Origin: Faecalibacterium sp. I3-3-89
GTDB taxonomy: Bacteria > Bacillota > Clostridia > Oscillospirales > Ruminococcaceae
Reading direction: 5' to 3'
DNA length: 64,000 nucleotides
Assembly: GCF_023347275.1 (NCBI RefSeq)
Contig: NZ_CP094468.1
Span: forward strand, 2,666,001 to 2,730,000
The notes beneath the pieces are model-generated. The model was not told where the DNA came from, ran no database searches, and worked only from the letters and a program-made list of their open reading frames with translations. This document shows, in pieces, positions 1 through 64,000 of this stretch. The first letter of the stretch is position 1. Each line of letters begins with the position of its first letter. The translations under genes were made by a program, and so were the position numbers.

Positions 1-2
1 AT

Positions 3-593
3 GGCCGGGTGCTTGCCCGGGAAATGGGCGAGGTGCAGTTCACCGATTACGGACTCTCCGGCATCTGCATCATGCAGCTGTCGGGCCTGCTGGCCCCGGG
101 CCGCGGCCCGAAGCAGCCCGTCGTAGCCCTCGACCTCTTCCCCGCCCTGAGCGAAGCGGAGCTGTCCGCCCTCTTCGCCCGGCGGGCCGGGCTTCTGGGC
201 GGCGCTGCGGAGTTCTGGCTGGGGCTTCTGCCCGCAAAGCTGGGCCGCGCCCTCTGGGCCGACGCCGGGCTGCCCGAAGACGCCCGCGCCCTGCCCGCTT
301 CGGCGTGGCCGAAGCTCGCCGCCGCGGCCAAGTGCTGGCGGTTCGAGGGGCTGACCCCCTGCGGCTGGAAGCAGGCCCAGACGACCGGCGGCGGACTGCT
401 GCTGGACGAGGTGGAGGACGACTTCCAGTTCAAGGGCTGTCCGGGCCTTTACTTCGTGGGCGAGACGCTGGACTGCGCGGGCAGCTGCGGCGGCTACAAC
501 CTCCACTGGGCCTTCGGCAGCGGCATCCTCGCCGGCCGGTCGGCGGCGAAGCGCCGCCCCGCCCCTGCCCCCCGGAAAAAGAAAAAGACCTGA
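3..593 (+). CDS. HI0933/YhiN-family FAD-dependent oxidoreductase (C-terminal part)
   Basis: This is the C-terminal ~197 residues of a flavoprotein; the frame stays open to the window edge, so the true start lies upstream. The segment FTDYGLSGICIMQLSG matches the conserved centre of the HI0933-like family, and the C-terminal GLYFVGETLDCAGSCGGYN followed by a small-residue-rich stretch is the family's FAD-contacting end. The last residues are a basic tail (RKKKKT). The family is a two-dinucleotide-fold flavoprotein of unsettled substrate, often annotated aminoacetone oxidase family. It is convergent with the next gene and ends at a strong terminator. Confidence 0.85.
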   Translation, partial: GRVLAREMGEVQFTDYGLSGICIMQLSGLLAPGRGPKQPVVALDLFPALSEAELSALFARRAGLLGGAAEFWLGLLPAKLGRALWADAGLPEDARALPASAWPKLAAAAKCWRFEGLTPCGWKQAQTTGGGLLLDEVEDDFQFKGCPGLYFVGETLDCAGSCGGYNLHWAFGSGILAGRSAAKRRPAPAPRKKKKT

Positions 594-601
594 AGCAGCA
601 C

Positions 602-637
602 AAGACCCCGGAGGGCATTTCTCCGGGGTCTTGTTTT
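602..637. terminator. Bidirectional terminator
   Basis: A 12-bp perfect stem (AAGACCCCGGAG with CTCCGGGGTCTT, 7-nt loop) lies between two convergent genes. A T-rich run follows on the + side. Confidence 0.85.
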
Positions 638-642
638 CTGCG

Positions 643-2160
643 TTATTCGTTCGCCGCTTTCTCCAGCTCTGCGGCCTCGGCGGCAGCTTCCGCCTCTTCT
701 TCCTTCTGATACTCCGCAAAGGCCGACCACATCGGCTCGATGTCCTCGCCCCGGACGCGGCGGGCGAAGTAGTTCTTGGTGATGTCCACCACAGTGCCGG
801 ACAGCGCCAGCACGCCGATGAGGTTCGGGATCATCATCAGGCCGTTGAAGGTGTCGGAGAGGTCCCACGCAAGGCCCAGCTTCATGGTCGCGCCCACGAC
901 GGTCATACCCACGAAGACGACCTTATAGATGCGGCTGCCTGCCGTGCCGAAGAGGTACTCGACGGCCTTGGTGCCGTAATGACTCCAGCCGAGGGTGGTG
1001 GAGTAGGCAAACAGCAGGATGGACACCGCGATGAACTTGGGGCCGAAGCTGCCGAACGCCGCCGTGAAGGCCTGCCCCACCAGTGCATTGTCCTGCACTC
1101 CCGCAAGGACAGCGCCGCTCTCGAGGTCTACCACGCCGGTGGTCAGGATGACGAGGGCCGTCAGGGTGCAGACCACGATGGTATCGGCAAAAACCTCGAA
1201 CACGCCCCACATTCCCTGATGCACCGGTTCTTTGACGTTGGAGGCCGAGTTGACCATGACCGCAGAGCCGAGTCCGGCTTCGTTGGAGAACGCGCCCCGC
1301 TTGAAGCCCCATGTGATGGTCTGGCTGATGCCGTAGCCCAGCGCGCCGCCGCCTGCGGCGTTCAGATTGAATGCGCCCCGGAGGATCGCCGCCAGCGCCG
1401 CCGGGATATTGCCTGCGTGCATGACCACGATGATGAGCGCGCCCGCGATGTAGAACAGGGCCATCAGGGGCACCAGCTTCTCGGTGACAGCGGCCACCCG
1501 CTTGAGTCCGCCGATGACGATGAGGGCCGTGACCACCATCAGCGCAAGGCCGGTGGCAAGGTAGGGCAGATGGAACGCGGCGTTCATGTTGCCCGCGATG
1601 GAATTGATCTGGCTCATGTTGCCGATGCCGAAGGACGCAAGGATGCAGAAGCAGGCGAACAGGGCGGCCAGCACCCTGCCCACCGTCTTACAGCCGGGCT
1701 TTGCGCCCAGACCGTCCGTTAAGTAATACATCGCGCCGCCGGACCACTCGCCCTTCTCGTTCCTGCGGCGGTAGTAGACGCCCAGCACGTTCTCGGCGAA
1801 GCTGGTCATCATGCCCAGCAGCGCCATGACCCACATCCAGAAGATGGCCCCCGGGCCTCCCGAGACGATGGCCGTGGCCACGCCCACGATGTTGCCTGTG
1901 CCGATGGTGCCCGCCAGCGCCGTGCACATGCTCTGGAACTGGCTGATGGCCATGTCCTCCTTGCTGGTATGGGCGGTGACGTCCTTATTGGTAAAGATGG
2001 CGCCGATGGTGTGCCGGAGCCAGTAGCCCATCCTCCGGAACTGGAAAAAACCGGTGCGGATGCTGAGCCATAGGCCGGTGCAGAACAGCAGCGCCAAACC
2101 GAACGGCCCCCAGACGAAGCCGTTGACCACGTTGTTGATCCGCGTGACGATGTCTACCAT
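643..2160 (-). CDS. Sodium:alanine/glycine symporter (AGCS family)
   Basis: 505-residue membrane carrier of the AGCS (AlsT/DagA) family, which couples Na+ entry to uptake of alanine or glycine. Diagnostic segments are GTGNIVGVATAI and GGPGAIFWMWVMALLGM near residues 95-125 and KRGAFSNEAGLGS near residue 300, with about ten or eleven hydrophobic helices between. I chose the ATG at 2160 (MVDIVTRINN) because GGAGGAGGA lies just upstream; the longer open frame would run through the riboswitch. Length is typical of the family. A glycine riboswitch and a terminator precede it, which argues that glycine is a physiological substrate or signal. Confidence 0.92.
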   Translation of the reverse strand: MVDIVTRINNVVNGFVWGPFGLALLFCTGLWLSIRTGFFQFRRMGYWLRHTIGAIFTNKDVTAHTSKEDMAISQFQSMCTALAGTIGTGNIVGVATAIVSGGPGAIFWMWVMALLGMMTSFAENVLGVYYRRRNEKGEWSGGAMYYLTDGLGAKPGCKTVGRVLAALFACFCILASFGIGNMSQINSIAGNMNAAFHLPYLATGLALMVVTALIVIGGLKRVAAVTEKLVPLMALFYIAGALIIVVMHAGNIPAALAAILRGAFNLNAAGGGALGYGISQTITWGFKRGAFSNEAGLGSAVMVNSASNVKEPVHQGMWGVFEVFADTIVVCTLTALVILTTGVVDLESGAVLAGVQDNALVGQAFTAAFGSFGPKFIAVSILLFAYSTTLGWSHYGTKAVEYLFGTAGSRIYKVVFVGMTVVGATMKLGLAWDLSDTFNGLMMIPNLIGVLALSGTVVDITKNYFARRVRGEDIEPMWSAFAEYQKEEEAEAAAEAAELEKAANE

Positions 2161-2192
2161 AGGAATCCTCCTCCAAATATCCCAAACAAAAT

Positions 2193-2227
2193 GCGGGCAG
2201 AACCTCTTTTCCAAAGGCTCTGCCCGC
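2193..2227 (-). terminator. Leader terminator/expression platform of the glycine riboswitch
   Basis: On the minus strand the stem GCGGGCAGA/TCTGCCCGC closes a hairpin followed by ATTTTGTTT. It lies between the glycine aptamer and the symporter start, so it is the likely expression platform. Confidence 0.75.
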
Positions 2228-2279
2228 AAAAAACGCAGCGTATGACTCCGCGCAGGATATGCTTCCTGCACAAAAGACG

Positions 2280-2365
2280 TTTGCTCTGTCCTTCTGCCTG
2301 AGAGATCGGCCCATTCGGCCTTACACCTTCGGCACCCGCTTTCTGCGGGCTTCTCCAGAGTGCGG
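2280..2365 (-). promoter_or_regulatory. Glycine riboswitch, single aptamer
   Basis: Read on the minus strand the region shows the glycine-aptamer signature in order: CTCTGGAGAAGCCC, then GTGCCGAAGGTGTAAGGCC, then CTCTCAGGCAGAAGGACAGAG. Only one full aptamer is present. A CCCGG-GCGC-like hairpin just 5' of it could be the 'ghost' partner seen in singlet glycine riboswitches that control transporters. Whether glycine turns the gene on or off cannot be told by eye. Confidence 0.88.
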
Positions 2366-2548
2366 CACACCCGGCGCACCGGGCGGCACATCTTGTGATT
2401 TCGTTCTCCCTTTATGCACAGCTGTGCACATTAGAAAAACTTTATCATATTTTCGGCTTCTTGGCAAGCCTTTCACCGCATTTTACGCTCCGGTTTCATC
2501 TTTTATTCCGAAAGGTGAATTTTATTTTGGTATGACTTTCTCTTGTCT

Positions 2549-2845
2549 TTATCGGTCGATGGGCGGCACATCGTCGGGGCTGCCCATCGCGTCCAGCCAC
2601 TCCTCAGCCTTCAGCTGGGGCGGCAGGTGGGGCACCGGCTCACCGTCCGGGTCGTCATCGGGCGGGGGCACGAGGTCTTCCGGGCCTTCCGCGCCCTCAA
2701 AGCCGTGGGCAAGGCCGTCCGGGCTGACGTCGCCGTCACGGCGGGAGGTCTCGCAGCAGTCCAGCCCCTCGTAGGCACTGGCGGGGCCGAGGTCGAGCCA
2801 GAAGTCCTCCCGCTCTTCCTTGCTGGGGGTATCATCGAATTTCAT
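2549..2845 (-). CDS. Small acidic hypothetical protein
   Basis: 98 residues starting MKFDDTPSKEEREDFWLDL, rich in D, E and P, with a low-complexity middle (PPPDDDPDGEP) and no membrane segment. The ATG at 2845 is supported by AAGGAGGGA eight bases upstream, better than the upstream in-frame start. I do not recognise a family. It is divergent from the LCP-like gene and upstream of, but not clearly co-transcribed with, the symporter. Cytosolic, probably largely disordered. Confidence 0.6.
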   Translation of the reverse strand: MKFDDTPSKEEREDFWLDLGPASAYEGLDCCETSRRDGDVSPDGLAHGFEGAEGPEDLVPPPDDDPDGEPVPHLPPQLKAEEWLDAMGSPDDVPPIDR

Positions 2846-2923
2846 AGCATTTCCCTCCTTTTCTGCATAAAGCTTCCCCCACCCGGCCATGCTTTATGCA
2901 GTTTTTTGCAGGGAGGCAGAGGA

Positions 2924-3835
2924 ATGAACGCAAAAGGTTGGAGGCCCTTCTGGGCCGCGCTGCTGGCAGGGCTGCTGGTGCTGGTACCTCTGGTGGGCGG
3001 CACCGTCCTGCTCACCCGCCGCACTCTGCGGACAAAGCTGGCCTCCCGCCCTCAGAGCGGCGTGGCCATCCGACAGCCCAAGGAGGAAAACCGCCTGAGC
3101 CTGCTGGTCTGCACCGCCCCCACCGAGACGACAGCCCCCGGCTTCCTGCTGCTCTACCTCAGCGCCAGCCAGAACTGCATCCATGCGCTGGCCCTGCCCG
3201 GGGAGCTGACCGTCCCCTTTGGGACGGACGAAGCCGCCCTCGCCGACTGCTACCGGGCGGCAGGCCCGGCCCGCTGCCGGGAAGCACTGCTCTCTGCCCT
3301 CGCCCTGCCTGAGGACACCCACTACCTCGCCCTTGCGCCCTCGGTCTTACAGGCCATCGCTGACCGGTACGGGGCGCTCCGGGTGGGCTTTTCGGGCGCG
3401 CTGACCGCCGACGAGCTGGCCCGCACCGGCTACAGCGCCAATGTGCAGGCCCTCTCGGCCCGGGAGGCGGAAGCGCTGCTCAGCGGGATGGAGGGCGTCG
3501 TCCCTCCGGCCCACAAAGCAGCCGCCCGGGCGGCGGTGTGGGACGCCTTCTTCCGGCAGGAGCTGGAGCTTCTGCCCGCCACCCTGCCCGACGCCCTGCG
3601 CACCTACAGCCCGAGCCTGCTCACCGACCTGACGGCGCAGGACCTGCTCATCTTAGAGGATACGCTGGAATTTCTCGCCGACCGCACAGCCTCCGTCCAT
3701 GCGGGGGCGCTGCCCGGGGATTGGGATGCCGACGCCGGGCGTTACACCCTTACCGAGGACTCCCGCGCCGCCGTGCAGGCCCTCTTCAACGTCTCTCCCA
3801 CCGACGGGCAGCTCTCGTCCGCCAGCGAGCCATAG
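2924..3835 (+). CDS. Membrane-anchored LytR/CpsA/Psr-like protein (divergent)
   Basis: 303 residues. An N-terminal membrane anchor (residues ~6-32, WAALLAGLLVLVPLVGGTVL) is followed by an extracytoplasmic domain. The pattern ENRLSLLVCTAPT..LLLYLSASQNCIHALALPGEL resembles the start of LCP domains (a strand, then a conserved 'SIPRDT'-like strand), but the catalytic Arg/Asp motifs are not convincing, so enzymatic cell-wall ligation is uncertain. The ATG at 2924 has GGGAGGCAGAGG upstream. The last 94 bases overlap the 3' end of the convergent MocR gene. Confidence 0.5.
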   Translation: MNAKGWRPFWAALLAGLLVLVPLVGGTVLLTRRTLRTKLASRPQSGVAIRQPKEENRLSLLVCTAPTETTAPGFLLLYLSASQNCIHALALPGELTVPFGTDEAALADCYRAAGPARCREALLSALALPEDTHYLALAPSVLQAIADRYGALRVGFSGALTADELARTGYSANVQALSAREAEALLSGMEGVVPPAHKAAARAAVWDAFFRQELELLPATLPDALRTYSPSLLTDLTAQDLLILEDTLEFLADRTASVHAGALPGDWDADAGRYTLTEDSRAAVQALFNVSPTDGQLSSASEP

Positions 3836-5172
3836 CCCAGCACCAGCGTGCCGACCGGAGCGGCTCCGCCGCCGGTGAGGTCGTAATCGCTCAGGAGGCT
3901 GAGCCGGACGCCCTCGGCCTCGGCAGCGGCCCGGAGGGCGTCATCCGGGGGCGGGTCCCGCAGCTCGGCCAGCAGATGCAGGCCGGTGTGCAGCCCCATC
4001 AGATGCAGCTCCTCGGGCGCGAAGGCCTCCTGCAGCGCCGCCGTCAGGGCGTCCCGCCGGGCCTTATAGGCCACCCGCTCCCGGGCCAAGTGGCGGGTGA
4101 AGTAGCCTCCGGTGATGAAGCGGGCCAGCGTCTGCTGCTCGAAGCGGCTCACGGTGCCGGAGTAGAGCCGATACTTCGCGTGCCACGCGGGCAGAAGCTG
4201 CTCGGGCAGCACCATGTAGGCGATGCGGATACTGGGCGCGAGGCTGCGGGAGCAGGTGGAGAGGTAGACCACCGGCCCGTCGGCCCCGGCCATCCCCTGC
4301 AGGCTGGGCAGCGGGCGGGTGTCGAAGCGGAACTCGGAGTCGTAGTCGTCCTCGATGATATACCGCCGGCCCGGGCAGCGGGCAGCCCAGTGGAGCAGCT
4401 CGGCCCTGCGTCCGGCCGGCATGGTGACGCCTGTGGGGAACTGATGGCTGGGGGTGACGTAGCAGACCGCCGCGCCGGAGTCCGACAGCGCCCGGATGGA
4501 AAGTCCATCCTCGTCCACCGGCAGGCAGCAGCAGGCCACGCCGTTGTTTTCCAGCACCTGCTTTGCGCGGGGGTAGCCGGGATTCTCCACCGCCGCCGGC
4601 CCGGGCAGAAGCGGGGCCAGCAGCCCCAGCAGGTACTCAAGGCCCGCTCCCACGACGATCTGGTGCGCACCGCACCGGACGCCCCGGTACTCTTCGAGGT
4701 AGCCCGCCAGCGCCTGCCGCAGCGCAAGGTCACCCTGCGCATCGCCGTGGGTCAGCAGCTCGGGCGACGAATACAGCAGCTCCTTTTGCAGCCGCGCCCA
4801 CGTCCGGAAGGGGAACAGCCCCGGGTCCACGCCCCGGGTGGAGAGGTCATAGCGGATGGGCCGCTGTTTCGGTACAGCCTCAGCCTTCGGCGGCGCGGCG
4901 GGCGCGGCGCTCTCGGGCAGAGCCAGATACTCCTGTACATAAAAGCCGCTCCGCTCCCGCGCCTCCAGATAGCCCTCCGCTGCCAGCATCTGATAGGCCG
5001 CGTCCACCGTGTTCACCGAGACGGAAAGCTCTGCCGCCAGACGCCGCTTGCCGGGCATCCGCGTCCCCGCCGGGACAGCTCCCGTCCGCATCTCGGCGGC
5101 GAGGCTGCGGTAGAGCTGCTCATAAAGCGGCACATCGGATGCCGCGTCCAGCGCTGTCGTCAAATGGACCAT
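3742..5172 (-). CDS. MocR/PdxR-family regulator with Arg in place of the PLP lysine
   Basis: 476 residues: an N-terminal GntR-type winged helix (DVPLYEQLYRSLAAEM, SVNTVDAAYQMLAAEGYL) joined to a fold-type I aminotransferase domain, the MocR plan. Cofactor-site landmarks are present: PSHQFPTGVTMP, IIEDDYDSEFRF and SIRIAYMVLP. The residue that should form the Schiff base with PLP is changed: STCSRSLAPS has Arg309 (codon at 4246-4248) where GabR-type proteins have Ser-Lys. The start at 5172 has AGGAGGGG upstream. It is divergent from the ECF transporter gene and probably controls it; family members sense PLP or amino compounds. Confidence 0.9.
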   Translation of the reverse strand: MVHLTTALDAASDVPLYEQLYRSLAAEMRTGAVPAGTRMPGKRRLAAELSVSVNTVDAAYQMLAAEGYLEARERSGFYVQEYLALPESAAPAAPPKAEAVPKQRPIRYDLSTRGVDPGLFPFRTWARLQKELLYSSPELLTHGDAQGDLALRQALAGYLEEYRGVRCGAHQIVVGAGLEYLLGLLAPLLPGPAAVENPGYPRAKQVLENNGVACCCLPVDEDGLSIRALSDSGAAVCYVTPSHQFPTGVTMPAGRRAELLHWAARCPGRRYIIEDDYDSEFRFDTRPLPSLQGMAGADGPVVYLSTCSRSLAPSIRIAYMVLPEQLLPAWHAKYRLYSGTVSRFEQQTLARFITGGYFTRHLARERVAYKARRDALTAALQEAFAPEELHLMGLHTGLHLLAELRDPPPDDALRAAAEAEGVRLSLLSDYDLTGGGAAPVGTLVLGYGSLADESCPSVGETLKRACTAARESSVRV

Positions 5173-5201
5173 AAAAAGCCCCTCCTTTTCAGCCAGTGTG
5201 C

Positions 5202-5264
5202 CAAACTGACCCCATAAAAAATCTTTGTTCTGGGTATTTGCACGGGGCCAGTTTTGCGTATAAT
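5202..5264 (+). promoter_or_regulatory. Divergent promoter with inverted-repeat operator
   Basis: A -35 TTTGCA (5237-5242) and -10 TATAAT (5259-5264) spaced 16 bp drive the ECF gene. An inverted repeat, CAAACTGACCCC (5202-5213) and GGGGCCAGTTTTG (5244-5256), has one arm lying between the -35 and -10. This is a plausible MocR operator acting by promoter occlusion. Confidence 0.5.
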
Positions 5265-5336
5265 AGGAGCATACCCGCAAGAACCAAAAAAGTCAATCGG
5301 TTTTGTGGGTTTTTCGTAAAATGGGAGGGAAAAATC

Positions 5337-6002
5337 ATGTCTACCACCGCAATGTGGCTGCTTCTGGCAGTCGTTGTCATCGTGATCGTCTTTGCAAGTG
5401 TGCTCTACAAGCGCACCTTCACCGTCCACGAGCTGGCGCTCACCGGCGTCATGGCCGCTCTGAGCCTCGTGGCCTACTTATTCTTCCGGGTGCCCTTCTA
5501 CGGCGGCTCCTCGTTCCATCTGGGCAATACCTTCACGGCCCTGACCGCCCTGCTGCTGGACGGCGTATCCGGCGGTCTGGCCGGTGCCATCGGTCTGGCT
5601 CTGGCCGACATCCTCGCCGGCGACCCGGGCTATGCCGTCACCACCTTCATCCTGAAGTTCCTCATCGGCATCACCTGCGGCGCAGTGGCCCACAAGGTCT
5701 TCAAGCTCCGCGAGCTGGATAAGCACACCCCCGGCTATCTCGTCAAAGTGACCGCCGCCGCTGCCTCCGGCCTGCTGCTGAACGTCTTTACCGACCCGTT
5801 CCTCGGCTACTTCCGCAATGTATATATCTTCGGTCAGGATTACACCATCGCCAAGGCCCTGACCAAGATCACCGGCGGCGTCACCTTTGTCAACAGCGTG
5901 GCCTCCACCGTCTGCGTCGTTCTCCTCTATCTGGCCCTGCGCCCGGCGCTGGAGCGTGCGAACCTTCTGCCCAAGGCTGAGAAGAAGGCGGAAAACAAGT
6001 AA
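5337..6002 (+). CDS. ECF transporter substrate-binding (S) subunit
   Basis: 221-residue polytopic membrane protein. After one N-terminal hydrophobic helix, the segments VHELALTGVMAALSLVAYLF, SSFHLGNTFTALTALLLDG and SGGLAGAIGLALADILAG follow the S-component plan of energy-coupling-factor vitamin transporters. The A and T subunits are not in the window, so it probably shares a group-II energy module. The start at 5337 has GGGAGGG upstream. The divergent MocR/PdxR-type regulator suggests vitamin B6 or a related amine as substrate; this is inferred from context only. Confidence 0.8.
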   Translation: MSTTAMWLLLAVVVIVIVFASVLYKRTFTVHELALTGVMAALSLVAYLFFRVPFYGGSSFHLGNTFTALTALLLDGVSGGLAGAIGLALADILAGDPGYAVTTFILKFLIGITCGAVAHKVFKLRELDKHTPGYLVKVTAAAASGLLLNVFTDPFLGYFRNVYIFGQDYTIAKALTKITGGVTFVNSVASTVCVVLLYLALRPALERANLLPKAEKKAENK

Positions 6003-6037
6003 CCAACTCCATCCCTGTCTGATGTACTCATAAAGCG

Positions 6038-6073
6038 AAAAAGGCATCTGCCCCTGCGGACAGATGCCTTTTT
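6038..6073. terminator. Bidirectional terminator
   Basis: A 13-bp stem AAAAAGGCATCTG / CAGATGCCTTTTT with a 10-nt loop lies between convergent genes. Confidence 0.9.
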
Positions 6074-6076
6074 CGT

Positions 6077-6916
6077 TTATTTCTTTTCAAATACGAGGAA
6101 CCGGAACGAGATGTCGGTGGTCAGCTCCGGCAGCGCCGCGAGGCGGGCTGCACCGTCCCGGGGCGTTTTCCAGTAGTAGGGCGTCATGGCGAAGAGGGCT
6201 TCCAGCTGCCCGGCCGGCACCGTGATGCGGCCGGACACTTCCCGCTCCCCGACGGCCTCAAAGCCCGGATATTCCACTTCCTGCACCGGATTTTTGTAGG
6301 GCTTTTCGTAGAGGACGGCCTTCATCTGGAAGAGGTGCTCCGGGCCGGGCACGGCATAGATGAGCCGCCCGCCCGGGCGCAGCACCCGGAGGAACTCCTC
6401 CTGCGCGAAGGGCGAAAAGCAGTTGAGCAGAACATCGGCCCATCCCGTGCGCACCGGCTGATGGAAGCTGGACGCCACGGCGTACCGGGCCGAGGGCAGG
6501 GCCTTTGCGGCCAGACGCACTGCAGGCTTTGCGATGTCGAAGCCTGCCAGCTCCAGCGGACGGCCTGCCTCCCCGAACTGCCGGGCGATGCAGCGGTCAT
6601 ACCAGCCCTCGCCGCAGCCCGCGTCCAGCAGGCGGAGCGGCCCGTTTGCGGCGGGCTGGCCATACATAAGGCACAGCTCCCCCAGCGCCTGCCCGAAGAT
6701 GCCATAGTAGCCCGCGCTCAGGAACGCGCGGCGGGCGGCTACCATCTCTTTGCTGTCGCCGGGGGCTTTCGTGCGGGTGTTCTGCACCGGAAGCAGATGC
6801 CAGTAGCCCTCTTTTGCCCGGTCGAAGCTGTGGCCGGAGGGGCATTTCAGCGCATTCTCCCCGGCAAGCGGTGCGCCGCACAGCGGGCAGCACCACGGAG
6901 CGAATCCCTCTGCCAT
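6077..6916 (-). CDS. rlmA: RlmA-type 23S rRNA (guanine-N1)-methyltransferase
   Basis: 279 residues. The N-terminal zinc site CPLCGAPL...CPSGHSFDRAKEGYWHLLP is characteristic of RlmA/RrmA, followed by a Rossmann SAM-binding loop LLDAGCGEGWYD near residue 95. Members methylate N1 of a guanine (G745 or G748) in helix 35 of 23S rRNA; which one cannot be told here. Its ATG overlaps the stop of the DEAD-helicase gene (TGATG), so translation is coupled and both genes fall in one operon with a shared RNA theme. Confidence 0.85.
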   Translation of the reverse strand: MAEGFAPWCCPLCGAPLAGENALKCPSGHSFDRAKEGYWHLLPVQNTRTKAPGDSKEMVAARRAFLSAGYYGIFGQALGELCLMYGQPAANGPLRLLDAGCGEGWYDRCIARQFGEAGRPLELAGFDIAKPAVRLAAKALPSARYAVASSFHQPVRTGWADVLLNCFSPFAQEEFLRVLRPGGRLIYAVPGPEHLFQMKAVLYEKPYKNPVQEVEYPGFEAVGEREVSGRITVPAGQLEALFAMTPYYWKTPRDGAARLAALPELTTDISFRFLVFEKK

Positions 6917-8856
6917 CACACTTCCTCGCTGTGGTCCTCGATGGGGGCCGTCGCGCCGCCGTGGGCGTTCATATACTCCTCAAAGCTGGTGAACTTCTGC
7001 TGCGGCGGGCGGCGGCTGATGAGCATAAGGCCCGGGTCTTCGTCTTTTCCCGGCGCGTTGCTGCGGCTGCGGCCGTTGTTCCGGCCGGGCTGCTCGGCTC
7101 TGGGGGCGCGGGGCGCACGGCCTGCGCTGCCCTGCTCGCTGCGGTCATTGCGGCGGCTGTTCCGGCCCTCGCTGCGGGCATTGTTCTGCTGGGCAGGCTG
7201 GGCCGGGCGGGCGTTCCGCTCATTGCGGGGGCTGCGGCCTGCGCCATTGCGGCCATTGTTCTCGCCGCGCGGGGCGGGCTGGCGGCTCTGCATCGCGGTG
7301 GGGATGCTCTGGGCCGGGGCAGCGGGCGCGGCGGCGTTCTTTTTGGCGGAGCGGAGGGGGGTCGCCTCCGGAGCGCTCACAAAGTGGGGGTCGAATTTCG
7401 GCTGGGCGTTGCTGCCGCGGCCTGTGCCCTGTGCAGGGGCGTTGCCCTCGCGGCGGGGCCGGTTGTTATTGTTACGGCGGTTGTTGTCGCGTCCGCCGGG
7501 AGTGCGCTTGTTGTTCTCATCCATGAGCTGTTCCTCTTTTGCTTCGATTTTGGGAGCTTTCTGCTTTTTTGCCGCAGAAAGCTTGGCCGCGCCCTTTTTT
7601 TCAGGTGCAGCGGGCTTGGCGGCGGCTGCCGCCTTGGGGGCCTCGGCCTGCTCCGGGGCAGGCTGGTCGGCCTTGGGCTTGCGGCCCCGCACCGGCGGGG
7701 CGGCTTTTACGGGGGCGGGCACGCCGTCCCACGGATGGCCGGACACCACCGGGATCTTCCGGCGGTTGAGCTTCTCGATCCCGGCCAGATACTCCATCTC
7801 CTCGGGGGCACAGAAGCTCACAGCCGTGCCGTCTGCGCCTGCGCGGGCGGTGCGGCCGATGCGGTGGACGTAGGTCTCCGGCACCTCGGGCAGGTCGTAG
7901 TTGAACACATGAGAAAGCTCGCTGATGTCGATGCCCCGGGCGGCAATGTCCGTGGCCACCAGCACCTTGGTCTTGCCCTCCTTGAAGCCCTCCAGCGCGG
8001 CCACACGGGCGCTCTGGCTCTTGTTGCCGTGGATGGCGGCGGCGGTGATGCCCTGCTTGGTGAGGTCGCGGGCGATCTTATCTGCGCCGTGCTTGGTGCG
8101 GCTGAACACCAGCGCGTTCTGCACCGGCGGCTCCAGATTCTTGATGAGCCAAGGGAGCAGGAGCTTCTTGTTGCCCTTCTCGACGAAATACAGGCTCTGG
8201 TCGATCCGCTCCACTGTGCTGGACACGGGATCCACCTTGACGAAGGCGGGGTCGTGGAGGATGCCTGCGGCCAGCTGCTCGATCTCTTTGGGCATCGTGG
8301 CGCTGAACATCAGGTTCTGGCGCTTTGCGGGCAGCTTTGCGATGACCTTCTTCACGTCGTGCACAAAGCCCATGTCCAGCATCCGGTCGGCCTCATCCAG
8401 CACGAAGATCTCGATGTCGGCAAGGTCGATATAGCCCTGCCCGATGAGGTCGTTCAGCCGACCCGGGCAGGCGATGAGGATGTCTACGCCCTTCTTGATG
8501 GCTTCCACCTGCGGGGTCTGGCCCACGCCGCCGAAAATGACGGTGCTGCGCAGCTTGAGATACTTTCCATAGGCGGCGAAGCTCTCGCCGATCTGAAGCG
8601 CAAGCTCCCGGGTCGGGGTGAGGATGAGGGCGCGGATCGCGCCCTTTTTGCGGGGAGCTGCCCCGCTCAGGCGGTCGAGCATGGGCAGCGCAAAGGCAGC
8701 GGTCTTGCCAGTGCCGGTCTGGGCGCAGCCCATCAGGTCCCGCCCTTCCAGCACCGGCGGGATGGCCGAGGCCTGAATGGGCGAGGGGGTCTCATAGCCC
8801 GCCTCGCTTACAGCTTTGAGCAGGGGGGCGGACAGATTCAGTTCATTAAAAGTCAT
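6916..8856 (-). CDS. DEAD-box ATP-dependent RNA helicase with long disordered tail
   Basis: 646 residues. The core (residues 1-~370) has the Q motif ([13 protein letters not shown]), motif [22 protein letters not shown] and motif [12 protein letters not shown]. The remaining ~270 residues are low complexity: an Ala/Pro/Lys-rich stretch, then Arg/Asn/Gly-rich repeats ([18 protein letters not shown]) likely to bind RNA and favour condensates. It resembles RhlE/CshA-type helicases used in ribosome assembly and cold adaptation. RBS AAGGAG before 8856. It lies directly upstream of rlmA with overlap. Confidence 0.93.
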
Positions 8857-8868
8857 GGTACTCCTTGG

Positions 8869-10161
8869 TCATTCTTTGATCCTGCGGCACTCGATGTAAT
8901 ACCGCTTCTCCTCCGCATGGCCCATGCTGAAGGTCTTGCGGGGCAGCACGCCGCCCATCACGATGCCCTTGAACAGGTCGCTCTTCTCGAAGGGCGGCAG
9001 CAGGAAAGCCACGCCGCCCTGCTTGGTCAGGGCGCGGACAGCCGGCTCGTCGTGGACATAGTCCACCCGGGCCTCGCTGTGGCGGGCCATAAAATATTCG
9101 ATAAATTCATCCACCGTGCCCACGGTCAGCGGGGCGACGGGGTCCTCAAAGCTGAGGACATTGGACACATGGGGGCCTGCCAGCGTGAACGCCTGCTGCT
9201 TCGAGTCGCCGAAGCAGATCCCAGCCATGTTGGCGTCGCTCCACGCGATGAGGGCCAGCAGCACCGCGCCGCAGTCCACGTTGAAGAGGACGCGGTGGAT
9301 GGGTTCGATCTCGATGGCGGGCGAATGGACGTTGCACACCTCGGCCAGACACCAGCGGGCGGGGTGGTTCTCCCGCTCTTCCGGCGTCAGGGTGGGCTTC
9401 AGTTCCTCCCAGCAGGCCTTGGCCGCAGCCAGCGAATGGTTGCCGTCGCCCACGGCCAGTGTCAGGGGCGCTGCGCCCTTGGCCTGCGGATACTTGGCGT
9501 CGAAGGCTTCCTGACTGCCCAGTCCGGCCAGTGCGGCCTCGATCTGGGCCAGCAGGGCGGGGTCTTCCACGGCCCATCCGGCGATGTGGCCGCCGCCCTG
9601 CATCAGCTCACCCTCATACAGCTTTTTCAGCCCGCTCTTGTGCGCGCCGATCGGCTCGATGAGGGTGCAGCCGGGGTCGTCGGCCAGCATCATGACATGG
9701 GGCGTCTCCAGCGCCGCCCCCCGGCGCACGGTCATACGAGGCGGGATGCGCTCGGTGACGGTGCGCTCGCTGGGCCGGATGGCCGGGCGGCTGCCCTTCT
9801 CGTAGCTGTAGGCCTCAAGGTCGATCTTACCCACAAGGCCCTGCCGCACCCGTCCGCTCTGCTCGGTGCGTTCGACGTAGACGAAGCCGTCCACGGCGCG
9901 GGTCAGCACATCCCGGCTGTAGGCGTCCATCGCGGCGTGGATGCGCTCCACCCGCTGGGCCGCGTCCTTGTCCCCGAGGTAGACCTCCGGCAGGATGAGG
10001 CGCAGGGTGCTGGGGCAGCTGCCCACAGCAGCGTCTGCCCGCTCCCAGTAGGCACGGTCGCTGGTAAACTGGTCACAGGCCACACAGCCCCACTTTTCCA
10101 GAGGGATGTCCTCTCTGGGCAGAAGGATGTGGGCCGGGCCAAAGCAGGATGCAGGTTTCAT
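8869..10161 (-). CDS. DUF1015-family protein (SerK-like)
   Basis: 430 residues matching the DUF1015 family: N-terminal LLPREDIPLEKWGCVACDQFTSD, central RGAALETPHVMMLADDPG and C-terminal AVGDGNHSLAAAKACWEE with DGNHS as the hallmark. Some archaeal members are free-serine kinases; the bacterial function is not established. I chose ATG 10161 (MKPAS) because GTGAGG lies at the right distance; a GTG five codons upstream is the alternative. Twelve bases separate its stop from the helicase start, so it is in the same operon. Confidence 0.8.
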   Translation of the reverse strand: MKPASCFGPAHILLPREDIPLEKWGCVACDQFTSDRAYWERADAAVGSCPSTLRLILPEVYLGDKDAAQRVERIHAAMDAYSRDVLTRAVDGFVYVERTEQSGRVRQGLVGKIDLEAYSYEKGSRPAIRPSERTVTERIPPRMTVRRGAALETPHVMMLADDPGCTLIEPIGAHKSGLKKLYEGELMQGGGHIAGWAVEDPALLAQIEAALAGLGSQEAFDAKYPQAKGAAPLTLAVGDGNHSLAAAKACWEELKPTLTPEERENHPARWCLAEVCNVHSPAIEIEPIHRVLFNVDCGAVLLALIAWSDANMAGICFGDSKQQAFTLAGPHVSNVLSFEDPVAPLTVGTVDEFIEYFMARHSEARVDYVHDEPAVRALTKQGGVAFLLPPFEKSDLFKGIVMGGVLPRKTFSMGHAEEKRYYIECRRIKE

Positions 10162-10219
10162 GGTTACATTCCTCACTCTCTATACGATCACCGGCAGCGA
10201 AACAGGCCGCGTGATCTTC

Positions 10220-11323
10220 TTACCGGAACAGCCCCGCAGCGTCGTCCCAGAACACGGTGTGCTCCACGCCGGAGGCTGCCAGAGCGTCGCTCAGCGCATT
10301 GCGGGCGGCTTCGTCCATCGTCTGCTTGGCGGGCACCTCGACGACGAGATTCTTAACGCCCAGTGCATCGGCCTTGCCGCCCACGGTGGCAGCACCGTCC
10401 GTCACCTGCGCCAGCGAGTAGCCGTACCACAGGGTAACGCTGCCGCTGAAGCGGGCGTCCCACAGGGCGATGTCCGCCGCCAACTGGGCGCTGCGGTCGC
10501 GTCCGTCGGTGGAGCCGAAGTCCTGCTTGCCGTTCTGGGCCAGCGGGAACTGGACATTTTCCAGCAGGACATGGTCGAAGCCCATGCTCTGCACCTCGCC
10601 GATGAGGTCGCCGATGAACTGCACAGCCTCGTCGGAATAGGGGTTCAGCCATGGGTTGCCGCCGGCCGAGGCCTTATTGTCCAGCCAGAGGTATTCCTGC
10701 CCGGTGTAGCCGATGGCCATGCCGCGGTTGGCGCGGGCGGCGGCGGGGTCGCGGAAGGCAGCCAGCTTGGCCACCGGCACAAGGCCGTTCTCCTTCAGCA
10801 CCGAGGCGATGAGGGACGGGTCGAGGGATGCGCCCTCGATGCTGCCCGCCGCAGCGGGGAGGGCGGAGGGGTACAGGATCTGCCCGCTGCTGTCCTTCAG
10901 GGTCACGACGGCATACGCCGCACCCTGCCGGGCCAGCTCCTGCGCCGCAGCCCGCAGCGAAGCTTCATCCCGGGCCGCAGCGGTGTCCAGAACGCCCCAG
11001 CTGCCCTCAATGATGGCATTGGCGGGCGCGGCGGCGGGTTCCGACGAAGCAGGCTGCACCTCCGAGGAGGCCGCAGGCTCTGCCGCCGCCTCGGACGAAG
11101 CGGCCACGCTGGACGCTGCCGGCCCGGACGAGGCCGAGAGGTCGCGGTTGCGCACCACGGTATACCAGGTGTGGGTGGCCCAGTCCAGCACATGGGGCGC
11201 AGCCAGCCAGCCCACCACCAGCACCACGGCCACCAGCACCACGATGCCGACGACCTTCTTGACCCACATACCGGGGCTGTAAAAACTGCGGTGATACCGC
11301 TTGACCTTTTTATACTTTGCCAT
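10220..11323 (-). CDS. Membrane-anchored putative glycoside hydrolase (DUF4015-like)
   Basis: 367 residues. A basic N-terminus (MAKYKKVKRYHRSF) and one membrane helix (residues ~24-47) precede a Ser/Ala/Glu-rich linker (~65-105) and an extracellular domain with TIM-barrel features: GSWGVLDTAAAR, GMAIGYTGQEYLWLDN, WLNPYSDEAVQFIGDL and GFDHVLLENVQFP. This is the pattern of DUF4015 putative hydrolases. The start is set by GGAGAAAGGGA upstream of 11323. It follows rnfA by 24 bases, so it is probably co-transcribed although functionally unrelated. Confidence 0.68.
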   Translation of the reverse strand: MAKYKKVKRYHRSFYSPGMWVKKVVGIVVLVAVVLVVGWLAAPHVLDWATHTWYTVVRNRDLSASSGPAASSVAASSEAAAEPAASSEVQPASSEPAAAPANAIIEGSWGVLDTAAARDEASLRAAAQELARQGAAYAVVTLKDSSGQILYPSALPAAAGSIEGASLDPSLIASVLKENGLVPVAKLAAFRDPAAARANRGMAIGYTGQEYLWLDNKASAGGNPWLNPYSDEAVQFIGDLIGEVQSMGFDHVLLENVQFPLAQNGKQDFGSTDGRDRSAQLAADIALWDARFSGSVTLWYGYSLAQVTDGAATVGGKADALGVKNLVVEVPAKQTMDEAARNALSDALAASGVEHTVFWDDAAGLFR

Positions 11324-11347
11324 GTTCGTCCCTTTCTCCTGCACTCC

Positions 11348-11962
11348 TTACAGGATCACCGAGTGGCCCGTAAAACCATAGATAGCCAGCGCCAGCACGC
11401 CGACATAGACCAGCGTGATGGGCAGGCCCCGGAACGCCTCCGGGATGGCCTCGCTGCGCAGACGGTGGTCGGCCTCCGTCACCAGCATGACGGCCAGCAG
11501 ATAGCCGAGGCCGCTGCCAAGGCCGAAGCCCATGCTCTGCTCCAGCGTAAAGCTCTGGGTACGCTCCACCAGCACCGTGCCCAGCACACCGCTGTTGACT
11601 GCGGCAGCAGGCAGGATGCGGAGCAGCTGGCCGCCGTGGTGTCTGCCCCGCGCTGCCCAGAGCACAAGGAATTCAAACAGGCTCACCACCGCCACGCAGG
11701 CCAGATAGACCAGCGGGCGGAGCTGGGCGAAGTTGGGCTGGGCGGCCGCGAAACCGCCTGCATAGAAAGCCAGCGGAGCCACCAGCACCTGCGTCACGCA
11801 GAGCAGCAGGGCGAACCACCCGCTGCTGGTGCGCTCGTCGCCCACCAGCTGGACCAGCCGGGAGACGCCCAGACCGCGGGTGAACACCGCATTCTGCGCA
11901 AAGATGGCCAGCACGGCGTAGCTGAAAAAGACGCCGACGGCCTGCATCACATCATTGCTCAT
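11348..11962 (-). CDS. rnfA: Rnf complex subunit RnfA
   Basis: 204-residue, six-helix membrane protein of the RnfA/NqrE type. The segment FFSYAVLAIFAQNAVFTRGLG corresponds to the 'NN.V..R.LG' helix and LRILPAAAVNSGVLGTVL to the second inverted half. Rnf couples ferredoxin:NAD+ electron transfer to Na+ or H+ export. The start overlaps the end of rnfE by 11 bases with GGGGGAG upstream. It completes a D-E-A trio with no C, G or B nearby. Confidence 0.82.
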   Translation of the reverse strand: MSNDVMQAVGVFFSYAVLAIFAQNAVFTRGLGVSRLVQLVGDERTSSGWFALLLCVTQVLVAPLAFYAGGFAAAQPNFAQLRPLVYLACVAVVSLFEFLVLWAARGRHHGGQLLRILPAAAVNSGVLGTVLVERTQSFTLEQSMGFGLGSGLGYLLAVMLVTEADHRLRSEAIPEAFRGLPITLVYVGVLALAIYGFTGHSVIL

Positions 11963-12680
11963 CCTGAGGCTCCCCCTCTCTCTGGCGGTAGACTGCCATG
12001 AGGCCCCGGGCCTCCGATGTCAGATAATCTTTCTGCTTCTTGGCCAGCGTGCGCCAAACAGCGCACAGCACGCCCAGCACGATGAAGCCGCCTGCCGGCA
12101 TCCCCGCCATCGGCAGGATGGGGCGGCTGAGCAGATGGCCGAACACCGTACCGGCGCTCAGCCACTCCCGCACGCAGCCCAGCAGCAGGAGCAGCAGGCT
12201 GTAGCCCACCGTGATGCGCACGCCCTTGGAGAGGGCCTTGCGGGGCGACTCCTGCACCCGGCCAAAGCGGTAGGTCAGCAGCGGCTCCACCACCAGCATG
12301 GGCAGGTAGATGCCCAGCACCAGCAGGCTCACCCCGAACAGGCGGTTCAGGATGGGGTAGGCTGCCAGATAGACCACCGCCGCGCTGCCCGAATAGAGGA
12401 TGCTGCGGGGCAGCAGCTTCTTTTCCAGTTCTGCTTTGGACGGATGCTCCTCCCGCAGGGGGAACAGGCGGCTCAGCAGACAGGCCAGCAGACGGGAGGG
12501 CGTCAGCAGCAGCGCCACCGCCGCCGCCAGCATCAGAGCGTTCTGGCCGTTGGTGGCAAGGACCACCAGCGGCGCAAGGCCCATACCCTGCATGACCACG
12601 GGATTGTTCAGGAAGACGCGGTCATGGTGGAAGAATCGCTCCGGGTCGCGGGCGATGAGTTCTGCACTTCTCCGCTTCAT
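11952..12680 (-). CDS. rnfE: Rnf complex subunit RnfE
   Basis: 242-residue membrane protein homologous to RnfA (the A/E pair forms the pseudo-symmetric core). The N-terminus DRVFLNNPVVMQGMGLAPLV matches the RnfE 'NNP...Q.LGLCP' motif. It is longer than usual because of a polar insertion (~residues 72-90, LREEHPSKAELEKKLLPR). The start overlaps the rnfD stop by 4 bases (ATGA). Confidence 0.82.
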   Translation of the reverse strand: MKRRSAELIARDPERFFHHDRVFLNNPVVMQGMGLAPLVVLATNGQNALMLAAAVALLLTPSRLLACLLSRLFPLREEHPSKAELEKKLLPRSILYSGSAAVVYLAAYPILNRLFGVSLLVLGIYLPMLVVEPLLTYRFGRVQESPRKALSKGVRITVGYSLLLLLLGCVREWLSAGTVFGHLLSRPILPMAGMPAGGFIVLGVLCAVWRTLAKKQKDYLTSEARGLMAVYRQREGEPQDEQ

Positions 12681-13705
12681 ACGGCATCCCCCTTTCCGGT
12701 CTGCTTTTTCCAGCTGCTGTGGAGCAGCTCGTAGAGATGGACTTCGGTGCGGTCGAGCCAGCCGGAGATGCTGTTGACCGCCAGCAGCGCGAAGCAGACG
12801 CCCGTCTCATAGACGCCGAAGTAGCGGAAGCCCATCGTGAAGGCACCCACCATGATGCCGTAGAGGATGCGGCCCAGCCGGTGGTGGGCGCAGGTATACG
12901 GCTCGTTGAGCAGGAAGACGGCGCTGAAGATCATCGCGCCCGTCAGCAGTTCGTCGCGCACGCAGCGCAGACGGAACATGGCGCTGACGGCAAAGGACGC
13001 ATCCTCGGTCAGGCCCAGCTGACGCGGGAAGAGGAAGACGATGACGCCCGCCGTGACGAGAAAGCTCAGGGCAGCGCTCAGCTTGATGTCCTTCTGCACC
13101 CAGAGGAAAAGCCCGCAGGCCGCCAGCACGAGGGCCGAGCCTGCGCCCATCGGGGCGGCATACTCGCCCAGCGCCAGCGACAGACCGCTCAGGTTGATGA
13201 GGCCGCCGCTGCGCAGGGTATCCGAGATGGTGCTGGCCGTAGCCACGCCGGAGGCGTCCCACAGGGGGATGCTGGTGTAAGGGGTCGGATAGCGGAACAC
13301 CTGCTCCGGCCACGACACCGCCGCCACCGCATAGCCCACGGCAGCCGGGTTAAAGGGGTAGCTGCCATAGCCGCCGAAGACCTCTTTGCCGATGAGGACA
13401 CCGGCCACGATGGCAGCGGCGAGGACATACCAGTCCACCGTCGCGGGCATCAGCAGGGCGATGACGAGGGCAAAGCTCTCGTTGGAATAGTCCCCGGGCT
13501 GGTAGACGCGGCGGCGCAGCAGCGAGATGAGCCGGTCGCACAGGTTGCCCATCAGCAGCGCAAAGCCGCAGAGCAGCAGCGGGCGCAGGCCGTAAAGGTA
13601 GCAGGAGACGCAGAGCAGCGGCACGCAGAGAAAGCAGATGTGCTTGTAGTATCTGCCGGTGTGCTGCAGCTCTTCTTCCTGCTTCCGGATCAATGCTTCA
13701 TCCAT
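12677..13705 (-). CDS. rnfD: Rnf complex subunit RnfD
   Basis: 342-residue membrane subunit of the RnfD/NqrB family. About nine helices; KEVFGGYGSYPFNPAAVGYA (residues ~107-126) is the conserved 'GG.G.N.FNPA..G' signature. In RnfD a covalent FMN sits on a Thr of an (S/T)GAT-like motif; here SGVATAST near residue 150 is the nearest candidate, so the flavin site is altered or shifted. The start at 13705 has GAGAGGGAA upstream; it follows rpe by 13 bases. Confidence 0.85.
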   Translation of the reverse strand: MDEALIRKQEEELQHTGRYYKHICFLCVPLLCVSCYLYGLRPLLLCGFALLMGNLCDRLISLLRRRVYQPGDYSNESFALVIALLMPATVDWYVLAAAIVAGVLIGKEVFGGYGSYPFNPAAVGYAVAAVSWPEQVFRYPTPYTSIPLWDASGVATASTISDTLRSGGLINLSGLSLALGEYAAPMGAGSALVLAACGLFLWVQKDIKLSAALSFLVTAGVIVFLFPRQLGLTEDASFAVSAMFRLRCVRDELLTGAMIFSAVFLLNEPYTCAHHRLGRILYGIMVGAFTMGFRYFGVYETGVCFALLAVNSISGWLDRTEVHLYELLHSSWKKQTGKGDAV

Positions 13706-13718
13706 GGGCCGTTCCCTC

Positions 13719-14369
13719 TCAGAGCGCGGCCAGCGCGCGGACGGCGGCAGCGGGGTCGGCCGCACCATAGATGGCACTGCCTGCCACCAGCACGTCTGCA
13801 CCGGCGGCGACGCACTGCGGAGCGGTGGCAGCGTCCACGCCGCCGTCCACTTCCAGCAGGAAGCGCAGGCCCCGGCGCTCCTTCTCTGTCTTGAGCCAGC
13901 GGAGCTTGTCGAGGGCCGAGGGCATGAACTTCTGCCCGCCGAAGCCCGGCTCCACGCTCATGACCAGCACGAGGTCCAGCTGGTCGAGATAATAGCCCAG
14001 CTCCTCCACCGGGGTGCCGGGCTTGATGGTCATGCCCACCTTGCAGCCCTGCGCCTTGATGGCGTCGATGGTCTCCTGAATGTCGTCATCGCACTCGAGG
14101 TGGAAGTTCAGCAGACTGGCACCGGCCTTGGCAAAGGCCTCGGCGTACTGCTGCGGGTGGGTGATCATCAGATGGACGTCGTAGAACGCATCCGGCATGG
14201 CCTTGTGCAGGCTCTTGAGCACCGGGACGCCGAAGCTGATGTTCGGCACGAAGTGGCCGTCCATCACATCATAATGCAGCATTTTTGCGCCGGCATCCAG
14301 CACCATGCGGCAGTCTGCGCCGAGCTTGCTGAAGTCAGCCGAAAGGATCGAAGGACTGATCGTTGTCAT
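13719..14369 (-). CDS. rpe: Ribulose-phosphate 3-epimerase
   Basis: 216-residue TIM-barrel enzyme interconverting ribulose 5-phosphate and xylulose 5-phosphate. ISPSILSADFSKLG at the N-terminus, the metal/acid-base segment HYDVMDGHFVPNISFG, VMSVEPGFGGQKF and the C-terminal EVDGGVDAAT are all conserved, including both catalytic Asp residues. Full length. First gene of the leftward run that continues through rnfDEA to rlmA. Confidence 0.96.
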   Translation of the reverse strand: MTTISPSILSADFSKLGADCRMVLDAGAKMLHYDVMDGHFVPNISFGVPVLKSLHKAMPDAFYDVHLMITHPQQYAEAFAKAGASLLNFHLECDDDIQETIDAIKAQGCKVGMTIKPGTPVEELGYYLDQLDLVLVMSVEPGFGGQKFMPSALDKLRWLKTEKERRGLRFLLEVDGGVDAATAPQCVAAGADVLVAGSAIYGAADPAAAVRALAAL

Positions 14370-14550
14370 TTTATTTTACTCCCTGTTGTTTCCAAGAGAT
14401 TTTTTGTGTTTTCGCCCTGCCGCCGCCCCCTGTGGGGGACAGTCGGCATAGTTGTTTATAGTTTACATGAAAACGGCGAAAAAATCAAACCCGCCGCCGT
14501 GTTTTTCACGGAAAAGACGTAAACTCCGCCTGCACCCCTTCTTCTGCAAT

Positions 14551-14589
14551 GCAAAAAGCAGCCAGACCGCTCCTCTGGGGAGCAGTCTG
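14551..14589 (-). terminator. Terminator of the two-component operon
   Basis: On the minus strand CAGACTGCTCC / GGAGCGGTCTG (14589-14563) with a 5-nt loop is followed by GCTGCTTTTTGC. It lies just after the histidine-kinase stop. Confidence 0.8.
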
Positions 14590-14600
14590 ACCGCTGTGCT

Positions 14601-16118
14601 TCAGTCTACCGGCTTCATGCTGGCCGGGTCTTCCACTGCGCCGGGAAGGCCGCTCTCGTCGGGCAGACGCTTCATGCCGCCGGGGTTCGGGGGCTGGACA
14701 GGCAGGGTGAACACGAATCTGCACCACTCGCCCTGCTGGCTCTCGACGCGGATCTGACCGCCGGAGAGGTTGACCAGCACCTTGCAGATGTTCAGGCCGA
14801 GGCCTGCGCCCCGGGCATGGAGGCCCCGGGACTGGTCTTCCTTATAAAAGCGCTGGAAAACGTAGGGCAGCGCCTCGGGGCTGATACCCTGACCGGAGTT
14901 CCAGATGGAGACCTCCACCTCCGGGCCGAGCTTTTCCACCCCGAAGCGGATGGTGCCGCCGGCGGGGGTGAACTTGATGGCGTTGTCCAGCAGGTTATAG
15001 GCCACCTGATGGATGAGGTCGGGGTCGGCGTAGACCAGTACCTTCTCGTCCATCGTCAGGCCGTCGATGTCGATCATCCCGTCGTTGATGCGCTGTTCGG
15101 CCGAGAGGGCCACGCCGGTGAGGGTCTCCCAGATGTTGAACATCCGGGCATTCACCTGATATTCGCCGCTCTCCAGCTTGGACAGGTCCAGCATATTCTG
15201 GATGAGGCGGGCCAGACGGCCCGTTTCCTCGCTGACCAGCTGCAAGTAGTGGTTCTGCATCTCGGGCGGGATGGTGCCGTCCAGAATGCCGTCGATGAAG
15301 CCCTTGATGGTCGTCATAGGGGTGCGCAGCTCATGGGCGATGTTGCCCATGAACTGGCCCCGGGAATTGTCGTTGGACTGGATGTTGTCTGCCATCTTGT
15401 TGAAGGTGCGGGCAAGGTCGGCCACCTCGCCCTCGCCGTCCACGCCCTCGACCCGGACGGACAGGTCGCCGCCGCCGAAGCGCTGGGCCGCATCCGTCAC
15501 CTTCTGGAGCGGGTCGGTGAGCTTGTGCATCATCACCTTCGTGAGCACGCTGGCCAGAAGCAGCATCAGGCAGGCCGAGAGGAAAAAGTTCGAGAAGAAC
15601 TCTCTGCGGAACTCCGCCAGCCGCTCGCCGGACGAGCAGAGAAAGAGGTAACCGGTGCACGCGCCGTCCTCGCTGCGCATCTCACGCACCGAGATGTAGC
15701 TTTTCTCCGCCAGCACACCGCCCAGTGTGTCGAAGAGATGGTAGTTCTCCTTGGCCTTGCCCGCCTTTTCCAGCACCTCAGCCTCCACCGTATCGCCGGT
15801 CAGCTTTTCCGGCACGGACGCCAGCATCACATTGCCGTCGCAATCGGTGAAGAACAGATAGGCCTCCGCGCTCTCGCCGATGATCTCGAGCTTGGTGCTC
15901 AGGGCTTCCAGCTCTTCGCCCTCGGGCAGAGAGGCCTCCTGCACAAGGTAGGACGCCGTCCGCTGGGCGACGTTGACCACCTCATCCAGCGTATCGTACC
16001 GCTCCTGCGCAAAATACCGGCTGAAGAGCACCAGCTCAGAGCCGCCCATGACCACCGTGCCGAAGATGAGCAGAGTGCTCATGAGCGAAAAGAACGCAAC
16101 TGGGATACTTTTGCGCAT
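14601..16118 (-). CDS. Sensor histidine kinase (HAMP type)
   Basis: 505 residues: a membrane helix (~8-32), an extracytoplasmic sensor domain (~33-170), a second helix (~178-197), a HAMP linker, the H-box FMGNIAHELRTPMTTIKGF, and the HATPase boxes NLLDNAIKFTP and GAGLGLNICK. The C-terminal tail is Pro/Asp-rich. It is the partner of the regulator encoded immediately upstream: its ATG overlaps the regulator stop (TAATG). The signal sensed cannot be deduced. Confidence 0.93.
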   Translation of the reverse strand: MRKSIPVAFFSLMSTLLIFGTVVMGGSELVLFSRYFAQERYDTLDEVVNVAQRTASYLVQEASLPEGEELEALSTKLEIIGESAEAYLFFTDCDGNVMLASVPEKLTGDTVEAEVLEKAGKAKENYHLFDTLGGVLAEKSYISVREMRSEDGACTGYLFLCSSGERLAEFRREFFSNFFLSACLMLLLASVLTKVMMHKLTDPLQKVTDAAQRFGGGDLSVRVEGVDGEGEVADLARTFNKMADNIQSNDNSRGQFMGNIAHELRTPMTTIKGFIDGILDGTIPPEMQNHYLQLVSEETGRLARLIQNMLDLSKLESGEYQVNARMFNIWETLTGVALSAEQRINDGMIDIDGLTMDEKVLVYADPDLIHQVAYNLLDNAIKFTPAGGTIRFGVEKLGPEVEVSIWNSGQGISPEALPYVFQRFYKEDQSRGLHARGAGLGLNICKVLVNLSGGQIRVESQQGEWCRFVFTLPVQPPNPGGMKRLPDESGLPGAVEDPASMKPVD

Positions 16119-16816
16119 TACTGACGCACCTCGAACTTATAGCCCACGCCCCAGACGGTCTTCAGCTCCCACTTGTCGGAGGCCCCGGCCAGCTTCTCGC
16201 GCAGGCGCTTGACATGGACGTCGATGGTGCGGCTGTCGCCGTAGTACTCGAAGCCCCACACCTCGTCCAGCAGCTGGTCGCGGGTGTAGACCCGGTTGGG
16301 GTGGGAGGCGAGGCAGTTCAGCAGCTCCAGCTCCTTCGGGGGAGCCTCCACCACCTTGCCCTTGACCCGCAGCTCGTAGCTGTTCATGTCGAGGCGGAGG
16401 TTGTCGAATTCGATGACGCCTTCGGTGCTCTCGGTCTGGGTGGTGGCGGCGGTGCAGCGGCGGAGCACCGCCTTGATGCGGGCCACCACTTCCTTGGTGT
16501 CGAAGGGCTTGACCATGTAATCATCTGCGCCCAGCTCAAGGCCCAGCACCTTGTCGAAGGTCTCGCCCTTGGCCGTCAGCATCATGACCGGGGTATTGCC
16601 CAGCTTGCGGATGCGGCGGCAGACCTCGAGGCCGTCCATCTTGGGCATCATCACATCCAGCAGCACCATATCAGGCTTGAGCTGGTTGAATTTCTCAAGG
16701 CCCTCTTCGCCGTCGTTGGCGGTCGTGACCTGATAGCCCTCCTTGGTCAGGTAGAGCCGCAGCAGCTCGCAGATGTTGGTATCGTCGTCCACGACGAGGA
16801 TCTTTTCGTTTGCCAT
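16118..16816 (-). CDS. OmpR/PhoB-family response regulator
   Basis: 232 residues: receiver domain with acidic pocket (VVDDD), phospho-acceptor Asp in MVLLDVMMPKMDG, conserved Thr (MMLTAKGE) and Lys (DYMVKPF), then a winged-helix DNA-binding domain (RVYTRDQLLDEVWGFEYYG...DVHVKRLREKL). RBS GGAGGA before 16816. First gene of the kinase operon; a TATAAT-like -10 (16896-16901, minus strand) lies about 80 bases upstream. Confidence 0.95.
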   Translation of the reverse strand: MANEKILVVDDDTNICELLRLYLTKEGYQVTTANDGEEGLEKFNQLKPDMVLLDVMMPKMDGLEVCRRIRKLGNTPVMMLTAKGETFDKVLGLELGADDYMVKPFDTKEVVARIKAVLRRCTAATTQTESTEGVIEFDNLRLDMNSYELRVKGKVVEAPPKELELLNCLASHPNRVYTRDQLLDEVWGFEYYGDSRTIDVHVKRLREKLAGASDKWELKTVWGVGYKFEVRQ

Positions 16817-16976
16817 GTGAGTGTTCCTCCTCTATCCAGTCAAAAGCCAGCCCCGCACGGGCACCGGCTGCGATCCCGAGTTTAACTCATATTCTATTAT
16901 ACGGGACAGTTATGACAAAATAAAGAAGGTTTTGTATGATTTTTTGAATCTTTGGCGGCCAAGGGCCGGAGAACAC

Positions 16977-17008
16977 AAAAGGGGCCTCCTTTGCAGGAAG
17001 CCCCTTTT
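16977..17008 (-). terminator. Terminator-like hairpin
   Basis: AAAAGGGGC / GCCCCTTTT with an additional inner TCCT/AGGA pairing. It lies between the DAACS transporter stop and the two-component promoter; T runs occur on both sides, so the direction is not certain. Confidence 0.7.
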
Positions 17009-17092
17009 GCATCACACGGGCCGGTCAGAATGGGGGACGCAGTCCGGTTTCCGGTATTTTCAGGGAAATGCGCTCAAATCTTTTGATGGTCC

Positions 17093-18289
17093 TTACAGGA
17101 TCGGGGTCTGGAGGTTGTCGTTGTTCTGGATGCCGTGCTTCTCGGCGTAGCCGGTCAGCATCAGGGTCAGAGCGCCGTCGCCGGTGACGTTGCAGGCGGT
17201 ACCGAAGCTATCCTGCAGGGCGAAGATGGCGAGCATCAGAGCGGTGCCGGCATCGTCGAACATCAGGACGCCAGTGATGAGGCCCAGAGAAGCCATGACC
17301 GTGCCGCCGGGGACGCCGGGAGCACCGATGGCGAAGATGCCGAGCAGGGCGCAGAAGAGGATCATGGTGCCGATGCTGGGCAGGTGGCCGTAGAGGATCT
17401 TGGAGATGGTCATGCAGAAGAAGACCTCAGTCAGGACAGAGCCGCAGAGGTGGATGTTGGCAAACAGGGGGATGCCGAAGCTGACCATGTCCTTGCGCAG
17501 GACCTTGCTCTTGCGGGCGCAGTCCAGAGCGACAGCCAGAGTGGCGGCGCTGGACATGGTGCCGACAGCGGTCAGGTAAGCGGGGCCGTAGTGGCGCAGG
17601 ACCTCCCACGGGTTCTTGCCGGAATATGCGCCGGCCAGCAGGTACAGGACAGCCAGCCAGATATAGTGGCCAGCCATAACGATGATGATGATCTGGAGGA
17701 AGGCGGGCAGCTGGTGGGTGATCATGCCCTCATAGCTCAGGTTGCAGAAGGTAGCAGCGATATAGAAGGGCAGCATGGGGATGATGATCTTGCCGACGAT
17801 GTCCAGCACGATGTTCTGGAACTCGCCGAGGATGTCGCAGGTCAGCTTGCTGTTGGTCCAGGTAGCAGCCAGACCCACCAGAACGCTGAGCACGAGGGCG
17901 CTCATGACGCTCATGATCTGGGGGATGTTCAGCTCAAAGACGACGCCGGGCAGGGTCTTCAGACCAGCCACCTCGGTGTCGATGGACAGGTGCGGGATGA
18001 GGGCGTAGCCTGCGGTGGTGCTCATGAGGGCTGCGCAGACGGAGGAAACGTAGGCGATGACGATCGCCACGCCCAGCAGACGGGAGGCGTTCTTGCCCAG
18101 CTTGGTGATGGACGGGGCGATGAAGCCGATGATGATGAGCGGCACACAGAAGGTGATGAGCTGGCCCATGATATACTGTAAGGTAACGACGACCTTCATG
18201 ACGCTCTCGGGGAAGATCTGGCCCAGAATAACGCCGATGATGATGCCGAGAAGCAGCCGGAACGGCAGATTATTGAATAGCTTTTTCAT
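17093..18289 (-). CDS. Dicarboxylate/amino acid:cation symporter (DAACS)
   Basis: 398-residue Glt/SstT-type carrier. The N-terminal helices, LITFCVPLIIIGFIAPSI (helix 3 region), SSAATLAVALDC (the 'SS.ATLP' hairpin equivalent) and IGAPGVPGGTVMASLG (second hairpin) are visible. The substrate site NVTGDGA lacks the Arg typical of acidic amino-acid carriers, pointing to a neutral substrate such as serine, threonine or cysteine. This fits its operon with cyuA and ridA. RBS AGGGG before 18289. Confidence 0.87.
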   Translation of the reverse strand: MKKLFNNLPFRLLLGIIIGVILGQIFPESVMKVVVTLQYIMGQLITFCVPLIIIGFIAPSITKLGKNASRLLGVAIVIAYVSSVCAALMSTTAGYALIPHLSIDTEVAGLKTLPGVVFELNIPQIMSVMSALVLSVLVGLAATWTNSKLTCDILGEFQNIVLDIVGKIIIPMLPFYIAATFCNLSYEGMITHQLPAFLQIIIIVMAGHYIWLAVLYLLAGAYSGKNPWEVLRHYGPAYLTAVGTMSSAATLAVALDCARKSKVLRKDMVSFGIPLFANIHLCGSVLTEVFFCMTISKILYGHLPSIGTMILFCALLGIFAIGAPGVPGGTVMASLGLITGVLMFDDAGTALMLAIFALQDSFGTACNVTGDGALTLMLTGYAEKHGIQNNDNLQTPIL

Positions 18290-18378
18290 AACATTTTACC
18301 CCTAATCTTCTCCTGCGCTGTGGGCGCAGGGTGTTTTTTGCAGGATGCGGATGCAGGCTTGCTAGAGGGTGAGGACGC

Positions 18379-19707
18379 TTATTGGGCGTCCGGAGTGTGG
18401 TCTTTGTTGAGCATCAGGTCGAGGATGACGCTGTCGCTGGTGCCGTGGGTGCTCAGGATGGCGAAGTTGTCCAGCGTGCGCTCCACGTTCTCCTCCACGA
18501 TGCCGTCCGTGCTCTGGACACGGACGCCGCGGGTGCCCATGGCCGCTGCCTGACAGGCGGCATTGACGCAGGTGGAGATCTTCAGCGCGCAGTCTGCCTT
18601 TGCGCCGTCACACACCATGCCAGTGACATTGCCCACCATGTTCTGGATGGCGCAGCAGATCTCGTGATAGCCGCCGCCCAGCAGGTATGTAATGCCGCAG
18701 GCCGCGCCGGTCCCGGCGACGGTCGCGCCGCAGAGGTTGCTCAGGCGTCCGAACTTCGACTTGATGCGGATGGCGATGAGGTTGGACAGGGTGACGGCAC
18801 GCAGCATAGTCGGCTCATCGATGCCCAGCCAGCGGGCGGCTGCCACGACGGGCATCGTTGCGGTGATGCCCTGATTGCCGCTGCCGGAGTTGGCCACCAC
18901 CGACACCGGCGCGCCTGCCATGCGGGCGTCTGCACCGGCGGCGGCAGCGATCATGGAGTTGGTGGTCAGGTCGCGGGTCATGAGGCCCTTGCGGCAGTTG
19001 AGGTCGAGATTGCGTCCGATGGCAAGGCCGTATTCCTTGGAAAGGCCCTCATCGCTGATGACGGAGTTGACCTGCACGGCGCTGCGGATGATGTCGATGG
19101 GGTCGTGCATGGGGTCAAGCTCCTTGGTGCAGTAGTCCCAGATGGAGCGGACGGTCAGGAAGGACGCGATCTGCTCCGGGGTGACGACATCGCTGTCGCC
19201 GGATGCGGCGGTATCCGCGTCCTGCTTGTCGAGGGTCGCCGTGCCGTCCTGCTCCACCAGCACGACGTTGGTGTGCAGGTCGCGGACGATGGCGCGGCCG
19301 GTGTGGCCGCCGCCCTTGGCGATCACCTCAATGTAGAGCTTCTGGGGCACCTGCGCCACATTCACCTTGACCTTGCCGGCCTTGACCAGCGCGGCGGCCG
19401 CCTCCACCGTCTCACGGGGGACATGGTTCATGACCTCCAGAAGGTAGACCGGGTCGCCGCCCAGCGCACCGATGGCGGCGGCATAGTCCATGCCCTCGTA
19501 ATCGGTGCCGGGGATGCCCGCCGACATGGCGTTCTTGATGATGTTGATGCTGGCGTTGACCGTGATCTCCTCGGCCTTGTCCACACCGGCCTTCCGCAGG
19601 GCCTGACCTGCCTCGGCGGCAGTCAGGGCCACAGCGCCCGGCTCGGTGCAGCCGGTAGCCAGCTCCATCTCACTGTTCAGGATGCGGATGAACATATTTT
19701 GTTCCAT
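18379..19707 (-). CDS. cyuA: L-cysteine desulfidase / serine dehydratase-like (CyuA, UPF0597)
   Basis: 442 residues of the CyuA/YhaM family, oxygen-sensitive Fe-S enzymes that break cysteine (or serine) to pyruvate, ammonia and sulfide. Conserved features are ELATGCTEPGAVALTAA at residues ~15-31 (first cluster Cys), NSGSGNQGITATMPV in the middle, and later Cys residues in LCGATVAGTGAACG and GGYHEICCAIQNM. Full length. Located between ridA and a DAACS transporter, forming an uptake, degradation and enamine-detoxification set. Confidence 0.9.
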   Translation of the reverse strand: MEQNMFIRILNSEMELATGCTEPGAVALTAAEAGQALRKAGVDKAEEITVNASINIIKNAMSAGIPGTDYEGMDYAAAIGALGGDPVYLLEVMNHVPRETVEAAAALVKAGKVKVNVAQVPQKLYIEVIAKGGGHTGRAIVRDLHTNVVLVEQDGTATLDKQDADTAASGDSDVVTPEQIASFLTVRSIWDYCTKELDPMHDPIDIIRSAVQVNSVISDEGLSKEYGLAIGRNLDLNCRKGLMTRDLTTNSMIAAAAGADARMAGAPVSVVANSGSGNQGITATMPVVAAARWLGIDEPTMLRAVTLSNLIAIRIKSKFGRLSNLCGATVAGTGAACGITYLLGGGYHEICCAIQNMVGNVTGMVCDGAKADCALKISTCVNAACQAAAMGTRGVRVQSTDGIVEENVERTLDNFAILSTHGTSDSVILDLMLNKDHTPDAQ

Positions 19708-19744
19708 AGTATTGCACCGTCTCTTTCTCTTTTAGGATGCTCTG

Positions 19745-20119
19745 TTATTTCACGGCGATGCATTCGATCTCCAGCGGTGCGTCCTTGGGCAGACGGCCCA
19801 CCTGCACGGCGCTCCGTGCGGGGAAGGGCTGTGCGAAGTACTCGCCGTAGACCTGATTCATCTCGGCAAAATCATTCATGTCTGCAAGGAAGACCGTGGT
19901 CTTCACTACATCTGCCAGTGTCATGCCCTGCTGGGCAAGGATGGCCTGAATGTTCTTGAGGGACTGCGCGGTCTGGGCCGCGATGCCCTCGGGGATGGCC
20001 CCGGTAGCGGGGTCGATGGGGAGCTGGCCGGAGACGTAGACCGTCTGGCCTGCTGCGATGCCCTGCGAATATGGCCCAATGGCTGCGGGTGCCTGCGCAG
20101 TGGCGATTGCCTGTTTCAT
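19745..20119 (-). CDS. ridA: RidA reactive enamine/imine deaminase
   Basis: 124-residue YjgF/YER057c/UK114 protein. IGPYSQGI, TVYVSGQLPIDP and the C-terminal PARSAVQVGRLPKDAPLEIE (with the substrate-binding Arg) are intact. RidA hydrolyses 2-aminoacrylate and similar enamines released by PLP and Fe-S dehydratases, exactly the leak product of the cysteine/serine lyase encoded 37 bases downstream. RBS GGAGAGAG before 20119. First gene of the operon. Confidence 0.95.
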   Translation of the reverse strand: MKQAIATAQAPAAIGPYSQGIAAGQTVYVSGQLPIDPATGAIPEGIAAQTAQSLKNIQAILAQQGMTLADVVKTTVFLADMNDFAEMNQVYGEYFAQPFPARSAVQVGRLPKDAPLEIECIAVK

Positions 20120-20184
20120 AATTCTCTCTCCTTTTTCCGAATTGCAGGGGCACGGCTTGCCCTCGTGCCCCTTGTCCTGCCCCT

Positions 20185-20341
20185 ATCCTAACGCGGCGTG
20201 CGGCAAAAGTCAACAATTTTTTCTCTTGATGATAAATTATTATCACTTGTGACAAATCCGCGGGATTTTTTGAAGCAGTTTCACGAATTTTCAGCGAGTT
20301 TTCGAATCATCATTGTCAACAGCCGACGAACGTGATATGAT
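20185..20341. promoter_or_regulatory. Divergent promoters with palindromic operators (ridA operon / regulator)
   Basis: Leftward: -35 TTGACT (20208-20213, minus) and -10 TAGGAT (20185-20190), spacer 17. Rightward: TTGTCA (20313-20318) and TATGAT (20336-20341), spacer 17. Between them lie two palindromes, GATAAATTATTATC (20231-20244) and TCACTTGTGA (20243-20252), just upstream of the leftward -35: candidate binding sites for the adjacent regulator. Confidence 0.65.
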
Positions 20342-20381
20342 ACAGGCAGAGAGATGAGAATAAATTCTCATTATTTTTCTT

Positions 20382-21041
20382 ATGAAGCAATGGAAAGTGG
20401 TGACATACATGGACGCAAGGCTGGAGCCGTATCGGACGCTGGTTTCGTTTCTGGGTGAGGCGTTGGGGCCGGACTATGAAGTGGTGCTGCATGATCTGAC
20501 CAGTGAGGAGGGCACCATCGCAGCCATCGTGAACAACAATATCAGCGGCCGCACCGAGGGTGCGCCGCTGTCCAACATGGCGCTGCGGTTCATCCACGGC
20601 AGGGTGTACGAGAAGCAGCCCTATGTTGCGGGCTATCAAGGTGCATCACAGGCCAAGGGGCGGCTGCGCTCCTCCACCATGTTCATCAAAGACGGCAGTG
20701 AGCTTATCGGGATGCTCTGCGTCAACTTTGACGCCGCCAAATACAGCCGGATGGCGCAGGAGCTTCTGGCCCTCTGTGGGGCGCATCAGGAGCCAAGCCC
20801 CACGCTGGGCGTCGAAAATTTCGTCAGCAGCCTCCCCGACGCGGTGCAGGCTGCCATCGCCGATGTGACCGGCAGTGTCCTGCCTCCCGACCGCCTGACG
20901 ATGGACGAAAAAATACGCATCGTGGAAGACCTGCAGCAGGCAGGTATCTTCTATATGAAGGGCGCTGTCAGCGAGGTGGCCGCGCAGCTCGGCTCCTCGG
21001 AGGCGACGATCTACCGTTATCTGAGCAAACTGAAGGATTGA
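20382..21041 (+). CDS. YheO/DauR-like PAS-HTH transcriptional regulator
   Basis: 219 residues in two parts: an N-terminal YheO-type PAS-like domain (EALGPDYEVVLHDLTSEE, IIGMLCVN-like core) and a C-terminal helix-turn-helix (KGAVSEVAAQLGSSEATIYRYL). E. coli DauR of this family controls D-amino-acid catabolism. Start chosen at 20382 (MKQWKVV); the ATG at 20409 is an alternative, as neither has a strong RBS. Divergent from ridA-cyuA, so it probably regulates them in response to an amino acid. Confidence 0.8.
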   Translation: MKQWKVVTYMDARLEPYRTLVSFLGEALGPDYEVVLHDLTSEEGTIAAIVNNNISGRTEGAPLSNMALRFIHGRVYEKQPYVAGYQGASQAKGRLRSSTMFIKDGSELIGMLCVNFDAAKYSRMAQELLALCGAHQEPSPTLGVENFVSSLPDAVQAAIADVTGSVLPPDRLTMDEKIRIVEDLQQAGIFYMKGAVSEVAAQLGSSEATIYRYLSKLKD

Positions 21042-21044
21042 CCC

Positions 21045-21073
21045 TTGCACTCCTACGCTCCTTCGCGTATAAT
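21045..21073 (+). promoter_or_regulatory. ychF promoter
   Basis: TTGCAC (21045-21050) and TATAAT (21068-21073) with a 17-bp spacer, about 50 bases before the ychF start. Confidence 0.65.
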
Positions 21074-21120
21074 GATAGATGTATCAATATGTCTATCAGA
21101 CGTGAAGGAGCGTATTTTAT

Positions 21121-22254
21121 ATGAAACTTGGTATCGTCGGCCTGCCCAACGTCGGCAAGTCCACTCTGTTCAATGCCATCACCTCCACCAAGAACGCGGA
21201 GGCCGCAAACTATCCCTTCTGCACCATCGAGCCGAACAGCGGCATCGTGGCCGTGCCCGACAAGCGGCTGGACAAGCTGGCTGAGATCTGGCAGACCAAC
21301 AAGAAGACCCCCGCCATCGTGGAGTTCGTGGACATCGCGGGCCTCGTGAAGGGCGCAAGTCAGGGCGCAGGCCTCGGCAACAAATTCCTCGGCCACATCC
21401 GCGAGTGCGACGCCATCGTCCATGTGGTGCGTTGCTTTGACGACGACAACATCATCCATGTCGTGGAGGATGTGACCAAGGCCGAGGCCGTGGACCCCAT
21501 CTCTGACATCGACGCCATCGACTATGAGCTGATCCTCTCCGACCTCGAGGTCGTCCAGAACCGCGCAGGCCGGATGGCCAAGGCTGCAAAGAGCGGCAAC
21601 AACAAGGGGGCCGCCGCCGAGGCTGCATGGCTGCAGCAGCTTGCTGCTCATCTGGAAAGCGGCAAGCCCGCCCGCAGCTTCGACTTCGACGAGAGCGACG
21701 CCGAGCAGCAGGCCGTGCTCCACGAGATGGGCCTGCTGAGCAGCAAGCCCGTCCTCTACGCCTGCAACGTGGGCGAGGACGACCTGATGGAGGGCATCGA
21801 GAACAACAAGTACGTCCCGCTGGTGGCTGCACGCGCCAAGGAAGAGGGTGCACGTTACATCCCCATCTGCGCCAAGACCGAGGAGGACATCGCCGACTAC
21901 ACCCCCGAGGAGAAGAAAGCCTTCCTCGCCGAGATGGGCATCGAGGCCAGCGGCCTCGACAACCTCATCACCGCCAGCTACGACCTGCTGGGCCTCATCT
22001 CCTTCCTGACCGACGGCAAGAAGGAGTGCCGCGCATGGACCATCCGCAAGGGCACCAAGGCCCCGCAGGCTGCCGGTAAGATCCACAGCGATTTCGAGCG
22101 CGGTTTCATCCGTGCCAGCGTCATCGGCTACAGCGACCTCGAGGCCAACAACTTTGACTATGCTGCCGTCAAGGCCAAGGGCCTGCAGCGCACCGAGGGC
22201 AAGGAATATGTCGTCAAGGACGGCGATGTCATCGAGTTCCTGTTCAACGTCTGA
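21121..22254 (+). CDS. ychF: Ribosome-binding ATPase YchF (Obg family)
   Basis: 377 residues: P-loop GLPNVGKST at residue 7, G3 [10 protein letters not shown], a coiled-coil insert and a C-terminal TGS domain ([20 protein letters not shown] to VIEFLFNV). The G4 position reads NVGE rather than NKxD, the mark of the ATP-preferring YchF/OLA1 branch. It associates with ribosomes and stress responses. Full length, own promoter, monocistronic. Confidence 0.97.
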
Positions 22255-22260
22255 TTTTTG

Positions 22261-22382
22261 CTGTTGCAGCAGGGCTGAGTTTCCTTTAAGTGAGAGTGCG
22301 CGCTGGTGGTGCGGGGGTCAGAGCGCTGTTGCAGTAGGGCCGGATTTTCTTTAAGCAGGTTCGCGCGCTGGTGGCGCGGGGG
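22261..22382 (+). repeat. Two imperfect tandem copies, 65-bp period
   Basis: Copies begin at CTGTTGCAG (22261 and 22326) and share the order TTTAAG and GCGCGCTGGTGG, with scattered substitutions. Confidence 0.7.
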
Positions 22383-22422
22383 ATGTTTTTCTTTCGGTCA
22401 AATGGCTTGCGCTCCGCGCGGG

Positions 22423-22468
22423 CCAGAGGCAGGGAGGGGTGTTTCGACTCCCCCCTCCCTACCTCTGG
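22423..22468. repeat. Long hairpin
   Basis: CCAGAGGCAGGGAGGGG (22423-22439) pairs with CCCCTCCCTACCTCTGG (22452-22468), one mismatch in 17. No T-run follows, so it is not a classical terminator. Confidence 0.7.
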
Positions 22469-22492
22469 ACTCCACTCTCCCCGCAACGAGTT

Positions 22493-22871
22493 AAGGGCTG
22501 CTCGCCCTTAACAATTCCAAAGAGGAAGTCGAAGCCCAAAAATGCTAGCCGCTGCGCTAAGACGGGTTGCGGTGCCCAGCGTCCACTTCGTGCCTTGAGC
22601 GGCACTCGTGTCCTGCTGACCGCGGCCCCAACAGCTCCTCCCTGTATCCGCCGCAGGCGGCGGTCGTCGCTGTTGCGCATTTTTTGTGCTTCTCCCATTT
22701 ACGGCTCCGCCGAAGATTTCACCTTTCTACTGAACTTCACGTCCTGCAAGGGCGTAACACCAGCTGCGAAGCAGCAAGTCGGAGAAACGAGAAAAAAGCG
22801 TTTAGCGCAGCGGCTAGCTTTTTTCCGTTTCGACCTCTCCTTCGGGGTCTGAAAGGGGCGAGCAGCCCCTT
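22493..22871. repeat. Inverted pair of ~70-bp repeat elements
   Basis: The segment 22493-22560 and the reverse complement of 22802-22871 match over most of their length; the inner 17 bases GCTAGCCGCTGCGCTAA are identical. Shared blocks include GGCTGCTCGCCC and GTCGAA. They enclose 241 bases. Confidence 0.75.
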
Positions 22872-22913
22872 TCTCGTGCCTCCCGCGCCTCGAAAGTAGC
22901 GGGTGCTTTTCTG

Positions 22914-22940
22914 GTTCTCTTTTGGCACGCAAAAGAGAAC
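22914..22940. repeat. Perfect 11-bp palindrome with 5-nt loop
   Basis: GTTCTCTTTTG, loop GCACG, CAAAAGAGAAC. Possibly a terminator for rightward or leftward read-through. Confidence 0.6.
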
Positions 22941-23051
22941 TTAGCCTTACCGAAAGAGCGCTCTATACCCGCGCCACAAGCGCACCACACCGTCCCCTCT
23001 TTTTCTTATTTCTTCGATCGTCAACCACGATTCAAAACAATGAGGTCTGAT

Positions 23052-23735
23052 ATGATTTTAGGTATTATGGGTGCCATGCCCGACGAAGTAGACCAGCTCT
23101 GTGCCAAGCTGGAAAACGTCACTGTAGAGCCCTACGGCGGCGTGGAATATCATAAGGGCACGCTGGCCGGTAAGCAGGTGGTGGTCTGCTGCGCAGGCAT
23201 GGGCAAGGCCAACGCCGCTGCCACCACGCAGGTGCTCATCACCAAGTTCGGGGCCGAGAAGATCATCTTCTCCGGCATTGCAGGCAACATGACCAGCAAG
23301 ATCGGCATCGGCGATGTGGTCATCGGCAAGACGGTGCTCTATCACGACGCCCAGCTGGATATGATCTGCCAGAACCCGCCCTTCCTGAAGGAGTACACCG
23401 GTGACGCCATTCTCATCGCTGCCGCCGAGAAAGCCTGCGCCGATGCAGGCGTCAAGGCTCTGGTGGGCAAGATCGCCACCGGCGACCTGTTCGTGGGCGA
23501 CAGCGCCACCAAGGCCGCCATTGAGGCCAAATGCGCCCCCGACTGCGTGGAGATGGAGGGCGCAGCCGTGAGTCAGATCGCCGCCAAGAACGGCGTTCCC
23601 TGCGTCATCCTCCGCGCCATGAGCGACAACGCTGACGAGAACGGCCATGAAGTGCTGGTCGTCAAGAAATTCAGCATCGGCGAGTATGTCGCTACCGCGA
23701 CCAAAATCGTCGCCGCAATGGTCGAGTCCCTCTAA
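23052..23735 (+). CDS. mtnN: 5'-methylthioadenosine/S-adenosylhomocysteine nucleosidase
   Basis: 227 residues. GIMGAMPDEV keeps the catalytic Glu12, CVEMEGAAVSQIA the ribose-binding Glu and LRAMSDNAD the catalytic Asp. It splits MTA and SAH to adenine plus the thioribose compound, serving methionine salvage and AI-2 precursor formation. The ATG at 23052 follows TGAGG; an in-frame ATG four codons upstream has no RBS. Monocistronic, ending at a strong terminator. Confidence 0.95.
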   Translation: MILGIMGAMPDEVDQLCAKLENVTVEPYGGVEYHKGTLAGKQVVVCCAGMGKANAAATTQVLITKFGAEKIIFSGIAGNMTSKIGIGDVVIGKTVLYHDAQLDMICQNPPFLKEYTGDAILIAAAEKACADAGVKALVGKIATGDLFVGDSATKAAIEAKCAPDCVEMEGAAVSQIAAKNGVPCVILRAMSDNADENGHEVLVVKKFSIGEYVATATKIVAAMVESL

Positions 23736-23746
23736 CTGCACCTGCA

Positions 23747-23783
23747 AAAAAGCTCCTGCCGCATTGTCCGGCAGGAGCTTTTT
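23747..23783. terminator. Bidirectional terminator
   Basis: 15-bp stem AAAAAGCTCCTGCCG / CGGCAGGAGCTTTTT, 7-nt loop, between convergent genes. Confidence 0.92.
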
Positions 23784-23814
23784 CTATCGCTGCATCAGAA
23801 GTTTCAGCAAAACC

Positions 23815-24255
23815 TCAAAGATACTGTTCCAGCTTCAGCCGGTTGTCCTCCTCAAAATCCTGCAGCTTCTGCATCAGCCGCTTCGACCCGGGCGCGGCGT
23901 CGGGATAGTCCTTCTGGGATTTGATGCAGTCCATGACCCCCATGCTGCTGCCCTGCGTGAGCATCTCGGCGAGGTTGCGGGTGGATTTGTCGGTGATGGT
24001 CTTCATGCCGATGCTCACCTTGGTGTTGAGCTTCGCCATGGCGCTCTGGCCCTGTGCCGAGCCGCCGCAGGCGTCGATGGCCGCGTGGGCCTCCTGATTG
24101 AGCTGGCGGTAGATGTTGCGTTGGCGCAGAAGCTCCGCCTTGAACTGCTCGTTGTCTGCCATCGGCACCAGCTGGTCGAGCGTGTTCTTTCCCATCTCGG
24201 TGTTCTGCACGATGGCTTCCAGCATATTGAGGTTGTCGTTTTTCTGGTTTTCCAT
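23815..24255 (-). CDS. Helical hypothetical protein
   Basis: 146 residues, predicted almost wholly alpha-helical, starting MENQKNDNLNMLEAIVQNTE. Two long amphipathic helices (FKAELLRQRNIYRQLNQEAH and following) suggest a ferritin-like or DUF2383-like bundle, but I do not see metal-binding ExxH pairs and do not assign a function. Soluble. The ribosome binding site GGGGG lies inside the 3' arm of the hairpin that also terminates the upstream gene. Confidence 0.7.
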   Translation of the reverse strand: MENQKNDNLNMLEAIVQNTEMGKNTLDQLVPMADNEQFKAELLRQRNIYRQLNQEAHAAIDACGGSAQGQSAMAKLNTKVSIGMKTITDKSTRNLAEMLTQGSSMGVMDCIKSQKDYPDAAPGSKRLMQKLQDFEEDNRLKLEQYL

Positions 24256-24261
24256 ACAAAA

Positions 24262-24299
24262 ATCCCCCTTTTGAGTCTATTCTCTCTCAAAAGGGGGAT
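24262..24299 (-). terminator. Terminator hairpin that also holds the next gene's RBS
   Basis: 14-bp perfect stem (ATCCCCCTTTTGAG with CTCAAAAGGGGGAT), 10-nt loop, followed by TTTTTG on the minus strand. The GGGGG in its 3' arm is the only RBS candidate for the gene starting at 24255. Confidence 0.75.
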
Positions 24300-24309
24300 C
24301 TTATGCATC

Positions 24310-25107
24310 TTATTCGCCGTCGTAGACCCGGTCGCCGCCTGCGGCCTGCGCAGCGGCCAGCCGCTTTTGGCACAGGTCATAGAGGGCGTCCCAGTTCTTG
24401 CAGCGCACCTCGCGGGTACCGGCCACGCCAATGGACTGGGTGAAGGGCACCCGGCGCATCAGTCCCACCGAGGCCACACACTCCTTAGGCATCCCGGCGT
24501 AGATGGCTTTCAGCTCCTCTTCCAGCTCGCGGCGGGTGCGGTCGGCGCAGCCGATGGCAAACAGGGTGTCGCTCAGGCGGCAGACCACCCGCTCGGCAGG
24601 CTGGTCGAAGTGCTTTTTCCACTGGTTCGCCACGAAGCAGACCAGCTGGCCCATGACCGCCTCGTTTTCCCGGGCGGAAAGCGCTGCTGCGTCGTCGATG
24701 GACACCAGCGCCAGCGCAGCGCAGCGGTGGCGGTCGGTCCATTCGTCGAGCTTGGTGCAGAACTCCGTCTCATAGTAGCGGCGGTTGAACACCCCCGACA
24801 AGAAATCGTGGTTCATATCGTCGCGGCACAGTTCCCGCTCCCGCGGGGTCATCCGGTCTTCGGGCAGGTCGCTGCCTGCCAGCGGCGCAGTCATCTGCAG
24901 CTGCCATACCTTGCCGTCTGCCACAACGCAGCGGCGCAGCACACAGTCCACCTGACCGCCGCGCAGCTCGTAGTCCACCATCAGACCATCGTCCTGCCAG
25001 CAGCGTGCGGCGTCCTCGTCCACCTGCGTCAGGCTCACATCCTGAAACACAGGCTGCGAACTTTCGACGAATTGCCGCAGGTCCTGTTCCGTCCATTCCT
25101 TTTTCAT
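24310..25107 (-). CDS. Degenerate GGDEF-like domain protein
   Basis: 265 residues. The segment HDFLSGVFNRRYYE matches the start of a GGDEF domain (D.LTGL.NRR), preceded by a ~90-residue N-terminal domain. At the active-site loop, where RYGGDEF is expected, it reads CRLSDTLFAIG, so cyclic-di-GMP synthesis is unlikely; a signalling-scaffold or nucleotide-sensing role is possible. Start 25107 has GGGGAG upstream. The neighbouring gene downstream is a helical protein, separated by a terminator. Confidence 0.72.
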   Translation of the reverse strand: MKKEWTEQDLRQFVESSQPVFQDVSLTQVDEDAARCWQDDGLMVDYELRGGQVDCVLRRCVVADGKVWQLQMTAPLAGSDLPEDRMTPRERELCRDDMNHDFLSGVFNRRYYETEFCTKLDEWTDRHRCAALALVSIDDAAALSARENEAVMGQLVCFVANQWKKHFDQPAERVVCRLSDTLFAIGCADRTRRELEEELKAIYAGMPKECVASVGLMRRVPFTQSIGVAGTREVRCKNWDALYDLCQKRLAAAQAAGGDRVYDGE

Positions 25108-25261
25108 GCGTTTCTCCCCATCTTCCGTGCCGGGTTCTCCTTCCCGGCGCTCTGCCTTTGCACAGTTCTTATACCCGACTGTGTCTCTTTCGATTATAGC
25201 ACGATGGCGGGGCGCTTGCCAGCAAAACGCACAATTTTCAAAAAGATTTTTTACAATTCCG

Positions 25262-26839
25262 TCAATTTGAGGTCTTCTCTTCTTTTTCGACCGGCTCCTT
25301 GGCGCGGCAGTAGACCGCACACTCGGCCTCAATGCGGCCGGCCAGCAGGGCCGTATCGAAGCCCTCTGCGGCACGCCATGCCCAGTTGCCGCCCAGCTTG
25401 CCGGGGGTGTTCAAATGGGCCTCCGCGCCCAGCCCCAGCCAATCTGCCATGGGGATGATGGCCCGGTCGGCCACCGAGCCGAGGGCGGCGCGGAGAAGGG
25501 CGATACGGGCGGCATCCGTCCTGACGGCTGCCACTTCCTTGGCGGTGGGCTTGCAGGGGGTCAGGTGGAGGTAGGCGGCAGCGTTGGCTTTCTCCTTGGC
25601 GGGGGCGGCGTTCACCCACCAGTCGGTGAGGGTGGTGTTGTCGTGAGTACCCGGGTAGACCACGCTGTTCTTGACGTGGTTGTGGGGCAGATACTCGTTG
25701 TCGCCGCCGCCGAAGGCGAACTGAAGGACCTTCATGCCCGGGAAAGTGCTGTCGGCCAGCAGCTTGCGGACACTGGGCACGAGGTCGCCCAGATCTTCGG
25801 CGATGATGGGCAGCTTGCCGAGGGCCGCTTCCAGCGCACGGAACAGGTCCATGCCGGGGCCGTTCTCCCACTTGCCGGTGCGGGCGGTGGTGCTGCCTGC
25901 CGGGATGGCCCAGTAGGTGTCAAAGCCTCGGAAGTGGTCGATGCGGAGCAGGTCGTAGATCCCGAGGGCATGGCGGACGCGGCGCACCCACCATGCATAT
26001 CCGGTCTGTTTATGATATGGCCAGTTATACAGCGGGTTGCCCCAGAGCTGGCCGTCGGCGGAGAAGTAATCCGGCGGGCACCCGGCCACGCGGGCAAAGC
26101 CACCCTGCGCGTCCAGCTCGAACAGCTCGCCGCCCACCCATGCGTCCACCGAGTCGGCGGAGACATAGATGGGGATGTCGCCGAGGATCTTTATGCCCTT
26201 TTCGTTCGCGTAGTCCTTGACCTTCTTCCACTGGACTGCAAACTCATACTGCAAGAATTTCCAGAAACCGATCTCCTCTTCCTGCCCGGCGGCAAACTCT
26301 GCCAGCGCTCCGGCGTCCCGCAGACGGTACTCCCGGGGCCACTCGGCCCAGCTCTTCATCCCGTTGGCGGTCTTGAGGGCCATGTACAGCGCGTAATCGT
26401 TCAGCCAGCTCTCATTCGTGAGGGTGAACGCATAGTAGTCGTCGGGGTAATAGTGGGCACAGCCGAAGCGTCCGGCGTACTTCTCCCGCCATGCGGCATA
26501 GGCCGCCCGCAGGACCTTGTAGCGGCTGGTGTAGAGGGTGCCGTAATCCACCGAGAGCGGGTCGGTGCCCCACGGCTCTGCCTTGAGCTGGGCAGCGGTC
26601 AGCAGGCCGTCGGCCTTGAGCGCGTCGAGGTCGATAAAATAGGGGTTGCCCGCAAAGGCAGAGCAGCTCTGGTAGGGGCTGTCGCCGTAGCCGGTAGGGC
26701 TGAGGGGCAGCAGCTGCCAGATGTGCTGGCCCGCAGCAGCCAGAAAGTCCACGAACTTGAGCGCCTCGGCGCCAAAGCAGCCAATACCATAAGGGCCGGG
26801 CAGGCTGGACACCGGCATCAGGATTCCACTTTCACGCAT
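25262..26839 (-). CDS. malQ: 4-alpha-glucanotransferase (amylomaltase)
   Basis: 525-residue GH77 enzyme that transfers alpha-1,4-glucan segments during maltodextrin or glycogen use. N-terminal GILMPVSSLPGPYGIGCFG; catalytic Asp in LLRIDHFRGF, acid/base Glu in PIIAEDLGDL and the third Asp in YPGTHDNTTLTDWW are all present. Full length. Start at 26839 follows GAGGAAGG. Monocistronic and divergent from the AlaX gene. Confidence 0.96.
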   Translation of the reverse strand: MRESGILMPVSSLPGPYGIGCFGAEALKFVDFLAAAGQHIWQLLPLSPTGYGDSPYQSCSAFAGNPYFIDLDALKADGLLTAAQLKAEPWGTDPLSVDYGTLYTSRYKVLRAAYAAWREKYAGRFGCAHYYPDDYYAFTLTNESWLNDYALYMALKTANGMKSWAEWPREYRLRDAGALAEFAAGQEEEIGFWKFLQYEFAVQWKKVKDYANEKGIKILGDIPIYVSADSVDAWVGGELFELDAQGGFARVAGCPPDYFSADGQLWGNPLYNWPYHKQTGYAWWVRRVRHALGIYDLLRIDHFRGFDTYWAIPAGSTTARTGKWENGPGMDLFRALEAALGKLPIIAEDLGDLVPSVRKLLADSTFPGMKVLQFAFGGGDNEYLPHNHVKNSVVYPGTHDNTTLTDWWVNAAPAKEKANAAAYLHLTPCKPTAKEVAAVRTDAARIALLRAALGSVADRAIIPMADWLGLGAEAHLNTPGKLGGNWAWRAAEGFDTALLAGRIEAECAVYCRAKEPVEKEEKTSN

Positions 26840-26996
26840 GATGATACCTTCCTCGTTTTTCAAATTTCCGGTTTCGCTGTTTTCTATCATAACATAAGCC
26901 AAGACTATTTTCCACAGGCAAAAAACGTGGTATACTTGATTTTATCGGGAAACATCCTTGCCCTTAGTAGTTCTTAGATTCAGGAGGTATCGTGCC

Positions 26997-28181
26997 ATGC
27001 AGCGCACGGAAAAATATTTCGAGAAAGACGCATTCCGCAAAAGCGCCGCCGGGGTCATCCTTGCGGCAGAGGCGGACGCAAAGACCGGCGGCGGGCGCAT
27101 CGCTCTGGACGGCATGGTGTTCTACCCCGAGGGCGGCGGACAGCCTGCCGACCGGGGCACTCTGACCCTCGCCGACGGCACGGTGCTGCACGTCACCGAT
27201 GTCCACGAGACGGGCGGCGTCATCTGGCACACAGTGGATGCCCTGCCCGAGGCGGCACAGCCCGGCACCGCCGTCACCGGAGCCATCGACTGGGCGTGGC
27301 GCTTCGACAAGATGCAGCAGCACACCGGCGAGCACATCCTCTCCGGCATCCTGCACCAGATGTTCGGGGCCGAAAACGTCGGCTTCCACATCGGCTCTGA
27401 CGCCGTGCGGATGGACACCAGCGTGCCCATCTCTGCCGAGGGCCTGCGGGAGGCCGAGACTGCCGCCAACCGGGTCATCTGGGAGGATGTACCGGTGGTC
27501 ATCACCTACCCCACCCCCGAAGAGCTGGCGGCTCTGACCTACCGCAGCAAGAAGGAGATCGCCGGGCAGGTGCGCATCGTGACCATCCCGGGCGCGGATG
27601 TCTGCGCCTGCTGCGGCACCCACACCGCCACCACCGGTCAGGTGGGCCAGATCAAGATCCTGGCCTCCGAGAACTACAAGGGCGGCGTCCGGCTCAGCGT
27701 GGTCTGCGGCGGGCGGGCCTTGCGGGAGGCGCAGGCCATGCGGAACCGTCAGGCCGACATCGGCGCCCTCCTCTCGGCCAAGGCCGACCAGACCGCCGTG
27801 GCCGTCCACCGGGTGTACGACGAGTACACGGCCCTGAAATTTGCCCATTTTGGCCTCTGTCAGCAGCTGTTCGACGCCATGGCCGCACAGCTCGGCCCCG
27901 ACGAGACCGCCATCCGGATCGTTCCCGGCCTCGACCCGGACGGCCTGCACCGTCTGGCTGCGCGGCTGAGCGAGGCCACCACCGGCCTGTGCGCCGCCCT
28001 GACCCCCAACGAGAAGGGCACCGGCTACTGCATCGCACGCTCCGGCGGCGATGTCCGCCCCCTCACCAAAGCCCTCAACGCCGCCCTCAATGGCCGCGGC
28101 GGCGGCAAGCCCGGCATCTGTCAGGGCAGCTGCACCGCCACACCCGAACAGGTGGAGGAATTTTTGAGGAAAGCTCTGTAA
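26997..28181 (+). CDS. Alanyl-tRNA editing protein (AlaX-L type)
   Basis: 394 residues resembling the editing and C-Ala parts of AlaRS. FYPEGGGQPADRG marks the N-terminal domain, QQHTGEHILSG gives the HxxxH zinc ligands and CACCGTHTATTGQVG the distal Cys/His. The C-terminal ~110 residues are DHHA1-like and end GGGKPGICQGS. It hydrolyses mischarged Ser- or Gly-tRNA(Ala) in trans. Start at 26997 with AGGAGG upstream. Confidence 0.92.
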   Translation: MQRTEKYFEKDAFRKSAAGVILAAEADAKTGGGRIALDGMVFYPEGGGQPADRGTLTLADGTVLHVTDVHETGGVIWHTVDALPEAAQPGTAVTGAIDWAWRFDKMQQHTGEHILSGILHQMFGAENVGFHIGSDAVRMDTSVPISAEGLREAETAANRVIWEDVPVVITYPTPEELAALTYRSKKEIAGQVRIVTIPGADVCACCGTHTATTGQVGQIKILASENYKGGVRLSVVCGGRALREAQAMRNRQADIGALLSAKADQTAVAVHRVYDEYTALKFAHFGLCQQLFDAMAAQLGPDETAIRIVPGLDPDGLHRLAARLSEATTGLCAALTPNEKGTGYCIARSGGDVRPLTKALNAALNGRGGGKPGICQGSCTATPEQVEEFLRKAL

Positions 28182-28218
28182 GCACAAACTTTTTACGTCA
28201 CAAGGAGAATACGATCTT

Positions 28219-28983
28219 ATGAGAATGCGTTTCAAGCCCTATGCCCACGACGAACTGATGGCCGCCGATTTTCACGTCCACGACCCCTTTGTCTGGGGCG
28301 GCAAATGGCACAGCCAGTATGCCCGCCCGGAGCAGCCCTTCGTGCTGGAGCTGGGCTGCGGCAAGGGCGGCTTCCTCTCCCAGCTGGCCTCCGCCCACCC
28401 GGAGAACAACTATCTGGGCATCGACATCACCGACAAGGTGCTCATCCTCGCCAAGCGGAAGATCGAAGCGGCCTACGCCGCCGCAGGCCGCCCCATCGAC
28501 AACGTGAAGATCATGAGCACCGATATCGAACGCATCAAGGGCGTCATCACCTCGGAGGACACCGTCAGCCGCATCTACATCAACTTCTGCAACCCATGGA
28601 GCAAGAACGCCTCCTCCAACAAGCACCGCCTCACCTACCCCCGCCAGCTCATCCAGTACCGCGATTTCCTCAAGGACGGCGGCGACATCTACTTCAAGAC
28701 CGACGACGACGACCTGTTCCGGGACAGCCTGAGCTATTTCCCCGCCTCCGGCTACGACATCATCTGGCAGACCTACGACCTCCACGAGAATGAGCCGGAG
28801 TGGAACATCCGCACCGAGCACGAGGGAATGTTCACCGAGATGGGCATTAAAATAAAGGCCCTCATCGCCCGCAAGAAGGCAGGCGACGACTCTGTGACGT
28901 GGGTCGAGCCGAAGGTGCTCAAGAAGCTGGCCGCACAGGCAGAGGCCGAAGCCAAGGCCGCCGAGGGAGACGCCAATGTCTGA
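28219..28983 (+). CDS. trmB: tRNA (guanine-46-N7)-methyltransferase
   Basis: 254 residues. SAM loop LELGCGKGGFLSQLA, LGIDITDKVL, and the TrmB-specific YINFCNPWSKN...KHRLTYPRQL and FKTDDDDLF. The C-terminal ~25 residues are an Ala/Glu/Lys-rich helix longer than in many homologues. Installs m7G46 in the variable loop. RBS AAGGAG 7 bases upstream. It overlaps the following 59-residue gene by 8 bases. Confidence 0.96.
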   Translation: MRMRFKPYAHDELMAADFHVHDPFVWGGKWHSQYARPEQPFVLELGCGKGGFLSQLASAHPENNYLGIDITDKVLILAKRKIEAAYAAAGRPIDNVKIMSTDIERIKGVITSEDTVSRIYINFCNPWSKNASSNKHRLTYPRQLIQYRDFLKDGGDIYFKTDDDDLFRDSLSYFPASGYDIIWQTYDLHENEPEWNIRTEHEGMFTEMGIKIKALIARKKAGDDSVTWVEPKVLKKLAAQAEAEAKAAEGDANV

Positions 28984-29155
28984 CCCCTGTGAAGCCTGCC
29001 TGAACAACCAGCAGGACGAGTACGGCAGCTATTACTGCGCCGTGGGCGGCGCACTGGACGAGGATGAGATGGCCCGCTATCTCTCCCGCACCACGTCGGC
29101 CTGTCCTTATTTCGAGCCGGGCGACGAGTACAAGATCGTCCGCAGGCAGAATTGA
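28976..29155 (+). CDS. Small Cys-containing hypothetical protein (DUF6472-like)
   Basis: 59 residues, MSDPCEACLNNQQDEYGS...YYCAVGGALDEDEMARYLS...CPYFEPGDEYKIVRRQN. Four Cys (CxxC, then two single Cys) suggest a small zinc- or Fe-S-binding fold; the pattern resembles a small clostridial family I know as DUF6472. It overlaps trmB by 8 bases and uses an RBS (GGGAGACG) inside trmB, so translation is coupled. Confidence 0.72.
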   Translation: MSDPCEACLNNQQDEYGSYYCAVGGALDEDEMARYLSRTTSACPYFEPGDEYKIVRRQN

Positions 29156-29169
29156 ATGGAGGTGTTCCC

Positions 29170-30255
29170 TTGTCGTTTTTCCTCAACACGGCCATCTGTG
29201 GCTTTTCGCTCTACCACATCCTCGCATTTTTTCTCATCTACTCCTGTCTGGGCTGGTGCCTCGAGGTGGTGTATGCCGCCGCCACCACCGGCCAGCTGGT
29301 CAACCGCGGCTTTCTCAACGGCCCGGTCTGCCCCATCTACGGCTTCGGCATGATTTTAGTACTCTTCTTCCTCACGCCGCTGGAGGACAGCCTGCTCTTG
29401 CTGTATCTCGGCGGCGTCCTCCTGCCCAGCGTGCTGGAGCTGGTGGGCGGCTGGGTGCTGTATAAGCTCTACCGCACCCGGTGGTGGGATTACAGCGACA
29501 GGCCCTTCAACATCGGGGGCTATATCTGCCTCGAGTTTTCGCTGCTGTGGGGCGTAGGTGCCCTCCTGATGGTCAAGGCCGTCCACCCCGCCATCGCCGC
29601 GCTGGTGGACATCGTGCCGCCGCTGGTGGGCTTCATCCTCATGTGCCTGCTCTACGCCGTGTATGCCGCCGACGTGGTCGCCACCGGCATTTCTGCCTCC
29701 GATCTGGCCCGGGAGCTGGACGCCCTCGAAAAGGTGGCCGACAGTATGCACGCTGTCAGCGACGCCATGACCGAGATCCTCGGCACCACCGCGATGGACA
29801 TGGACCAGAAGATGGACGAGAGCCGGCTGCAGCTCAAGCTGGCCGCCGCCGAGGCCCGGGACAACTACAACAAGCTGTCGCCCCGTGAGGCCGCTTCCAC
29901 CATGCGTGCCCGCGCCGACGAGGCGATGGAGGCCGCCCGCCGCGCCTCCCAGACCGCCCGCCTCAACGCTGCCGAGGCCGCCAAGGCCGTCAAACTGGCC
30001 GCACAGGGCAAAGCCGAGCAGACCACCTCGCTGCTGCAGCTGGAGCAGCTCAAGGACGAGCTGGCCGCACGGGCGCAGGTCATGCAGGCCCGCACCCGCC
30101 GCAGCACCCATCTGCTGGGCAAGGGCCGTATGCTCCGCGCCTACCCCAAGCTGAAGCATGGCCAGAACAACCGCTCCCTCAACAGCCTCCTCGAGCAGCT
30201 CGAGAAGGAATACCCGGATTATTTCGACCATAACAACACCTTCGGCATCCAATAA
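29170..30255 (+). CDS. CmpB-like putative ABC-type membrane protein with helical tail
   Basis: 361 residues. The N-terminal ~185 residues hold four or five membrane helices with the PF06541 (ABC_trans_CmpB) pattern: IYSCLGWCLEVVYAA, NRGFLNGPVCPIYGFG, ELVGGWVLYKLY and RWWDYSDRPFNIGGYICL. The remaining ~175 residues are a long charged coiled coil. A TTG start at 29170 is best, with GGAGGTG 6 bases upstream; the preceding ATG is out of frame. Function of the family is unknown. Immediately follows the small Cys protein. Confidence 0.78.
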   Translation: MSFFLNTAICGFSLYHILAFFLIYSCLGWCLEVVYAAATTGQLVNRGFLNGPVCPIYGFGMILVLFFLTPLEDSLLLLYLGGVLLPSVLELVGGWVLYKLYRTRWWDYSDRPFNIGGYICLEFSLLWGVGALLMVKAVHPAIAALVDIVPPLVGFILMCLLYAVYAADVVATGISASDLARELDALEKVADSMHAVSDAMTEILGTTAMDMDQKMDESRLQLKLAAAEARDNYNKLSPREAASTMRARADEAMEAARRASQTARLNAAEAAKAVKLAAQGKAEQTTSLLQLEQLKDELAARAQVMQARTRRSTHLLGKGRMLRAYPKLKHGQNNRSLNSLLEQLEKEYPDYFDHNNTFGIQ

Positions 30256-30260
30256 ACAAC

Positions 30261-30297
30261 AAAAACGGCTGGGAAGCACGCTGTCCCAGCCGTTTTT
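30261..30297. terminator. Bidirectional terminator
   Basis: 14-bp stem AAAAACGGCTGGGA / TCCCAGCCGTTTTT, 9-nt loop, between convergent genes. Confidence 0.92.
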
Positions 30298-30303
30298 CTA
30301 TTC

Positions 30304-31224
30304 TCAGGCCCAGAGGTTTTCCGGGTAGAGCCCGTCCGCTGTCTTTCGGGCGATGGCCTCTACCACTACAGGCTTATCCTCGCGGTAGGTGACACCGTAC
30401 CACTGGTCGGTGCTGCGCAGCACCTTGACGGCGGCTTTCTTTTCGCCGATAAGCTCGCTGACCACCAGCGGCAGGAAATACTCGCACTTGAGCGGGTTCT
30501 TTTCCAGATTCTCATCCAGCCAGCGGGCGAAGCGCCGATCAGCCTCCTGCACGAAGCTCTCGCCGAAGCCCCAGAGATTCATGCTCACGGGGGTGTCGCC
30601 GGGCAGGTCGGTCCAGCTCTCGCCGCCGTCCTCGGTGTAGTGGATGCCGTCGGCGTAAGTCTCGATGCGGGTGTGCTCGGTGACGCTGCGGAGGGTGCTG
30701 TCCTCGTTGAGGGCGCAGATGCCCCGGGCCACGCTGCCGTTCTCCGAGACGGTGTTCCGGAGCAGGTAGCTCACCATGCAGTAGTCGTAGACCTCACCGT
30801 CGGTGTGGGTGGAAAGATAGTCGTAGATGACCTTGAAGGCCTCAGGGCCGTAGTAATCGTCCGCATTGATGACGGCGAAGGGGCCGTGGAGATAGGGCTT
30901 TGCCGCCAGCACGGCGTGGCAGGTGCCCCATGGCTTGACGCGGCCCTCGGGGATGGTGTAGCCCTCGGGCAGCTCGTCCAGCTGCTGGAACGCATACTTC
31001 ACGTCCATCGCCTTGGAGACCCGCTCGCCGATGGCGGCCTTGAAGGCGTCCTCGATCTCGTGCTTGATGACGAAGATGACCGTCTCAAAGCCTGCGCGGC
31101 GGGCGTCGTACAGGGAATAGTCCACGATGACCTGACCGCAGGGCCCCACCGGGTCGATCTGCTTCATCCCGCCGTAGCGGCTGCCCATGCCGGCCGCCAT
31201 GACCACCAGAACCGGTTTGTTCAT
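30304..31224 (-). CDS. Sugar-phosphate nucleotidyltransferase-like protein
   Basis: 306 residues with the NTP-transferase signature VLVVMAAGMGSRYGGMKQID at the N-terminus and the metal-binding pair INADDYYG near residue 120. It lacks the left-handed beta-helix of GlmU-type enzymes. It probably activates a sugar phosphate; the substrate is unknown and the adjacent genes give no clue. Start at 31224 with GGAGGAGAG upstream. Confidence 0.85.
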   Translation of the reverse strand: MNKPVLVVMAAGMGSRYGGMKQIDPVGPCGQVIVDYSLYDARRAGFETVIFVIKHEIEDAFKAAIGERVSKAMDVKYAFQQLDELPEGYTIPEGRVKPWGTCHAVLAAKPYLHGPFAVINADDYYGPEAFKVIYDYLSTHTDGEVYDYCMVSYLLRNTVSENGSVARGICALNEDSTLRSVTEHTRIETYADGIHYTEDGGESWTDLPGDTPVSMNLWGFGESFVQEADRRFARWLDENLEKNPLKCEYFLPLVVSELIGEKKAAVKVLRSTDQWYGVTYREDKPVVVEAIARKTADGLYPENLWA

Positions 31225-31377
31225 ATGTTCTCTCCTCCTCCGAAGGGTGTCTTGCAAAATACAGCCCTATTATACTCCAAATCCCGCCGGGCAACAAGAC
31301 AGAGCTGCGCTTTTCTATGGATTCCGGTGCGCCTCCGTGCTACAATGGGGTAAAATAAAAGAAAGGAAGTCCCCGCC

Positions 31378-31509
31378 ATGTACACTGCATCCTCTGCACG
31401 CTGTTCCACCCTGCCCTACCACTTCGGCGACACCGCCGCCCTCAACAACACCCGCTTCACCGACGAAGACCTGAACGCCATCGACCGGGCCTCCGGCCTT
31501 GCAGAATAA
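31378..31509 (+). CDS. Short ORF upstream of the SDR gene
   Basis: 43 codons (MYTASSARCS... to ...DLNAIDRASGLAE) with GAAAGGAAG upstream and a stop 9 bases before the next start, whose RBS overlaps its end. A TACAAT -10 lies about 35 bases before it. No family recognised; it may be a leader peptide or a small protein. Confidence 0.5.
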   Translation: MYTASSARCSTLPYHFGDTAALNNTRFTDEDLNAIDRASGLAE

Positions 31510-31518
31510 GGAGGAGCC

Positions 31519-32292
31519 ATGTCTAAGACTGTATGGATCACCGGCGCATCCTCCGGCATCGGCCGGGAGTTCGCCCGCCGGTATGCGCGCCTCGGCTTCC
31601 GGCTCATCCTCACCGCCCGCCGCACCGACCGGCTCGAGGCGCTGGCCGCAGAGCTGACCGTCAAATACAACACCTTCTGCCGCATCCTGCCCGCCGACCT
31701 CGAGCAGGAGAGCGAGTGCGCCCGCCTCTGTGAGGCGCTGGCCGACGAGCGGCTGGATATTTTCATCAACAACGCAGGCTTCGGCGTCTGCGGCAGCTTT
31801 CTTGAGACCAGCGGCGAAAAAGAGCTTTCCATGGCGAAGGTCAACGTGCTGGCCATGCACCAGCTCTTCAAGTTCGCCGTGAAGAAGATGGAGGCGCAGG
31901 GCTTCGGCACCGTGCTGAACGTGGCATCCTCCGCCGGGCTGCTGCCGGGCGGGCCGTATATGGCGGGCTACTATGCCACCAAGGCCTACGTCGTCAGCCT
32001 GACCCGGGGCGTGGCGGAAGAGCTGCGGGAGCAGCACAGCCCCGTCTACGTCTGCGCTCTCTGCCCCGGCCCGGTGGACACGGAGTTCAACGACCGGGCC
32101 GACGTGGTCTTTGCGCTGCGGGGCATCCGTCCGGAGTTCTGCGTCGAGGAGGCCATGCGGGGGATGCTCCGCCGCAAGACCATCATCGTGCCCTCGGCCC
32201 TCATGCAGGCCGCGACAGCGGCCCAGCGGCTCGTGCCGATGCCCCTTCTCATGCCCATCGTCGCCCGCCAGCAGAAGAAAAAACTGGGCTGA
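31519..32292 (+). CDS. Short-chain dehydrogenase/reductase
   Basis: 257 residues of the classical SDR fold: TGASSGIG cofactor loop, NNAGFG, catalytic Ser (VASSAGL) and YYATKAYV (Tyr/Lys). Resembles the YqjQ/DltE group acting on lipids or hydrophobic carbonyls, but the substrate is not predictable. RBS AAGGAGGAG. Probably co-transcribed with the preceding 43-codon ORF. Confidence 0.9.
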   Translation: MSKTVWITGASSGIGREFARRYARLGFRLILTARRTDRLEALAAELTVKYNTFCRILPADLEQESECARLCEALADERLDIFINNAGFGVCGSFLETSGEKELSMAKVNVLAMHQLFKFAVKKMEAQGFGTVLNVASSAGLLPGGPYMAGYYATKAYVVSLTRGVAEELREQHSPVYVCALCPGPVDTEFNDRADVVFALRGIRPEFCVEEAMRGMLRRKTIIVPSALMQAATAAQRLVPMPLLMPIVARQQKKKLG

Positions 32293-32411
32293 GGGACCAT
32301 TGTGTGCAACAAGCAGCAATCTCAGCCTTTGCAGCCCGCCTTTTTATGACGATTTCACGAAAACGCAGCAAAATGCGTAAAAATTTGCAGTAATTGTACT
32401 AAGAAAATGCC

Positions 32412-32440
32412 TTGACAGTCGGAATAAAGAATGCTACTCT
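32412..32440 (+). promoter_or_regulatory. dhuD promoter
   Basis: TTGACA (32412-32417) and TACTCT (32435-32440), spacer 17 bp. The start would lie near 32447, giving a ~120-nt leader. Confidence 0.65.
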
Positions 32441-32450
32441 AGTATACAAG

Positions 32451-32533
32451 AGGGCGCATGGCCGGACGGCCCGCCGCCGCTTCCCATGACGGCAGGTATG
32501 GGCCATTGGCATAGCCCGGCAGCGCAGCGCCCT
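32451..32533 (+). promoter_or_regulatory. Structured 5' leader of dhuD
   Basis: AGGGCGC (32451-32457) can pair with GCGCCCT (32527-32533), enclosing hairpins GGCC-GGAC-GGCC (32460-32471) and CCCAT/ATGGG (32483-32502). This multibranch shape ends 32 bases before the start codon. No riboswitch class that I know matches it. Confidence 0.45.
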
Positions 32534-32565
32534 GCAAAGCAAAATTTTGATTGGAGGACTTTATC

Positions 32566-33375
32566 ATGGCACAGTGTACTCCCAAATCCTTTGACCTGAC
32601 CGGCAAGGTCGCGCTCATCACCGGCGCATCCTACGGCATCGGCATGGCCATCGCCAAGGCAATGGCCGCAAACGGCGCTACCATCGTCTTCAACGACCTC
32701 AAGCAGGAGCTGGTCGATAAGGGTCTGGCCGCCTACGCCGAGGCTGGCATCAAGGCCCACGGCTACGTCTGCAACGTCTGCGACGAGGACGCCGTCAACG
32801 CAATGGTCGCAAAGATCACCGAGGAAGTCGGCCACATCAACATTCTGGTCAACAATGCCGGCATCATCAAGCGCATCCCCATGACCGAGATGACCGCTGC
32901 CGAGTTCCGTCAGGTGGTGGACGTTGACCTGAACGCCCCCTTCATCGTCTCCAAGGCTGTCATCCCCGACATGATCGCTCAGGGCGGCGGCAAGATCATC
33001 AACATCTGCTCCATGATGAGCGAGCTGGGCCGTGAGACCGTCTCCGCCTACGCTGCTGCCAAGGGCGGCCTGAAGATGCTGACCAAGAACATCGCCTCCG
33101 AGTACGGCGAGTACAACATCCAGTGCAACGGCATCGGACCCGGCTACATCGCCACCCCGCAGACCGCACCTCTGCGCGAGCGTCAGCCCGACGGCAGCCG
33201 TCACCCCTTCGACAGCTTTATCGTCGCCAAGACCCCCGCAGGCCGCTGGGGCGAAGCGGAGGATCTGGGCGGCCCCGCCGTCTTCCTCGCCTCTGCCGCT
33301 TCCGACTTCGTCAACGGCCTCATCCTGTACGTTGACGGCGGCATTCTGGCTTACATCGGCAAGCAGCCGCAGTAA
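32566..33375 (+). CDS. dhuD: SDR dehydrogenase of unsaturated-uronate pathway (DhuD/KduD-like)
   Basis: 269 residues: TGASYGIGMAIA cofactor loop, NNAGIIKR, catalytic SAYAAAKGGLKM and GIGPGYIATPQTAPLRE, the signature of the gluconate 5-dehydrogenase/KduD subgroup. With the RpiB-type DhuI encoded next, it fits the two-step isomerisation/reduction of 4-deoxy-5-keto-uronate from unsaturated glycosaminoglycan or pectin disaccharides. ATG 32566 has TTGGAGG upstream. Own promoter; a terminator separates it from dhuI. Confidence 0.82.
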   Translation: MAQCTPKSFDLTGKVALITGASYGIGMAIAKAMAANGATIVFNDLKQELVDKGLAAYAEAGIKAHGYVCNVCDEDAVNAMVAKITEEVGHINILVNNAGIIKRIPMTEMTAAEFRQVVDVDLNAPFIVSKAVIPDMIAQGGGKIINICSMMSELGRETVSAYAAAKGGLKMLTKNIASEYGEYNIQCNGIGPGYIATPQTAPLRERQPDGSRHPFDSFIVAKTPAGRWGEAEDLGGPAVFLASAASDFVNGLILYVDGGILAYIGKQPQ

Positions 33376-33398
33376 GCTTTCCCCTTCCGGCATATTCC

Positions 33399-33446
33399 GC
33401 GCCGTGTCCTCTGCCTTCCGGGCGCCGGGCACGGCGCTTTTATTTT
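33399..33446 (+). terminator. Terminator after dhuD
   Basis: GCGCCGTG / CACGGCGC stem with an extra inner GC stem, followed by TTTTATTTT. Confidence 0.85.
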
Positions 33447-33451
33447 CCATA

Positions 33452-33480
33452 TCGACTTTTCAACCTAAATCTGTTACACT
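33452..33480 (+). promoter_or_regulatory. dhuI promoter
   Basis: TCGACT (33452-33457) and TACACT (33475-33480), spacer 17 bp. Confidence 0.5.
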
Positions 33481-33521
33481 GAGGACAGTTGAAATACTAC
33501 AAAAACAGGAGGATTTTCCCC

Positions 33522-34160
33522 ATGAAGATCGCACTCATCAACGAGAACAGTCAGGCCGCAAAGAACGGCATCATCGAGGCCGCTCTGAAGAAGGTCGTGG
33601 AGCCGATGGGCCACGAGGTGGTCAACTACGGTATGTATGCCGCCGATGACGCCGCCCAGCTGACCTATGTGCAGTGCGGCATCCTCGCCGCCATCCTGCT
33701 GAACAGCGGCGCTGCCGACTACGTCATCACCGGCTGCGGCACCGGCGAGGGCGCCATGCTGGCCCTGAACAGCTTCCCCGGCGTCATCTGCGGCCATGTG
33801 GAGGACCCTGTGGATGCTTACACCTTCGCCCACGTCAACGACGGCAACGCGGTCGCCATGCCCTTTGCCAAGGGCTTCGGCTGGGGCGGCGAGCTGAACC
33901 TTGAGTACTGCTTTGAGAAGCTGTTCGGCTTCGGCCACGGTCAGGGCTACCCCAAGGAGCGGGTCGAGCCGGAGCAGCGGAACAAGAAGATCCTCGACGG
34001 CGTCCGCGCCGCCACCTTCAAGCCCCTCATCGAATGCCTCAAGAGCATCGATCAGGATCTGCTGAAGGGTGCCATCGCCGGTGAGAAGTTCCGCGAGCTG
34101 TTCTTTGCCTCCTGCAAGGACGAGGAGCTGGCCGCCTATGTCAAGAGCCTGCTGGTCTGA
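33522..34160 (+). CDS. dhuI: RpiB/LacA/LacB-family uronate isomerase (DhuI-like)
   Basis: 212 residues beginning MKIALINENSQAAKNGIIEA, which closely matches my memory of streptococcal DhuI, an isomerase unrelated to KduI that acts on 4-deoxy-L-threo-5-hexosulose uronate. NYGMYAADDAAQLTYVQCG and GCGTGEGAMLALNSFPGV carry the RpiB-family Cys/phosphate-loop pattern. RBS AGGAGG. Pairs with dhuD; this neighbourhood has no lyase, so the sugars must be supplied by enzymes elsewhere. Confidence 0.85.
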   Translation: MKIALINENSQAAKNGIIEAALKKVVEPMGHEVVNYGMYAADDAAQLTYVQCGILAAILLNSGAADYVITGCGTGEGAMLALNSFPGVICGHVEDPVDAYTFAHVNDGNAVAMPFAKGFGWGGELNLEYCFEKLFGFGHGQGYPKERVEPEQRNKKILDGVRAATFKPLIECLKSIDQDLLKGAIAGEKFRELFFASCKDEELAAYVKSLLV

Positions 34161-34174
34161 GCGGTGACGTGAAG

Positions 34175-34543
34175 ATGACTGCCCTGTATCACCTGAACGA
34201 GAACATCGCCCATCTGCTGGAGGGCTTTCTGGAATCCGCCGTCCCCCTCATTGCAGGACTGGCGGAGGCCATCGGCCTGTTCATCATCGTGACGAGTCTG
34301 GCCCGGGCCACCTATCACTATGTGCGGACGACCTTCTTCCACGACCGGTACGACTTCCACCACGAGATGAGCACCGGCCTGACGACGGCGCTGGAATTCC
34401 TCATGTCGGCAGAGATCGCCAAGACCTTTCTTTTGCAGAACCTCGAGTCGGTCGTGCCGCTGGCCGCGACCTTCGCGCTGCGGGCGCTGATGAGCCTGCT
34501 GCTCCATGTCGAGATGCGGGCGGGCCACACCGAGGAAAAATGA
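34175..34543 (+). CDS. DUF1622-family membrane protein
   Basis: 122 residues with three hydrophobic segments (residues ~18-46, ~68-85 and ~92-112) and a conserved polar stretch FHHEMSTGLTTALEFLMSAEIAKTF, typical of DUF1622. Function unknown. ATG 34175 chosen; a GTG two codons upstream is possible. It begins 14 bases after dhuI. Confidence 0.75.
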   Translation: MTALYHLNENIAHLLEGFLESAVPLIAGLAEAIGLFIIVTSLARATYHYVRTTFFHDRYDFHHEMSTGLTTALEFLMSAEIAKTFLLQNLESVVPLAATFALRALMSLLLHVEMRAGHTEEK

Positions 34544-34612
34544 TGTCTGCCAAAGTTTTCTTTGCCCCTTCTTTTTCGGTTTGTGTAAAATGTCAAAAAT
34601 AGCGTTCTGCTC

Positions 34613-34696
34613 TTGACACTTTGACCAAACCGCTCTATACTTTTGCCATCGAAAGCAAAGGCGCTGACGGATGAAGATCCGGTCAGCGCCTTTTGT
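34613..34696 (+). promoter_or_regulatory. amtB promoter followed at once by a terminator-like leader hairpin
   Basis: TTGACA (34613-34618) and TATACT (34636-34641), spacer 17. About 15 bases after the expected start comes a hairpin AAGGCGCTGACGGAT / ATCCGGTCAGCGCCTT (34658-34692) with TTTTG. The remaining leader to 34858 holds a second stem (GCCGGGTG/CACCCGGC). This looks like an attenuation leader for the ammonium transporter gene. The stretch 34544-34858 has no gene. Confidence 0.6.
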
Positions 34697-34858
34697 ATTT
34701 CCGGGGGAGGCTTGTCCCCTGCGACCAAGGAAGAGATAGAGGGCTTCCTTTTCCGGATTTTCCGCGCTGCTGCGCAGATAGAGGGACGCAGCAGCCGGGT
34801 GTGCACGCGCTGCCGGGCTGGCACCCGGCGGCAAAATATGTGGGGAGGTATCTGCGTT

Positions 34859-36269
34859 ATGTTCAGCTCCATCAACACCTGTTGGACGCTCGTGGGAGCG
34901 TTCCTCGTCTACTTCATGCAGGCCGGCTTCGCGCTCTGCGAGGCAGGCTTCACCCGCGCCAAGAACACCGGCAATATCCTCATGAAAAATATGATGGATT
35001 TTTGCATCGGCACGCCCTGCTACTGGCTCATCGGCTTCGGCCTGATGTTCGGCGGCACCGGCGCTCTCATCGGCGGGTTCGACCCCTTCATTCAGGGCGA
35101 TTATTCCCATCTGGGCCTCGACATCCCGCTGTGGGTGTACATCGTGTTCCAGACCGTCTTCTGCGCAACGGCCGCCACCATCGTTTCCGGTTCGATGGCT
35201 GAGCGCACCAACTTCAAAGCCTACTGCGTCTACTCCGCAGCCATCTCGCTGGTGGTCTACCCCATCTGCGGCCACTGGATGTGGGGCGGCGGCTGGCTGC
35301 AGAGCATAGGTTTCCATGACCCTGAACGGCTCTCTGGCCGGTCTGGTCGCCATCACCGCAGGCTGCGACACCGTTTCTCCCTTTGGCGCTTTCTTCATCG
35401 GCTTTGTGGCCGGCATCCTCGTGGTGCTGAGCGTCGAGTTCTTCGATAAGGTCGCAAAGATCGACGACCCCGTGGGCGCTGTCTCCGTCCACTTTGCAAA
35501 CGGCGTCTGGGGCACCATCGCCGTCGGCCTCTTCTCTGACGGCGGCAACGGCGTCGGCAAGGGCCTGTTCTACGGCGGCGGTCTGAGCCAGCTGGGTATC
35601 CAGTTGCTGGGCCTCGTCGTGGTGGATGCCTATGTCCTCGTCGTCATGTTCCTCATCTTCAAGATCATCGACAAGACCATCGGCCTCCGCGTCCCCGCTG
35701 AGGTGGAGATCGACGGTCTGGACATCCATGAGCACGGTCTGGCTTCCGCCTACGCAGGCTTCGCTATCTCCGATGCAAACTCCGCCGCCATGGTCCCCAA
35801 CGAGAACACCGACCTCGGCGAGGACGCTGCCTCCAAGGCTTCTGCCAAGCAGATCGACGCCGCCGTGCCGGTGGTGCGTGAGGCTGCGGTCATCCACGAC
35901 GGCATCTACGACACCGGTATGCACAAGGTGTCCATCATCGCCAAGCTCTCCAAGTTCGACCAGCTCAAGAGCGCCCTGAACGATCTGGGCGTCACCGGCA
36001 TGACGGTCACGCAGGTCATGGGCTGCGGCATCCAGAAGGGCACCCCCGAGAAATACCGCGGCGTGCCGGTGGACAGCACCCTGCTGCCCAAGATCAAGGT
36101 GGAGGTCATCGTCTCCAAGATCTCTGTGGACTCCGTGGTGGAGGCCGCAAAGAAGGCTCTTTACACCGGCCACATCGGCGACGGCAAGATCTTCGTCTAC
36201 AATGTGACCCGCGTGGTCAAGATCCGCACCGGCGAGGAAGACTTCGCCGCCCTGCAGGACGTGGAGTAA
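34859..36269 (+). pseudogene. amtB: Ammonium transporter-PII fusion gene with internal frame-breaking deletion
   Basis: The first part (34859-35320) encodes a normal Amt N-terminus (FMQAGFALCEAGFTRAKN, CGHWMWGGGWLQSIGFHD). The reading then jumps, in another frame, to MTLNGSLAGLVAITAGCD (35316 on), which belongs about 115 residues later in Amt proteins. The missing middle includes the twin pore histidine region. The C-terminal part (to 36269) continues through the last helices into a PII/GlnK domain (MHKVSIIAKLSKFDQLKSAL, TPEKYRGV, GDGKIFVYNVTRVVKIRTGE). Start 34859 follows GGGGAGG. The 3' fragment might still be translated from the ATG at 35316, giving a PII domain with a membrane stub. Confidence 0.85.
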
Positions 36270-36363
36270 GCGTTCTGCCCCAAACTTCATACGCTGTCCC
36301 GCCGTGAGGCATGACGATATTGTTCTCCTTTTTCCTTTTTTCTGATAATTCCAAACACAGCTC

Positions 36364-36399
36364 AAAGCCCCGCTCCTTCGCACAAGGGAGCGGGGCTTT
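36364..36399. terminator. Terminator after amtB
   Basis: 13-bp stem AAAGCCCCGCTCC / GGAGCGGGGCTTT, 10-nt loop. Confidence 0.85.
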
Positions 36400-36407
36400 G
36401 GCGTTTC

Positions 36408-36436
36408 TTGACAGCGTCCGGTCTCCGTGCTATCTT
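36408..36436 (+). promoter_or_regulatory. Promoter of the CLC gene
   Basis: TTGACA (36408-36413) and TATCTT (36431-36436), spacer 17 bp. Confidence 0.6.
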
Positions 36437-36469
36437 TGGAGGGTAGGAACAAAATACAGGAGTGTCAAT

Positions 36470-37741
36470 ATGAAAGAATTTCTGAAAAAGGAGCTTTATT
36501 CCCTTCGGGCCGTGACGGCCATTCTGGCCCGCTGGCTGCTGCTGGCCATCCCCACCGGCCTCGTCTGCGGCGCAGTGGGCACGGCGTTCCATCTTGCGGT
36601 CGAACACGTCACCGAGTGGCGGGGCGAACACGTCTGGCTGCTCTGGCTGCTGCCGCTGGCCGGCCTCGCCATCGTGGCCCTTTATAAGCTGACCGGCTGT
36701 GAGGGGATGGGCACCAACAATGTCATCCGGGCCGTCCACAGTGGTGAGAGCGTCAGCCCGCTGCTGGTGCCGGCCATCTTTCTGGGCACCGTGCTCACCC
36801 ACCTCTGCGGCGGCTCGGCCGGCCGTGAGGGCGCGGCGCTCCAGATGGGCGGCAGCATCGGCTACAACATCGCCAAGCTCTTCCGCTTCTCCGACCATGA
36901 CCGCCGCACGGCCACGGCCTGCGGCATGGCGGCGTTCTTCTCGGCACTGTTCGGCACGCCGCTGGCGGCGACCCTCTTCGGCATCATGGTGGAGGACGTG
37001 GGCCTTGCGTTCTCGGTGGCCTTTGTGCCCGGCTTCGCCGCTGCCCTCATCGCCTACGGCGTCTCGCTGGCCTGCGGCATCGCCCCCACCCACTTCGGGC
37101 TGACCGCACCGGCCCTCTCCATCGACACGGCCCTTCTGGCGGCGGTGCTGGGCGCAGCCTGTGCGCTGGTATCCCGGGGGTTCTGCTGGCTCCTCCACAC
37201 GATGGAGCACGAAATGCCCCGCCGTCTGCCCAACCCGTGGGTGCGGGCCGTCGTGGGCGGCGTAGCAGTGGTGGCCCTGTCCTACCTGATGGGGGTGGGG
37301 CGGTACAACGGCGCGGGCATGGGCGTCATCACCGCCGCCATCGAGCAGGGGCAGGCCCTGCCGTGGGACTTTCTCTGCAAGATACTGCTGACGGCCCTGA
37401 CCCTCTCGGCAGGCTTCAAGGGCGGTGAGGTCGTGCCCAGCTTCTACATCGGCGCGACCTTCGGCTGCGTGTTCGGCCCGCTGCTGGGCCTGCCCGCCGG
37501 GTTTGCGGCGGCGGTCGGCCTCATCTCGGTCTTCTGCGGCGCGACCAACACCCTCATCCCCTCCATCCTGCTGGCCTATGAGCTGTTCGGCGGGGCAGGC
37601 CTCGAGCTGATCGCGCTGGGCTGCGGCGTCTGCTATATGCTCTCGGGCACCCACGGGCTCTACAGCAGCCAGCTCTTCGTCACTGAGAAGCTGCTGTCGG
37701 AGTATACCGCCAACTGGGGAGAGCGGCTTCGCCATCATTGA
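36470..37741 (+). CDS. CLC-family anion channel/antiporter
   Basis: 423 residues, about ten to twelve membrane helices. CLC signatures: GCEGMGTNNV (position of the first anion loop, with Met after Gly), GGSAGREGAALQMGGSIG (gating-Glu loop) and GGEVVPSFYIGATFG. The Met in the first loop recalls the fluoride-exporting CLC-F branch, but I see no fluoride riboswitch upstream, so the ion is uncertain. Start 36470 follows AGGAG. Confidence 0.88.
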   Translation: MKEFLKKELYSLRAVTAILARWLLLAIPTGLVCGAVGTAFHLAVEHVTEWRGEHVWLLWLLPLAGLAIVALYKLTGCEGMGTNNVIRAVHSGESVSPLLVPAIFLGTVLTHLCGGSAGREGAALQMGGSIGYNIAKLFRFSDHDRRTATACGMAAFFSALFGTPLAATLFGIMVEDVGLAFSVAFVPGFAAALIAYGVSLACGIAPTHFGLTAPALSIDTALLAAVLGAACALVSRGFCWLLHTMEHEMPRRLPNPWVRAVVGGVAVVALSYLMGVGRYNGAGMGVITAAIEQGQALPWDFLCKILLTALTLSAGFKGGEVVPSFYIGATFGCVFGPLLGLPAGFAAAVGLISVFCGATNTLIPSILLAYELFGGAGLELIALGCGVCYMLSGTHGLYSSQLFVTEKLLSEYTANWGERLRHH

Positions 37742-37768
37742 CCTCTTTCATTTTCCAGCGATGAGGCC

Positions 37769-37797
37769 TTGATTTTTTCTGCGCTCCGTGCTACAAT
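37769..37797 (+). promoter_or_regulatory. thrS promoter
   Basis: TTGATT (37769-37774) and TACAAT (37792-37797), spacer 17 bp. Confidence 0.65.
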
Positions 37798-37802
37798 TAC
37801 TC

Positions 37803-38136
37803 GTAGTTTCATCCTGTGATGCACACAGCGTGCGGCGTTTCTGCCGCCGGTGCGTCAAAATCAAATGTCCTAAAACGATGATGCGGACAAACCGAGGTCC
37901 CGTTTCTTCATGCCGCAGAGAGGGCTGCCGTTCCGACGGACGCGCTGCAAGCAGCCTGCCATGTGCCGGACTTCTACCACCGCAGAGTGCAGAGGTGAAC
38001 CTCTGCCGGGTGCGCCCGTTACAGCACAGCGAGTGGCGTGCAGCAGCACGCAATTCGGGTGGAACCGTGGAACGCAGTTGAGTCTTTCAAAGGCGCTTCA
38101 TCCCGTAGAGCATATACGGGGTGAAGCGTCTTTTTT
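37803..38136 (+). promoter_or_regulatory. T-box riboswitch (threonine)
   Basis: The T-box sequence CGGGTGGAACC (38056-38066) is followed by a terminator, GGCGCTTCATCCCGTA / TACGGGGTGAAGCGTC (38092-38130) and TTTTTT. In Stem I, GCGG (37883) can pair with CCGC (37980), placing ACC (37976-37978), a threonine codon, in the specifier position. Uncharged tRNA-Thr would permit read-through into thrS. Confidence 0.88.
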
Positions 38137-38179
38137 GTCGTGCCCAAACGCATTTTTCATCTCAAAAAGGAGCAATATC

Positions 38180-39964
38180 ATGAAGATCATCTATAAGGAC
38201 GGTCATGTGGACGAGTGCCCGCAGGATCAGGAACTGCACGTTATCCGTCACACCGCAGCCCATGTCATGGCACAGGCCATCAAGCGCCTCTACCCCGAGG
38301 CTGACTTTGCCTTCGGCCCCGCCACCGAGAACGGCTTTTACTACGACGTTGACCTCGGCGACACCAAGCTGACCGACGAAGACCTCGCCAGCATCGAGAA
38401 GGAGATGCGCAAGATCACCAAGGAGAATCTGGCCATCAAGCCCTTCATCCTGCCCCGCGCCGAGGCCGTCAAGCTGATGGAGGAGCGCCACGAGAACTAC
38501 AAGATCGAGCATATGGCCGATCTGGCTGACGAGACCGAGTTCAGCTTCTTCCAGCAGGGCGAATATGTCGATATGTGCATCGGACCCCACCTGACCTACA
38601 CCAAGGCTCTGAAGGCCTTCAAGATCACCCAGCAGTCCGGTGCATACTGGAAGAACGACAAGGAAAACAAGATGCTGACCCGCATCAACGGCGTGGCTTT
38701 CCGTAATCAGGAAGAGCTGGACGCTTGGGAGAAGGAGCAGCAGGAGGCCCGTGAGCGCGACCACCGCAAGATCGGCAAGGAGATGGGCCTGTTCATGACC
38801 GACGACCTCGTGGGCCGCGGCCTGCCCATGTTCCTGCCCGCAGGCTACACCGTCTGGCAGGAGCTGGAGAACTATATCAAGGAGAAGGAGCGTGCCCGCG
38901 GCTACCTGCACGTCATGACCCCCTGCATCGGCACCGTGAACCTCTACAAGACCTCCGGCCACTGGGATCACTACCGCGAGAATATGTTCCCCGCCATGGA
39001 GATGGAGGGTGAGAGCTATGTCCTGCGCCCGATGAACTGCCCCCACCACATGATGATCTACGCCAACCGTCCCCACTCCTACCGCGACCTGCCCATGCGC
39101 ATCGGCGAGATCGCACACGACTTCCGCTATGAGTCCTCCGGCACCCTGAAGGGCATCGAGCGCGGCCGTCACTTCTGCCAGAACGACGCCCACCTGTTCT
39201 GCACCCCCGAGCAGATCAAGAGCGAGGTCGCCGACGTCTGCAACCTCATCTTTGAGACCTACAAGGACTTCAACATCACCGACTACCGCTGCGTGCTGAG
39301 CCTGCGCGACCCCGCCGACAAGAAGAAGTACCATGACGACGACGCCATGTGGAACCACGCCGAGAACGCTCTGCGCGAGGTTCTGACCGAGCTGGGCATC
39401 CACTTCACCGAGGAGATCGGCGAGGCCGCCTTCTACGGCCCGAAGCTGGACGTCAACGTCAAGCCCGCCGTCGGCGCAGAGTACACCCTGTCCACCTGCC
39501 AGCTGGACTTCTGCCTGCCCGCCAAGTTCCACCTGACCTATGTGGACAAGGACGGCACCGAGAAGACCCCCGTGGTCCTGCACCGCGCAATTCTGGGTTC
39601 TCTCGACCGTTTCATGGCCTACCTCATCGAGGAGACCAAAGGCAAGTTCCCCACCTGGCTGGCTCCCGTGCAGGTCAAGGTCCTGCCCGTCTCCGAGAAG
39701 ACCCTCGAGTACGCCGAGGCCATCACCGAGAAGCTGGTGGAAGCCGGTGTCCGCGTGGCTCTGGACGACGACAACCAGAAGATCGGCTACAAGATCCGCG
39801 CCGCACAGCAGGTGGATCGCGTGCCTTATATGCTGGTGCTGGGCGCCAAGGAAGCCGAGGCCGGCAACGTCTCCGTCCGTGACCGCAAGGGCGAGACCAC
39901 CACGATGGAAGTGGATGAGTTCATCGCAAAGGTCACTGCCGAGATCAAGAACCGCAGCCTGTAA
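38180..39964 (+). CDS. thrS: Threonyl-tRNA synthetase lacking most of the TGS domain
   Basis: 594 residues. Editing domain (RHTAAHVMAQAIKRLYP, the HxxxH and Cys zinc ligands in YVDMCIGPH), class II catalytic core (MNCPHHMMIY, RIGEIAHDFRYESSG, HRAILGSLDRFMAYLIEE) and anticodon domain are complete. The N-terminus goes from a single strand (MKIIYKDGHVDECPQDQE) straight into the editing domain, so the usual ~60-residue TGS domain is mostly absent. RBS AAGGAG. Controlled by the T-box upstream. Confidence 0.95.
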   Translation: MKIIYKDGHVDECPQDQELHVIRHTAAHVMAQAIKRLYPEADFAFGPATENGFYYDVDLGDTKLTDEDLASIEKEMRKITKENLAIKPFILPRAEAVKLMEERHENYKIEHMADLADETEFSFFQQGEYVDMCIGPHLTYTKALKAFKITQQSGAYWKNDKENKMLTRINGVAFRNQEELDAWEKEQQEARERDHRKIGKEMGLFMTDDLVGRGLPMFLPAGYTVWQELENYIKEKERARGYLHVMTPCIGTVNLYKTSGHWDHYRENMFPAMEMEGESYVLRPMNCPHHMMIYANRPHSYRDLPMRIGEIAHDFRYESSGTLKGIERGRHFCQNDAHLFCTPEQIKSEVADVCNLIFETYKDFNITDYRCVLSLRDPADKKKYHDDDAMWNHAENALREVLTELGIHFTEEIGEAAFYGPKLDVNVKPAVGAEYTLSTCQLDFCLPAKFHLTYVDKDGTEKTPVVLHRAILGSLDRFMAYLIEETKGKFPTWLAPVQVKVLPVSEKTLEYAEAITEKLVEAGVRVALDDDNQKIGYKIRAAQQVDRVPYMLVLGAKEAEAGNVSVRDRKGETTTMEVDEFIAKVTAEIKNRSL

Positions 39965-39981
39965 GCTGTAATACGAACTGC

Positions 39982-40024
39982 AAAAAATCCCCTCAGCCGT
40001 TGGCTTAACAGTGATAAGGAACTA
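39982..40024. other. Left junction of the 19.2 kb element (left half of split terminator plus terminal repeat)
   Basis: AAAAAATCCCCTCAGCC (39982-39998) is one arm of a terminator whose other arm is at 59211-59226. The element's terminal repeat is 40002-40024, inverted at 59185-59207 with 20 of 23 bases identical. GCC(G/T)TTGGCT (39996-40005; 59205-59214) is common to both junctions. The left end also forms an imperfect hairpin with 40030-40053. Confidence 0.8.
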
Positions 40025-40071
40025 ATTTACTTATCAACTGTTAGCTGACGGTTTCCGGGGTGCATACGGAC

Positions 40072-40112
40072 AAATCCCGTCTGATTTCTAACAGGATGTC
40101 AGACGGGATTTT
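40072..40112. terminator. Terminator-like hairpin
   Basis: AAATCCCGTCTGA / TCAGACGGGATTTT, 14-nt loop, just inside the element's left end; it may insulate element genes from thrS read-through. Confidence 0.75.
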
Positions 40113-40144
40113 CGCTTTATATTACGAATTATGGAGGACATACC

Positions 40145-40393
40145 ATGAAAACCTTAATATCTTGTGCCTACAATATGGATAATTGCTGTGTGGAAGTGAA
40201 ATTCAGCGACGGCAGTATGATTGCGATTGACACTATCGCCGTTGAGAACGAGATTGCTGACAATATGTATCAGCGGTCAGAGCTGGATTATTTGATCTAC
40301 AACGCTCCTTTGGAGTATGCAGACCTTATCTTGAACGGCGATCCCGAAACCTATTTGAAAACTGTAACAGAATACAAGCCTTGGGATAGCTGA
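40145..40393 (+). CDS. DUF6061-family small protein
   Basis: 82 residues, MKTLISCAYNMDNCCVEVKF...YNAPLEYADLILNGDPETYL, resembling the DUF6061 family common on Firmicutes mobile elements; function unknown. RBS TGGAGG. Codon choice is more AT-rich than in thrS, as expected for element cargo. Followed by a GCCCGCAGGA/TCCTGCGGGC terminator (40403-40432). Confidence 0.75.
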   Translation: MKTLISCAYNMDNCCVEVKFSDGSMIAIDTIAVENEIADNMYQRSELDYLIYNAPLEYADLILNGDPETYLKTVTEYKPWDS

Positions 40394-40402
40394 CAACACG
40401 CT

Positions 40403-40432
40403 GCCCGCAGGAGAAAATCCTGCGGGCGTTTT
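40403..40432 (+). terminator. Terminator after DUF6061 gene
   Basis: GCCCGCAGGA / TCCTGCGGGC followed by GTTTTTG. Confidence 0.85.
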
Positions 40433-40435
40433 TGT

Positions 40436-41143
40436 ATCCTGAAAACCACTCGCTGGGCGAGTGGTTCAAAAGAGGCTGCTGCCGATGAGGAAAAATAAAA
40501 CTCCCTCTGTTATAGTAGAGATGCGGTCTGGCAACTGCAAACTACAAAACAAAGGGAGGTCACTCAAGAATGAATGACACAAACAGTTTAGCGCATACGA
40601 AGTGGAATTGCAAATACCACATCGTATTTGCGCCGAAATATCGGCGCAAAGTATTCTTCGGCGAAAAACGCAGAGAGATAGGAAAAATCCTGCGGCAGTT
40701 GTGCGAATGGAAAAAGGTGGCGATTGTAGAAGCGGAGGTGTGTCCAGATCACATACATATGCTTCTTGAGATCCCACCCAAAATCGCGGTTTCGAGCTTT
40801 GTGGGATACCTAAAAGGCAAAAGCTCACTGATGATTTACGAGCAATTCCCAAATCTGAAGTACAAGTATAGAAACCGCGAATTTTGGTGTCGGGGATACT
40901 ATGTAGACACCGTAGGAAAGAATGCAAAGAAAATAGAGGAGTACATCCGAAATCAGTTAGAGGAAGATAGGATGGGCGAACAGCTGACGATGGGAAACTT
41001 CTAAGCCCGTTTACGGGCAGCTGGTAACAAGCCCCATGCAGATGTCAGACCGTACCAACGCCGCATGAGGCGTGGCTGGTAACATAGGGCTTCGCCCGCA
41101 TAAGAAATACCCCCGGCTAAGCCGGGGGATATTTTTTCTGTTT
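40436..41143 (+). mobile_element. IS200-type insertion sequence
   Basis: Single HUH transposase gene flanked by subterminal hairpins instead of inverted repeats: AACCACTCGC/CGAGTGGTT at 40442-40464 and CCCCCGGCTAAGCCGGGGG near 41110-41128. No tnpB. Exact ends are not determinable by eye. Confidence 0.75.
40570..41004 (+). CDS. tnpA: IS200/IS605-family Y1 transposase TnpA
   Basis: 144 residues. WNCKYHIVFAPKYRRKVF is the family's N-terminal motif, CPDHIHMLLEIPP gives the HUH metal-binding pair, and WCRGYYVDTVG holds the catalytic Tyr. Full length and apparently intact. RBS GGGAGG. It cuts and joins single-stranded DNA at the flanking hairpins ('peel and paste'). Confidence 0.95.
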   Translation: MNDTNSLAHTKWNCKYHIVFAPKYRRKVFFGEKRREIGKILRQLCEWKKVAIVEAEVCPDHIHMLLEIPPKIAVSSFVGYLKGKSSLMIYEQFPNLKYKYRNREFWCRGYYVDTVGKNAKKIEEYIRNQLEEDRMGEQLTMGNF

Positions 41144-41146
41144 ATA

Positions 41147-42172
41147 TTATTTCCCTCCGTTGGATCTCAATTTAGGAAAGAAGATGACAATCTTGAAGCC
41201 CTTTCCCCACTGGGAAGCTGCTTCCAGATGAAGATTTAGATCGTCGGCCATCTTCTTAACCAGGTAAAGTCCCATACCGGTAGCCTTCTTTCTGCTGTCA
41301 GTAGAATCCCCGGTAAAGCCCTTTTGAAAAATGTACGGCAGATTATATTTTTTTACGCCAATGCCGTTATCTTCAACAGAAAGGATATCTGCGGTCTCCG
41401 AATGTATCACGGAAATTGTAAGCATGGGACTATCGCTGCTATATTTGATGGCATTGCTAACGATTTGTCCCAACATAAACTGAAGTCCTCTACGGTCTGT
41501 ATAGACTGTTTCAGATTGCAGTTTGTTGAGAATGACAAACTGCTTCTCTTCAAGAAGTGGGGCATAGTCCTCCAGAACTTCACCCAAGCAGTCATTCAAA
41601 TTGACATCCTCAAATCGGTAATCCTTTGTACTGCTCTTCAACCGGGCATAGTACAGCATCTGCGTGACATCCTCCTGAAGCTGACTGCGGACATAATCCA
41701 GCTTTGCTTGCAGGGAAGGAGAGATTTCATCGTTCCGGTTATCCAAGAGCATGGTCAGCAACGATAGGGGCGTTTTCGCTTCATGTGCCCAGCCCTCCAC
41801 ATATTCTTCATAGTCCTGTAGGGCATCTGCCATACTGTTACTCTCAGTTTTGTGTTCCTGTAAAACTGATGCCAGAAGCCGGATAGATTCTCCTTCTTCC
41901 CGGCTGATGGCACTGAGCAGCCGTTCCTCGTTGCAGATGGTAGGATCACTGAGGAAATCCCGGAACAGTTCTCGGCGGGTAGTCTCCCGCTTGTTTAGTA
42001 CAAACAGAATCGCTGAAAACAAAAGGAGGCTTGTCAGAACTACTAACCCAATCAAGGGTTGAAATGCCTGAATGTCAGAAATCCAAAGAATGATAGCACA
42101 AAAGCAATCCACGCCCAACAGCAACAATAGCCAGGGGTAGTATCGCTCTGTTATGCGCCAAAGCTGCTTCAT
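41147..42172 (-). CDS. BceS-like intramembrane-sensing histidine kinase
   Basis: 341 residues. Two N-terminal membrane helices (~residues 12-60) with almost no extracellular loop, a short linker, H-box (EGWAHEAKTPLSLLTML), and HATPase boxes (NAIKYSSD, GMGLYLVKKMAD). This is the build of kinases that sense cell-envelope peptides through a partner BceAB transporter. Overlaps the regulator gene by 4 bases. Its partner permease gene is split by the nested element. Confidence 0.9.
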   Translation of the reverse strand: MKQLWRITERYYPWLLLLLGVDCFCAIILWISDIQAFQPLIGLVVLTSLLLFSAILFVLNKRETTRRELFRDFLSDPTICNEERLLSAISREEGESIRLLASVLQEHKTESNSMADALQDYEEYVEGWAHEAKTPLSLLTMLLDNRNDEISPSLQAKLDYVRSQLQEDVTQMLYYARLKSSTKDYRFEDVNLNDCLGEVLEDYAPLLEEKQFVILNKLQSETVYTDRRGLQFMLGQIVSNAIKYSSDSPMLTISVIHSETADILSVEDNGIGVKKYNLPYIFQKGFTGDSTDSRKKATGMGLYLVKKMADDLNLHLEAASQWGKGFKIVIFFPKLRSNGGK

Positions 42173-42846
42173 GGAGCCACCCCCGTTTCCAGACGATAGC
42201 CCATCCCACGAACCGCAACGATTCGCTGCTTCATCTCAAGACCGGACATCGTCTTTTTCAGCCTGGTCAGATTAACCTGCAAGGCATTTTCGTCTATGTA
42301 TTCCGTGGTTCCCCATAGTGCTATGCAAAGTTGCTCCGTCGTGACCAGAGCATCGCCGCCGGACAAAAGAGCAACCAACAGTTTTCCCTGATTTTTTGGA
42401 AGCACGACAGAGGTATTATGAATATAAAGCGTGTAGGTCTGCTGGTCTAACAGGAAATCTGGTCCCTCTATGAGATTGGTACGGCCTTCATACCTTTTGA
42501 GAATATTGGATACCCTGGCAAGAAGCCGGTCTTTTCTGCACGGCTTCGTCAAATATTCATCGGCACCCAAGTGGAACGCTTGCAGTTCATCCTTTACCTG
42601 ATCTCTGGAAGTTAGTACCAGGACGGGGATAGCGGTTTTATTCTTTAGTTCCTGGCAGATTTGAAAGCCACTGATCTCCGGCAAATTCAGGTCTAAGATC
42701 ACAAGGTCAGGACGGAGGGCTGCCAGGAGCCGAGCGGCATCTTCAAACTCGGTGATTGCCTCCGCAAGATACCCGTCCTTTTGGAGCATATTGCAGAGTT
42801 CTTCCCGCATATAGACTTCATCTTCCACAACAGCAATTCTTTTCAC
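42169..42846 (-). CDS. BceR-like response regulator
   Basis: 225 residues: receiver (VVEDE pocket, LVILDLNLPEISG, VLTSRD, EYLTKPC) and a winged-helix DNA-binding domain ending IVAVRGMGYRLE. The GTG at 42846 (VKRIAVVEDE) is the likely start, with GAAGGAGGTG upstream. It follows the permease fragment by 19 bases. Its target is probably the palindrome at 49339-49355. Confidence 0.9.
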   Translation of the reverse strand: MKRIAVVEDEVYMREELCNMLQKDGYLAEAITEFEDAARLLAALRPDLVILDLNLPEISGFQICQELKNKTAIPVLVLTSRDQVKDELQAFHLGADEYLTKPCRKDRLLARVSNILKRYEGRTNLIEGPDFLLDQQTYTLYIHNTSVVLPKNQGKLLVALLSGGDALVTTEQLCIALWGTTEYIDENALQVNLTRLKKTMSGLEMKQRIVAVRGMGYRLETGVAP

Positions 42847-42865
42847 GACAGCACCTCCTTCCAAA

Positions 42866-44777
42866 TTATTCTTCTCTCTGCGGCTGCATCAGTGTCAGCA
42901 AATACCGATCACTGGAGTGCTTGACCACTCTCATATAAATATATTCTATCACGCAAAGCAGCAAAATCATAGTAGCAGATACAAGCAGCATTTCAGGCAC
43001 TGTCCCACGGGTTCGGGACGAGAGTATCCCTGTAAACAACGCTCTGACTCCAAACAGACTGCTGACAGCTGCAACCAATACAGGAAGTCCCATAAACCAC
43101 GCAATCTGCTTTCCGGCAGACTGGCAAAGGCTTTCGTAAGTGGCTCCCAGGCGGATCAGGGTCTGGTATCTACGCCCGGTTTTCTGCTGGCTCATCAGGA
43201 ACTGAACACCCACAATGGTGTTGGCAACCACCAAGAACACAATCGCCAGATAGAGGGTAATATAGATGGATGCTACGGTGTAGAAAAGCTGGCGGCCCAT
43301 ATTCTGAAGATAGCTTTCATATTCGATACCTATTTTGTCCAGCTTCTCGTTCAGATCGGAATAGGCAGTCATAAGGCTATTTCCATTCAGAGCTTGCTCA
43401 CTGAGCACCGCATTGACATAGGTATCATACATTCCCTGACTATAATATAGGAATGCTTCATCCGGAAGAATCAATGCAAAGGACAAGGTTATAGAACGGT
43501 CCGTGACCAAATTCACAGACTGAACCTCTCCTGTAAGATGAATCGGACTACCATCCAGTTCCACCTTGGGCTGCCCGGCCAATACTTGGTTCAGCATTGC
43601 GGTACGGCTTGCCGTAGTAAACTCTGTATCAATATAGACAGTGGCCTCCTTTTCGCCTAATTGGAGAGCCGGATTGCCGGACAATTCCAACAAACGATTA
43701 TAGTCCGATAAACAAATCAAATATGGGTATGTGGCATAACCAAGATTGTTCAGAAGGACATCCCGGTCTTCCGACTGGGGCAGGCTCCGAAGAGAGTCCA
43801 TAACAGCGTCCATGCTGTAGGCATTATCATAATCTTCTGTGGTGCGAATACGCCCAACCCTCATTTCAAAAAGCTCTGAAAATTGATTTTCCAAACTGTT
43901 TTCTTTCAGGACTGCCTTTATATTCGGAAGAACCTGCGATGAATCTTCTGCAGTATGATCTTCAAAAGTATAGTCGATTACATGGCCAGAAGACAGGCTA
44001 TTCGTTCCTGCAATTCCTACGCCCGCACCAAAACAACACAGCGCCGCCAGAATCAGCAGGGAGCTGATGGCCATGGAGTTTGACTGATGAATGACATTCT
44101 CCTGAATCTGCCGGAAGGTAAATACATGAAGCTGCTTATTTCCTTTTCCTTTCTTAACAATCAAAGCAATCAGCGCACGCATCCCATAGAAAAGCAGCAT
44201 CGTACCAACTATGCCCAACAGCAAAGTCAGTCCCATCATACTTACCTTTGTCCATGCAATTCCCTGAATCGCCATGTAGTAAGCCACTGCCAACATCACA
44301 CTTCCGCATATAGCAGCCAGTCCATAGATAACAGATGGCATTTGCTTTTTGGGGCGGTTCGTTGGCTGGGATAGCAAAGTACCGATCTCCTGGCGGCTGA
44401 TTCGTCCACTCAAAATCAGAAGTGCCGTCAGCTTAATTGCCAGAAATCCTGCCAGCGTCCATTCAATCGCAGACCAGGATAAAGAAAACTGATGACCGAT
44501 GATCCCCATGCCTACCAGCTTGGCGGTGACAAGACTGACAATTTCTGAAAGCACCACAGCCACAGGTAAGCCTATGAGCATGGCAAGAATACTGGTCAGG
44601 CAATCTTCCGCCAGAAGCATACCAAACAGTTTACTTCTACGCATCCCCAACATTAGATAAACACCAAGCTCATGCCGTCTGCGCTCGAACTGATACTTGC
44701 AGGCAAAATAGATCAAAAAGAACAGAATACCGAGGGTCATTCCATAAAACGCAGGAATCAGAAGCAGGAGTTTGTCA
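42866..44777 (-). pseudogene. BceB-like permease, C-terminal part (cut by nested element)
   Basis: About 637 codons encoding a FtsX-type permease: a 'VDKLLLLIPAFYGMTLGIL' helix, CKYQFERRRHELGVYLMLGM, a large extracellular domain (~residues 300-510) and C-terminal helices. Its first ~53 codons are 3.6 kb away at 48367-48524. Joining GAGAGTGACGC-AGT to TGACAAACTC restores one frame (ESDAVDKL). An ATG just inside the element (44794) keeps this part open, but no RBS precedes it. Confidence 0.9.
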
Positions 44778-44848
44778 ACTAGCAGAGTTCCCATAAAACA
44801 GTATTTGCAAAAATTCCCACAATGGGGGAAGATTTGGCGTGACTTCGG

Positions 44849-46486
44849 TCACGCCTTTTCTTTTGCTTCCAGTTCATCCAGAGGGATATACCCCAGCCCA
44901 TCGTACTTGATATGGATGTGCTGCACCCGCTTTCCGCTGGACTTATCCGGGGCATCTACATAGATGGCCGACACCAGTTCACGGAGAGCATAAGGGGTGA
45001 GTTCTTCAATATGAACGTATTTGTGCGCTTTCTGGACGAACTTCTCAATATTCTCGATCTGCTGTTCCTGTACTTCGATTTCCTGCTGGATAGAAAGGGC
45101 TTCCTCTTCCAGATGCTTCTGTTCGGCATCGTAGCTCTGGCTCATCATGTCAAAGCGTTCATCGCTCAGCTTTCCGCTGGCGTTATCCTCGTAGATTTTC
45201 ATGAACAGCCGTTTGAGGTCTGCAATCCGCTTCTCATTCCGGGCAAGCTGCTTCTTCAGGACGGTCAGCTTTTCGGTGCTTTCCACCCGAAGCTGCTCCT
45301 CCATGACCTTGCGGAAGTAGTCTTCATGACGGAGAATGTAGTCCGTCACCCGCTGAACATGACTCAGTACACGTCCTTCCAGAACCTTTACTCGGATGAA
45401 GTGTCCCTTGCACTTGCTCCCGTTCTTCTTGTGCAGAGAGCAATCAAAGAAGTCTTGACTGAAGTCCCTGTTGTTGGACGAACCATATTGCATCTTGGAA
45501 CCGCAGTCAGCGCAGTAGACCATACCGGAGAAAATGCTGCTCTTGCCTGTCCGGGTCATGCGGTGACGCTGGTTACGAATCTCCTGAACCTTTTCAAACA
45601 CATCATCGTCAATAATGCGCTCATGTGTATCCGGGAAGATAGCCTGATTTTCCACAGGATTCAAATGTCTCTTTTTATCCCAGATAGAGTTAGTATAGGT
45701 CTTGAAGTTGACTGTGCAGCCAGTGTACTCCCGGCGTTCCAGAATCAAACTTACTGCTCTTTTATCCCAGCGGTAAGGGTCTTCCGGGGCAGGTGCGTTT
45801 GTACTCCGGCCATGGCTCAGCTTGTAGGCGGTGGGAGTCAGAACATTGTCCACCCACAGTTGGTTTGCAATTTGGGTCGGGCCACGTCCCTCCATGCACA
45901 TGGAGAAGATGCGCTTCACAATCGCAGCCGCTTCCGGGTCAACAAGCCAATGCTTCGGGTTCTCCGGGTCTTTTACATAGCCGTACGGAACATTGACCGT
46001 CAGCGGCACTCCACGCTCTCCCTTGGCCTTCTGGACAGCCCGAATCTTGCGGCTGGTATCGCGGGCGTAAAACTCGTTGAACCAGTTCTTAATACCCGCA
46101 AAATCGTTGTTTACGCTGTTCGGGTCAATGGTGTCGTAATTGTCGTTAATGGCAATGTAGCGAACGCTATACTGGGGAAAGGTAAAGTTTGTGTACAGAC
46201 CCGTCAAGGCAGAGTTGCGCCCCAGTCGGGACAGGTCTTTCGTGATAACGATTCCTACACGCCCTGCTTCGATCTCGACCAGCATACTCTGAAAGCCGGG
46301 GCGGTCATAGTTCGTGCCGGAGTAGCCATCATCCACAAAGAACACTGGGTTCGGGAAGTGGTTCTTTTTGGCGTATTCCAGAAGGATAGCCTTCTGGTTC
46401 TCAATGGACAGGCTTTCGCCGAGCCGTGCGTCCTCTTGCGACAGTCGGCAGTAAAGTGCGGTGATCTTATTCGTTGCTCCAGACAT
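44849..46486 (-). CDS. Large serine recombinase of the nested element
   Basis: 545 residues: resolvase domain with catalytic Ser16 (ITALYCRLS) and KDLSRLGRN, a recombinase domain (GVPLTVNVPYGYVKDPENP), a zinc ribbon (YCADCGSKM...C...KC) and a coiled-coil C-terminal region. This is the TndX/TnpX group, which excises and integrates elements through a circular intermediate. ATG 46486 has AGGAGG upstream; a longer in-frame start exists but has no RBS. Differs clearly from the outer element's recombinase. Confidence 0.95.
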   Translation of the reverse strand: MSGATNKITALYCRLSQEDARLGESLSIENQKAILLEYAKKNHFPNPVFFVDDGYSGTNYDRPGFQSMLVEIEAGRVGIVITKDLSRLGRNSALTGLYTNFTFPQYSVRYIAINDNYDTIDPNSVNNDFAGIKNWFNEFYARDTSRKIRAVQKAKGERGVPLTVNVPYGYVKDPENPKHWLVDPEAAAIVKRIFSMCMEGRGPTQIANQLWVDNVLTPTAYKLSHGRSTNAPAPEDPYRWDKRAVSLILERREYTGCTVNFKTYTNSIWDKKRHLNPVENQAIFPDTHERIIDDDVFEKVQEIRNQRHRMTRTGKSSIFSGMVYCADCGSKMQYGSSNNRDFSQDFFDCSLHKKNGSKCKGHFIRVKVLEGRVLSHVQRVTDYILRHEDYFRKVMEEQLRVESTEKLTVLKKQLARNEKRIADLKRLFMKIYEDNASGKLSDERFDMMSQSYDAEQKHLEEEALSIQQEIEVQEQQIENIEKFVQKAHKYVHIEELTPYALRELVSAIYVDAPDKSSGKRVQHIHIKYDGLGYIPLDELEAKEKA

Positions 46487-46569
46487 TGTTGTGTCCTCCT
46501 TACTCTGTGGAGCAACTGTCAGTACAGGATTGGTTAACGGGTCAAGTATAGCAGAATTAGGCGCAGTTG

Positions 46570-47034
46570 TCATTCGTCTGCACCCTCATCTTCAAATTTT
46601 TGCTGGGCGTTCTTGGCAACAATGCGCTCCAGCTTCTTCAAAAAGGATTCCTTGCCCTCATAGCTGCCGGTCACGGTGTAGGTGGTGTGACCGACTTTCT
46701 CCGTGGTGGTCAGTTCTGGAATCCAGAAAGCGGACAGATTCTTGACATGGAGGTTGCCGTTCTCATCTACATAGGAGCCGTGCTTCTTCTGCTCTTCGGT
46801 CAAGGGCTGCCGCTTGAAATAGATTTCATTTTCGGAGATGCTCACGGTTTCGCTGGCCTGCTCCTTCGGGGTATCGTCATACAGCTGGGCGAAAAATGCC
46901 AGTGCATCTTCGGGTGAGTCTTCCTCCATGAGCTGCTCGAAAATCTGCTGTTCCTCTGCCGAGAGGTTATTCCATGCGGCTTCCAACTCCTGCTCGTTGG
47001 CTGCGTTGACAAAGGCTTCGATCTCTTTTTTCAT
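46570..47034 (-). CDS. Element-encoded acidic protein with TnpW-like C-terminus
   Basis: 154 residues, acidic and helical in the first ~75 (FVNAANEQELEAAWNNL, EEQQIFEQLMEED). The C-terminal segment KVGHTTYTVTGSYEGKESFL resembles the small transposon protein TnpW found beside Tn4451-type recombinases. Function unknown, perhaps modulating excision. RBS AAAGGAGG. It lies 83 bases upstream of the recombinase start, in the same direction. Confidence 0.72.
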   Translation of the reverse strand: MKKEIEAFVNAANEQELEAAWNNLSAEEQQIFEQLMEEDSPEDALAFFAQLYDDTPKEQASETVSISENEIYFKRQPLTEEQKKHGSYVDENGNLHVKNLSAFWIPELTTTEKVGHTTYTVTGSYEGKESFLKKLERIVAKNAQQKFEDEGADE

Positions 47035-47210
47035 GGTGCATCCTCCTTTGGCTGCGAAAAGCGTTTTTTCAAAAAGTATGGGTTTTCGTGAGAGCAAGAA
47101 TCGTCCCGTGGCCACAAATTTTCAATTCTTGAAAATTTCCTGCCCCTTTGGGACAGCTTCTTGTTGGGGCGTGCCTGCCCCAAACCCTGCCAGATAAAAG
47201 CAAAGGGGCA

Positions 47211-47627
47211 TTATCTGCCCCGATGCTTTTCCTTTCGCTTCTGCTGTTTCAGTTCAAATTGACGCTGCTTTTCTGCTTCGCGTTGTTTACGGCTAAGTGC
47301 TTTTCGCACCAGCTTGTTTTCTTCTCGCTGCATTTGCAACGCCTGCTGTGATTTTGTGCCGATTCCTGTGGCAGCTGTTTCCTTTCGGATTTGCCGTTGC
47401 AATCGCTTTGGATTCACAGACTCTTTCTTTACAACTGTCTCAACAGATGGACTGAAGCGCAGCCGACTGTAATTCTTGAGCAGATACTCCAAGACTTCAT
47501 AGTCCTTTGGTTCTGCGCCAAACACGACTTTACACACTGAAAGCTTTCTTCTCTCAATACGCTCAAACACTCCAATCCAGAATGGAGCCTCAAAAAACAC
47601 AGTCAGCTTTGTAGAATCAATGTCCAT
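47211..47627 (-). CDS. yjdF: YjdF-family protein (DUF2992)
   Basis: 138 residues. KLTVFFEAPFWIGVFER and VCKVVFGAEPKDYEVLEYLL are the YjdF hallmark, followed by a Lys/Arg-rich helical tail (KRLQRQIRKETAATGIGTKS). YjdF is linked to tolerance of azaaromatic compounds and is typically preceded by the yjdF-motif riboswitch, which seems present here. RBS AGGAGGG. Confidence 0.9.
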   Translation of the reverse strand: MDIDSTKLTVFFEAPFWIGVFERIERRKLSVCKVVFGAEPKDYEVLEYLLKNYSRLRFSPSVETVVKKESVNPKRLQRQIRKETAATGIGTKSQQALQMQREENKLVRKALSRKQREAEKQRQFELKQQKRKEKHRGR

Positions 47628-47631
47628 AACG

Positions 47632-47750
47632 AAACCCTCCTGAAATAAATCCTTACAGGAATGGACAACCCGGAGGGGAAGGTTACTTACCTACACCGTG
47701 CGGTGCAGACGGCTGGGCTACCTACCAGCTCTAGCATCTCTCAGGAAGAA
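47632..47750 (-). promoter_or_regulatory. Probable yjdF-motif (azaaromatic) riboswitch
   Basis: The minus-strand leader contains GAGCTGGTAGGTAGCCCAGC, GCACCGCACGGTGTAGGTAA and, near the start codon, TCCTGTAAGGATTTATTTCA before AGGAGGG, so several short stems end at the RBS. Position immediately before yjdF and translation-level layout match the yjdF motif. The assignment rests on gene context and recall, not a covariance search. Confidence 0.65.
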
Positions 47751-47890
47751 ATGCGTTGCGTTTTTATCCTGCTTTTATTATATAAAGCACATCCCTGTGC
47801 ATTATATCTACCTTAATTGGTTTTCCAAGTGAAGTATACCACACTCGTGGTCAAATGACCACCCATATATACGAGAATTTGACCGTTTTA

Positions 47891-47931
47891 CTGCGTACGT
47901 GCGTACCAACCTTCCGTACGCATGTACGCAG
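47891..47931. repeat. GTACG inverted repeat
   Basis: CTGCGTACGTGCGTAC (47891-47906) and GTACGCATGTACGCAG (47916-47931) are inverted copies with one mismatch in 16 and a 9-nt spacer. The same GTACG(C/T)ATGTACGCAGC block occurs at 54893-54909 in the outer element. Confidence 0.75.
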
Positions 47932-47967
47932 CGATTCGCCCGAAACGAACCCCATACCACCGTTCCC

Positions 47968-48045
47968 CCTCGGAGAGCCCACTACACTTTGCAGACAGCA
48001 GGGCTGAAAGTGTCATAGTGGGTTATTACACTTCCGCAGAAGTGC
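47968..48045 (+). other. oriT copy 1 (MobV type) in the nested element
   Basis: An ACACTTT...AAAGTGT inverted repeat is followed by TAGTGGG/TTA (expected nick between 48022 and 48023) and a CACTTC-CGCA-GAAGTG hairpin. The stretch is near-identical to 55688-55766: 31 bases from ATAGTGGG to GAAGTGC are the same in both copies. Confidence 0.75.
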
Positions 48046-48168
48046 CTTTTCCTCGCCGCAAACAGCCGGGGTGCGCCTTTGTGAGAGCCTTTTGTGTGGC
48101 GAATCCACATCGCCCACAGGCGATGTGAGCAGGGATTCCAAGGGGGCGCAGCACCCCTTGGCACACGG

Positions 48169-48194
48169 ACTTTGGTACAAAGTCTAGTGTGTTA
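48169..48194 (+). other. Second oriT-like nick region (pMV158-like)
   Basis: ACTTTGGTACAAAGT (inverted repeat), then C and TAGTGTG/TTA (nick expected between 48191 and 48192). As I recall it, pMV158 has the same order: ACTTT/AAAGT arms and TAGTGTG/TTA. Confidence 0.5.
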
Positions 48195-48228
48195 CACCTT
48201 GATAGAGGTGTACAGAATCCTGATATGC

Positions 48229-48271
48229 AAAAAGCCCCATGCCAACACCTTGATGGTGCGGACATGGGACT
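48229..48271 (-). terminator. Terminator facing bceAB transcription
   Basis: On the minus strand a 17-bp imperfect stem (AGTCCCATGTCCGCACC with GGTGTTGGCATGGGGCT) is followed by TTTTT. It would stop transcripts entering from bceA and the bceB fragment. Confidence 0.75.
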
Positions 48272-48366
48272 TGATGCTTCCTCGGCCTAGCCGGATACTC
48301 GTAACCAATCCTGACTGGCAGTTGCCGTGTCATTTCTCGAAAACTGTTTTACGGATACCCCGCACT

Positions 48367-48524
48367 GCGTCACTCTCCATTTTCTGCAAAAAGAGCATCA
48401 CATCTTGAGTGGAGATGGAAAGAATCATGTAAAAGGCAACAATAGAAATCACCAGGGAGCTGAAAAACAGACCGTTTTCCTTTCGGCTGCGGCGGCTGTT
48501 CCGAAGAATGAGATTAGAGAACAT
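48367..48524 (-). pseudogene. BceB-like permease, N-terminal fragment
   Basis: About 53 codons (MFSNLILRNSRRSRKENG..., one membrane helix) followed by a short element-derived tail and a stop at 48330. The sequence continues at 44777 (see the C-terminal part). Its ATG overlaps the end of bceA by 11 bases. Confidence 0.9.
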
Positions 48525-49281
48525 TTGCGCTGCCCCCTCCCAGTTGCGCCATCACCTTCAGGATGCGCCCGTAGAACTCCTGCTGGCTTTCGTCTCCACG
48601 CCGAAGCTCATGAAAGATCACGCCATCCTGGATGAACAGGATGCGCTTACAGAAGCTGGCGGCATTGGAATCATGGGTTACCATCAGGATCGTAGCTTGT
48701 TCGTCACGATTCAGGCCGGACAGCTTCTCCATAAGACTTCTTGCGTTCTTAGAATCCAGCGCACCCGTCGGTTCATCGGCAAGGATCATTTGGGGATGTA
48801 AGATCAGAGCCCTTGCTGCCGCAACACGCTGACGCTGGCCGCCGGACATCTTGGACGGAAACTTATCCAGAACATCAGTGATTTCCAGATAGTCAGCCAA
48901 CTGCTTCAGCCGCTGGCTGCTTTCTGCTTCGGATACCCCATGCAAGGAAGTCGGGAGCAGGATGTTTTCCCTGCCAGTCAGGTTGTCCAGCAATTCAAAG
49001 TTCTGGAATAGATAACCAACTTTTTTGCCACGGTACTCTGCAAGAGCCTTTCCCCTGAGGGATTGCAGAGTATCGCCCTCCACCTGAATGCTTCCACCGG
49101 TGGGCTGAATCACAGTTGCAATACAGTTGAGAAGCGTGGATTTACCGGAACCACTGCTTCCCATAATGCCGAGAAACTCTCCCGGCATCACCTGGAGGGT
49201 GATCCCATTCAGTGCATTTGTTTGACTTGGCACATTGCCATAGATTTTTGTTAAATTTTCAATATTCAAAATGGGTTTCAT
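48514..49281 (-). CDS. BceA-like ABC transporter ATPase
   Basis: 255 residues: Walker A GSSGSGKST, Q-loop FQNFELL, ABC signature SGGQRQRVAAARAL, Walker B ILADEPTGALD and H-loop VTHD. It belongs to the MacB/BceA group that powers peptide-antibiotic resistance transporters. RBS GGAGGTATT. The promoter carries a BceR-like palindrome. Its permease partner is disrupted, so function is doubtful unless the nested element excises. Confidence 0.95.
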   Translation of the reverse strand: MKPILNIENLTKIYGNVPSQTNALNGITLQVMPGEFLGIMGSSGSGKSTLLNCIATVIQPTGGSIQVEGDTLQSLRGKALAEYRGKKVGYLFQNFELLDNLTGRENILLPTSLHGVSEAESSQRLKQLADYLEITDVLDKFPSKMSGGQRQRVAAARALILHPQMILADEPTGALDSKNARSLMEKLSGLNRDEQATILMVTHDSNAASFCKRILFIQDGVIFHELRRGDESQQEFYGRILKVMAQLGGGSANVL

Positions 49282-49309
49282 GTGAATACCTCCTATCATT
49301 TGTAATAAA

Positions 49310-49355
49310 ATGATAGCATGGGAACACAGCAAATACCACTTACAGTTGTTGTAAG
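49310..49355 (-). promoter_or_regulatory. bceA promoter with BceR-like operator
   Basis: CTTACA-N5-TGTAAG palindrome (49339-49355) abuts a weak -35 (TGGTAT, 49333-49338, minus) with -10 TATCAT (49310-49315), spacer 17. A weak -35 next to an activator site is the arrangement of BceR-dependent promoters. Confidence 0.6.
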
Positions 49356-49358
49356 GAT

Positions 49359-50546
49359 TCAGGATATAAGTGGCGGCTCAAGGGGGACGAGCATATATTT
49401 TTTAAGAGCATCAGGCGACAATGATAAAATATACCGGATCGCCTCATTGGCAAACCAGTTCGTTTTAATTGTATCCCAATCAGCAAGCCGAATGATTTCT
49501 GCTGTGCCGTTCTCAAAATCAACTGATATTTCGCCCCATTCGCCGTCGCAGTCTGCCTGGTATTCGTAGATTGCGGCGGTGATTTTCTTTTTGCGCTTGG
49601 TTTTGGATTTCTGTTTCAGCCGGACTGCATGGATAGCACCCTCGGCAACCAAAAACTCCGTCAGCTTGTCCACTGCTTTCCGGTAGGCTCGCTCTGCACC
49701 GCTGGCTGTGCTGCCCTCAAACATAACCGCCAGTTCTTCAAAGGTGGGGCGGTTCTTCCATGAGCCGACACGCCCACAGGTCATACAAATCGCCAGCCGC
49801 TTTTCAAGCAAGGTTTGCTCCCGGTAATTCAGTTTCTCAAATGCCCGCTGCACCTTTTCAGCCTGTATGCCGTTCCAGAGGATGTCGGTATAGTTCCATG
49901 TATCATCAAGGGCAACATCTTCACCTGTTTCCTCGCCATCCTCGTCCGTTACATAGAATGGCTGCTGATTGCGGATGCCACGGACTACTTTCAGGTATCC
50001 TTCCGCAAGGGCAAGGTCGCAGTTGTATTTCTTTGCAAATTCACTGACCGCATCCTTGGTGTTATGGTACAGCCACGCCATTGACCGCACCATTTTGTAA
50101 TTGGTCAGAGAGGATACCGACCATTTTTCTTCGCCCATGCGGAAACGGAGCATAGCATCCCGAATGAACGGAAAAATGTATGTTGCATACTCCGCACCTT
50201 TGGCAGGAGCATAGTCCATCAGCTTTTGGAGCATTTGCTCCCGGCAGGACAGTTTTATATCCAGAAAACGGTCTGTGTCGTATCGATTGCCGCCATCCAC
50301 ACCGAGAAAGGTTTTGATGCGCTTGTTAAGTTGCAGCTCGTAGTGGTGGAGAAAGAATGAGAAATATTTCAAGTCTTTTTCCCGTAGGGCAGACAGGATA
50401 TATTCGTTCGGATTGTCTACTGTAGGCGGTTCCGGTTCCAGCTGGAAGATGCGCTCTGCAACATAGGGTGGGATGCCATCATCGGATGGATTGACAGCGT
50501 GTTTCGGTATGTATCCGGTCATATTCCATGAAAAATCATTCAGCAT
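49359..50546 (-). CDS. Element protein with sigma-factor-like C-terminal HTH
   Basis: 395 residues, not matched to a named family. The C-terminal half includes FEKLNYREQTLLEKRLAICM and TFEELAVMFEGSTASGAERA, which resembles the sigma-70 region 4 helix-turn-helix, followed by a very basic stretch (LKQKSKTKRKKK). The N-terminal half is helical. It may be a regulator of element genes. RBS GAAGGAGGTG. It lies between the cargo operon and the other leftward accessory genes. Confidence 0.65.
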   Translation of the reverse strand: MLNDFSWNMTGYIPKHAVNPSDDGIPPYVAERIFQLEPEPPTVDNPNEYILSALREKDLKYFSFFLHHYELQLNKRIKTFLGVDGGNRYDTDRFLDIKLSCREQMLQKLMDYAPAKGAEYATYIFPFIRDAMLRFRMGEEKWSVSSLTNYKMVRSMAWLYHNTKDAVSEFAKKYNCDLALAEGYLKVVRGIRNQQPFYVTDEDGEETGEDVALDDTWNYTDILWNGIQAEKVQRAFEKLNYREQTLLEKRLAICMTCGRVGSWKNRPTFEELAVMFEGSTASGAERAYRKAVDKLTEFLVAEGAIHAVRLKQKSKTKRKKKITAAIYEYQADCDGEWGEISVDFENGTAEIIRLADWDTIKTNWFANEAIRYILSLSPDALKKYMLVPLEPPLIS

Positions 50547-50610
50547 AGCGCACCTCCTTCCAGTTTAGTAATACTCATAAATATCCCGTGATCAACTAAT
50601 GGGTTATTTA

Positions 50611-51555
50611 TTACTTTATTTTCTTTAACATACGGTGATAAATAGGTGCATTTGGTGCAGGAGTTGTGATTGGGAGCAGAAGTCCCTCTTTGATAAATTG
50701 TTCCACACGCAAAGCAATCCACCCATCACCGATCCCTAATTGATTCTTTCCAAGAACCTGTCCAACAAGCACGCTTTCCCTAAACTCGTCGTCCAGTGTA
50801 TCCAATTCTCGAAGAATAAATGTATCATACAGAGTTTCTGATACGCTGACCAGTTTGCCGTTTATAACAGCACGAAGAGGAGAATTTTCCTGTTGGAGTT
50901 CTCTCCAGCGGTTAGCCAAACTACGAAGGTAATTTGTTGGCAACTTCTTCCCAAGAGATGCCATCCGTCCCAAGTGATAAGGTTCAACTTCTCCCCAACC
51001 GTTATACTGGACAATGCATCCATCTGGTCTTGTTTCCCACATTGGAAGCTCCACAATGGTAATATCCAATTTTTCAAAGCCGATTGGTCGTAGTTGTTCC
51101 AGAAGCCAATACAATCCGCACACATCATCTGGGTCTCGTCCGACCCAAACACGAATCGGCTCTCCGTTTTGTGCTTTTTCCAGTAGTGTAGCATAGTTCT
51201 TTCGGGATGTATTGAGAAGTTTAGTTACGATTTCAGATGCCATATCGGGCAGTATGCTTAGTAGCAAAGATAATGCCGACTCACGCTCCAAACAAATTCC
51301 TGCTTCGGAGATGTTGCCCACAGACAATGCCAGCGGAAGATTAACTATGTCCTTACGATTTCCTTCCAACGGTATAGCATTCTCCCAACCAGAACGCTCC
51401 CGTTCTTCTGCTTGATGCTGGAACTTTTCTATTTCTTCTTTTGAAACTGTCCCATCAGAGATAATTACACTGGTTGCTCCGCCTAAAAAACCCTTATGTC
51501 CAATCGCAACCGCCATAGTCCCTGCGGCACTGTCGCTAAATACTACTTCTAACAT
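50611..51555 (-). CDS. DUF1835/DUF3658-domain protein
   Basis: 314 residues. The N-terminus MLEVVFSDSAAGTMAVAIG matches the DUF1835 strand/loop, with RVWVGRDPDDVCGLYWLLEQ in the middle and a C-terminal winged-helix-like DUF3658 part (TLDDEFRESVLVGQVLGKNQ). Such proteins occur near stress or mobile genes; function unknown. ATG 51555 is supported by AGAGGTG; an upstream GTG is possible. Confidence 0.75.
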   Translation of the reverse strand: MLEVVFSDSAAGTMAVAIGHKGFLGGATSVIISDGTVSKEEIEKFQHQAEERERSGWENAIPLEGNRKDIVNLPLALSVGNISEAGICLERESALSLLLSILPDMASEIVTKLLNTSRKNYATLLEKAQNGEPIRVWVGRDPDDVCGLYWLLEQLRPIGFEKLDITIVELPMWETRPDGCIVQYNGWGEVEPYHLGRMASLGKKLPTNYLRSLANRWRELQQENSPLRAVINGKLVSVSETLYDTFILRELDTLDDEFRESVLVGQVLGKNQLGIGDGWIALRVEQFIKEGLLLPITTPAPNAPIYHRMLKKIK

Positions 51556-51580
51556 AACGTTGCTCACCTCTTAGCTAAAT

Positions 51581-52684
51581 TCAAATTCTTTTTATTGCTT
51601 CTTTCTTCAACGCAGCCTGTCCCATTTCTTTTTCATAATCACCCTTGGCGTAAGCGACATTGCTCAGCGCCCGAAGCATCTTATCTTTCGCCAGTTTTTT
51701 CATAACCTCTGCAAGATCAGCGTCCAGAGCGCCACGCTTCACATAGCGGTTTATGGTATTCAGTCGCTTCTCATAAATCTGTTTCAGCGGATGATCGTCC
51801 GCAAGTTCCCGCTGTTCTCTGCCTTTCAGGTTACCGATCTGCCGGCAGGTGCGGTGCAGCTTGTCCCCCGGAGCGTAGCCGCCGCAGTATTTGGTGTGCC
51901 TTGCATTGGTGGTCAGAAACCATTTGCCGCAGATTTTGCATTTTTTCGGTGCATGGCCAACACACAGGCCCTCAAAGAGATCAGACCGGAACATCCCCAC
52001 AAAGGATACATAGTGCATCCGCTTGACCAGCTTCGCAACTTTTTCGCCGGGACGGATGACGGATACATACTGAACGGAATTGTTCAGGGTAGACATCCAG
52101 GCATTGCCCTCCGTGATGGAAAACTCCGGCGGGAAATAATTGCCGAACATTCTGGCAAAGCCCTCTGCGGTACGGTCAGCTTCGTTGCCGTCTGATTTTT
52201 CTGCAAAATCAAGCATGGTCGTTTGGTATTCCCCAAGGGAGTATGCCAGATGCCCGAAAACTGCGGTATAGCGTTGGAGCATCATCGCATCGGCAAAGTT
52301 CTGGATTTCTTCAAATTGCAAAGAATTGGTTGCGGCTTTTATGGCAAACTCCACATATTTCAGCGCATTGTCCACAGTAAAGACTTTTTCAATCCGTTCT
52401 CTGTGCTTTGAGATATTCATATAGGAGAACGGCGGTGTTTGACTGAGAATATCAAGCATCGTCAGAGCAGCTTCCGTTGCAATAGGACAGAGTGCAGAAG
52501 CATCCTGTCCGGCGTTTAATATTCCAAGCAGCAGATTGATTTTCTCGCATTGCTCGTTCATCTTTGCGATGGTATCCGCAGGGACATTCAGCGCATCACA
52601 GGCAAGAGCGCCGACAGGAAGTGTTTTTCCCTCATATATGACCGTATCCTGCCAAAAATCCAATGTCATCAGTTCTTGGTTCAT
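51581..52684 (-). CDS. DUF6076-like protein with C-terminal zinc finger
   Basis: 367 residues. Mostly helical, with a Cys4-like finger near residue 255 (CKICGKWF...HTKYCGG...C) and a basic helical tail (RYVKRGALDADLAEVMKKLA). It resembles the DUF6076 group found on integrative elements; probably DNA- or RNA-binding. No clear RBS other than GGAGGGG upstream of 52684. Leftward, probably co-transcribed with the DUF1835 gene. Confidence 0.7.
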   Translation of the reverse strand: MNQELMTLDFWQDTVIYEGKTLPVGALACDALNVPADTIAKMNEQCEKINLLLGILNAGQDASALCPIATEAALTMLDILSQTPPFSYMNISKHRERIEKVFTVDNALKYVEFAIKAATNSLQFEEIQNFADAMMLQRYTAVFGHLAYSLGEYQTTMLDFAEKSDGNEADRTAEGFARMFGNYFPPEFSITEGNAWMSTLNNSVQYVSVIRPGEKVAKLVKRMHYVSFVGMFRSDLFEGLCVGHAPKKCKICGKWFLTTNARHTKYCGGYAPGDKLHRTCRQIGNLKGREQRELADDHPLKQIYEKRLNTINRYVKRGALDADLAEVMKKLAKDKMLRALSNVAYAKGDYEKEMGQAALKKEAIKRI

Positions 52685-52766
52685 GCTTGCCCCTCCTGTC
52701 CTGTTTTTTCATTTTCTTAATTCTATCATGCTAATGTAAAGAAATCTACATCTATCCATAAGTTGT

Positions 52767-52905
52767 CCTGTTTTTTGAAACGGGGTTGTCCTCCGATTAG
52801 CCTGTTTTTTGAAAAATCCGGCATAACAATAGTAGACGGAGCGAAGCACCTGCCAATCACGGCGGGTGTTTCGTGCTTTCTGAATACTATGAACGGAGGT
52901 TTTCT
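52767..52905 (+). promoter_or_regulatory. Leader of the primase operon: direct repeats and hairpin
   Basis: CCTGTTTTTTGAAA occurs twice (52767-52780 and 52801-52814, 34 bp apart). A GU-containing hairpin (GAAGCACCTGCC with GGCGGGTGTTTC) lies near 52844-52875. Candidate operator and leader structure for the rightward replication genes. Confidence 0.4.
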
Positions 52906-53526
52906 ATGACAATCTATGAAACCATCAAGGTGGCAATCAGCGTAAAGCAAGCCGCCGAACACTACGGGCTGAAAGTCAACCGAAACGGCATGGCTTGCTG
53001 CCCGTTCCACAATGACAGGCATCCGAGCATGAAGCTGAATGAGGATTATTTCTTCTGCTTTGGCTGCGGAGTCAAGGGGGATGTGATCGACTTCGTGGCA
53101 AGGTCGTTCGATCTGAGCAGCTATGAAGCAGCGCAAAAGCTGGCTTCGGACTTCGGACTTGACCCGAAACCGCCCACTGCCGCAGCTATGGCCAAGCTCA
53201 AACGTCCCTATATCCGTCAGTTCCGGGAGGATGAAATGCTGTGCTTCCGGGTGCTGACGGATTATCTGCATCTGCTGGAAGATTGGAAAGTACGATACGC
53301 ACCCAAGACACCGGAAAATGCTCTGGATGATCGTTTTGTGGAAGCCTGCCAGATGCACTGCCATATCGAATATATGGCAGACGTGCTGACCGTGGGCGAT
53401 CTGGAAGAACGGGTGGCATTGGTGGACAAGCTGATGAAGGAGGGCAAGATTGCTTTTCTGCAAGAGTACACCGCACGAAAGAAGAAGGAGGTGGCGTACC
53501 ATGGCGAAGAACCGAAAAACGCCTGA
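52906..53526 (+). CDS. CHC2 zinc-finger primase-like protein
   Basis: 206 residues. The CHC2 finger CCPFHNDRHPSMKLNEDYFF...CFGCG matches the DNA-primase zinc domain; no TOPRIM core follows, so it is a stand-alone finger protein, as on many Firmicutes IMEs. It would help prime replication of the excised element with the helicase encoded next. RBS ACGGAGG before 52906. Overlaps the next gene by 26 bases. Confidence 0.9.
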   Translation: MTIYETIKVAISVKQAAEHYGLKVNRNGMACCPFHNDRHPSMKLNEDYFFCFGCGVKGDVIDFVARSFDLSSYEAAQKLASDFGLDPKPPTAAAMAKLKRPYIRQFREDEMLCFRVLTDYLHLLEDWKVRYAPKTPENALDDRFVEACQMHCHIEYMADVLTVGDLEERVALVDKLMKEGKIAFLQEYTARKKKEVAYHGEEPKNA

Positions 53527-54874
53527 TATGAACTTGCCCATGTGGTTTGATGGGCAGAACATCAACGAAGCTCTGTTTTGTGAAGAATTTCTGCATGAGC
53601 GCAGAATCATCTTTGCAAACGGAGCTTTTTTCACGCCCGATGGTAGAGTGACGGACGATCTCCCATTGCGTGGGGAGATTTACGACAAGCTGAAATTCTG
53701 TGCTGCGAACAATATCCCACGGAAGATCACCAACATTCTGGAAGTGCTGAAACTGGAAGCACAAGTGCCGGACTTTCCGCCGGAGCAGGATCGCATTCAT
53801 GTGTCCAACGGTACGCTGCTGCTGAACGGAACATTTACCGAGGGCAGACCGGCTATCGTGCGAAGTCGTCTGCCTGTTGCTTACAATCTCGATGCTACTG
53901 CGCCGGTGATCTGGCTGAACTTTCTGGATGGGCTGCTCCATGCGGAGGACATCCCCACTTTGCAGGAGTTCATTGGCTACTGTCTGATTCCCTCCAACAA
54001 AGGTCAGCGCATGATGGTGATTAAGGGCAACGGCGGTGAGGGCAAATCCCAAATCGGTGCGGTGCTGTCCACCATCTTCGGCACGAATATGAAAGACGGC
54101 AGCATCGGGAAGATTTCTGAAAACCGTTTTGCCCGTGCCGATCTGGAACACATCCTGCTGTGCGTGGATGATGATATGCGGATGGAAGCTCTGCGTCAGA
54201 CCAACTATGTAAAATCCATCGTGACTGCACAGGGCAAAATGGACTTGGAACGCAAGGGCAAGCAGAGTTATCAGGGCTGGATGTTTGCCCGGTTGCTGGC
54301 ATTCAGCAATGGTGATCTGCAAGCCCTGTATGACCGCAGCGACGGCTTTTACCGCAGACAGCTTGTACTGACTACCAAGGAAAAGCCCGTGGGCAGAGCC
54401 GACGATCCCGACCTTGCTGAGAAGATGAAAGCCGAAGCTGAGGGCATCTTCCTGTGGGTGTTCGAAGGATTGCAGCGGCTCGTTGCCAACAACTTTAAGT
54501 TTACGGAGAGTGACCGTATCCGGGAAAACCGGGAAGCGGTCAAGCGTGACAACAACAATATCTTTGATTTCATGGATTCCGAGGGATATATCCGGCGTAA
54601 AGCGGATGCGTCCATCAGCTCCAAGGATTTCTATGAAATCTATCGGATGTGGTGCGAAGAAAATTCCCTTGCACCGCTGAAAGCCCGCAGCTTCAGCGAC
54701 GCCATGATTGCCAATGCCAAGAAATTCAATCTGGAACATTGCAACAACATCACCAACTCTGCCGGACGGCGGGTGTGGGGATTTATGGGTGTGGAAGCTG
54801 TGGCAAGGCCTCATATAAATGGGTTTTACGATGTTTCGTCATGTACGTACGTACCGGAGGAATGGCGGGATTGA
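53501..54874 (+). CDS. P4-type primase/helicase (DUF5906)
   Basis: 457 residues. SF3/P4-type ATPase features: Walker A GNGGEGKSQIG near residue 180, Walker B-like ILLCVDDDM, and sensor MFARLLAFSNGD. C-terminal winged-helix-like region. RBS AAGGAGG inside the upstream gene. With the CHC2 protein it forms a minimal replication module for the element. A GTACG-type palindrome lies at the end of the gene. Confidence 0.88.
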   Translation: MAKNRKTPDMNLPMWFDGQNINEALFCEEFLHERRIIFANGAFFTPDGRVTDDLPLRGEIYDKLKFCAANNIPRKITNILEVLKLEAQVPDFPPEQDRIHVSNGTLLLNGTFTEGRPAIVRSRLPVAYNLDATAPVIWLNFLDGLLHAEDIPTLQEFIGYCLIPSNKGQRMMVIKGNGGEGKSQIGAVLSTIFGTNMKDGSIGKISENRFARADLEHILLCVDDDMRMEALRQTNYVKSIVTAQGKMDLERKGKQSYQGWMFARLLAFSNGDLQALYDRSDGFYRRQLVLTTKEKPVGRADDPDLAEKMKAEAEGIFLWVFEGLQRLVANNFKFTESDRIRENREAVKRDNNNIFDFMDSEGYIRRKADASISSKDFYEIYRMWCEENSLAPLKARSFSDAMIANAKKFNLEHCNNITNSAGRRVWGFMGVEAVARPHINGFYDVSSCTYVPEEWRD

Positions 54875-54909
54875 TTTTGCCAGTCATGCTCTGTACGTAT
54901 GTACGCAGC
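54840..54909. repeat. GTACG palindromes near the replication genes
   Basis: CATGTACGTACGTACC (54840-54855, overlapping the gene end) and GTACGTATGTACGCAGC (54893-54909) match the pair at 47891-47931 in the nested element, but with a 37-bp rather than 9-bp spacer. Iteron-like; a possible origin of replication. Confidence 0.5.
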
Positions 54910-55273
54910 ATTTACCCCTGTTTTCTCCCATTATAGGAAACAACGGCTTTCAGAGACAACCTGTTTTCGGGTATTGAAAATCAATGGCAATGGAAACAGC
55001 AAAGTTTTTGACCGCAGGACGAAGCTATTTCACGAAATCGTGCTTCTCTGAACCGTGTACCCTGTTCACGGAACAATAGATGTTTTCATTTTTCCAGACC
55101 AAATCACACGAAACAGTAAAGCGGGATATGGTCATATATGGACAGGACATCACAAGCAAAATTCTGAACGGATTTCAGAGATTGCAGATTTTTCACTGTT
55201 CGGTGTATCTGCTCCGTTTTGGGGTGCAGAGATTGTACCGAACCACAAACAGAATTATGGAGGATTTTTCAAT
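54910..55273 (+). other. Intergenic region without gene
   Basis: No convincing gene. Two small hairpins are visible (GAAGC...GCTTC around 55022-55047; CCGTG/CACGG around 55053-55071). A GGAGGA RBS for the next gene ends it. Confidence 0.6.
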
Positions 55274-55489
55274 ATGAATGTACGCAATGAAATCAAGGCA
55301 CAGATCATCCGTGCTGGGATGACCATGCAGGAAGTTGTTGACCTGCTCTCGGACGAGTACGGATGGAGCGACAGCGTTTCCAACCTGTCCGCAAAATTAC
55401 AGCGGGAAAGCATCCGATACAAGGAAGTATTGGAGCTTGCCGATGTGCTGGGATGCGACATTGTATGGCAGCAAAGACGGGAGAAGTGA
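55274..55489 (+). CDS. Small helix-turn-helix-like protein
   Basis: 71 residues, MNVRNEIKAQIIRAGMTMQE...LLSDEYGWSDSVSNLSAKLQ...RYKEVLELADVLGCDIVWQ. The order of helices and the 'AGMT..EV' and 'S..NLS.KL' pattern resemble Cro/CI-like DNA-binding proteins of mobile elements. Likely a regulator of replication or transfer genes. RBS GGAGGA. Confidence 0.65.
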   Translation: MNVRNEIKAQIIRAGMTMQEVVDLLSDEYGWSDSVSNLSAKLQRESIRYKEVLELADVLGCDIVWQQRREK

Positions 55490-55815
55490 TGCCCCCGGCA
55501 ACAGCCCCTCGCATCTCCCGTCCCCATAGGCACACCGCAGTGCTGCCTATGGATGGCAGTGAAAGACGCTGCCAACGTCTGCAAGAAACGTTCCGCAGAA
55601 CAGCTTCATGCAGACGGGCTGACCATGGGAAAAGTTGCAGACATTTTGCCTTGGTCAGCAGAGGTCACCGCAGTGACCGCACACCCCCTCGGGAGAGCCC
55701 ACGGCACTTTGCAGCCAGAATGGATGAAAGTGTTATAGTGGGTTATTACACTTCCGCAGAAGTGCATCCCCGCAGCCCCGCCCGTCTGCTACTCTCGAAA
55801 GAAAGGAAAAAACCT
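55490..55815 (+). other. Region before the relaxase gene, holding oriT
   Basis: 326 bases without a supported gene. The 61-codon frame at 55553-55738 lacks an RBS and runs into oriT, so I do not call it. Confidence 0.6.
55688..55766 (+). other. oriT copy 2 (MobV type), cognate to the relaxase
   Basis: CACTTTGCAG...GAAAGTGT arms, TAGTGGG/TTA (nick expected between 55742 and 55743) and a CACTTC-CGCA-GAAGTG hairpin, about 50 bases before the MobV start. Same layout as the copy at 47968-48045. Confidence 0.8.
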
Positions 55816-57105
55816 ATGGCAAGAAACGATGGAATTGACCGTACCTTTGCCCGTAACCAGGACTTGCCCACCCTCGACGATGTGGCGAAAGTTCAGGAGC
55901 ATAACGAGCGAGAAAAAGACAGCTACTCCAATCAAGATATTGATACCACCCAGACCCACCGCAATGTCCACTTCAAGAAACCTACCGACAGCTATGCCGC
56001 CATGTTCGATCAGATGATTGCAGATGGTGTTATCTCCACCCGTGGTCTGAAAGCCGATGCGGTGAAATATGGGGAGCTGCTGTTTGATGTAAACTCTGCC
56101 TACTTCCACAACCACGGCGGCTATGAATATGCCAAACAGTTCTATGCCGATGCCTACAAAGCCGCCGTGGAGATTGTGGGCGGTGAGCAGTATATCCTCT
56201 CCGCTGTAATGCATGCCGACGAGCGCAACCGGGCAATGTCGGAAGCTCTGGGTGAGGATGTGTACCACTATCACCTTCATGTGGTTTATATCCCGGTGGT
56301 GGAGAAACAAATCCTGTGGTCGAAGCGATGCAAGGATGAATCCCTCCGGGGAACGGTAAAGGAAACGATCACACAGGTCAGCCGCAGTAAGAAGTGGGAA
56401 TCCAAACCCGTTCTTGATGAAAACGGAAATCCGATGTTGAACGCAAAAGGGAAAAAGATTTTGAAGTCGTCCTACAGTGTGCTGCAGGATGACTTTTTTA
56501 ATTTCATGCGAGCCGCCGGATATACCGATGTGGAGCGTGGAGAGCGTGGCAGTACCGAGGAACATCTGACGGTGACACAGTTCAAGGTACAGGCCGAACA
56601 GCAGCGTTTGGAAGCTGTGACCGGACAGGTGACACAGGCCGAGCAGAGCTTAGCGGATGCCAAAGCTGCCACGGAGAAGCAGAAAAAGAAACTGGAAGCG
56701 CTGAAAAAGGAAACTCAAGCTGCTAAGTCTGTTGCTATGACTGCACATGAGATTGAGTCGATGGGCAAGAAAAATCCCATTACGGGAAATGTTACCATGA
56801 CGGCGGATGAGTGCCGCACGCTAAAGGATTATGCGGTCAGCAGCTTTGCGGAAAAGTCTGAGAAGCTGAAATACAAGCAGAAATTCGAGCAGGCAGATAA
56901 AAACGCAAAGATATGGAAAGACCGTTTTGAAAAACTGAACAAAGACTATGAGGAGCTGAAACAGAAAGCCCAGCCTTTCCTGGATGCGATTGAGATTGCA
57001 TCTGAAAAGGTCTGGGCTTTTATCAATGCCATCCTCGCCAGGGGAAAGGAACTGTATGAACACAAACACCCTGCCCGCAATCGTGGACAGGACATGGAAA
57101 TTTAA
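55816..57105 (+). CDS. MobV-family relaxase (Mob/Pre)
   Basis: 429 residues. N-terminal relaxase domain with HRNVHFKKP, a conserved AVMHADER and HYHLHVVYIPVV (metal-binding His), followed by a long coiled-coil C-terminal half (~residues 260-400). MobV proteins nick oriT in pMV158-type plasmids and IMEs. ATG 55816 follows GAAAGGA. Full length. The matching oriT precedes it. Confidence 0.92.
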   Translation: MARNDGIDRTFARNQDLPTLDDVAKVQEHNEREKDSYSNQDIDTTQTHRNVHFKKPTDSYAAMFDQMIADGVISTRGLKADAVKYGELLFDVNSAYFHNHGGYEYAKQFYADAYKAAVEIVGGEQYILSAVMHADERNRAMSEALGEDVYHYHLHVVYIPVVEKQILWSKRCKDESLRGTVKETITQVSRSKKWESKPVLDENGNPMLNAKGKKILKSSYSVLQDDFFNFMRAAGYTDVERGERGSTEEHLTVTQFKVQAEQQRLEAVTGQVTQAEQSLADAKAATEKQKKKLEALKKETQAAKSVAMTAHEIESMGKKNPITGNVTMTADECRTLKDYAVSSFAEKSEKLKYKQKFEQADKNAKIWKDRFEKLNKDYEELKQKAQPFLDAIEIASEKVWAFINAILARGKELYEHKHPARNRGQDMEI

Positions 57106-57123
57106 GAAAGGAACTATTTGCCT

Positions 57124-57426
57124 ATGAAGAAAACCGTAGAGGAAATTAACAAGATGATTATGGAAGATGCCCCGATGGAAGAAATCAACGATGCCATCGG
57201 CTATATTGATATTTGCTCCTGCTTCGATCCGATTTTTGAGCCGCCTATTGATTTTCTGGAAGAATGCCGCAAGCGTTGGGAAGCGGCACAGTCCTCTTTC
57301 TGCAAAACCATTGAGTGCAAGATCGGAAACACATGGTATGTGATTGAAACGGAGTGTGACGGAAATGAGCCACTTACCGACAAGGTAAAACGGCTCATTT
57401 TTTCTGACAAGGGGGTGATTTGTTAA
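57124..57426 (+). CDS. Small element protein (unknown)
   Basis: 100 residues, MKKTVEEINKMIMEDAPMEE...DICSCFDPIFEPPIDF...ECKIGNTWYVIETECDG. The C-terminal part (IGNTWYVIETECDG...DKVKRLI) resembles the TnpW-like segment in the nested element. Acidic. ATG 57124 used; a TTG two codons upstream has better RBS spacing. Lies between relaxase and recombinase. Confidence 0.65.
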   Translation: MKKTVEEINKMIMEDAPMEEINDAIGYIDICSCFDPIFEPPIDFLEECRKRWEAAQSSFCKTIECKIGNTWYVIETECDGNEPLTDKVKRLIFSDKGVIC

Positions 57427-57506
57427 TGACTGCGACACAAAAGCATGATATAATTCCAATATGCACAACGGTACTGTCGGCTGACCAACCACCGAAGGAG
57501 GATATT

Positions 57507-59153
57507 ATGTTGGATCAGCAGAAAATTACCATTCTCTATTGCCGTCTGAGCAACGAGGATGCCCAGGAAGGCGAGAGTAACAGTATCGCAAATCAGAGAG
57601 AGTATTTAACCCGATATGCCCGTGACCACGGATATACAAACCTGAAAATTCTGGTGGATGACGGTTATACGGGGACGAACTTCAATCGTCCCGGTGTGCA
57701 GGAAGGCTTTGAGCTTGTCAAGCAGGGGCTTGTGGGCTGCTGGCTGGTCAAAGACCTCAGCCGCTTTGGTCGTGACTATCTGACTGTTGGACAATATACG
57801 GATATTATCTTTCCGAGTTATGATGTCCGCTTTATCGCTATAAATGATGGCGTAGACAGCAACCGGGGAGACAGCGAGGGCTTCGCCGCAATCCGTAATC
57901 TGTTCAACGAGTGGTATCCCCGTGATACCAGCAAGAAAGTCCGTGTCAGTTTGCGGCAGAGAGGAACCAGTGGGAAGCACATGGGCAAACCGCCCTACGG
58001 ATACCGCTGTGACCCGGAGGACAAGGATCACTGGATTCTGGATGAAGAAGCGGCTCCGGTAGTCAAGCTCATCTTCGACCTTTGCATTGACGGCAAAGGC
58101 CCGGAGCAGATTGCAAGGATTCTGGAAGAAAAGCAGATTCTGACTGCAAAGGCACTCTATGCCAAGCGAAAGAAAAAGCCGATGCCGGAAAGACCGTACC
58201 ACTGGGGCAACCAGTCCATTGTAGGGATTTTGGAACGGCAGGAGTACACAGGCTGTACCTGCAACTTCAAGACTTATTCCAAGTCCTACAAGCTGAAAAA
58301 GCGGATTCCCAATGAGCCGGAGAATATGTTTTATCTGCCGGACACACAGGAAGCGATTGTATCTCAGGCACAGTTTGACAGGGTGCAGGAACTGAGGAAA
58401 AACAAACGCCGCCCTGCAAAAGCGGAACGGCAGGGATTGTTCTCCGGGCTTCTGTTTTGTGCCGATTGCGGCGGCAAGCTCCACTTTGCCACAAGCAAAA
58501 ACTTTGAGGGCAAGCAGGATCACTACGTCTGCAACAACTACAAGAGCAACCGTGGTACTTGTACTGCCCACTATATCCGGGAAGATGTGCTTCGTGAAAT
58601 CGTTCTGGAACGCATCCGGGCAGTCAATGAGTATATCCGAAGCGATGTGGACGGTTTTCAGGAGGAATGGCTGCAATGCCGCAGGACTGACCAGGAGCGC
58701 AGCATCCGGGATGACAAAAAGAAGCTGGAACAGGCAAAGAAACGCCTTGCCGATCTGGATGTCATCATCGCCCGGCTGTACGAGGACTATGTTCTTGGAA
58801 ATCTCAATCAGGACAGATACAGAAAGATGTCTGCGGACTATGAAGCGGAGCAGGAACGGTTAAAGCTCGAAATTGAAGTTATCGAAGAATGGGTGGAACA
58901 GCGGGAAGAAATGAACGACGGTCTGGATGCCTTTATCGCCCTGACACAGAAATATGTGGATGTGGAGGAGCTGACACAGACCATCGTGAACGAGTATATC
59001 AAGAAAATCATCGTCTATGCCCCGGACAAATCCAGCGGCAAGCGCAAGCAGAAAGTGAAGATTTTCTTCAACTTCGTGGACGATGTAGATATTCCCGTTA
59101 TTTCCGAGCCTATCATCACGCAAACAACCTATGAACACAGAAAAACGGCGTGA
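57507..59153 (+). CDS. Large serine recombinase of the outer element
   Basis: 548 residues: resolvase domain with catalytic Ser15 (ITILYCRLS), KDLSRFGRD, a recombinase domain (GKHMGKPPYGYRCDPEDKD), a zinc ribbon (LFCADCGGKLHF...C) and a coiled coil (residues ~390-480). Related to but distinct from the nested element's recombinase. RBS GAAGGAGG. Its stop lies about 50 bases from the right junction, the usual place for the integrating enzyme. Confidence 0.95.
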   Translation: MLDQQKITILYCRLSNEDAQEGESNSIANQREYLTRYARDHGYTNLKILVDDGYTGTNFNRPGVQEGFELVKQGLVGCWLVKDLSRFGRDYLTVGQYTDIIFPSYDVRFIAINDGVDSNRGDSEGFAAIRNLFNEWYPRDTSKKVRVSLRQRGTSGKHMGKPPYGYRCDPEDKDHWILDEEAAPVVKLIFDLCIDGKGPEQIARILEEKQILTAKALYAKRKKKPMPERPYHWGNQSIVGILERQEYTGCTCNFKTYSKSYKLKKRIPNEPENMFYLPDTQEAIVSQAQFDRVQELRKNKRRPAKAERQGLFSGLLFCADCGGKLHFATSKNFEGKQDHYVCNNYKSNRGTCTAHYIREDVLREIVLERIRAVNEYIRSDVDGFQEEWLQCRRTDQERSIRDDKKKLEQAKKRLADLDVIIARLYEDYVLGNLNQDRYRKMSADYEAEQERLKLEIEVIEEWVEQREEMNDGLDAFIALTQKYVDVEELTQTIVNEYIKKIIVYAPDKSSGKRKQKVKIFFNFVDDVDIPVISEPIITQTTYEHRKTA

Positions 59154-59184
59154 CCTTCGGGTCACACCGTTCTCTGCGACAAAA

Positions 59185-59226
59185 TAGTTACTTGTCACTA
59201 TTAAGCCTTTGGCTGAGGGGATTTTT
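59185..59226. other. Right junction of the 19.2 kb element (terminal repeat plus right half of split terminator)
   Basis: Terminal repeat 59185-59207, then GGCTGAGGGGATTTTT (59211-59226), the arm complementary to 39983-39998. Together the two arms make one thrS/trpS terminator. Confidence 0.8.
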
Positions 59227-59238
59227 ATTTACCAATCG

Positions 59239-60300
59239 TTATTTCAGGAGATTGCCGTCCGTAAAGTAATCGATCTTCATGGACTTGCGCACCTCAGCGA
59301 GGGTGGCGGCGGCGGTCTTTTCGGCCACAGCGCTGCCCTCCTTCAGAATTTCGACCACCTCGGGCAGGCGCTGCTCCCACTCTTTGCGGCGGGTACGGAT
59401 CGGCTCCAGCTCGGCCTGCATGACGGCGTTCAGGAACTTTTTCACCTTCACATCGCCCAGACCGCCGCGCTGATAGTGTGCCTTCAGCTCGTCGAGGTTC
59501 TGGTACTCGGGCAGGAACTCCGCAAAATGCTCCGGGCGGCTGAATGCGTCCAGATAGATGAAGACGGGGTTGCCCTCCACCTTGCCGGGATCCTGCACCC
59601 GCAGGTGGTTCGGGTCGGTGTACATGGACATGATCTTCTTCTTGATGTCCTCCGGCTCATCGGAGAGGTAGATGCAGTTGCCGAGGCTCTTGCTCATCTT
59701 GGCCTTGCCGTCGGTGCCGGGCAGGCGCAGGCAGGCGGCGTTCTGGGGCAGGACGATCTCCGGCTCCACCAGCGTCTCGCCGTAGACCGAGTTGAACTTG
59801 CGGACGATCTCGCAGCACTGCTCGATCATGGGGCGCTGATCCTCGCCGGCGGGGACAGTGGTCGCCTTGAAGGCGGTGATGTCGGCGGCCTGACTGATGG
59901 GGTAGGTGAAGAAGCCCACCGGGATGCTGGACTCAAAATTCTTCTGCTGGATCTCGGCCTTGACGGTCGGGTTGCGCTGCAGGCGGGAAACGGTGACGAG
60001 GTTCATATAATAGAAGCTCAGCTCGGTCAGCTGGGGCACCATCGACTGGATGAAGATGTGTGCCTTGGCCGGGTCGATGCCCACAGCCAGATAGTCCAGC
60101 GCCACCTGCAGCACGTTCTGGCGCACCTTCTCCGGGTTATCGGCATTGTCCGTCAGAGCCTGCGCGTCGGCGATCATGATAAAGATCTCGTCGAACTTAC
60201 CGGAGTTCTGCAGCCGGACACGCTCCTTCAGAGAGCCGACATAGTGGCCGACATGGAGACGGCCCGTTGGGCGGTCGCCCGTCAGAATGATCTGTTTCAT
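59239..60300 (-). CDS. trpS: Tryptophanyl-tRNA synthetase
   Basis: 353 residues, class [18 protein letters not shown] (HIGH motif as HVGH), [26 protein letters not shown] and the [11 protein letters not shown] loop are present. Charges tRNA-Trp. Start 60300 with AAAGGAG upstream. No T-box seen in the leader. It was convergent with thrS before the element inserted. Confidence 0.96.
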
Positions 60301-60492
60301 ACGTTTCTCCTTTTTCATCAGGCTTATCTTTTCTCGGTTTTCCAAAGGCTCTCCCATCCGGAGAGCTGGACGCCGCAGGCGGCCTGAGCAGTTCGTTTTT
60401 TATAAGTATATCCCCCGCCGCATTTTCTGTCAACAAAAGCCGCGCCGGAACAGGAAAAAGAAAAAAGCGATGGAAAATTTCCATCGCTTTGC

Positions 60493-60569
60493 TGGCGCCT
60501 CTTGCCTGACTCGAACAGGCGACACCCTGATTAACAGTCAGGTGCTCTAACCGACTGAGCTAAAGAGGC
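60493..60569 (-). tRNA. tRNA-Asn (GTT)
   Basis: Acceptor arms GCCTCTT / AAGAGGC, anticodon loop CTGTTAA, T-loop GTTCGAGTC, 3' CCA encoded. Confidence 0.95.
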
Positions 60570-60609
60570 ATCTATATAAAACGGCATACAGCCGTTTTAT
60601 TACTAAAAA

Positions 60610-60684
60610 TGGTGACCCGTACCGGAATCGAACCGATGTTAAAGGCGTGAGAGGCCTCTGTCTTAACCGCTTGACCAACGGGCC
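60610..60684 (-). tRNA. tRNA-Glu (CTC)
   Basis: Acceptor arms GGCCCGT / ACGGGTC (one G-U), anticodon loop CTCTCAC giving CTC, T-loop GGTTCGATTCC, 3' CCA encoded. Confidence 0.9.
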
Positions 60685-60789
60685 ATACTACCATTTGCAT
60701 CGGGTGTTGTTCCCGACTTGATTATTTTAGCACAGTCTCCCCGCTTTGTCAACAGGTATTTTCAATTTTTTCGGCAATTTCTTCAAAAA

Positions 60790-61413
60790 TCAGAACAGAT
60801 GCCGCACGCCGCCCCTGACAGCTCCCAGAAGGACGCTCAGGTAGAGGCCCATGACGCTCTCCACCTCGCCCATCTCCATGCTCTGGCGCTGGGGCAGGTC
60901 GGCCAGCGCGCCCCGGTAGAGGCAGCGCAGCTGAGGCAGCTCGGCGTAATCGCTGGGGTGCATAAGGGTGCTGGGCTTGGGCAGGTCCAGCGCGCCGCTC
61001 TTCTGGAGCACCTCGCTGACGAACTGGGAGCAGAAATAATGCCGGCGGCGCTGCCAGCGGATATGCATCCAGCAGAGCAGCAGGCCCAGCGAATTAAAGC
61101 GGTACAGCTCGCCGTGGTGCATCATGTGCTGGGTGCGGCGCTTGGCCCGGATGTAGGCCTCGTCGGTCACTTCCAGCGCATAGAGGGCGCAGGGGATGTT
61201 CTCCCGCATGAGGAACACGCCCCGGTTCAGGTACTCCCGGCTGGGGCCTGCGGGGAACATGGTGTAGCCGTTCTTCCGGGTAGAGCTGTAGAGGGTGCTC
61301 AGATCCTCGTCGAAGGCGAGAGAGATGTGGGTGTACTGCGCCCCGGTAAGGCGGTACACGAGGTTCGAGAGCAGGGTCCCGGAGCGGGTGAGAAATATGT
61401 AAAGCGTCTTCAT
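60790..61413 (-). CDS. Permuted papain-fold (YiiX/YycO-like) hydrolase
   Basis: 207 residues. THISLAFDEDLSTLYS gives the conserved His and HYFCSQFVSEVL the catalytic Cys in the permuted NlpC/P60 order. No clear signal peptide, although the first residues are hydrophobic. Substrate unknown; relatives cleave lipid or peptide amides. Start 61413 with GGAG upstream. Confidence 0.82.
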   Translation of the reverse strand: MKTLYIFLTRSGTLLSNLVYRLTGAQYTHISLAFDEDLSTLYSSTRKNGYTMFPAGPSREYLNRGVFLMRENIPCALYALEVTDEAYIRAKRRTQHMMHHGELYRFNSLGLLLCWMHIRWQRRRHYFCSQFVSEVLQKSGALDLPKPSTLMHPSDYAELPQLRCLYRGALADLPQRQSMEMGEVESVMGLYLSVLLGAVRGGVRHLF

Positions 61414-61903
61414 CGTTGTTGTTTCTCCATGCTGGCGGCTCATGGCCGTGAGTCAAGTCTGTTCAGTATACCATAGGCTGCGTCTTTTTTCCAGATGCAT
61501 CGCAGAATATACACAATATTTGTGTCTCTATTTATAATACGGCCTTCCGCCGCCAAAAATTGCACCGCACTGCCCTCTCGTTTCCCGCCCTTGTATCCCA
61601 AATCGACAAAATTTTATCAAAGATTTGTTTTGGGCCGGTTTTCTTTAATTTGTGCGGCCAAACGGGGCCGGATTTTTTACGAAACCGCCTCAAATGGAAA
61701 AGATTCTTAATAAGATTTGTTGCTTTTACCCGAAGAAAATCACTCTGCCGGTTGATTTCAGACCTAATTTATGTATAATGGTATACAGGAGAATACGCAT
61801 CTGTATTTCTTTCATCGTCCCGCTGCGGTGCTCTTTTGGCTGAGGGCGGCTTGCCGCAGGCGCGCGGGGCAATGACCTGAACGAAAGAAGAGGTATAAGT
61901 ATC
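61414..61903 (+). promoter_or_regulatory. Gene-free region with pckA promoter and leader
   Basis: 490 AT-rich bases without a credible gene. TTGATT (61752-61757) and TATAAT (61774-61779), spacer 16, precede a ~120-nt leader containing a GGCGGC-TT-GCCGC hairpin before the AGAAGAGG RBS. Confidence 0.55.
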
Positions 61904-63508
61904 ATGGCAAAGTTAGATCTGAGCAAGTATGGTATCACCGGCACGACCGAGATCGTGTACAACCCCTCTTATGAGCAGCTGTTCAACGAGGAGACCAAGC
62001 CCGAGCTGGAAGGCTACGAGAAGGGTCAGGTCAGCGAGCTGGGCGCTGTCAACGTCATGACCGGCATCTACACCGGCCGCTCCCCCAAGGATAAGTTCAT
62101 CGTCATGGACGAGAACTCCAAGGACACCGTGTGGTGGACTTCCGACGAGTACAAGAACGACAACCACCCCGCTTCTCAGGAAGCATGGGAGGCCGTGAAG
62201 GAGATCGCCAAGAAGGAGCTTTCCAACAAGCGCCTGTACGTCGTCGATGCTTTCTGCGGTGCCAACAAGGACACCCGCATGGCCGTCCGCTTCATCATGG
62301 AAGTGGCCTGGCAGGCACATTTCGTCACCAATATGTTCATCAAGCCCACCGCTGAGGAGCTGGCAAACTTCGAGCCTGATTTCGTGGTCTACAACGCTTC
62401 CAAGGCCAAGGTCGAGAACTACAAGGAGCTGGGCCTGAACTCTGAGACTGCTGTCCTGTTCAACATCACCAGCAAGGAGCAGGTCATCGTCAACACCTGG
62501 TACGGCGGCGAGATGAAGAAGGGTATGTTCTCCATGATGAACTACTTCCTGCCGCTGAAGGGCATCGCTTCCATGCACTGCTCTGCCAACACCGATATGG
62601 AGGGCAAGAACACTGCCATCTTCTTCGGTCTGTCCGGCACCGGCAAGACCACCCTGTCCACCGACCCCAAGCGCCTGCTCATCGGTGATGACGAGCACGG
62701 CTGGGACGACAACGGCGTCTTCAACTTCGAGGGCGGCTGCTACGCAAAGGTCATCAATCTGGACAAGGACTCCGAGCCTGACATCTACAACGCCATCAAG
62801 CGCAACGCTCTGCTGGAGAACGTCACTCTGGACGCCGAGGGCCACATCGATTTCGCCGATAAGAGCGTGACCGAGAACACCCGCGTCTCCTACCCCATCG
62901 ACCATATCCAGAACATCGTGCGCCCCATCTCTTCTGCTCCCGCTGCCAAGAACGTCATCTTCCTGTCTGCGGATGCATTCGGCGTCCTGCCCCCGGTCTC
63001 CATCCTGACCCCGGAGCAGACCCAGTACTACTTCCTGTCCGGCTTTACCGCAAAGCTGGCCGGCACCGAGCGCGGCATCACCGAGCCTACCCCCACCTTC
63101 TCTGCCTGCTTCGGTCAGGCCTTCCTCGAGCTGCACCCCACCAAGTACGCTGAGGAGCTGGTCAAGAAGATGCAGAAGAGCGGCGCCAAGGCTTATCTGG
63201 TCAACACCGGCTGGAACGGCACCGGCAAGCGCATCTCCATCAAGGATACCCGCGGCATCATCGACGCCATCCTGAGCGGTGCCATCAACGAGGCTCCCAC
63301 CAAGAAGATCCCCTACTTCGACTTTGAGGTCCCCACCGCTCTGCCCGGTGTTGACCCCGCCATCCTCGACCCCCGCGACACCTATGCAGATGCCGCTCAG
63401 TGGGAAGAGAAGGCCAAGGATCTGGCTGGCCGCTTCATCAAGAACTTCGCAAAGTACGAGGGCAACGAGCACGGCAAGGCTCTGGTCTCTGCCGGCCCCC
63501 AGCTGTAA
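61904..63508 (+). CDS. pckA: Phosphoenolpyruvate carboxykinase (ATP)
   Basis: 534 residues. [12 protein letters not shown], the P-loop [22 protein letters not shown] (metal site) and [17 protein letters not shown] are conserved. Interconverts oxaloacetate and PEP plus CO2; in gut fermenters it often runs toward oxaloacetate. Full length, monocistronic, terminator after it. Confidence 0.97.
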
Positions 63509-63544
63509 GCTGACAGCGCCTCTTACATAAGGCCATAAAATCAA

Positions 63545-63587
63545 AACCCATCCGGTTTCCCGCAAAAAGGAAGTCGGATGGGTTTTT
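63545..63587 (+). terminator. pckA terminator
   Basis: AACCCATCCG / CGGATGGGTTTTT hairpin with a 20-nt loop. Confidence 0.85.
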
Positions 63588-63588
63588 C

Positions 63589-63736
63589 TTGTAATTCATC
63601 TCGTTTTATGGTACTCTAATGCGATGTGAATGATCTCACGGGATGTCTTTCGGGACAGACCTCGAGCGAAACATTATTCCAAAAGCAAAAAAGATTGACC
63701 GCCTCTGTTCCCCAACGGATCGGTCAATCTTTTTTA
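63589..63736 (+). ncRNA. Candidate small RNA
   Basis: TTGTAA (63589-63594) and TACTCT (63612-63617), spacer 17, then ~65 bases and a strong intrinsic terminator, AAAAAAGATTGACCG / CGGTCAATCTTTTTT (63687-63735). No ORF or upstream gene explains the terminator. Internal hairpin GATGTCTTTCGGGACAGAC at 63642-63660. Confidence 0.4.
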
Positions 63737-63931
63737 ACTAGATGCCGGTAAGGAGCTGACCATTTTGCAGGCAGTGCCTTTTCCTTATTTTTAGTATAGT
63801 GGCATCTCCCCTTTTTGTCAAGCATCTCTCTTCTCCAAAAAATGACCGATCCTATTTTTTTTTTGCAAAAATCTGTTATACTGAACCCAGCTTCTGCCCT
63901 GCGGCAGGAAGCATAGAGGGGGATATTGCAT

Positions 63932-64000
63932 ATGAAAAAAGCAACGGTCAACGACTACTTCCGACATCACTGGATGAAGCTCATGCTCTTCGCGCTCTTT
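63932..64000 (+). CDS. Start of a gene cut by the window edge
   Basis: 23 codons, MKKATVNDYFRHHWMKLMLF..., with GAGGGGG upstream. A charged start followed by a hydrophobic stretch suggests a membrane protein; nothing more can be said. Confidence 0.6.
   Translation, partial: MKKATVNDYFRHHWMKLMLFALF

Follow-up and report, generated by a model that had tools for sequence, protein, structure and literature searches.

The chromosome of the gut bacterium Faecalibacterium holds, within an integrative element that encodes a MobV-type relaxase, a smaller nested element with a MobV-type origin of transfer (oriT) and no relaxase. We asked how such an element passes between cells, starting from a window of 64,000 nucleotides of Faecalibacterium sp. 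I3-3-89 (coordinates below are positions in this window). Because the nested element lacks a relaxase of its own and carries the start signal expected for the enzyme of another element, its family probably rides between cells on a neighbouring element that itself hitchhikes.

Structure of the outer and nested elements

The outer integrative mobilizable element (the MobV element, about 40005–59209) was delimited by comparison with an empty site in genome G012 (L193), where only 2 bp separate the thrS flank from the trpS flank; window position 40004 corresponds to position 6633 of that locus and 59210 to 6636. It encodes a MobV-type relaxase (55816–57105, plus strand; 429 aa from its ATG) that matched Mob_Pre (PF01076) with 107.7 bits against a cut-off of 25.5 and fell below the NCBIfam MobV equivalog cut-off (54.3 versus 100). 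A large serine recombinase (57420–59153, plus strand) is 41% identical to the nested one, and two genes named from their translations as putatively primase-like and D5-like replication genes (52873–54874, plus strand) have homologues adjoining many MobV genes. A complete mating apparatus was not found in the genome: VirD4 matches were above the cut-off but partial, the TraG P-loop family was marginal (25.9 versus 25.8 bits) and AAA_10 was below its cut-off.

The nested element, or satellite (44781–48364; 3,584 bp), is inserted into the outer element's gene for an FtsX-type ABC permease, leaving pieces at 42866–44794 and up to about 48524, and the 2-bp core CT flanks it left and right. Both of its ends are fixed by an identical 3,584-bp copy (L009) and three other intact copies. 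As the first-pass annotation had proposed, it has its own recombinase, a large serine recombinase of 574 aa (44849–46573, minus strand) with Resolvase, Recombinase, Zn_ribbon_recom and DUF4368 domains, which we placed in a family tree. Overlapping its start is the gene of a 181-aa partner protein (46570–47115, minus strand), which we aligned; its C-terminal part weakly resembles TnpW (16 bits, below the cut-off of 25), the partner protein in the Tn4451 family. The cargo is a 138-aa YjdF protein (DUF2992; 47211–47627, minus strand; PF11208, 181 bits) preceded by an azaaromatic (yjdF) riboswitch (RF01764; 47645–47777, minus strand; 62.1 bits, gathering threshold 45) that is likewise present in L009, L132, L147, L148 and L149. 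Upstream of the oriT lies a 15-bp inverted repeat, TGCGTACGTGCGTAC-N9-GTACGCATGTACGCA (47892–47930; fold z-score −6.31), found in 22 of 22 satellite loci examined.

The reported lack of a relaxase was confirmed by tblastn of MobL, MobP and MobV proteins against 22 satellite loci, which returned only matches of 22–79 aa. We discarded these as translated oriT, since all came from three MobV open reading frames over-extended upstream. Together with the minus-strand reading frames of six copies, this search revealed no relaxase, and the element, which has room for three to four small genes, apparently has no mating-pair genes. No phage families occurred among the Pfam-named proteins, matches to phage-record DNA were short, and no record in the plasmid and phage collections had a single place covering 80% of the nested element.

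Insertion sites and cargo

The nested element had been proposed to be able to excise alone; its clean ends and its presence at other sites and in other species mark it as a separate unit of integration. Among the 17 satellites with both flanks, 15 have the same 2-bp core on both sides (L014 and L130 differ), and three empty sites differ from filled ones by the 2 bp only. Copies that are 100% identical occupy different sites, and the G000 and G029 copies are 99.36% identical in different contexts, though thrS is 91% identical. One satellite backbone carries three cargo types, with other genes filling the slot that YjdF holds elsewhere.

These contexts bear on whether the element crosses between cells only as cargo of the larger elements around it, its oriT being incidental, which we consider unlikely. 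The window copy does lie inside a MobV element, and L009, L012 and L014 adjoin a MobP-type relaxase gene, in or beside a repeated target (the gene beside L009 matched PF03432 with 39 bits against 24.6). However, the sister satellites L010 and L013 lie between genes that, from their translations, appear to be ordinary chromosomal ones, near-identical copies occur in different species and contexts, and all 20 evaluable satellite copies retain the oriT.

The MobV-type oriT

Alignment and core searches placed the oriT of the nested element at 47965–48045 and, with folding, that of the outer element at 55685–55765, both on the plus strand. The two sites align over 81 nt without gaps at 88% identity, and the 31-base core ATAGTGGGTTATTACACTTCCGCAGAAGTGC that had been reported is identical at 48015–48045 and 55735–55765 (2 matches; 0.00 expected from 100 shuffles). 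The second site ends at 55765 rather than 55766. The oriT of pMV158 is described as an IR3 hairpin with a 3-nt bulge in the right arm, a G/T nick at its 3' end and IR1 inside (PMC5863519). By folding, the nested site agrees with that description: a pMV158-IR3-like hairpin, CCCACTACACTTT / AAAGTG-TCA-TAGTGGG, spans 47978–48022 (plus strand; fold z-score −3.85), its right arm interrupted by a 3-nt bulge. Comparison with the pMV158 oriT predicts a G/T nick at 48022/48023, and the predicted nick of the outer site is at 55742/55743.

The satellite had also been said to carry the oriT of its host element. That the oriT is of the MobV type stands; that it is specific to the host does not, for the oriT of L011, another MobV element of the same genome, is 97.5% identical against 88–90% for the outer element. 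Two sister satellites have an oriT 100% identical to that of L011. The better match to L011 rules out the outer element as the source from which the oriT was copied. In blastn comparisons, the satellite shared with the MobV loci of its genome only an oriT block of 78–91 nt, a 60-nt stretch of recombinase and one 44-nt match to L016. Among satellites, the oriT exceeds the neighbouring sequence in conservation by only a modest margin, with 10 of 78 sites variable versus 28 of 110 upstream, 41 of 239 downstream and 7 of 80 at the right end, and in two satellites (L014 and L140) the nick motif is altered by substitutions. Since the satellite copies have in common no reading frame that lies downstream of the oriT on the same strand, the site is hardly the promoter of a satellite gene.

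Mob/Pre proteins recombine DNA at RSA sites, a mechanism from the pMV158 and pUB110 literature, and the site might act in this way, joining the satellite circle to a MobV element instead of allowing it to transfer independently. The relaxase is a member of the plasmid recombination enzyme family, PF01076, and the site resembles that of pMV158, yet the 17 satellites with both flanks have ends of the serine-recombinase type and none of the satellites among the 66 sites classified in the genus was fused at its oriT to a MobV gene. We regard this function as very improbable.

Distribution in the genome and the genus

The genome itself contains six satellites and five MobV elements with matching oriT. 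Across 31 Faecalibacterium genomes we detected 66 distinct oriT-like sites, 41 with a MobV gene, 20 in relaxase-less satellites and five undecided (three at contig ends and two partial matches). The MobV match begins 116–129 nt from the oriT start in 40 of the 41 sites and at 983 nt in one, so that in these autonomous elements the oriT lies just upstream of the mob gene, as in pMV158-type systems. Genus recombinases of at least 90% identity were paired with an oriT in 20 of 21 cases, the remaining one (G013:C23) being at a contig edge; in G015 and G029 an inserted element lies between recombinase and oriT, and there we infer the pairing.

If MobV elements serve as helpers, a matching one would be expected in the genome of each satellite. 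A co-resident MobV element with a matching oriT was present in all eight satellite genomes among the 31; strict genome-by-genome matching of satellite and local oriT is ruled out, with the best match of 20 distinct satellites lying in another genome in 11 and tied in 9. Satellites occurred in 8 of 19 genomes with an oriT and in none of the 12 lacking one (Fisher P = 0.012), and in 8 of 17 versus 0 of 5 among genomes at least 90% complete (P = 0.115); differences in assembly quality and kinship also confound the comparison. Co-occurrence is thus a weak test of dependence. A family-level scan, scoring up to three candidates per genome, gave oriT matches in 40 of 297 genomes.

Relatives outside the genus and probable MobQ ancestry

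We scanned genome contigs for recombinase relatives and kept the best 80 of 104, 9 from Faecalibacterium and 71 from others. Of the latter, 42 were usable, with the recombinase start present and at least 2,600 nt upstream; 13 cut closer than 2,600 nt and 16 whose recombinase match began after residue 30 were left out of the count. Among these best 80 of 104, 33 of the 42 usable relatives outside the genus had a match to the MobQ-type relaxase MobL within 3.5 kb (fragmentary or weak in L047 and L056), one had MobP and eight had neither. The MobL protein tested scored as MobQ (257 bits, cut-off 200). In the recombinase tree the satellites form a clade of 11 rows (support 100) within a clade of 22 (support 97), whose other 11 members all have MobL. 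With MobQ-bearing relatives and a satellite clade nested among them, the satellite lineage would, most simply, have lost a MobQ relaxase and gained a MobV oriT; anatomy and tree support this change, and its direction is the simplest reading. An ancestral MobQ oriT kept in the satellites is ruled out, as a MobQ oriT profile found none in the six satellites of this genome or in the genus loci scanned with it. In the two MobL stretches taken from G324, the MobQ oriT motif was present in L191 and absent from L190.

Forms without a relaxase occur more than once in this recombinase family. A further branch, which separates near the base of the tree, has a MobQ oriT without a relaxase (L077, L079, L080 and L096) beside relaxase-bearing relatives, and may reflect relaxase loss or a later gain of MobL. 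Neither a relaxase nor a recognised oriT was found in L060, L061, L071, L095, L097 and L189, so loss can also be plain decay, and the satellite could be a MobQ element that merely shed its relaxase, its oriT a useless relic. Deletion, frameshift and split forms among the satellites (L014, L149, L126 and L134) fit such decay. We nevertheless find it improbable: 14 of 21 genus recombinases are full length and free of stops, the copies are recent and multiple, and the oriT differs in class from the relaxase of the relatives and so is not simply a relic of a MobQ ancestor.

Proposed mobilisation and significance

We think it likely that the nested element is an integrative mobilizable element of the iOriT type, mobilised in trans by a co-resident MobV element and descended from MobQ-bearing ancestors. 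Judging from the ends of the element, the empty sites and its repeated independent insertion, the satellite recombinase probably excises the element as a circle and inserts it again at sites that have a 2-bp core in common. A MobV element in the same cell, which need not be the surrounding one, would then supply the relaxase that nicks the circle at its MobV-type oriT, and a third element, of conjugative type, would presumably provide the mating apparatus through which the nicked circle leaves. The ancestors would have been integrative elements encoding their own MobQ relaxase and carrying a MobQ oriT, both missing from the satellite lineage, which has a MobV oriT instead. Cargo such as the riboswitch-controlled YjdF is carried in a variable slot that separates the gene of the 181-aa protein from the oriT. 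We also lean, with less assurance, towards a broader reading in which a genus-wide hyperparasitic family arose as a MobQ lineage dropped its relaxase and took up the oriT of an unrelated relaxase class, MobV, found on resident mobilizable elements, making a chain of satellite, MobV element and conjugative element.

The locus offers a concrete, countable system for a mobilizable element turning hitchhiker: a helper-dependent clade lies inside a relaxase-bearing one, the new oriT and its likely helpers occur together in a single genome, and cargo is the main difference between sister copies. The system would allow relaxase–oriT specificity, and satellites of satellites, to be examined in a commensal genus whose genomes are very mobile. 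It also suggests a route between species for riboswitch-controlled YjdF cargo on a 3.6-kb element of a kind that relaxase-based surveys would miss.

Comparison with known systems

Integrative mobilizable elements of the iOriT category are described as having an oriT and no relaxase, and as needing the relaxase of an ICE or another mobilizable element (PMC11389934). The satellite is likewise integrative and relaxase-less; its recombinase, ends, 2-bp core and empty sites appear to form an integration and excision module of its own with defined ends, and sequence and hairpin architecture identify its putative oriT. It differs in that its presumed helper relaxase comes from other mobilizable elements, up to six copies share a genome, its cargo is swapped, and its oriT class is unlike that of relaxase-bearing relatives. 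Vibrio MGIs such as MGIVflInd1 are reported to share the plan of no conjugation proteins, a helper-related oriT and an own integrase, but as elements of 18–33 kb that have a tyrosine integrase and an ICE as their helper (PMC5704250), whereas the satellite is about 3.6 kb, has a serine recombinase and would use a MobV helper that is itself mobilizable.

According to the same account, the Tn4451 family uses a serine recombinase at identical 2-bp sequences with low insertion specificity, and Tn4451 encodes a MobV relaxase (PMC5704250). The satellite shares serine recombination at a 2-bp core (15 of 17) and a TnpW-like partner, although the likeness is below cut-off, and it lacks the relaxase gene: TnpZ, the MobV relaxase, was absent from 22 loci searched by tblastn with MobV. 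A CIME, which has lost its integration genes and kept its att sites, does not fit an element whose recombinase is full length in 14 of 21 cases. MTnSag1 and tISCpe8 are also very small relaxase-less IMEs, but are described as having a DDE transposase and an oriT that probably bears no relation to that of the helper (PMC5704250); staphylococcal oriT-mimic plasmids similarly mimic a helper oriT, but are plasmids rather than integrative elements (PMC8136818). The MobQ elements of Oscillospiraceae and relatives (L026–L051 and others) have the same recombinase family, mostly at 60–80%, the 181-aa partner family and, in at least L035, L039 and L047, a similar right end, but they have genes for a MobA/MobL relaxase and DUF3847, and their oriT is of the MobQ type. 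The iOriT category is thus already known; what is new is the switch in relaxase class and the multicopy, cargo-swapping family.

Satellite structure and integration

The chromosome of the source genome (G000) is a single contig of 2,816,187 bases that contains the window, and comparison with the flanks in genome G012, where the thrS side (window position 40004) joins the trpS side (59210) with 2 bp between, places the limits of the outer element at ~40005-59209. This element carries replication-like genes, a Mob_Pre relaxase (MobV), and a large serine recombinase, and the satellite (44781-48364) lies inside its FtsX-type ABC permease gene. Close to the outer element's left end, at 40444-41004, a 144-aa frame appears from its translation to encode an IS200-type transposase, and a match to STnc490 RNA that falls short of threshold (50.3 bits vs a gathering score of 56) lies 5' of it.

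Satellite ends were defined by an identical 3,584-bp copy elsewhere (L009) and the intact G000 copies L010, L012, and L013, together with a G000 deletion copy (L014). The backbone encodes a 574-aa serine recombinase and, overlapping this gene, a 181-aa protein; its other constituents are a cargo slot, the oriT preceded by a 15-bp inverted repeat, and a conserved right end. The 181-aa protein was assigned no family by NCBIfam or Pfam, and the top sub-threshold match of the window copy is TnpW. Cargo in the window is YjdF, controlled by an azaaromatic riboswitch; yjdF occupied six of the 22 satellite loci examined, all six with the riboswitch, while three carried a CPCC protein plus a 144-aa protein, eleven (truncated L014 among them) a 94-aa protein, and two lay at contig ends with cargo out of view. 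The inverted repeat (47892-47930, ~35 nt upstream of oriT) was present in all 22 loci and was not found in MobV loci at up to two substitutions, the exceptions being one half-site of the outer element (54893) and a weak one in L176; it is possibly an accessory-protein or replication site.

Matching 2 bp were found at both ends in 15 of the 17 satellites having both flanks, and in three empty L009 targets (L182, L184, and L185) the flanks are 2 bp apart with nothing else between, the pattern expected if a serine recombinase acts at a 2-bp core, as is also described for Tn4451 (PMC5704250). Many targets have the appearance of an imperfect dyad. The two exceptions, L014 (5994-8385; also internally deleted) and L130, have cores that differ between the two sides (ag/gt), which suggests recombination between two insertions. 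The target of L009, L012, and L014 is a ~340-bp repeat with a 107-134 aa reading frame, adjoined by a MobP-type relaxase gene in all three occupied loci; unoccupied copies occur elsewhere, and positions 346674, 1274533, and 2285608 of G000 contig C1 were noted for this repeat. Separately, recombinase matches in L024, L025, L126, and L134, and also in L063, L086, and L092, cover the satellite-type recombinase only from residue 56-57 onwards, and in genomes G015 and G029 the remainder of the satellite lies far off with a different serine-recombinase gene in between; another element may repeatedly target this position in recombinase genes.

A shared MobV-type oriT

The 31-base identical core and similar flanks that the first-pass annotation had noticed in the two window oriTs were borne out by alignment (88% over 81 nt, 31 nt identical). 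The satellite oriT folds as DNA (z -3.85; outer element, -4.04) into a hairpin, CCCACTA/TAGTGGG, with an inner stem and a right arm bearing a 3-nt bulge, a shape it shares with IR3 of the pMV158 oriT; as IR3 is described as nicked G/T at the 3' end of its right arm (PMC5863519), the satellite nick is predicted at 48022/48023. Conservation of the satellite oriT is only modestly above that of neighbouring sequence. The three satellites of genome G028 (L147-L149) have the left arm CCCACGGCAC, otherwise found in outer-type MobV elements such as L178 of the same genome, with the remainder satellite-type, and their oriT is a possible recombinant. An oriT of this MobV type, accompanied by a partial match to MobV (285/432 aa), was also seen between two predicted tet(W) genes on a Subdoligranulum variabile plasmid typed as non-mobilizable (L201, 5001-5990; OY725880.1).

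A 78-nt oriT query against 31 Faecalibacterium genomes matched 19, at 66 distinct sites (two seen in overlapping loci were counted once each): 41 upstream of a MobV reading frame, 20 in satellite backbones without MobV, three at contig ends (L138, L139, and L153), and two partial matches (L179, which adjoins a broken MobV, and L180). The exact 31-mer occurred in 18 of 20 satellites vs 17 of 41 MobV sites, and a 19-mer around the nick in 18 of 20 vs 38 of 41. The co-resident MobV with matching oriT raised by the first-pass annotation was seen throughout, with MobV-oriT elements in all eight genomes that hold satellites. Eleven genomes had such elements and no satellite, and 12 had neither an oriT match nor a recombinase at ≥90%, though three of the latter (G004, G006, and G021) nonetheless encode a Mob_Pre protein. 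Co-occurrence (Fisher P 0.012 across the 31 genomes) is by itself weak support, since P is 0.115 among genomes at least 90% complete.

Candidate helpers and probable recent movement

The earlier proposal that the nested element carries the oriT of its host does not fit the comparison: the window satellite oriT shares 97.5% identity with the oriT of another MobV element, L011, and 88-90% with the one in the outer element, while satellites L010 and L012 match L011 at 100% across aligned oriT columns. The MobV proteins of L011 and the outer element are 58% identical. By sequence, the likeliest helper would thus be an element other than the satellite's host. Tighter oriT matching within than between genomes was not seen, as the match was better in another genome for 11 of 20 distinct satellites and equal for nine. 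A complete mating apparatus was not recognised in G000 in searches for three families (VirD4, TraG P-loop, and AAA_10); TraG and TraE families are reported for F. prausnitzii genomes in general (PMC6295017).

Identical satellite copies form two pairs in G000 and one in G017. L013 of G000 and L133 of G029, which have different flanks, share 99.36% identity across 3,275 bp, despite 91% identity between the thrS genes of these genomes, which points to recent satellite spread between species by a route these data do not indicate.

Probable origin among MobQ-bearing relatives

We compared the best 80 of 104 confirmed recombinase relatives from a scan that took a single genome for each species. Among these, 42 non-Faecalibacterium relatives included the start of the recombinase with 2,600 nt or more of upstream sequence: 33 had a MobA/MobL match within 3.5 kb (a 108-aa stretch in L047, and weak in L056), one (L055) had a MobP-type relaxase, and eight (L060, L061, L071, L079, L080, L095, L096, and L097) had neither MobL nor MobP. 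The relaxase of L026 scored 257 bits for MobQ (cut-off 200) and 279 for MobA_MobL. Many relatives have a MobQ-type oriT, AAGGGCGCACTTCTATAC followed by a hairpin, which we take to resemble RSF1010-type sites; a profile search did not find it in satellites. In a 56-row quick recombinase tree, the 11 satellite rows group as a single clade (support 100) nested within a clade of 22 rows (97), and each of the 11 remaining rows there has MobL. Because the satellites sit within this MobL-bearing clade and have no MobQ oriT, the simplest reading of the sequences is that their lineage lost MobQ and gained a MobV oriT.

Other relatives also have no relaxase. L077, L079, and L096 (L080 more weakly) have a MobQ oriT with no MobL between it and the recombinase, and all four fall near the tree base, a position compatible with both MobL loss and original absence. 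Some MobL match occurred in seven of nine genomes searched; the genomes of L079/L096 and of L080 have full-length genes at other loci, and that of L077 has only partial matches (~40%). A single position separates the oriT core of L079/L096 from the core of MobL element L191 in their genome, and likewise the L077 core from that of L192 in another genome. Neither a relaxase nor a recognised oriT was found in L060, L061, L071, L095, L097, and L189, so decay, or unrecognised oriTs, also occur in this recombinase family. One of these, L061 of Pseudoflavonifractor phocaeensis An901, is a ~4-kb copy (7680 to ~11785) with the same end type and with neither MobL nor a recognised oriT; MobL elements L035 and L037 are present in its genome too.

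Comparison with known systems

Among the papers listed, no title or opening of an abstract described the Faecalibacterium satellite family or a relaxase-class switch, which is not proof of absence. Relaxase-less integrative mobilizable elements (IMEs) have already been described as MGIs (PMC5704250) or iOriTs (PMC11389934), and the reliance of such an element on another mobilizable element is already foreseen there.
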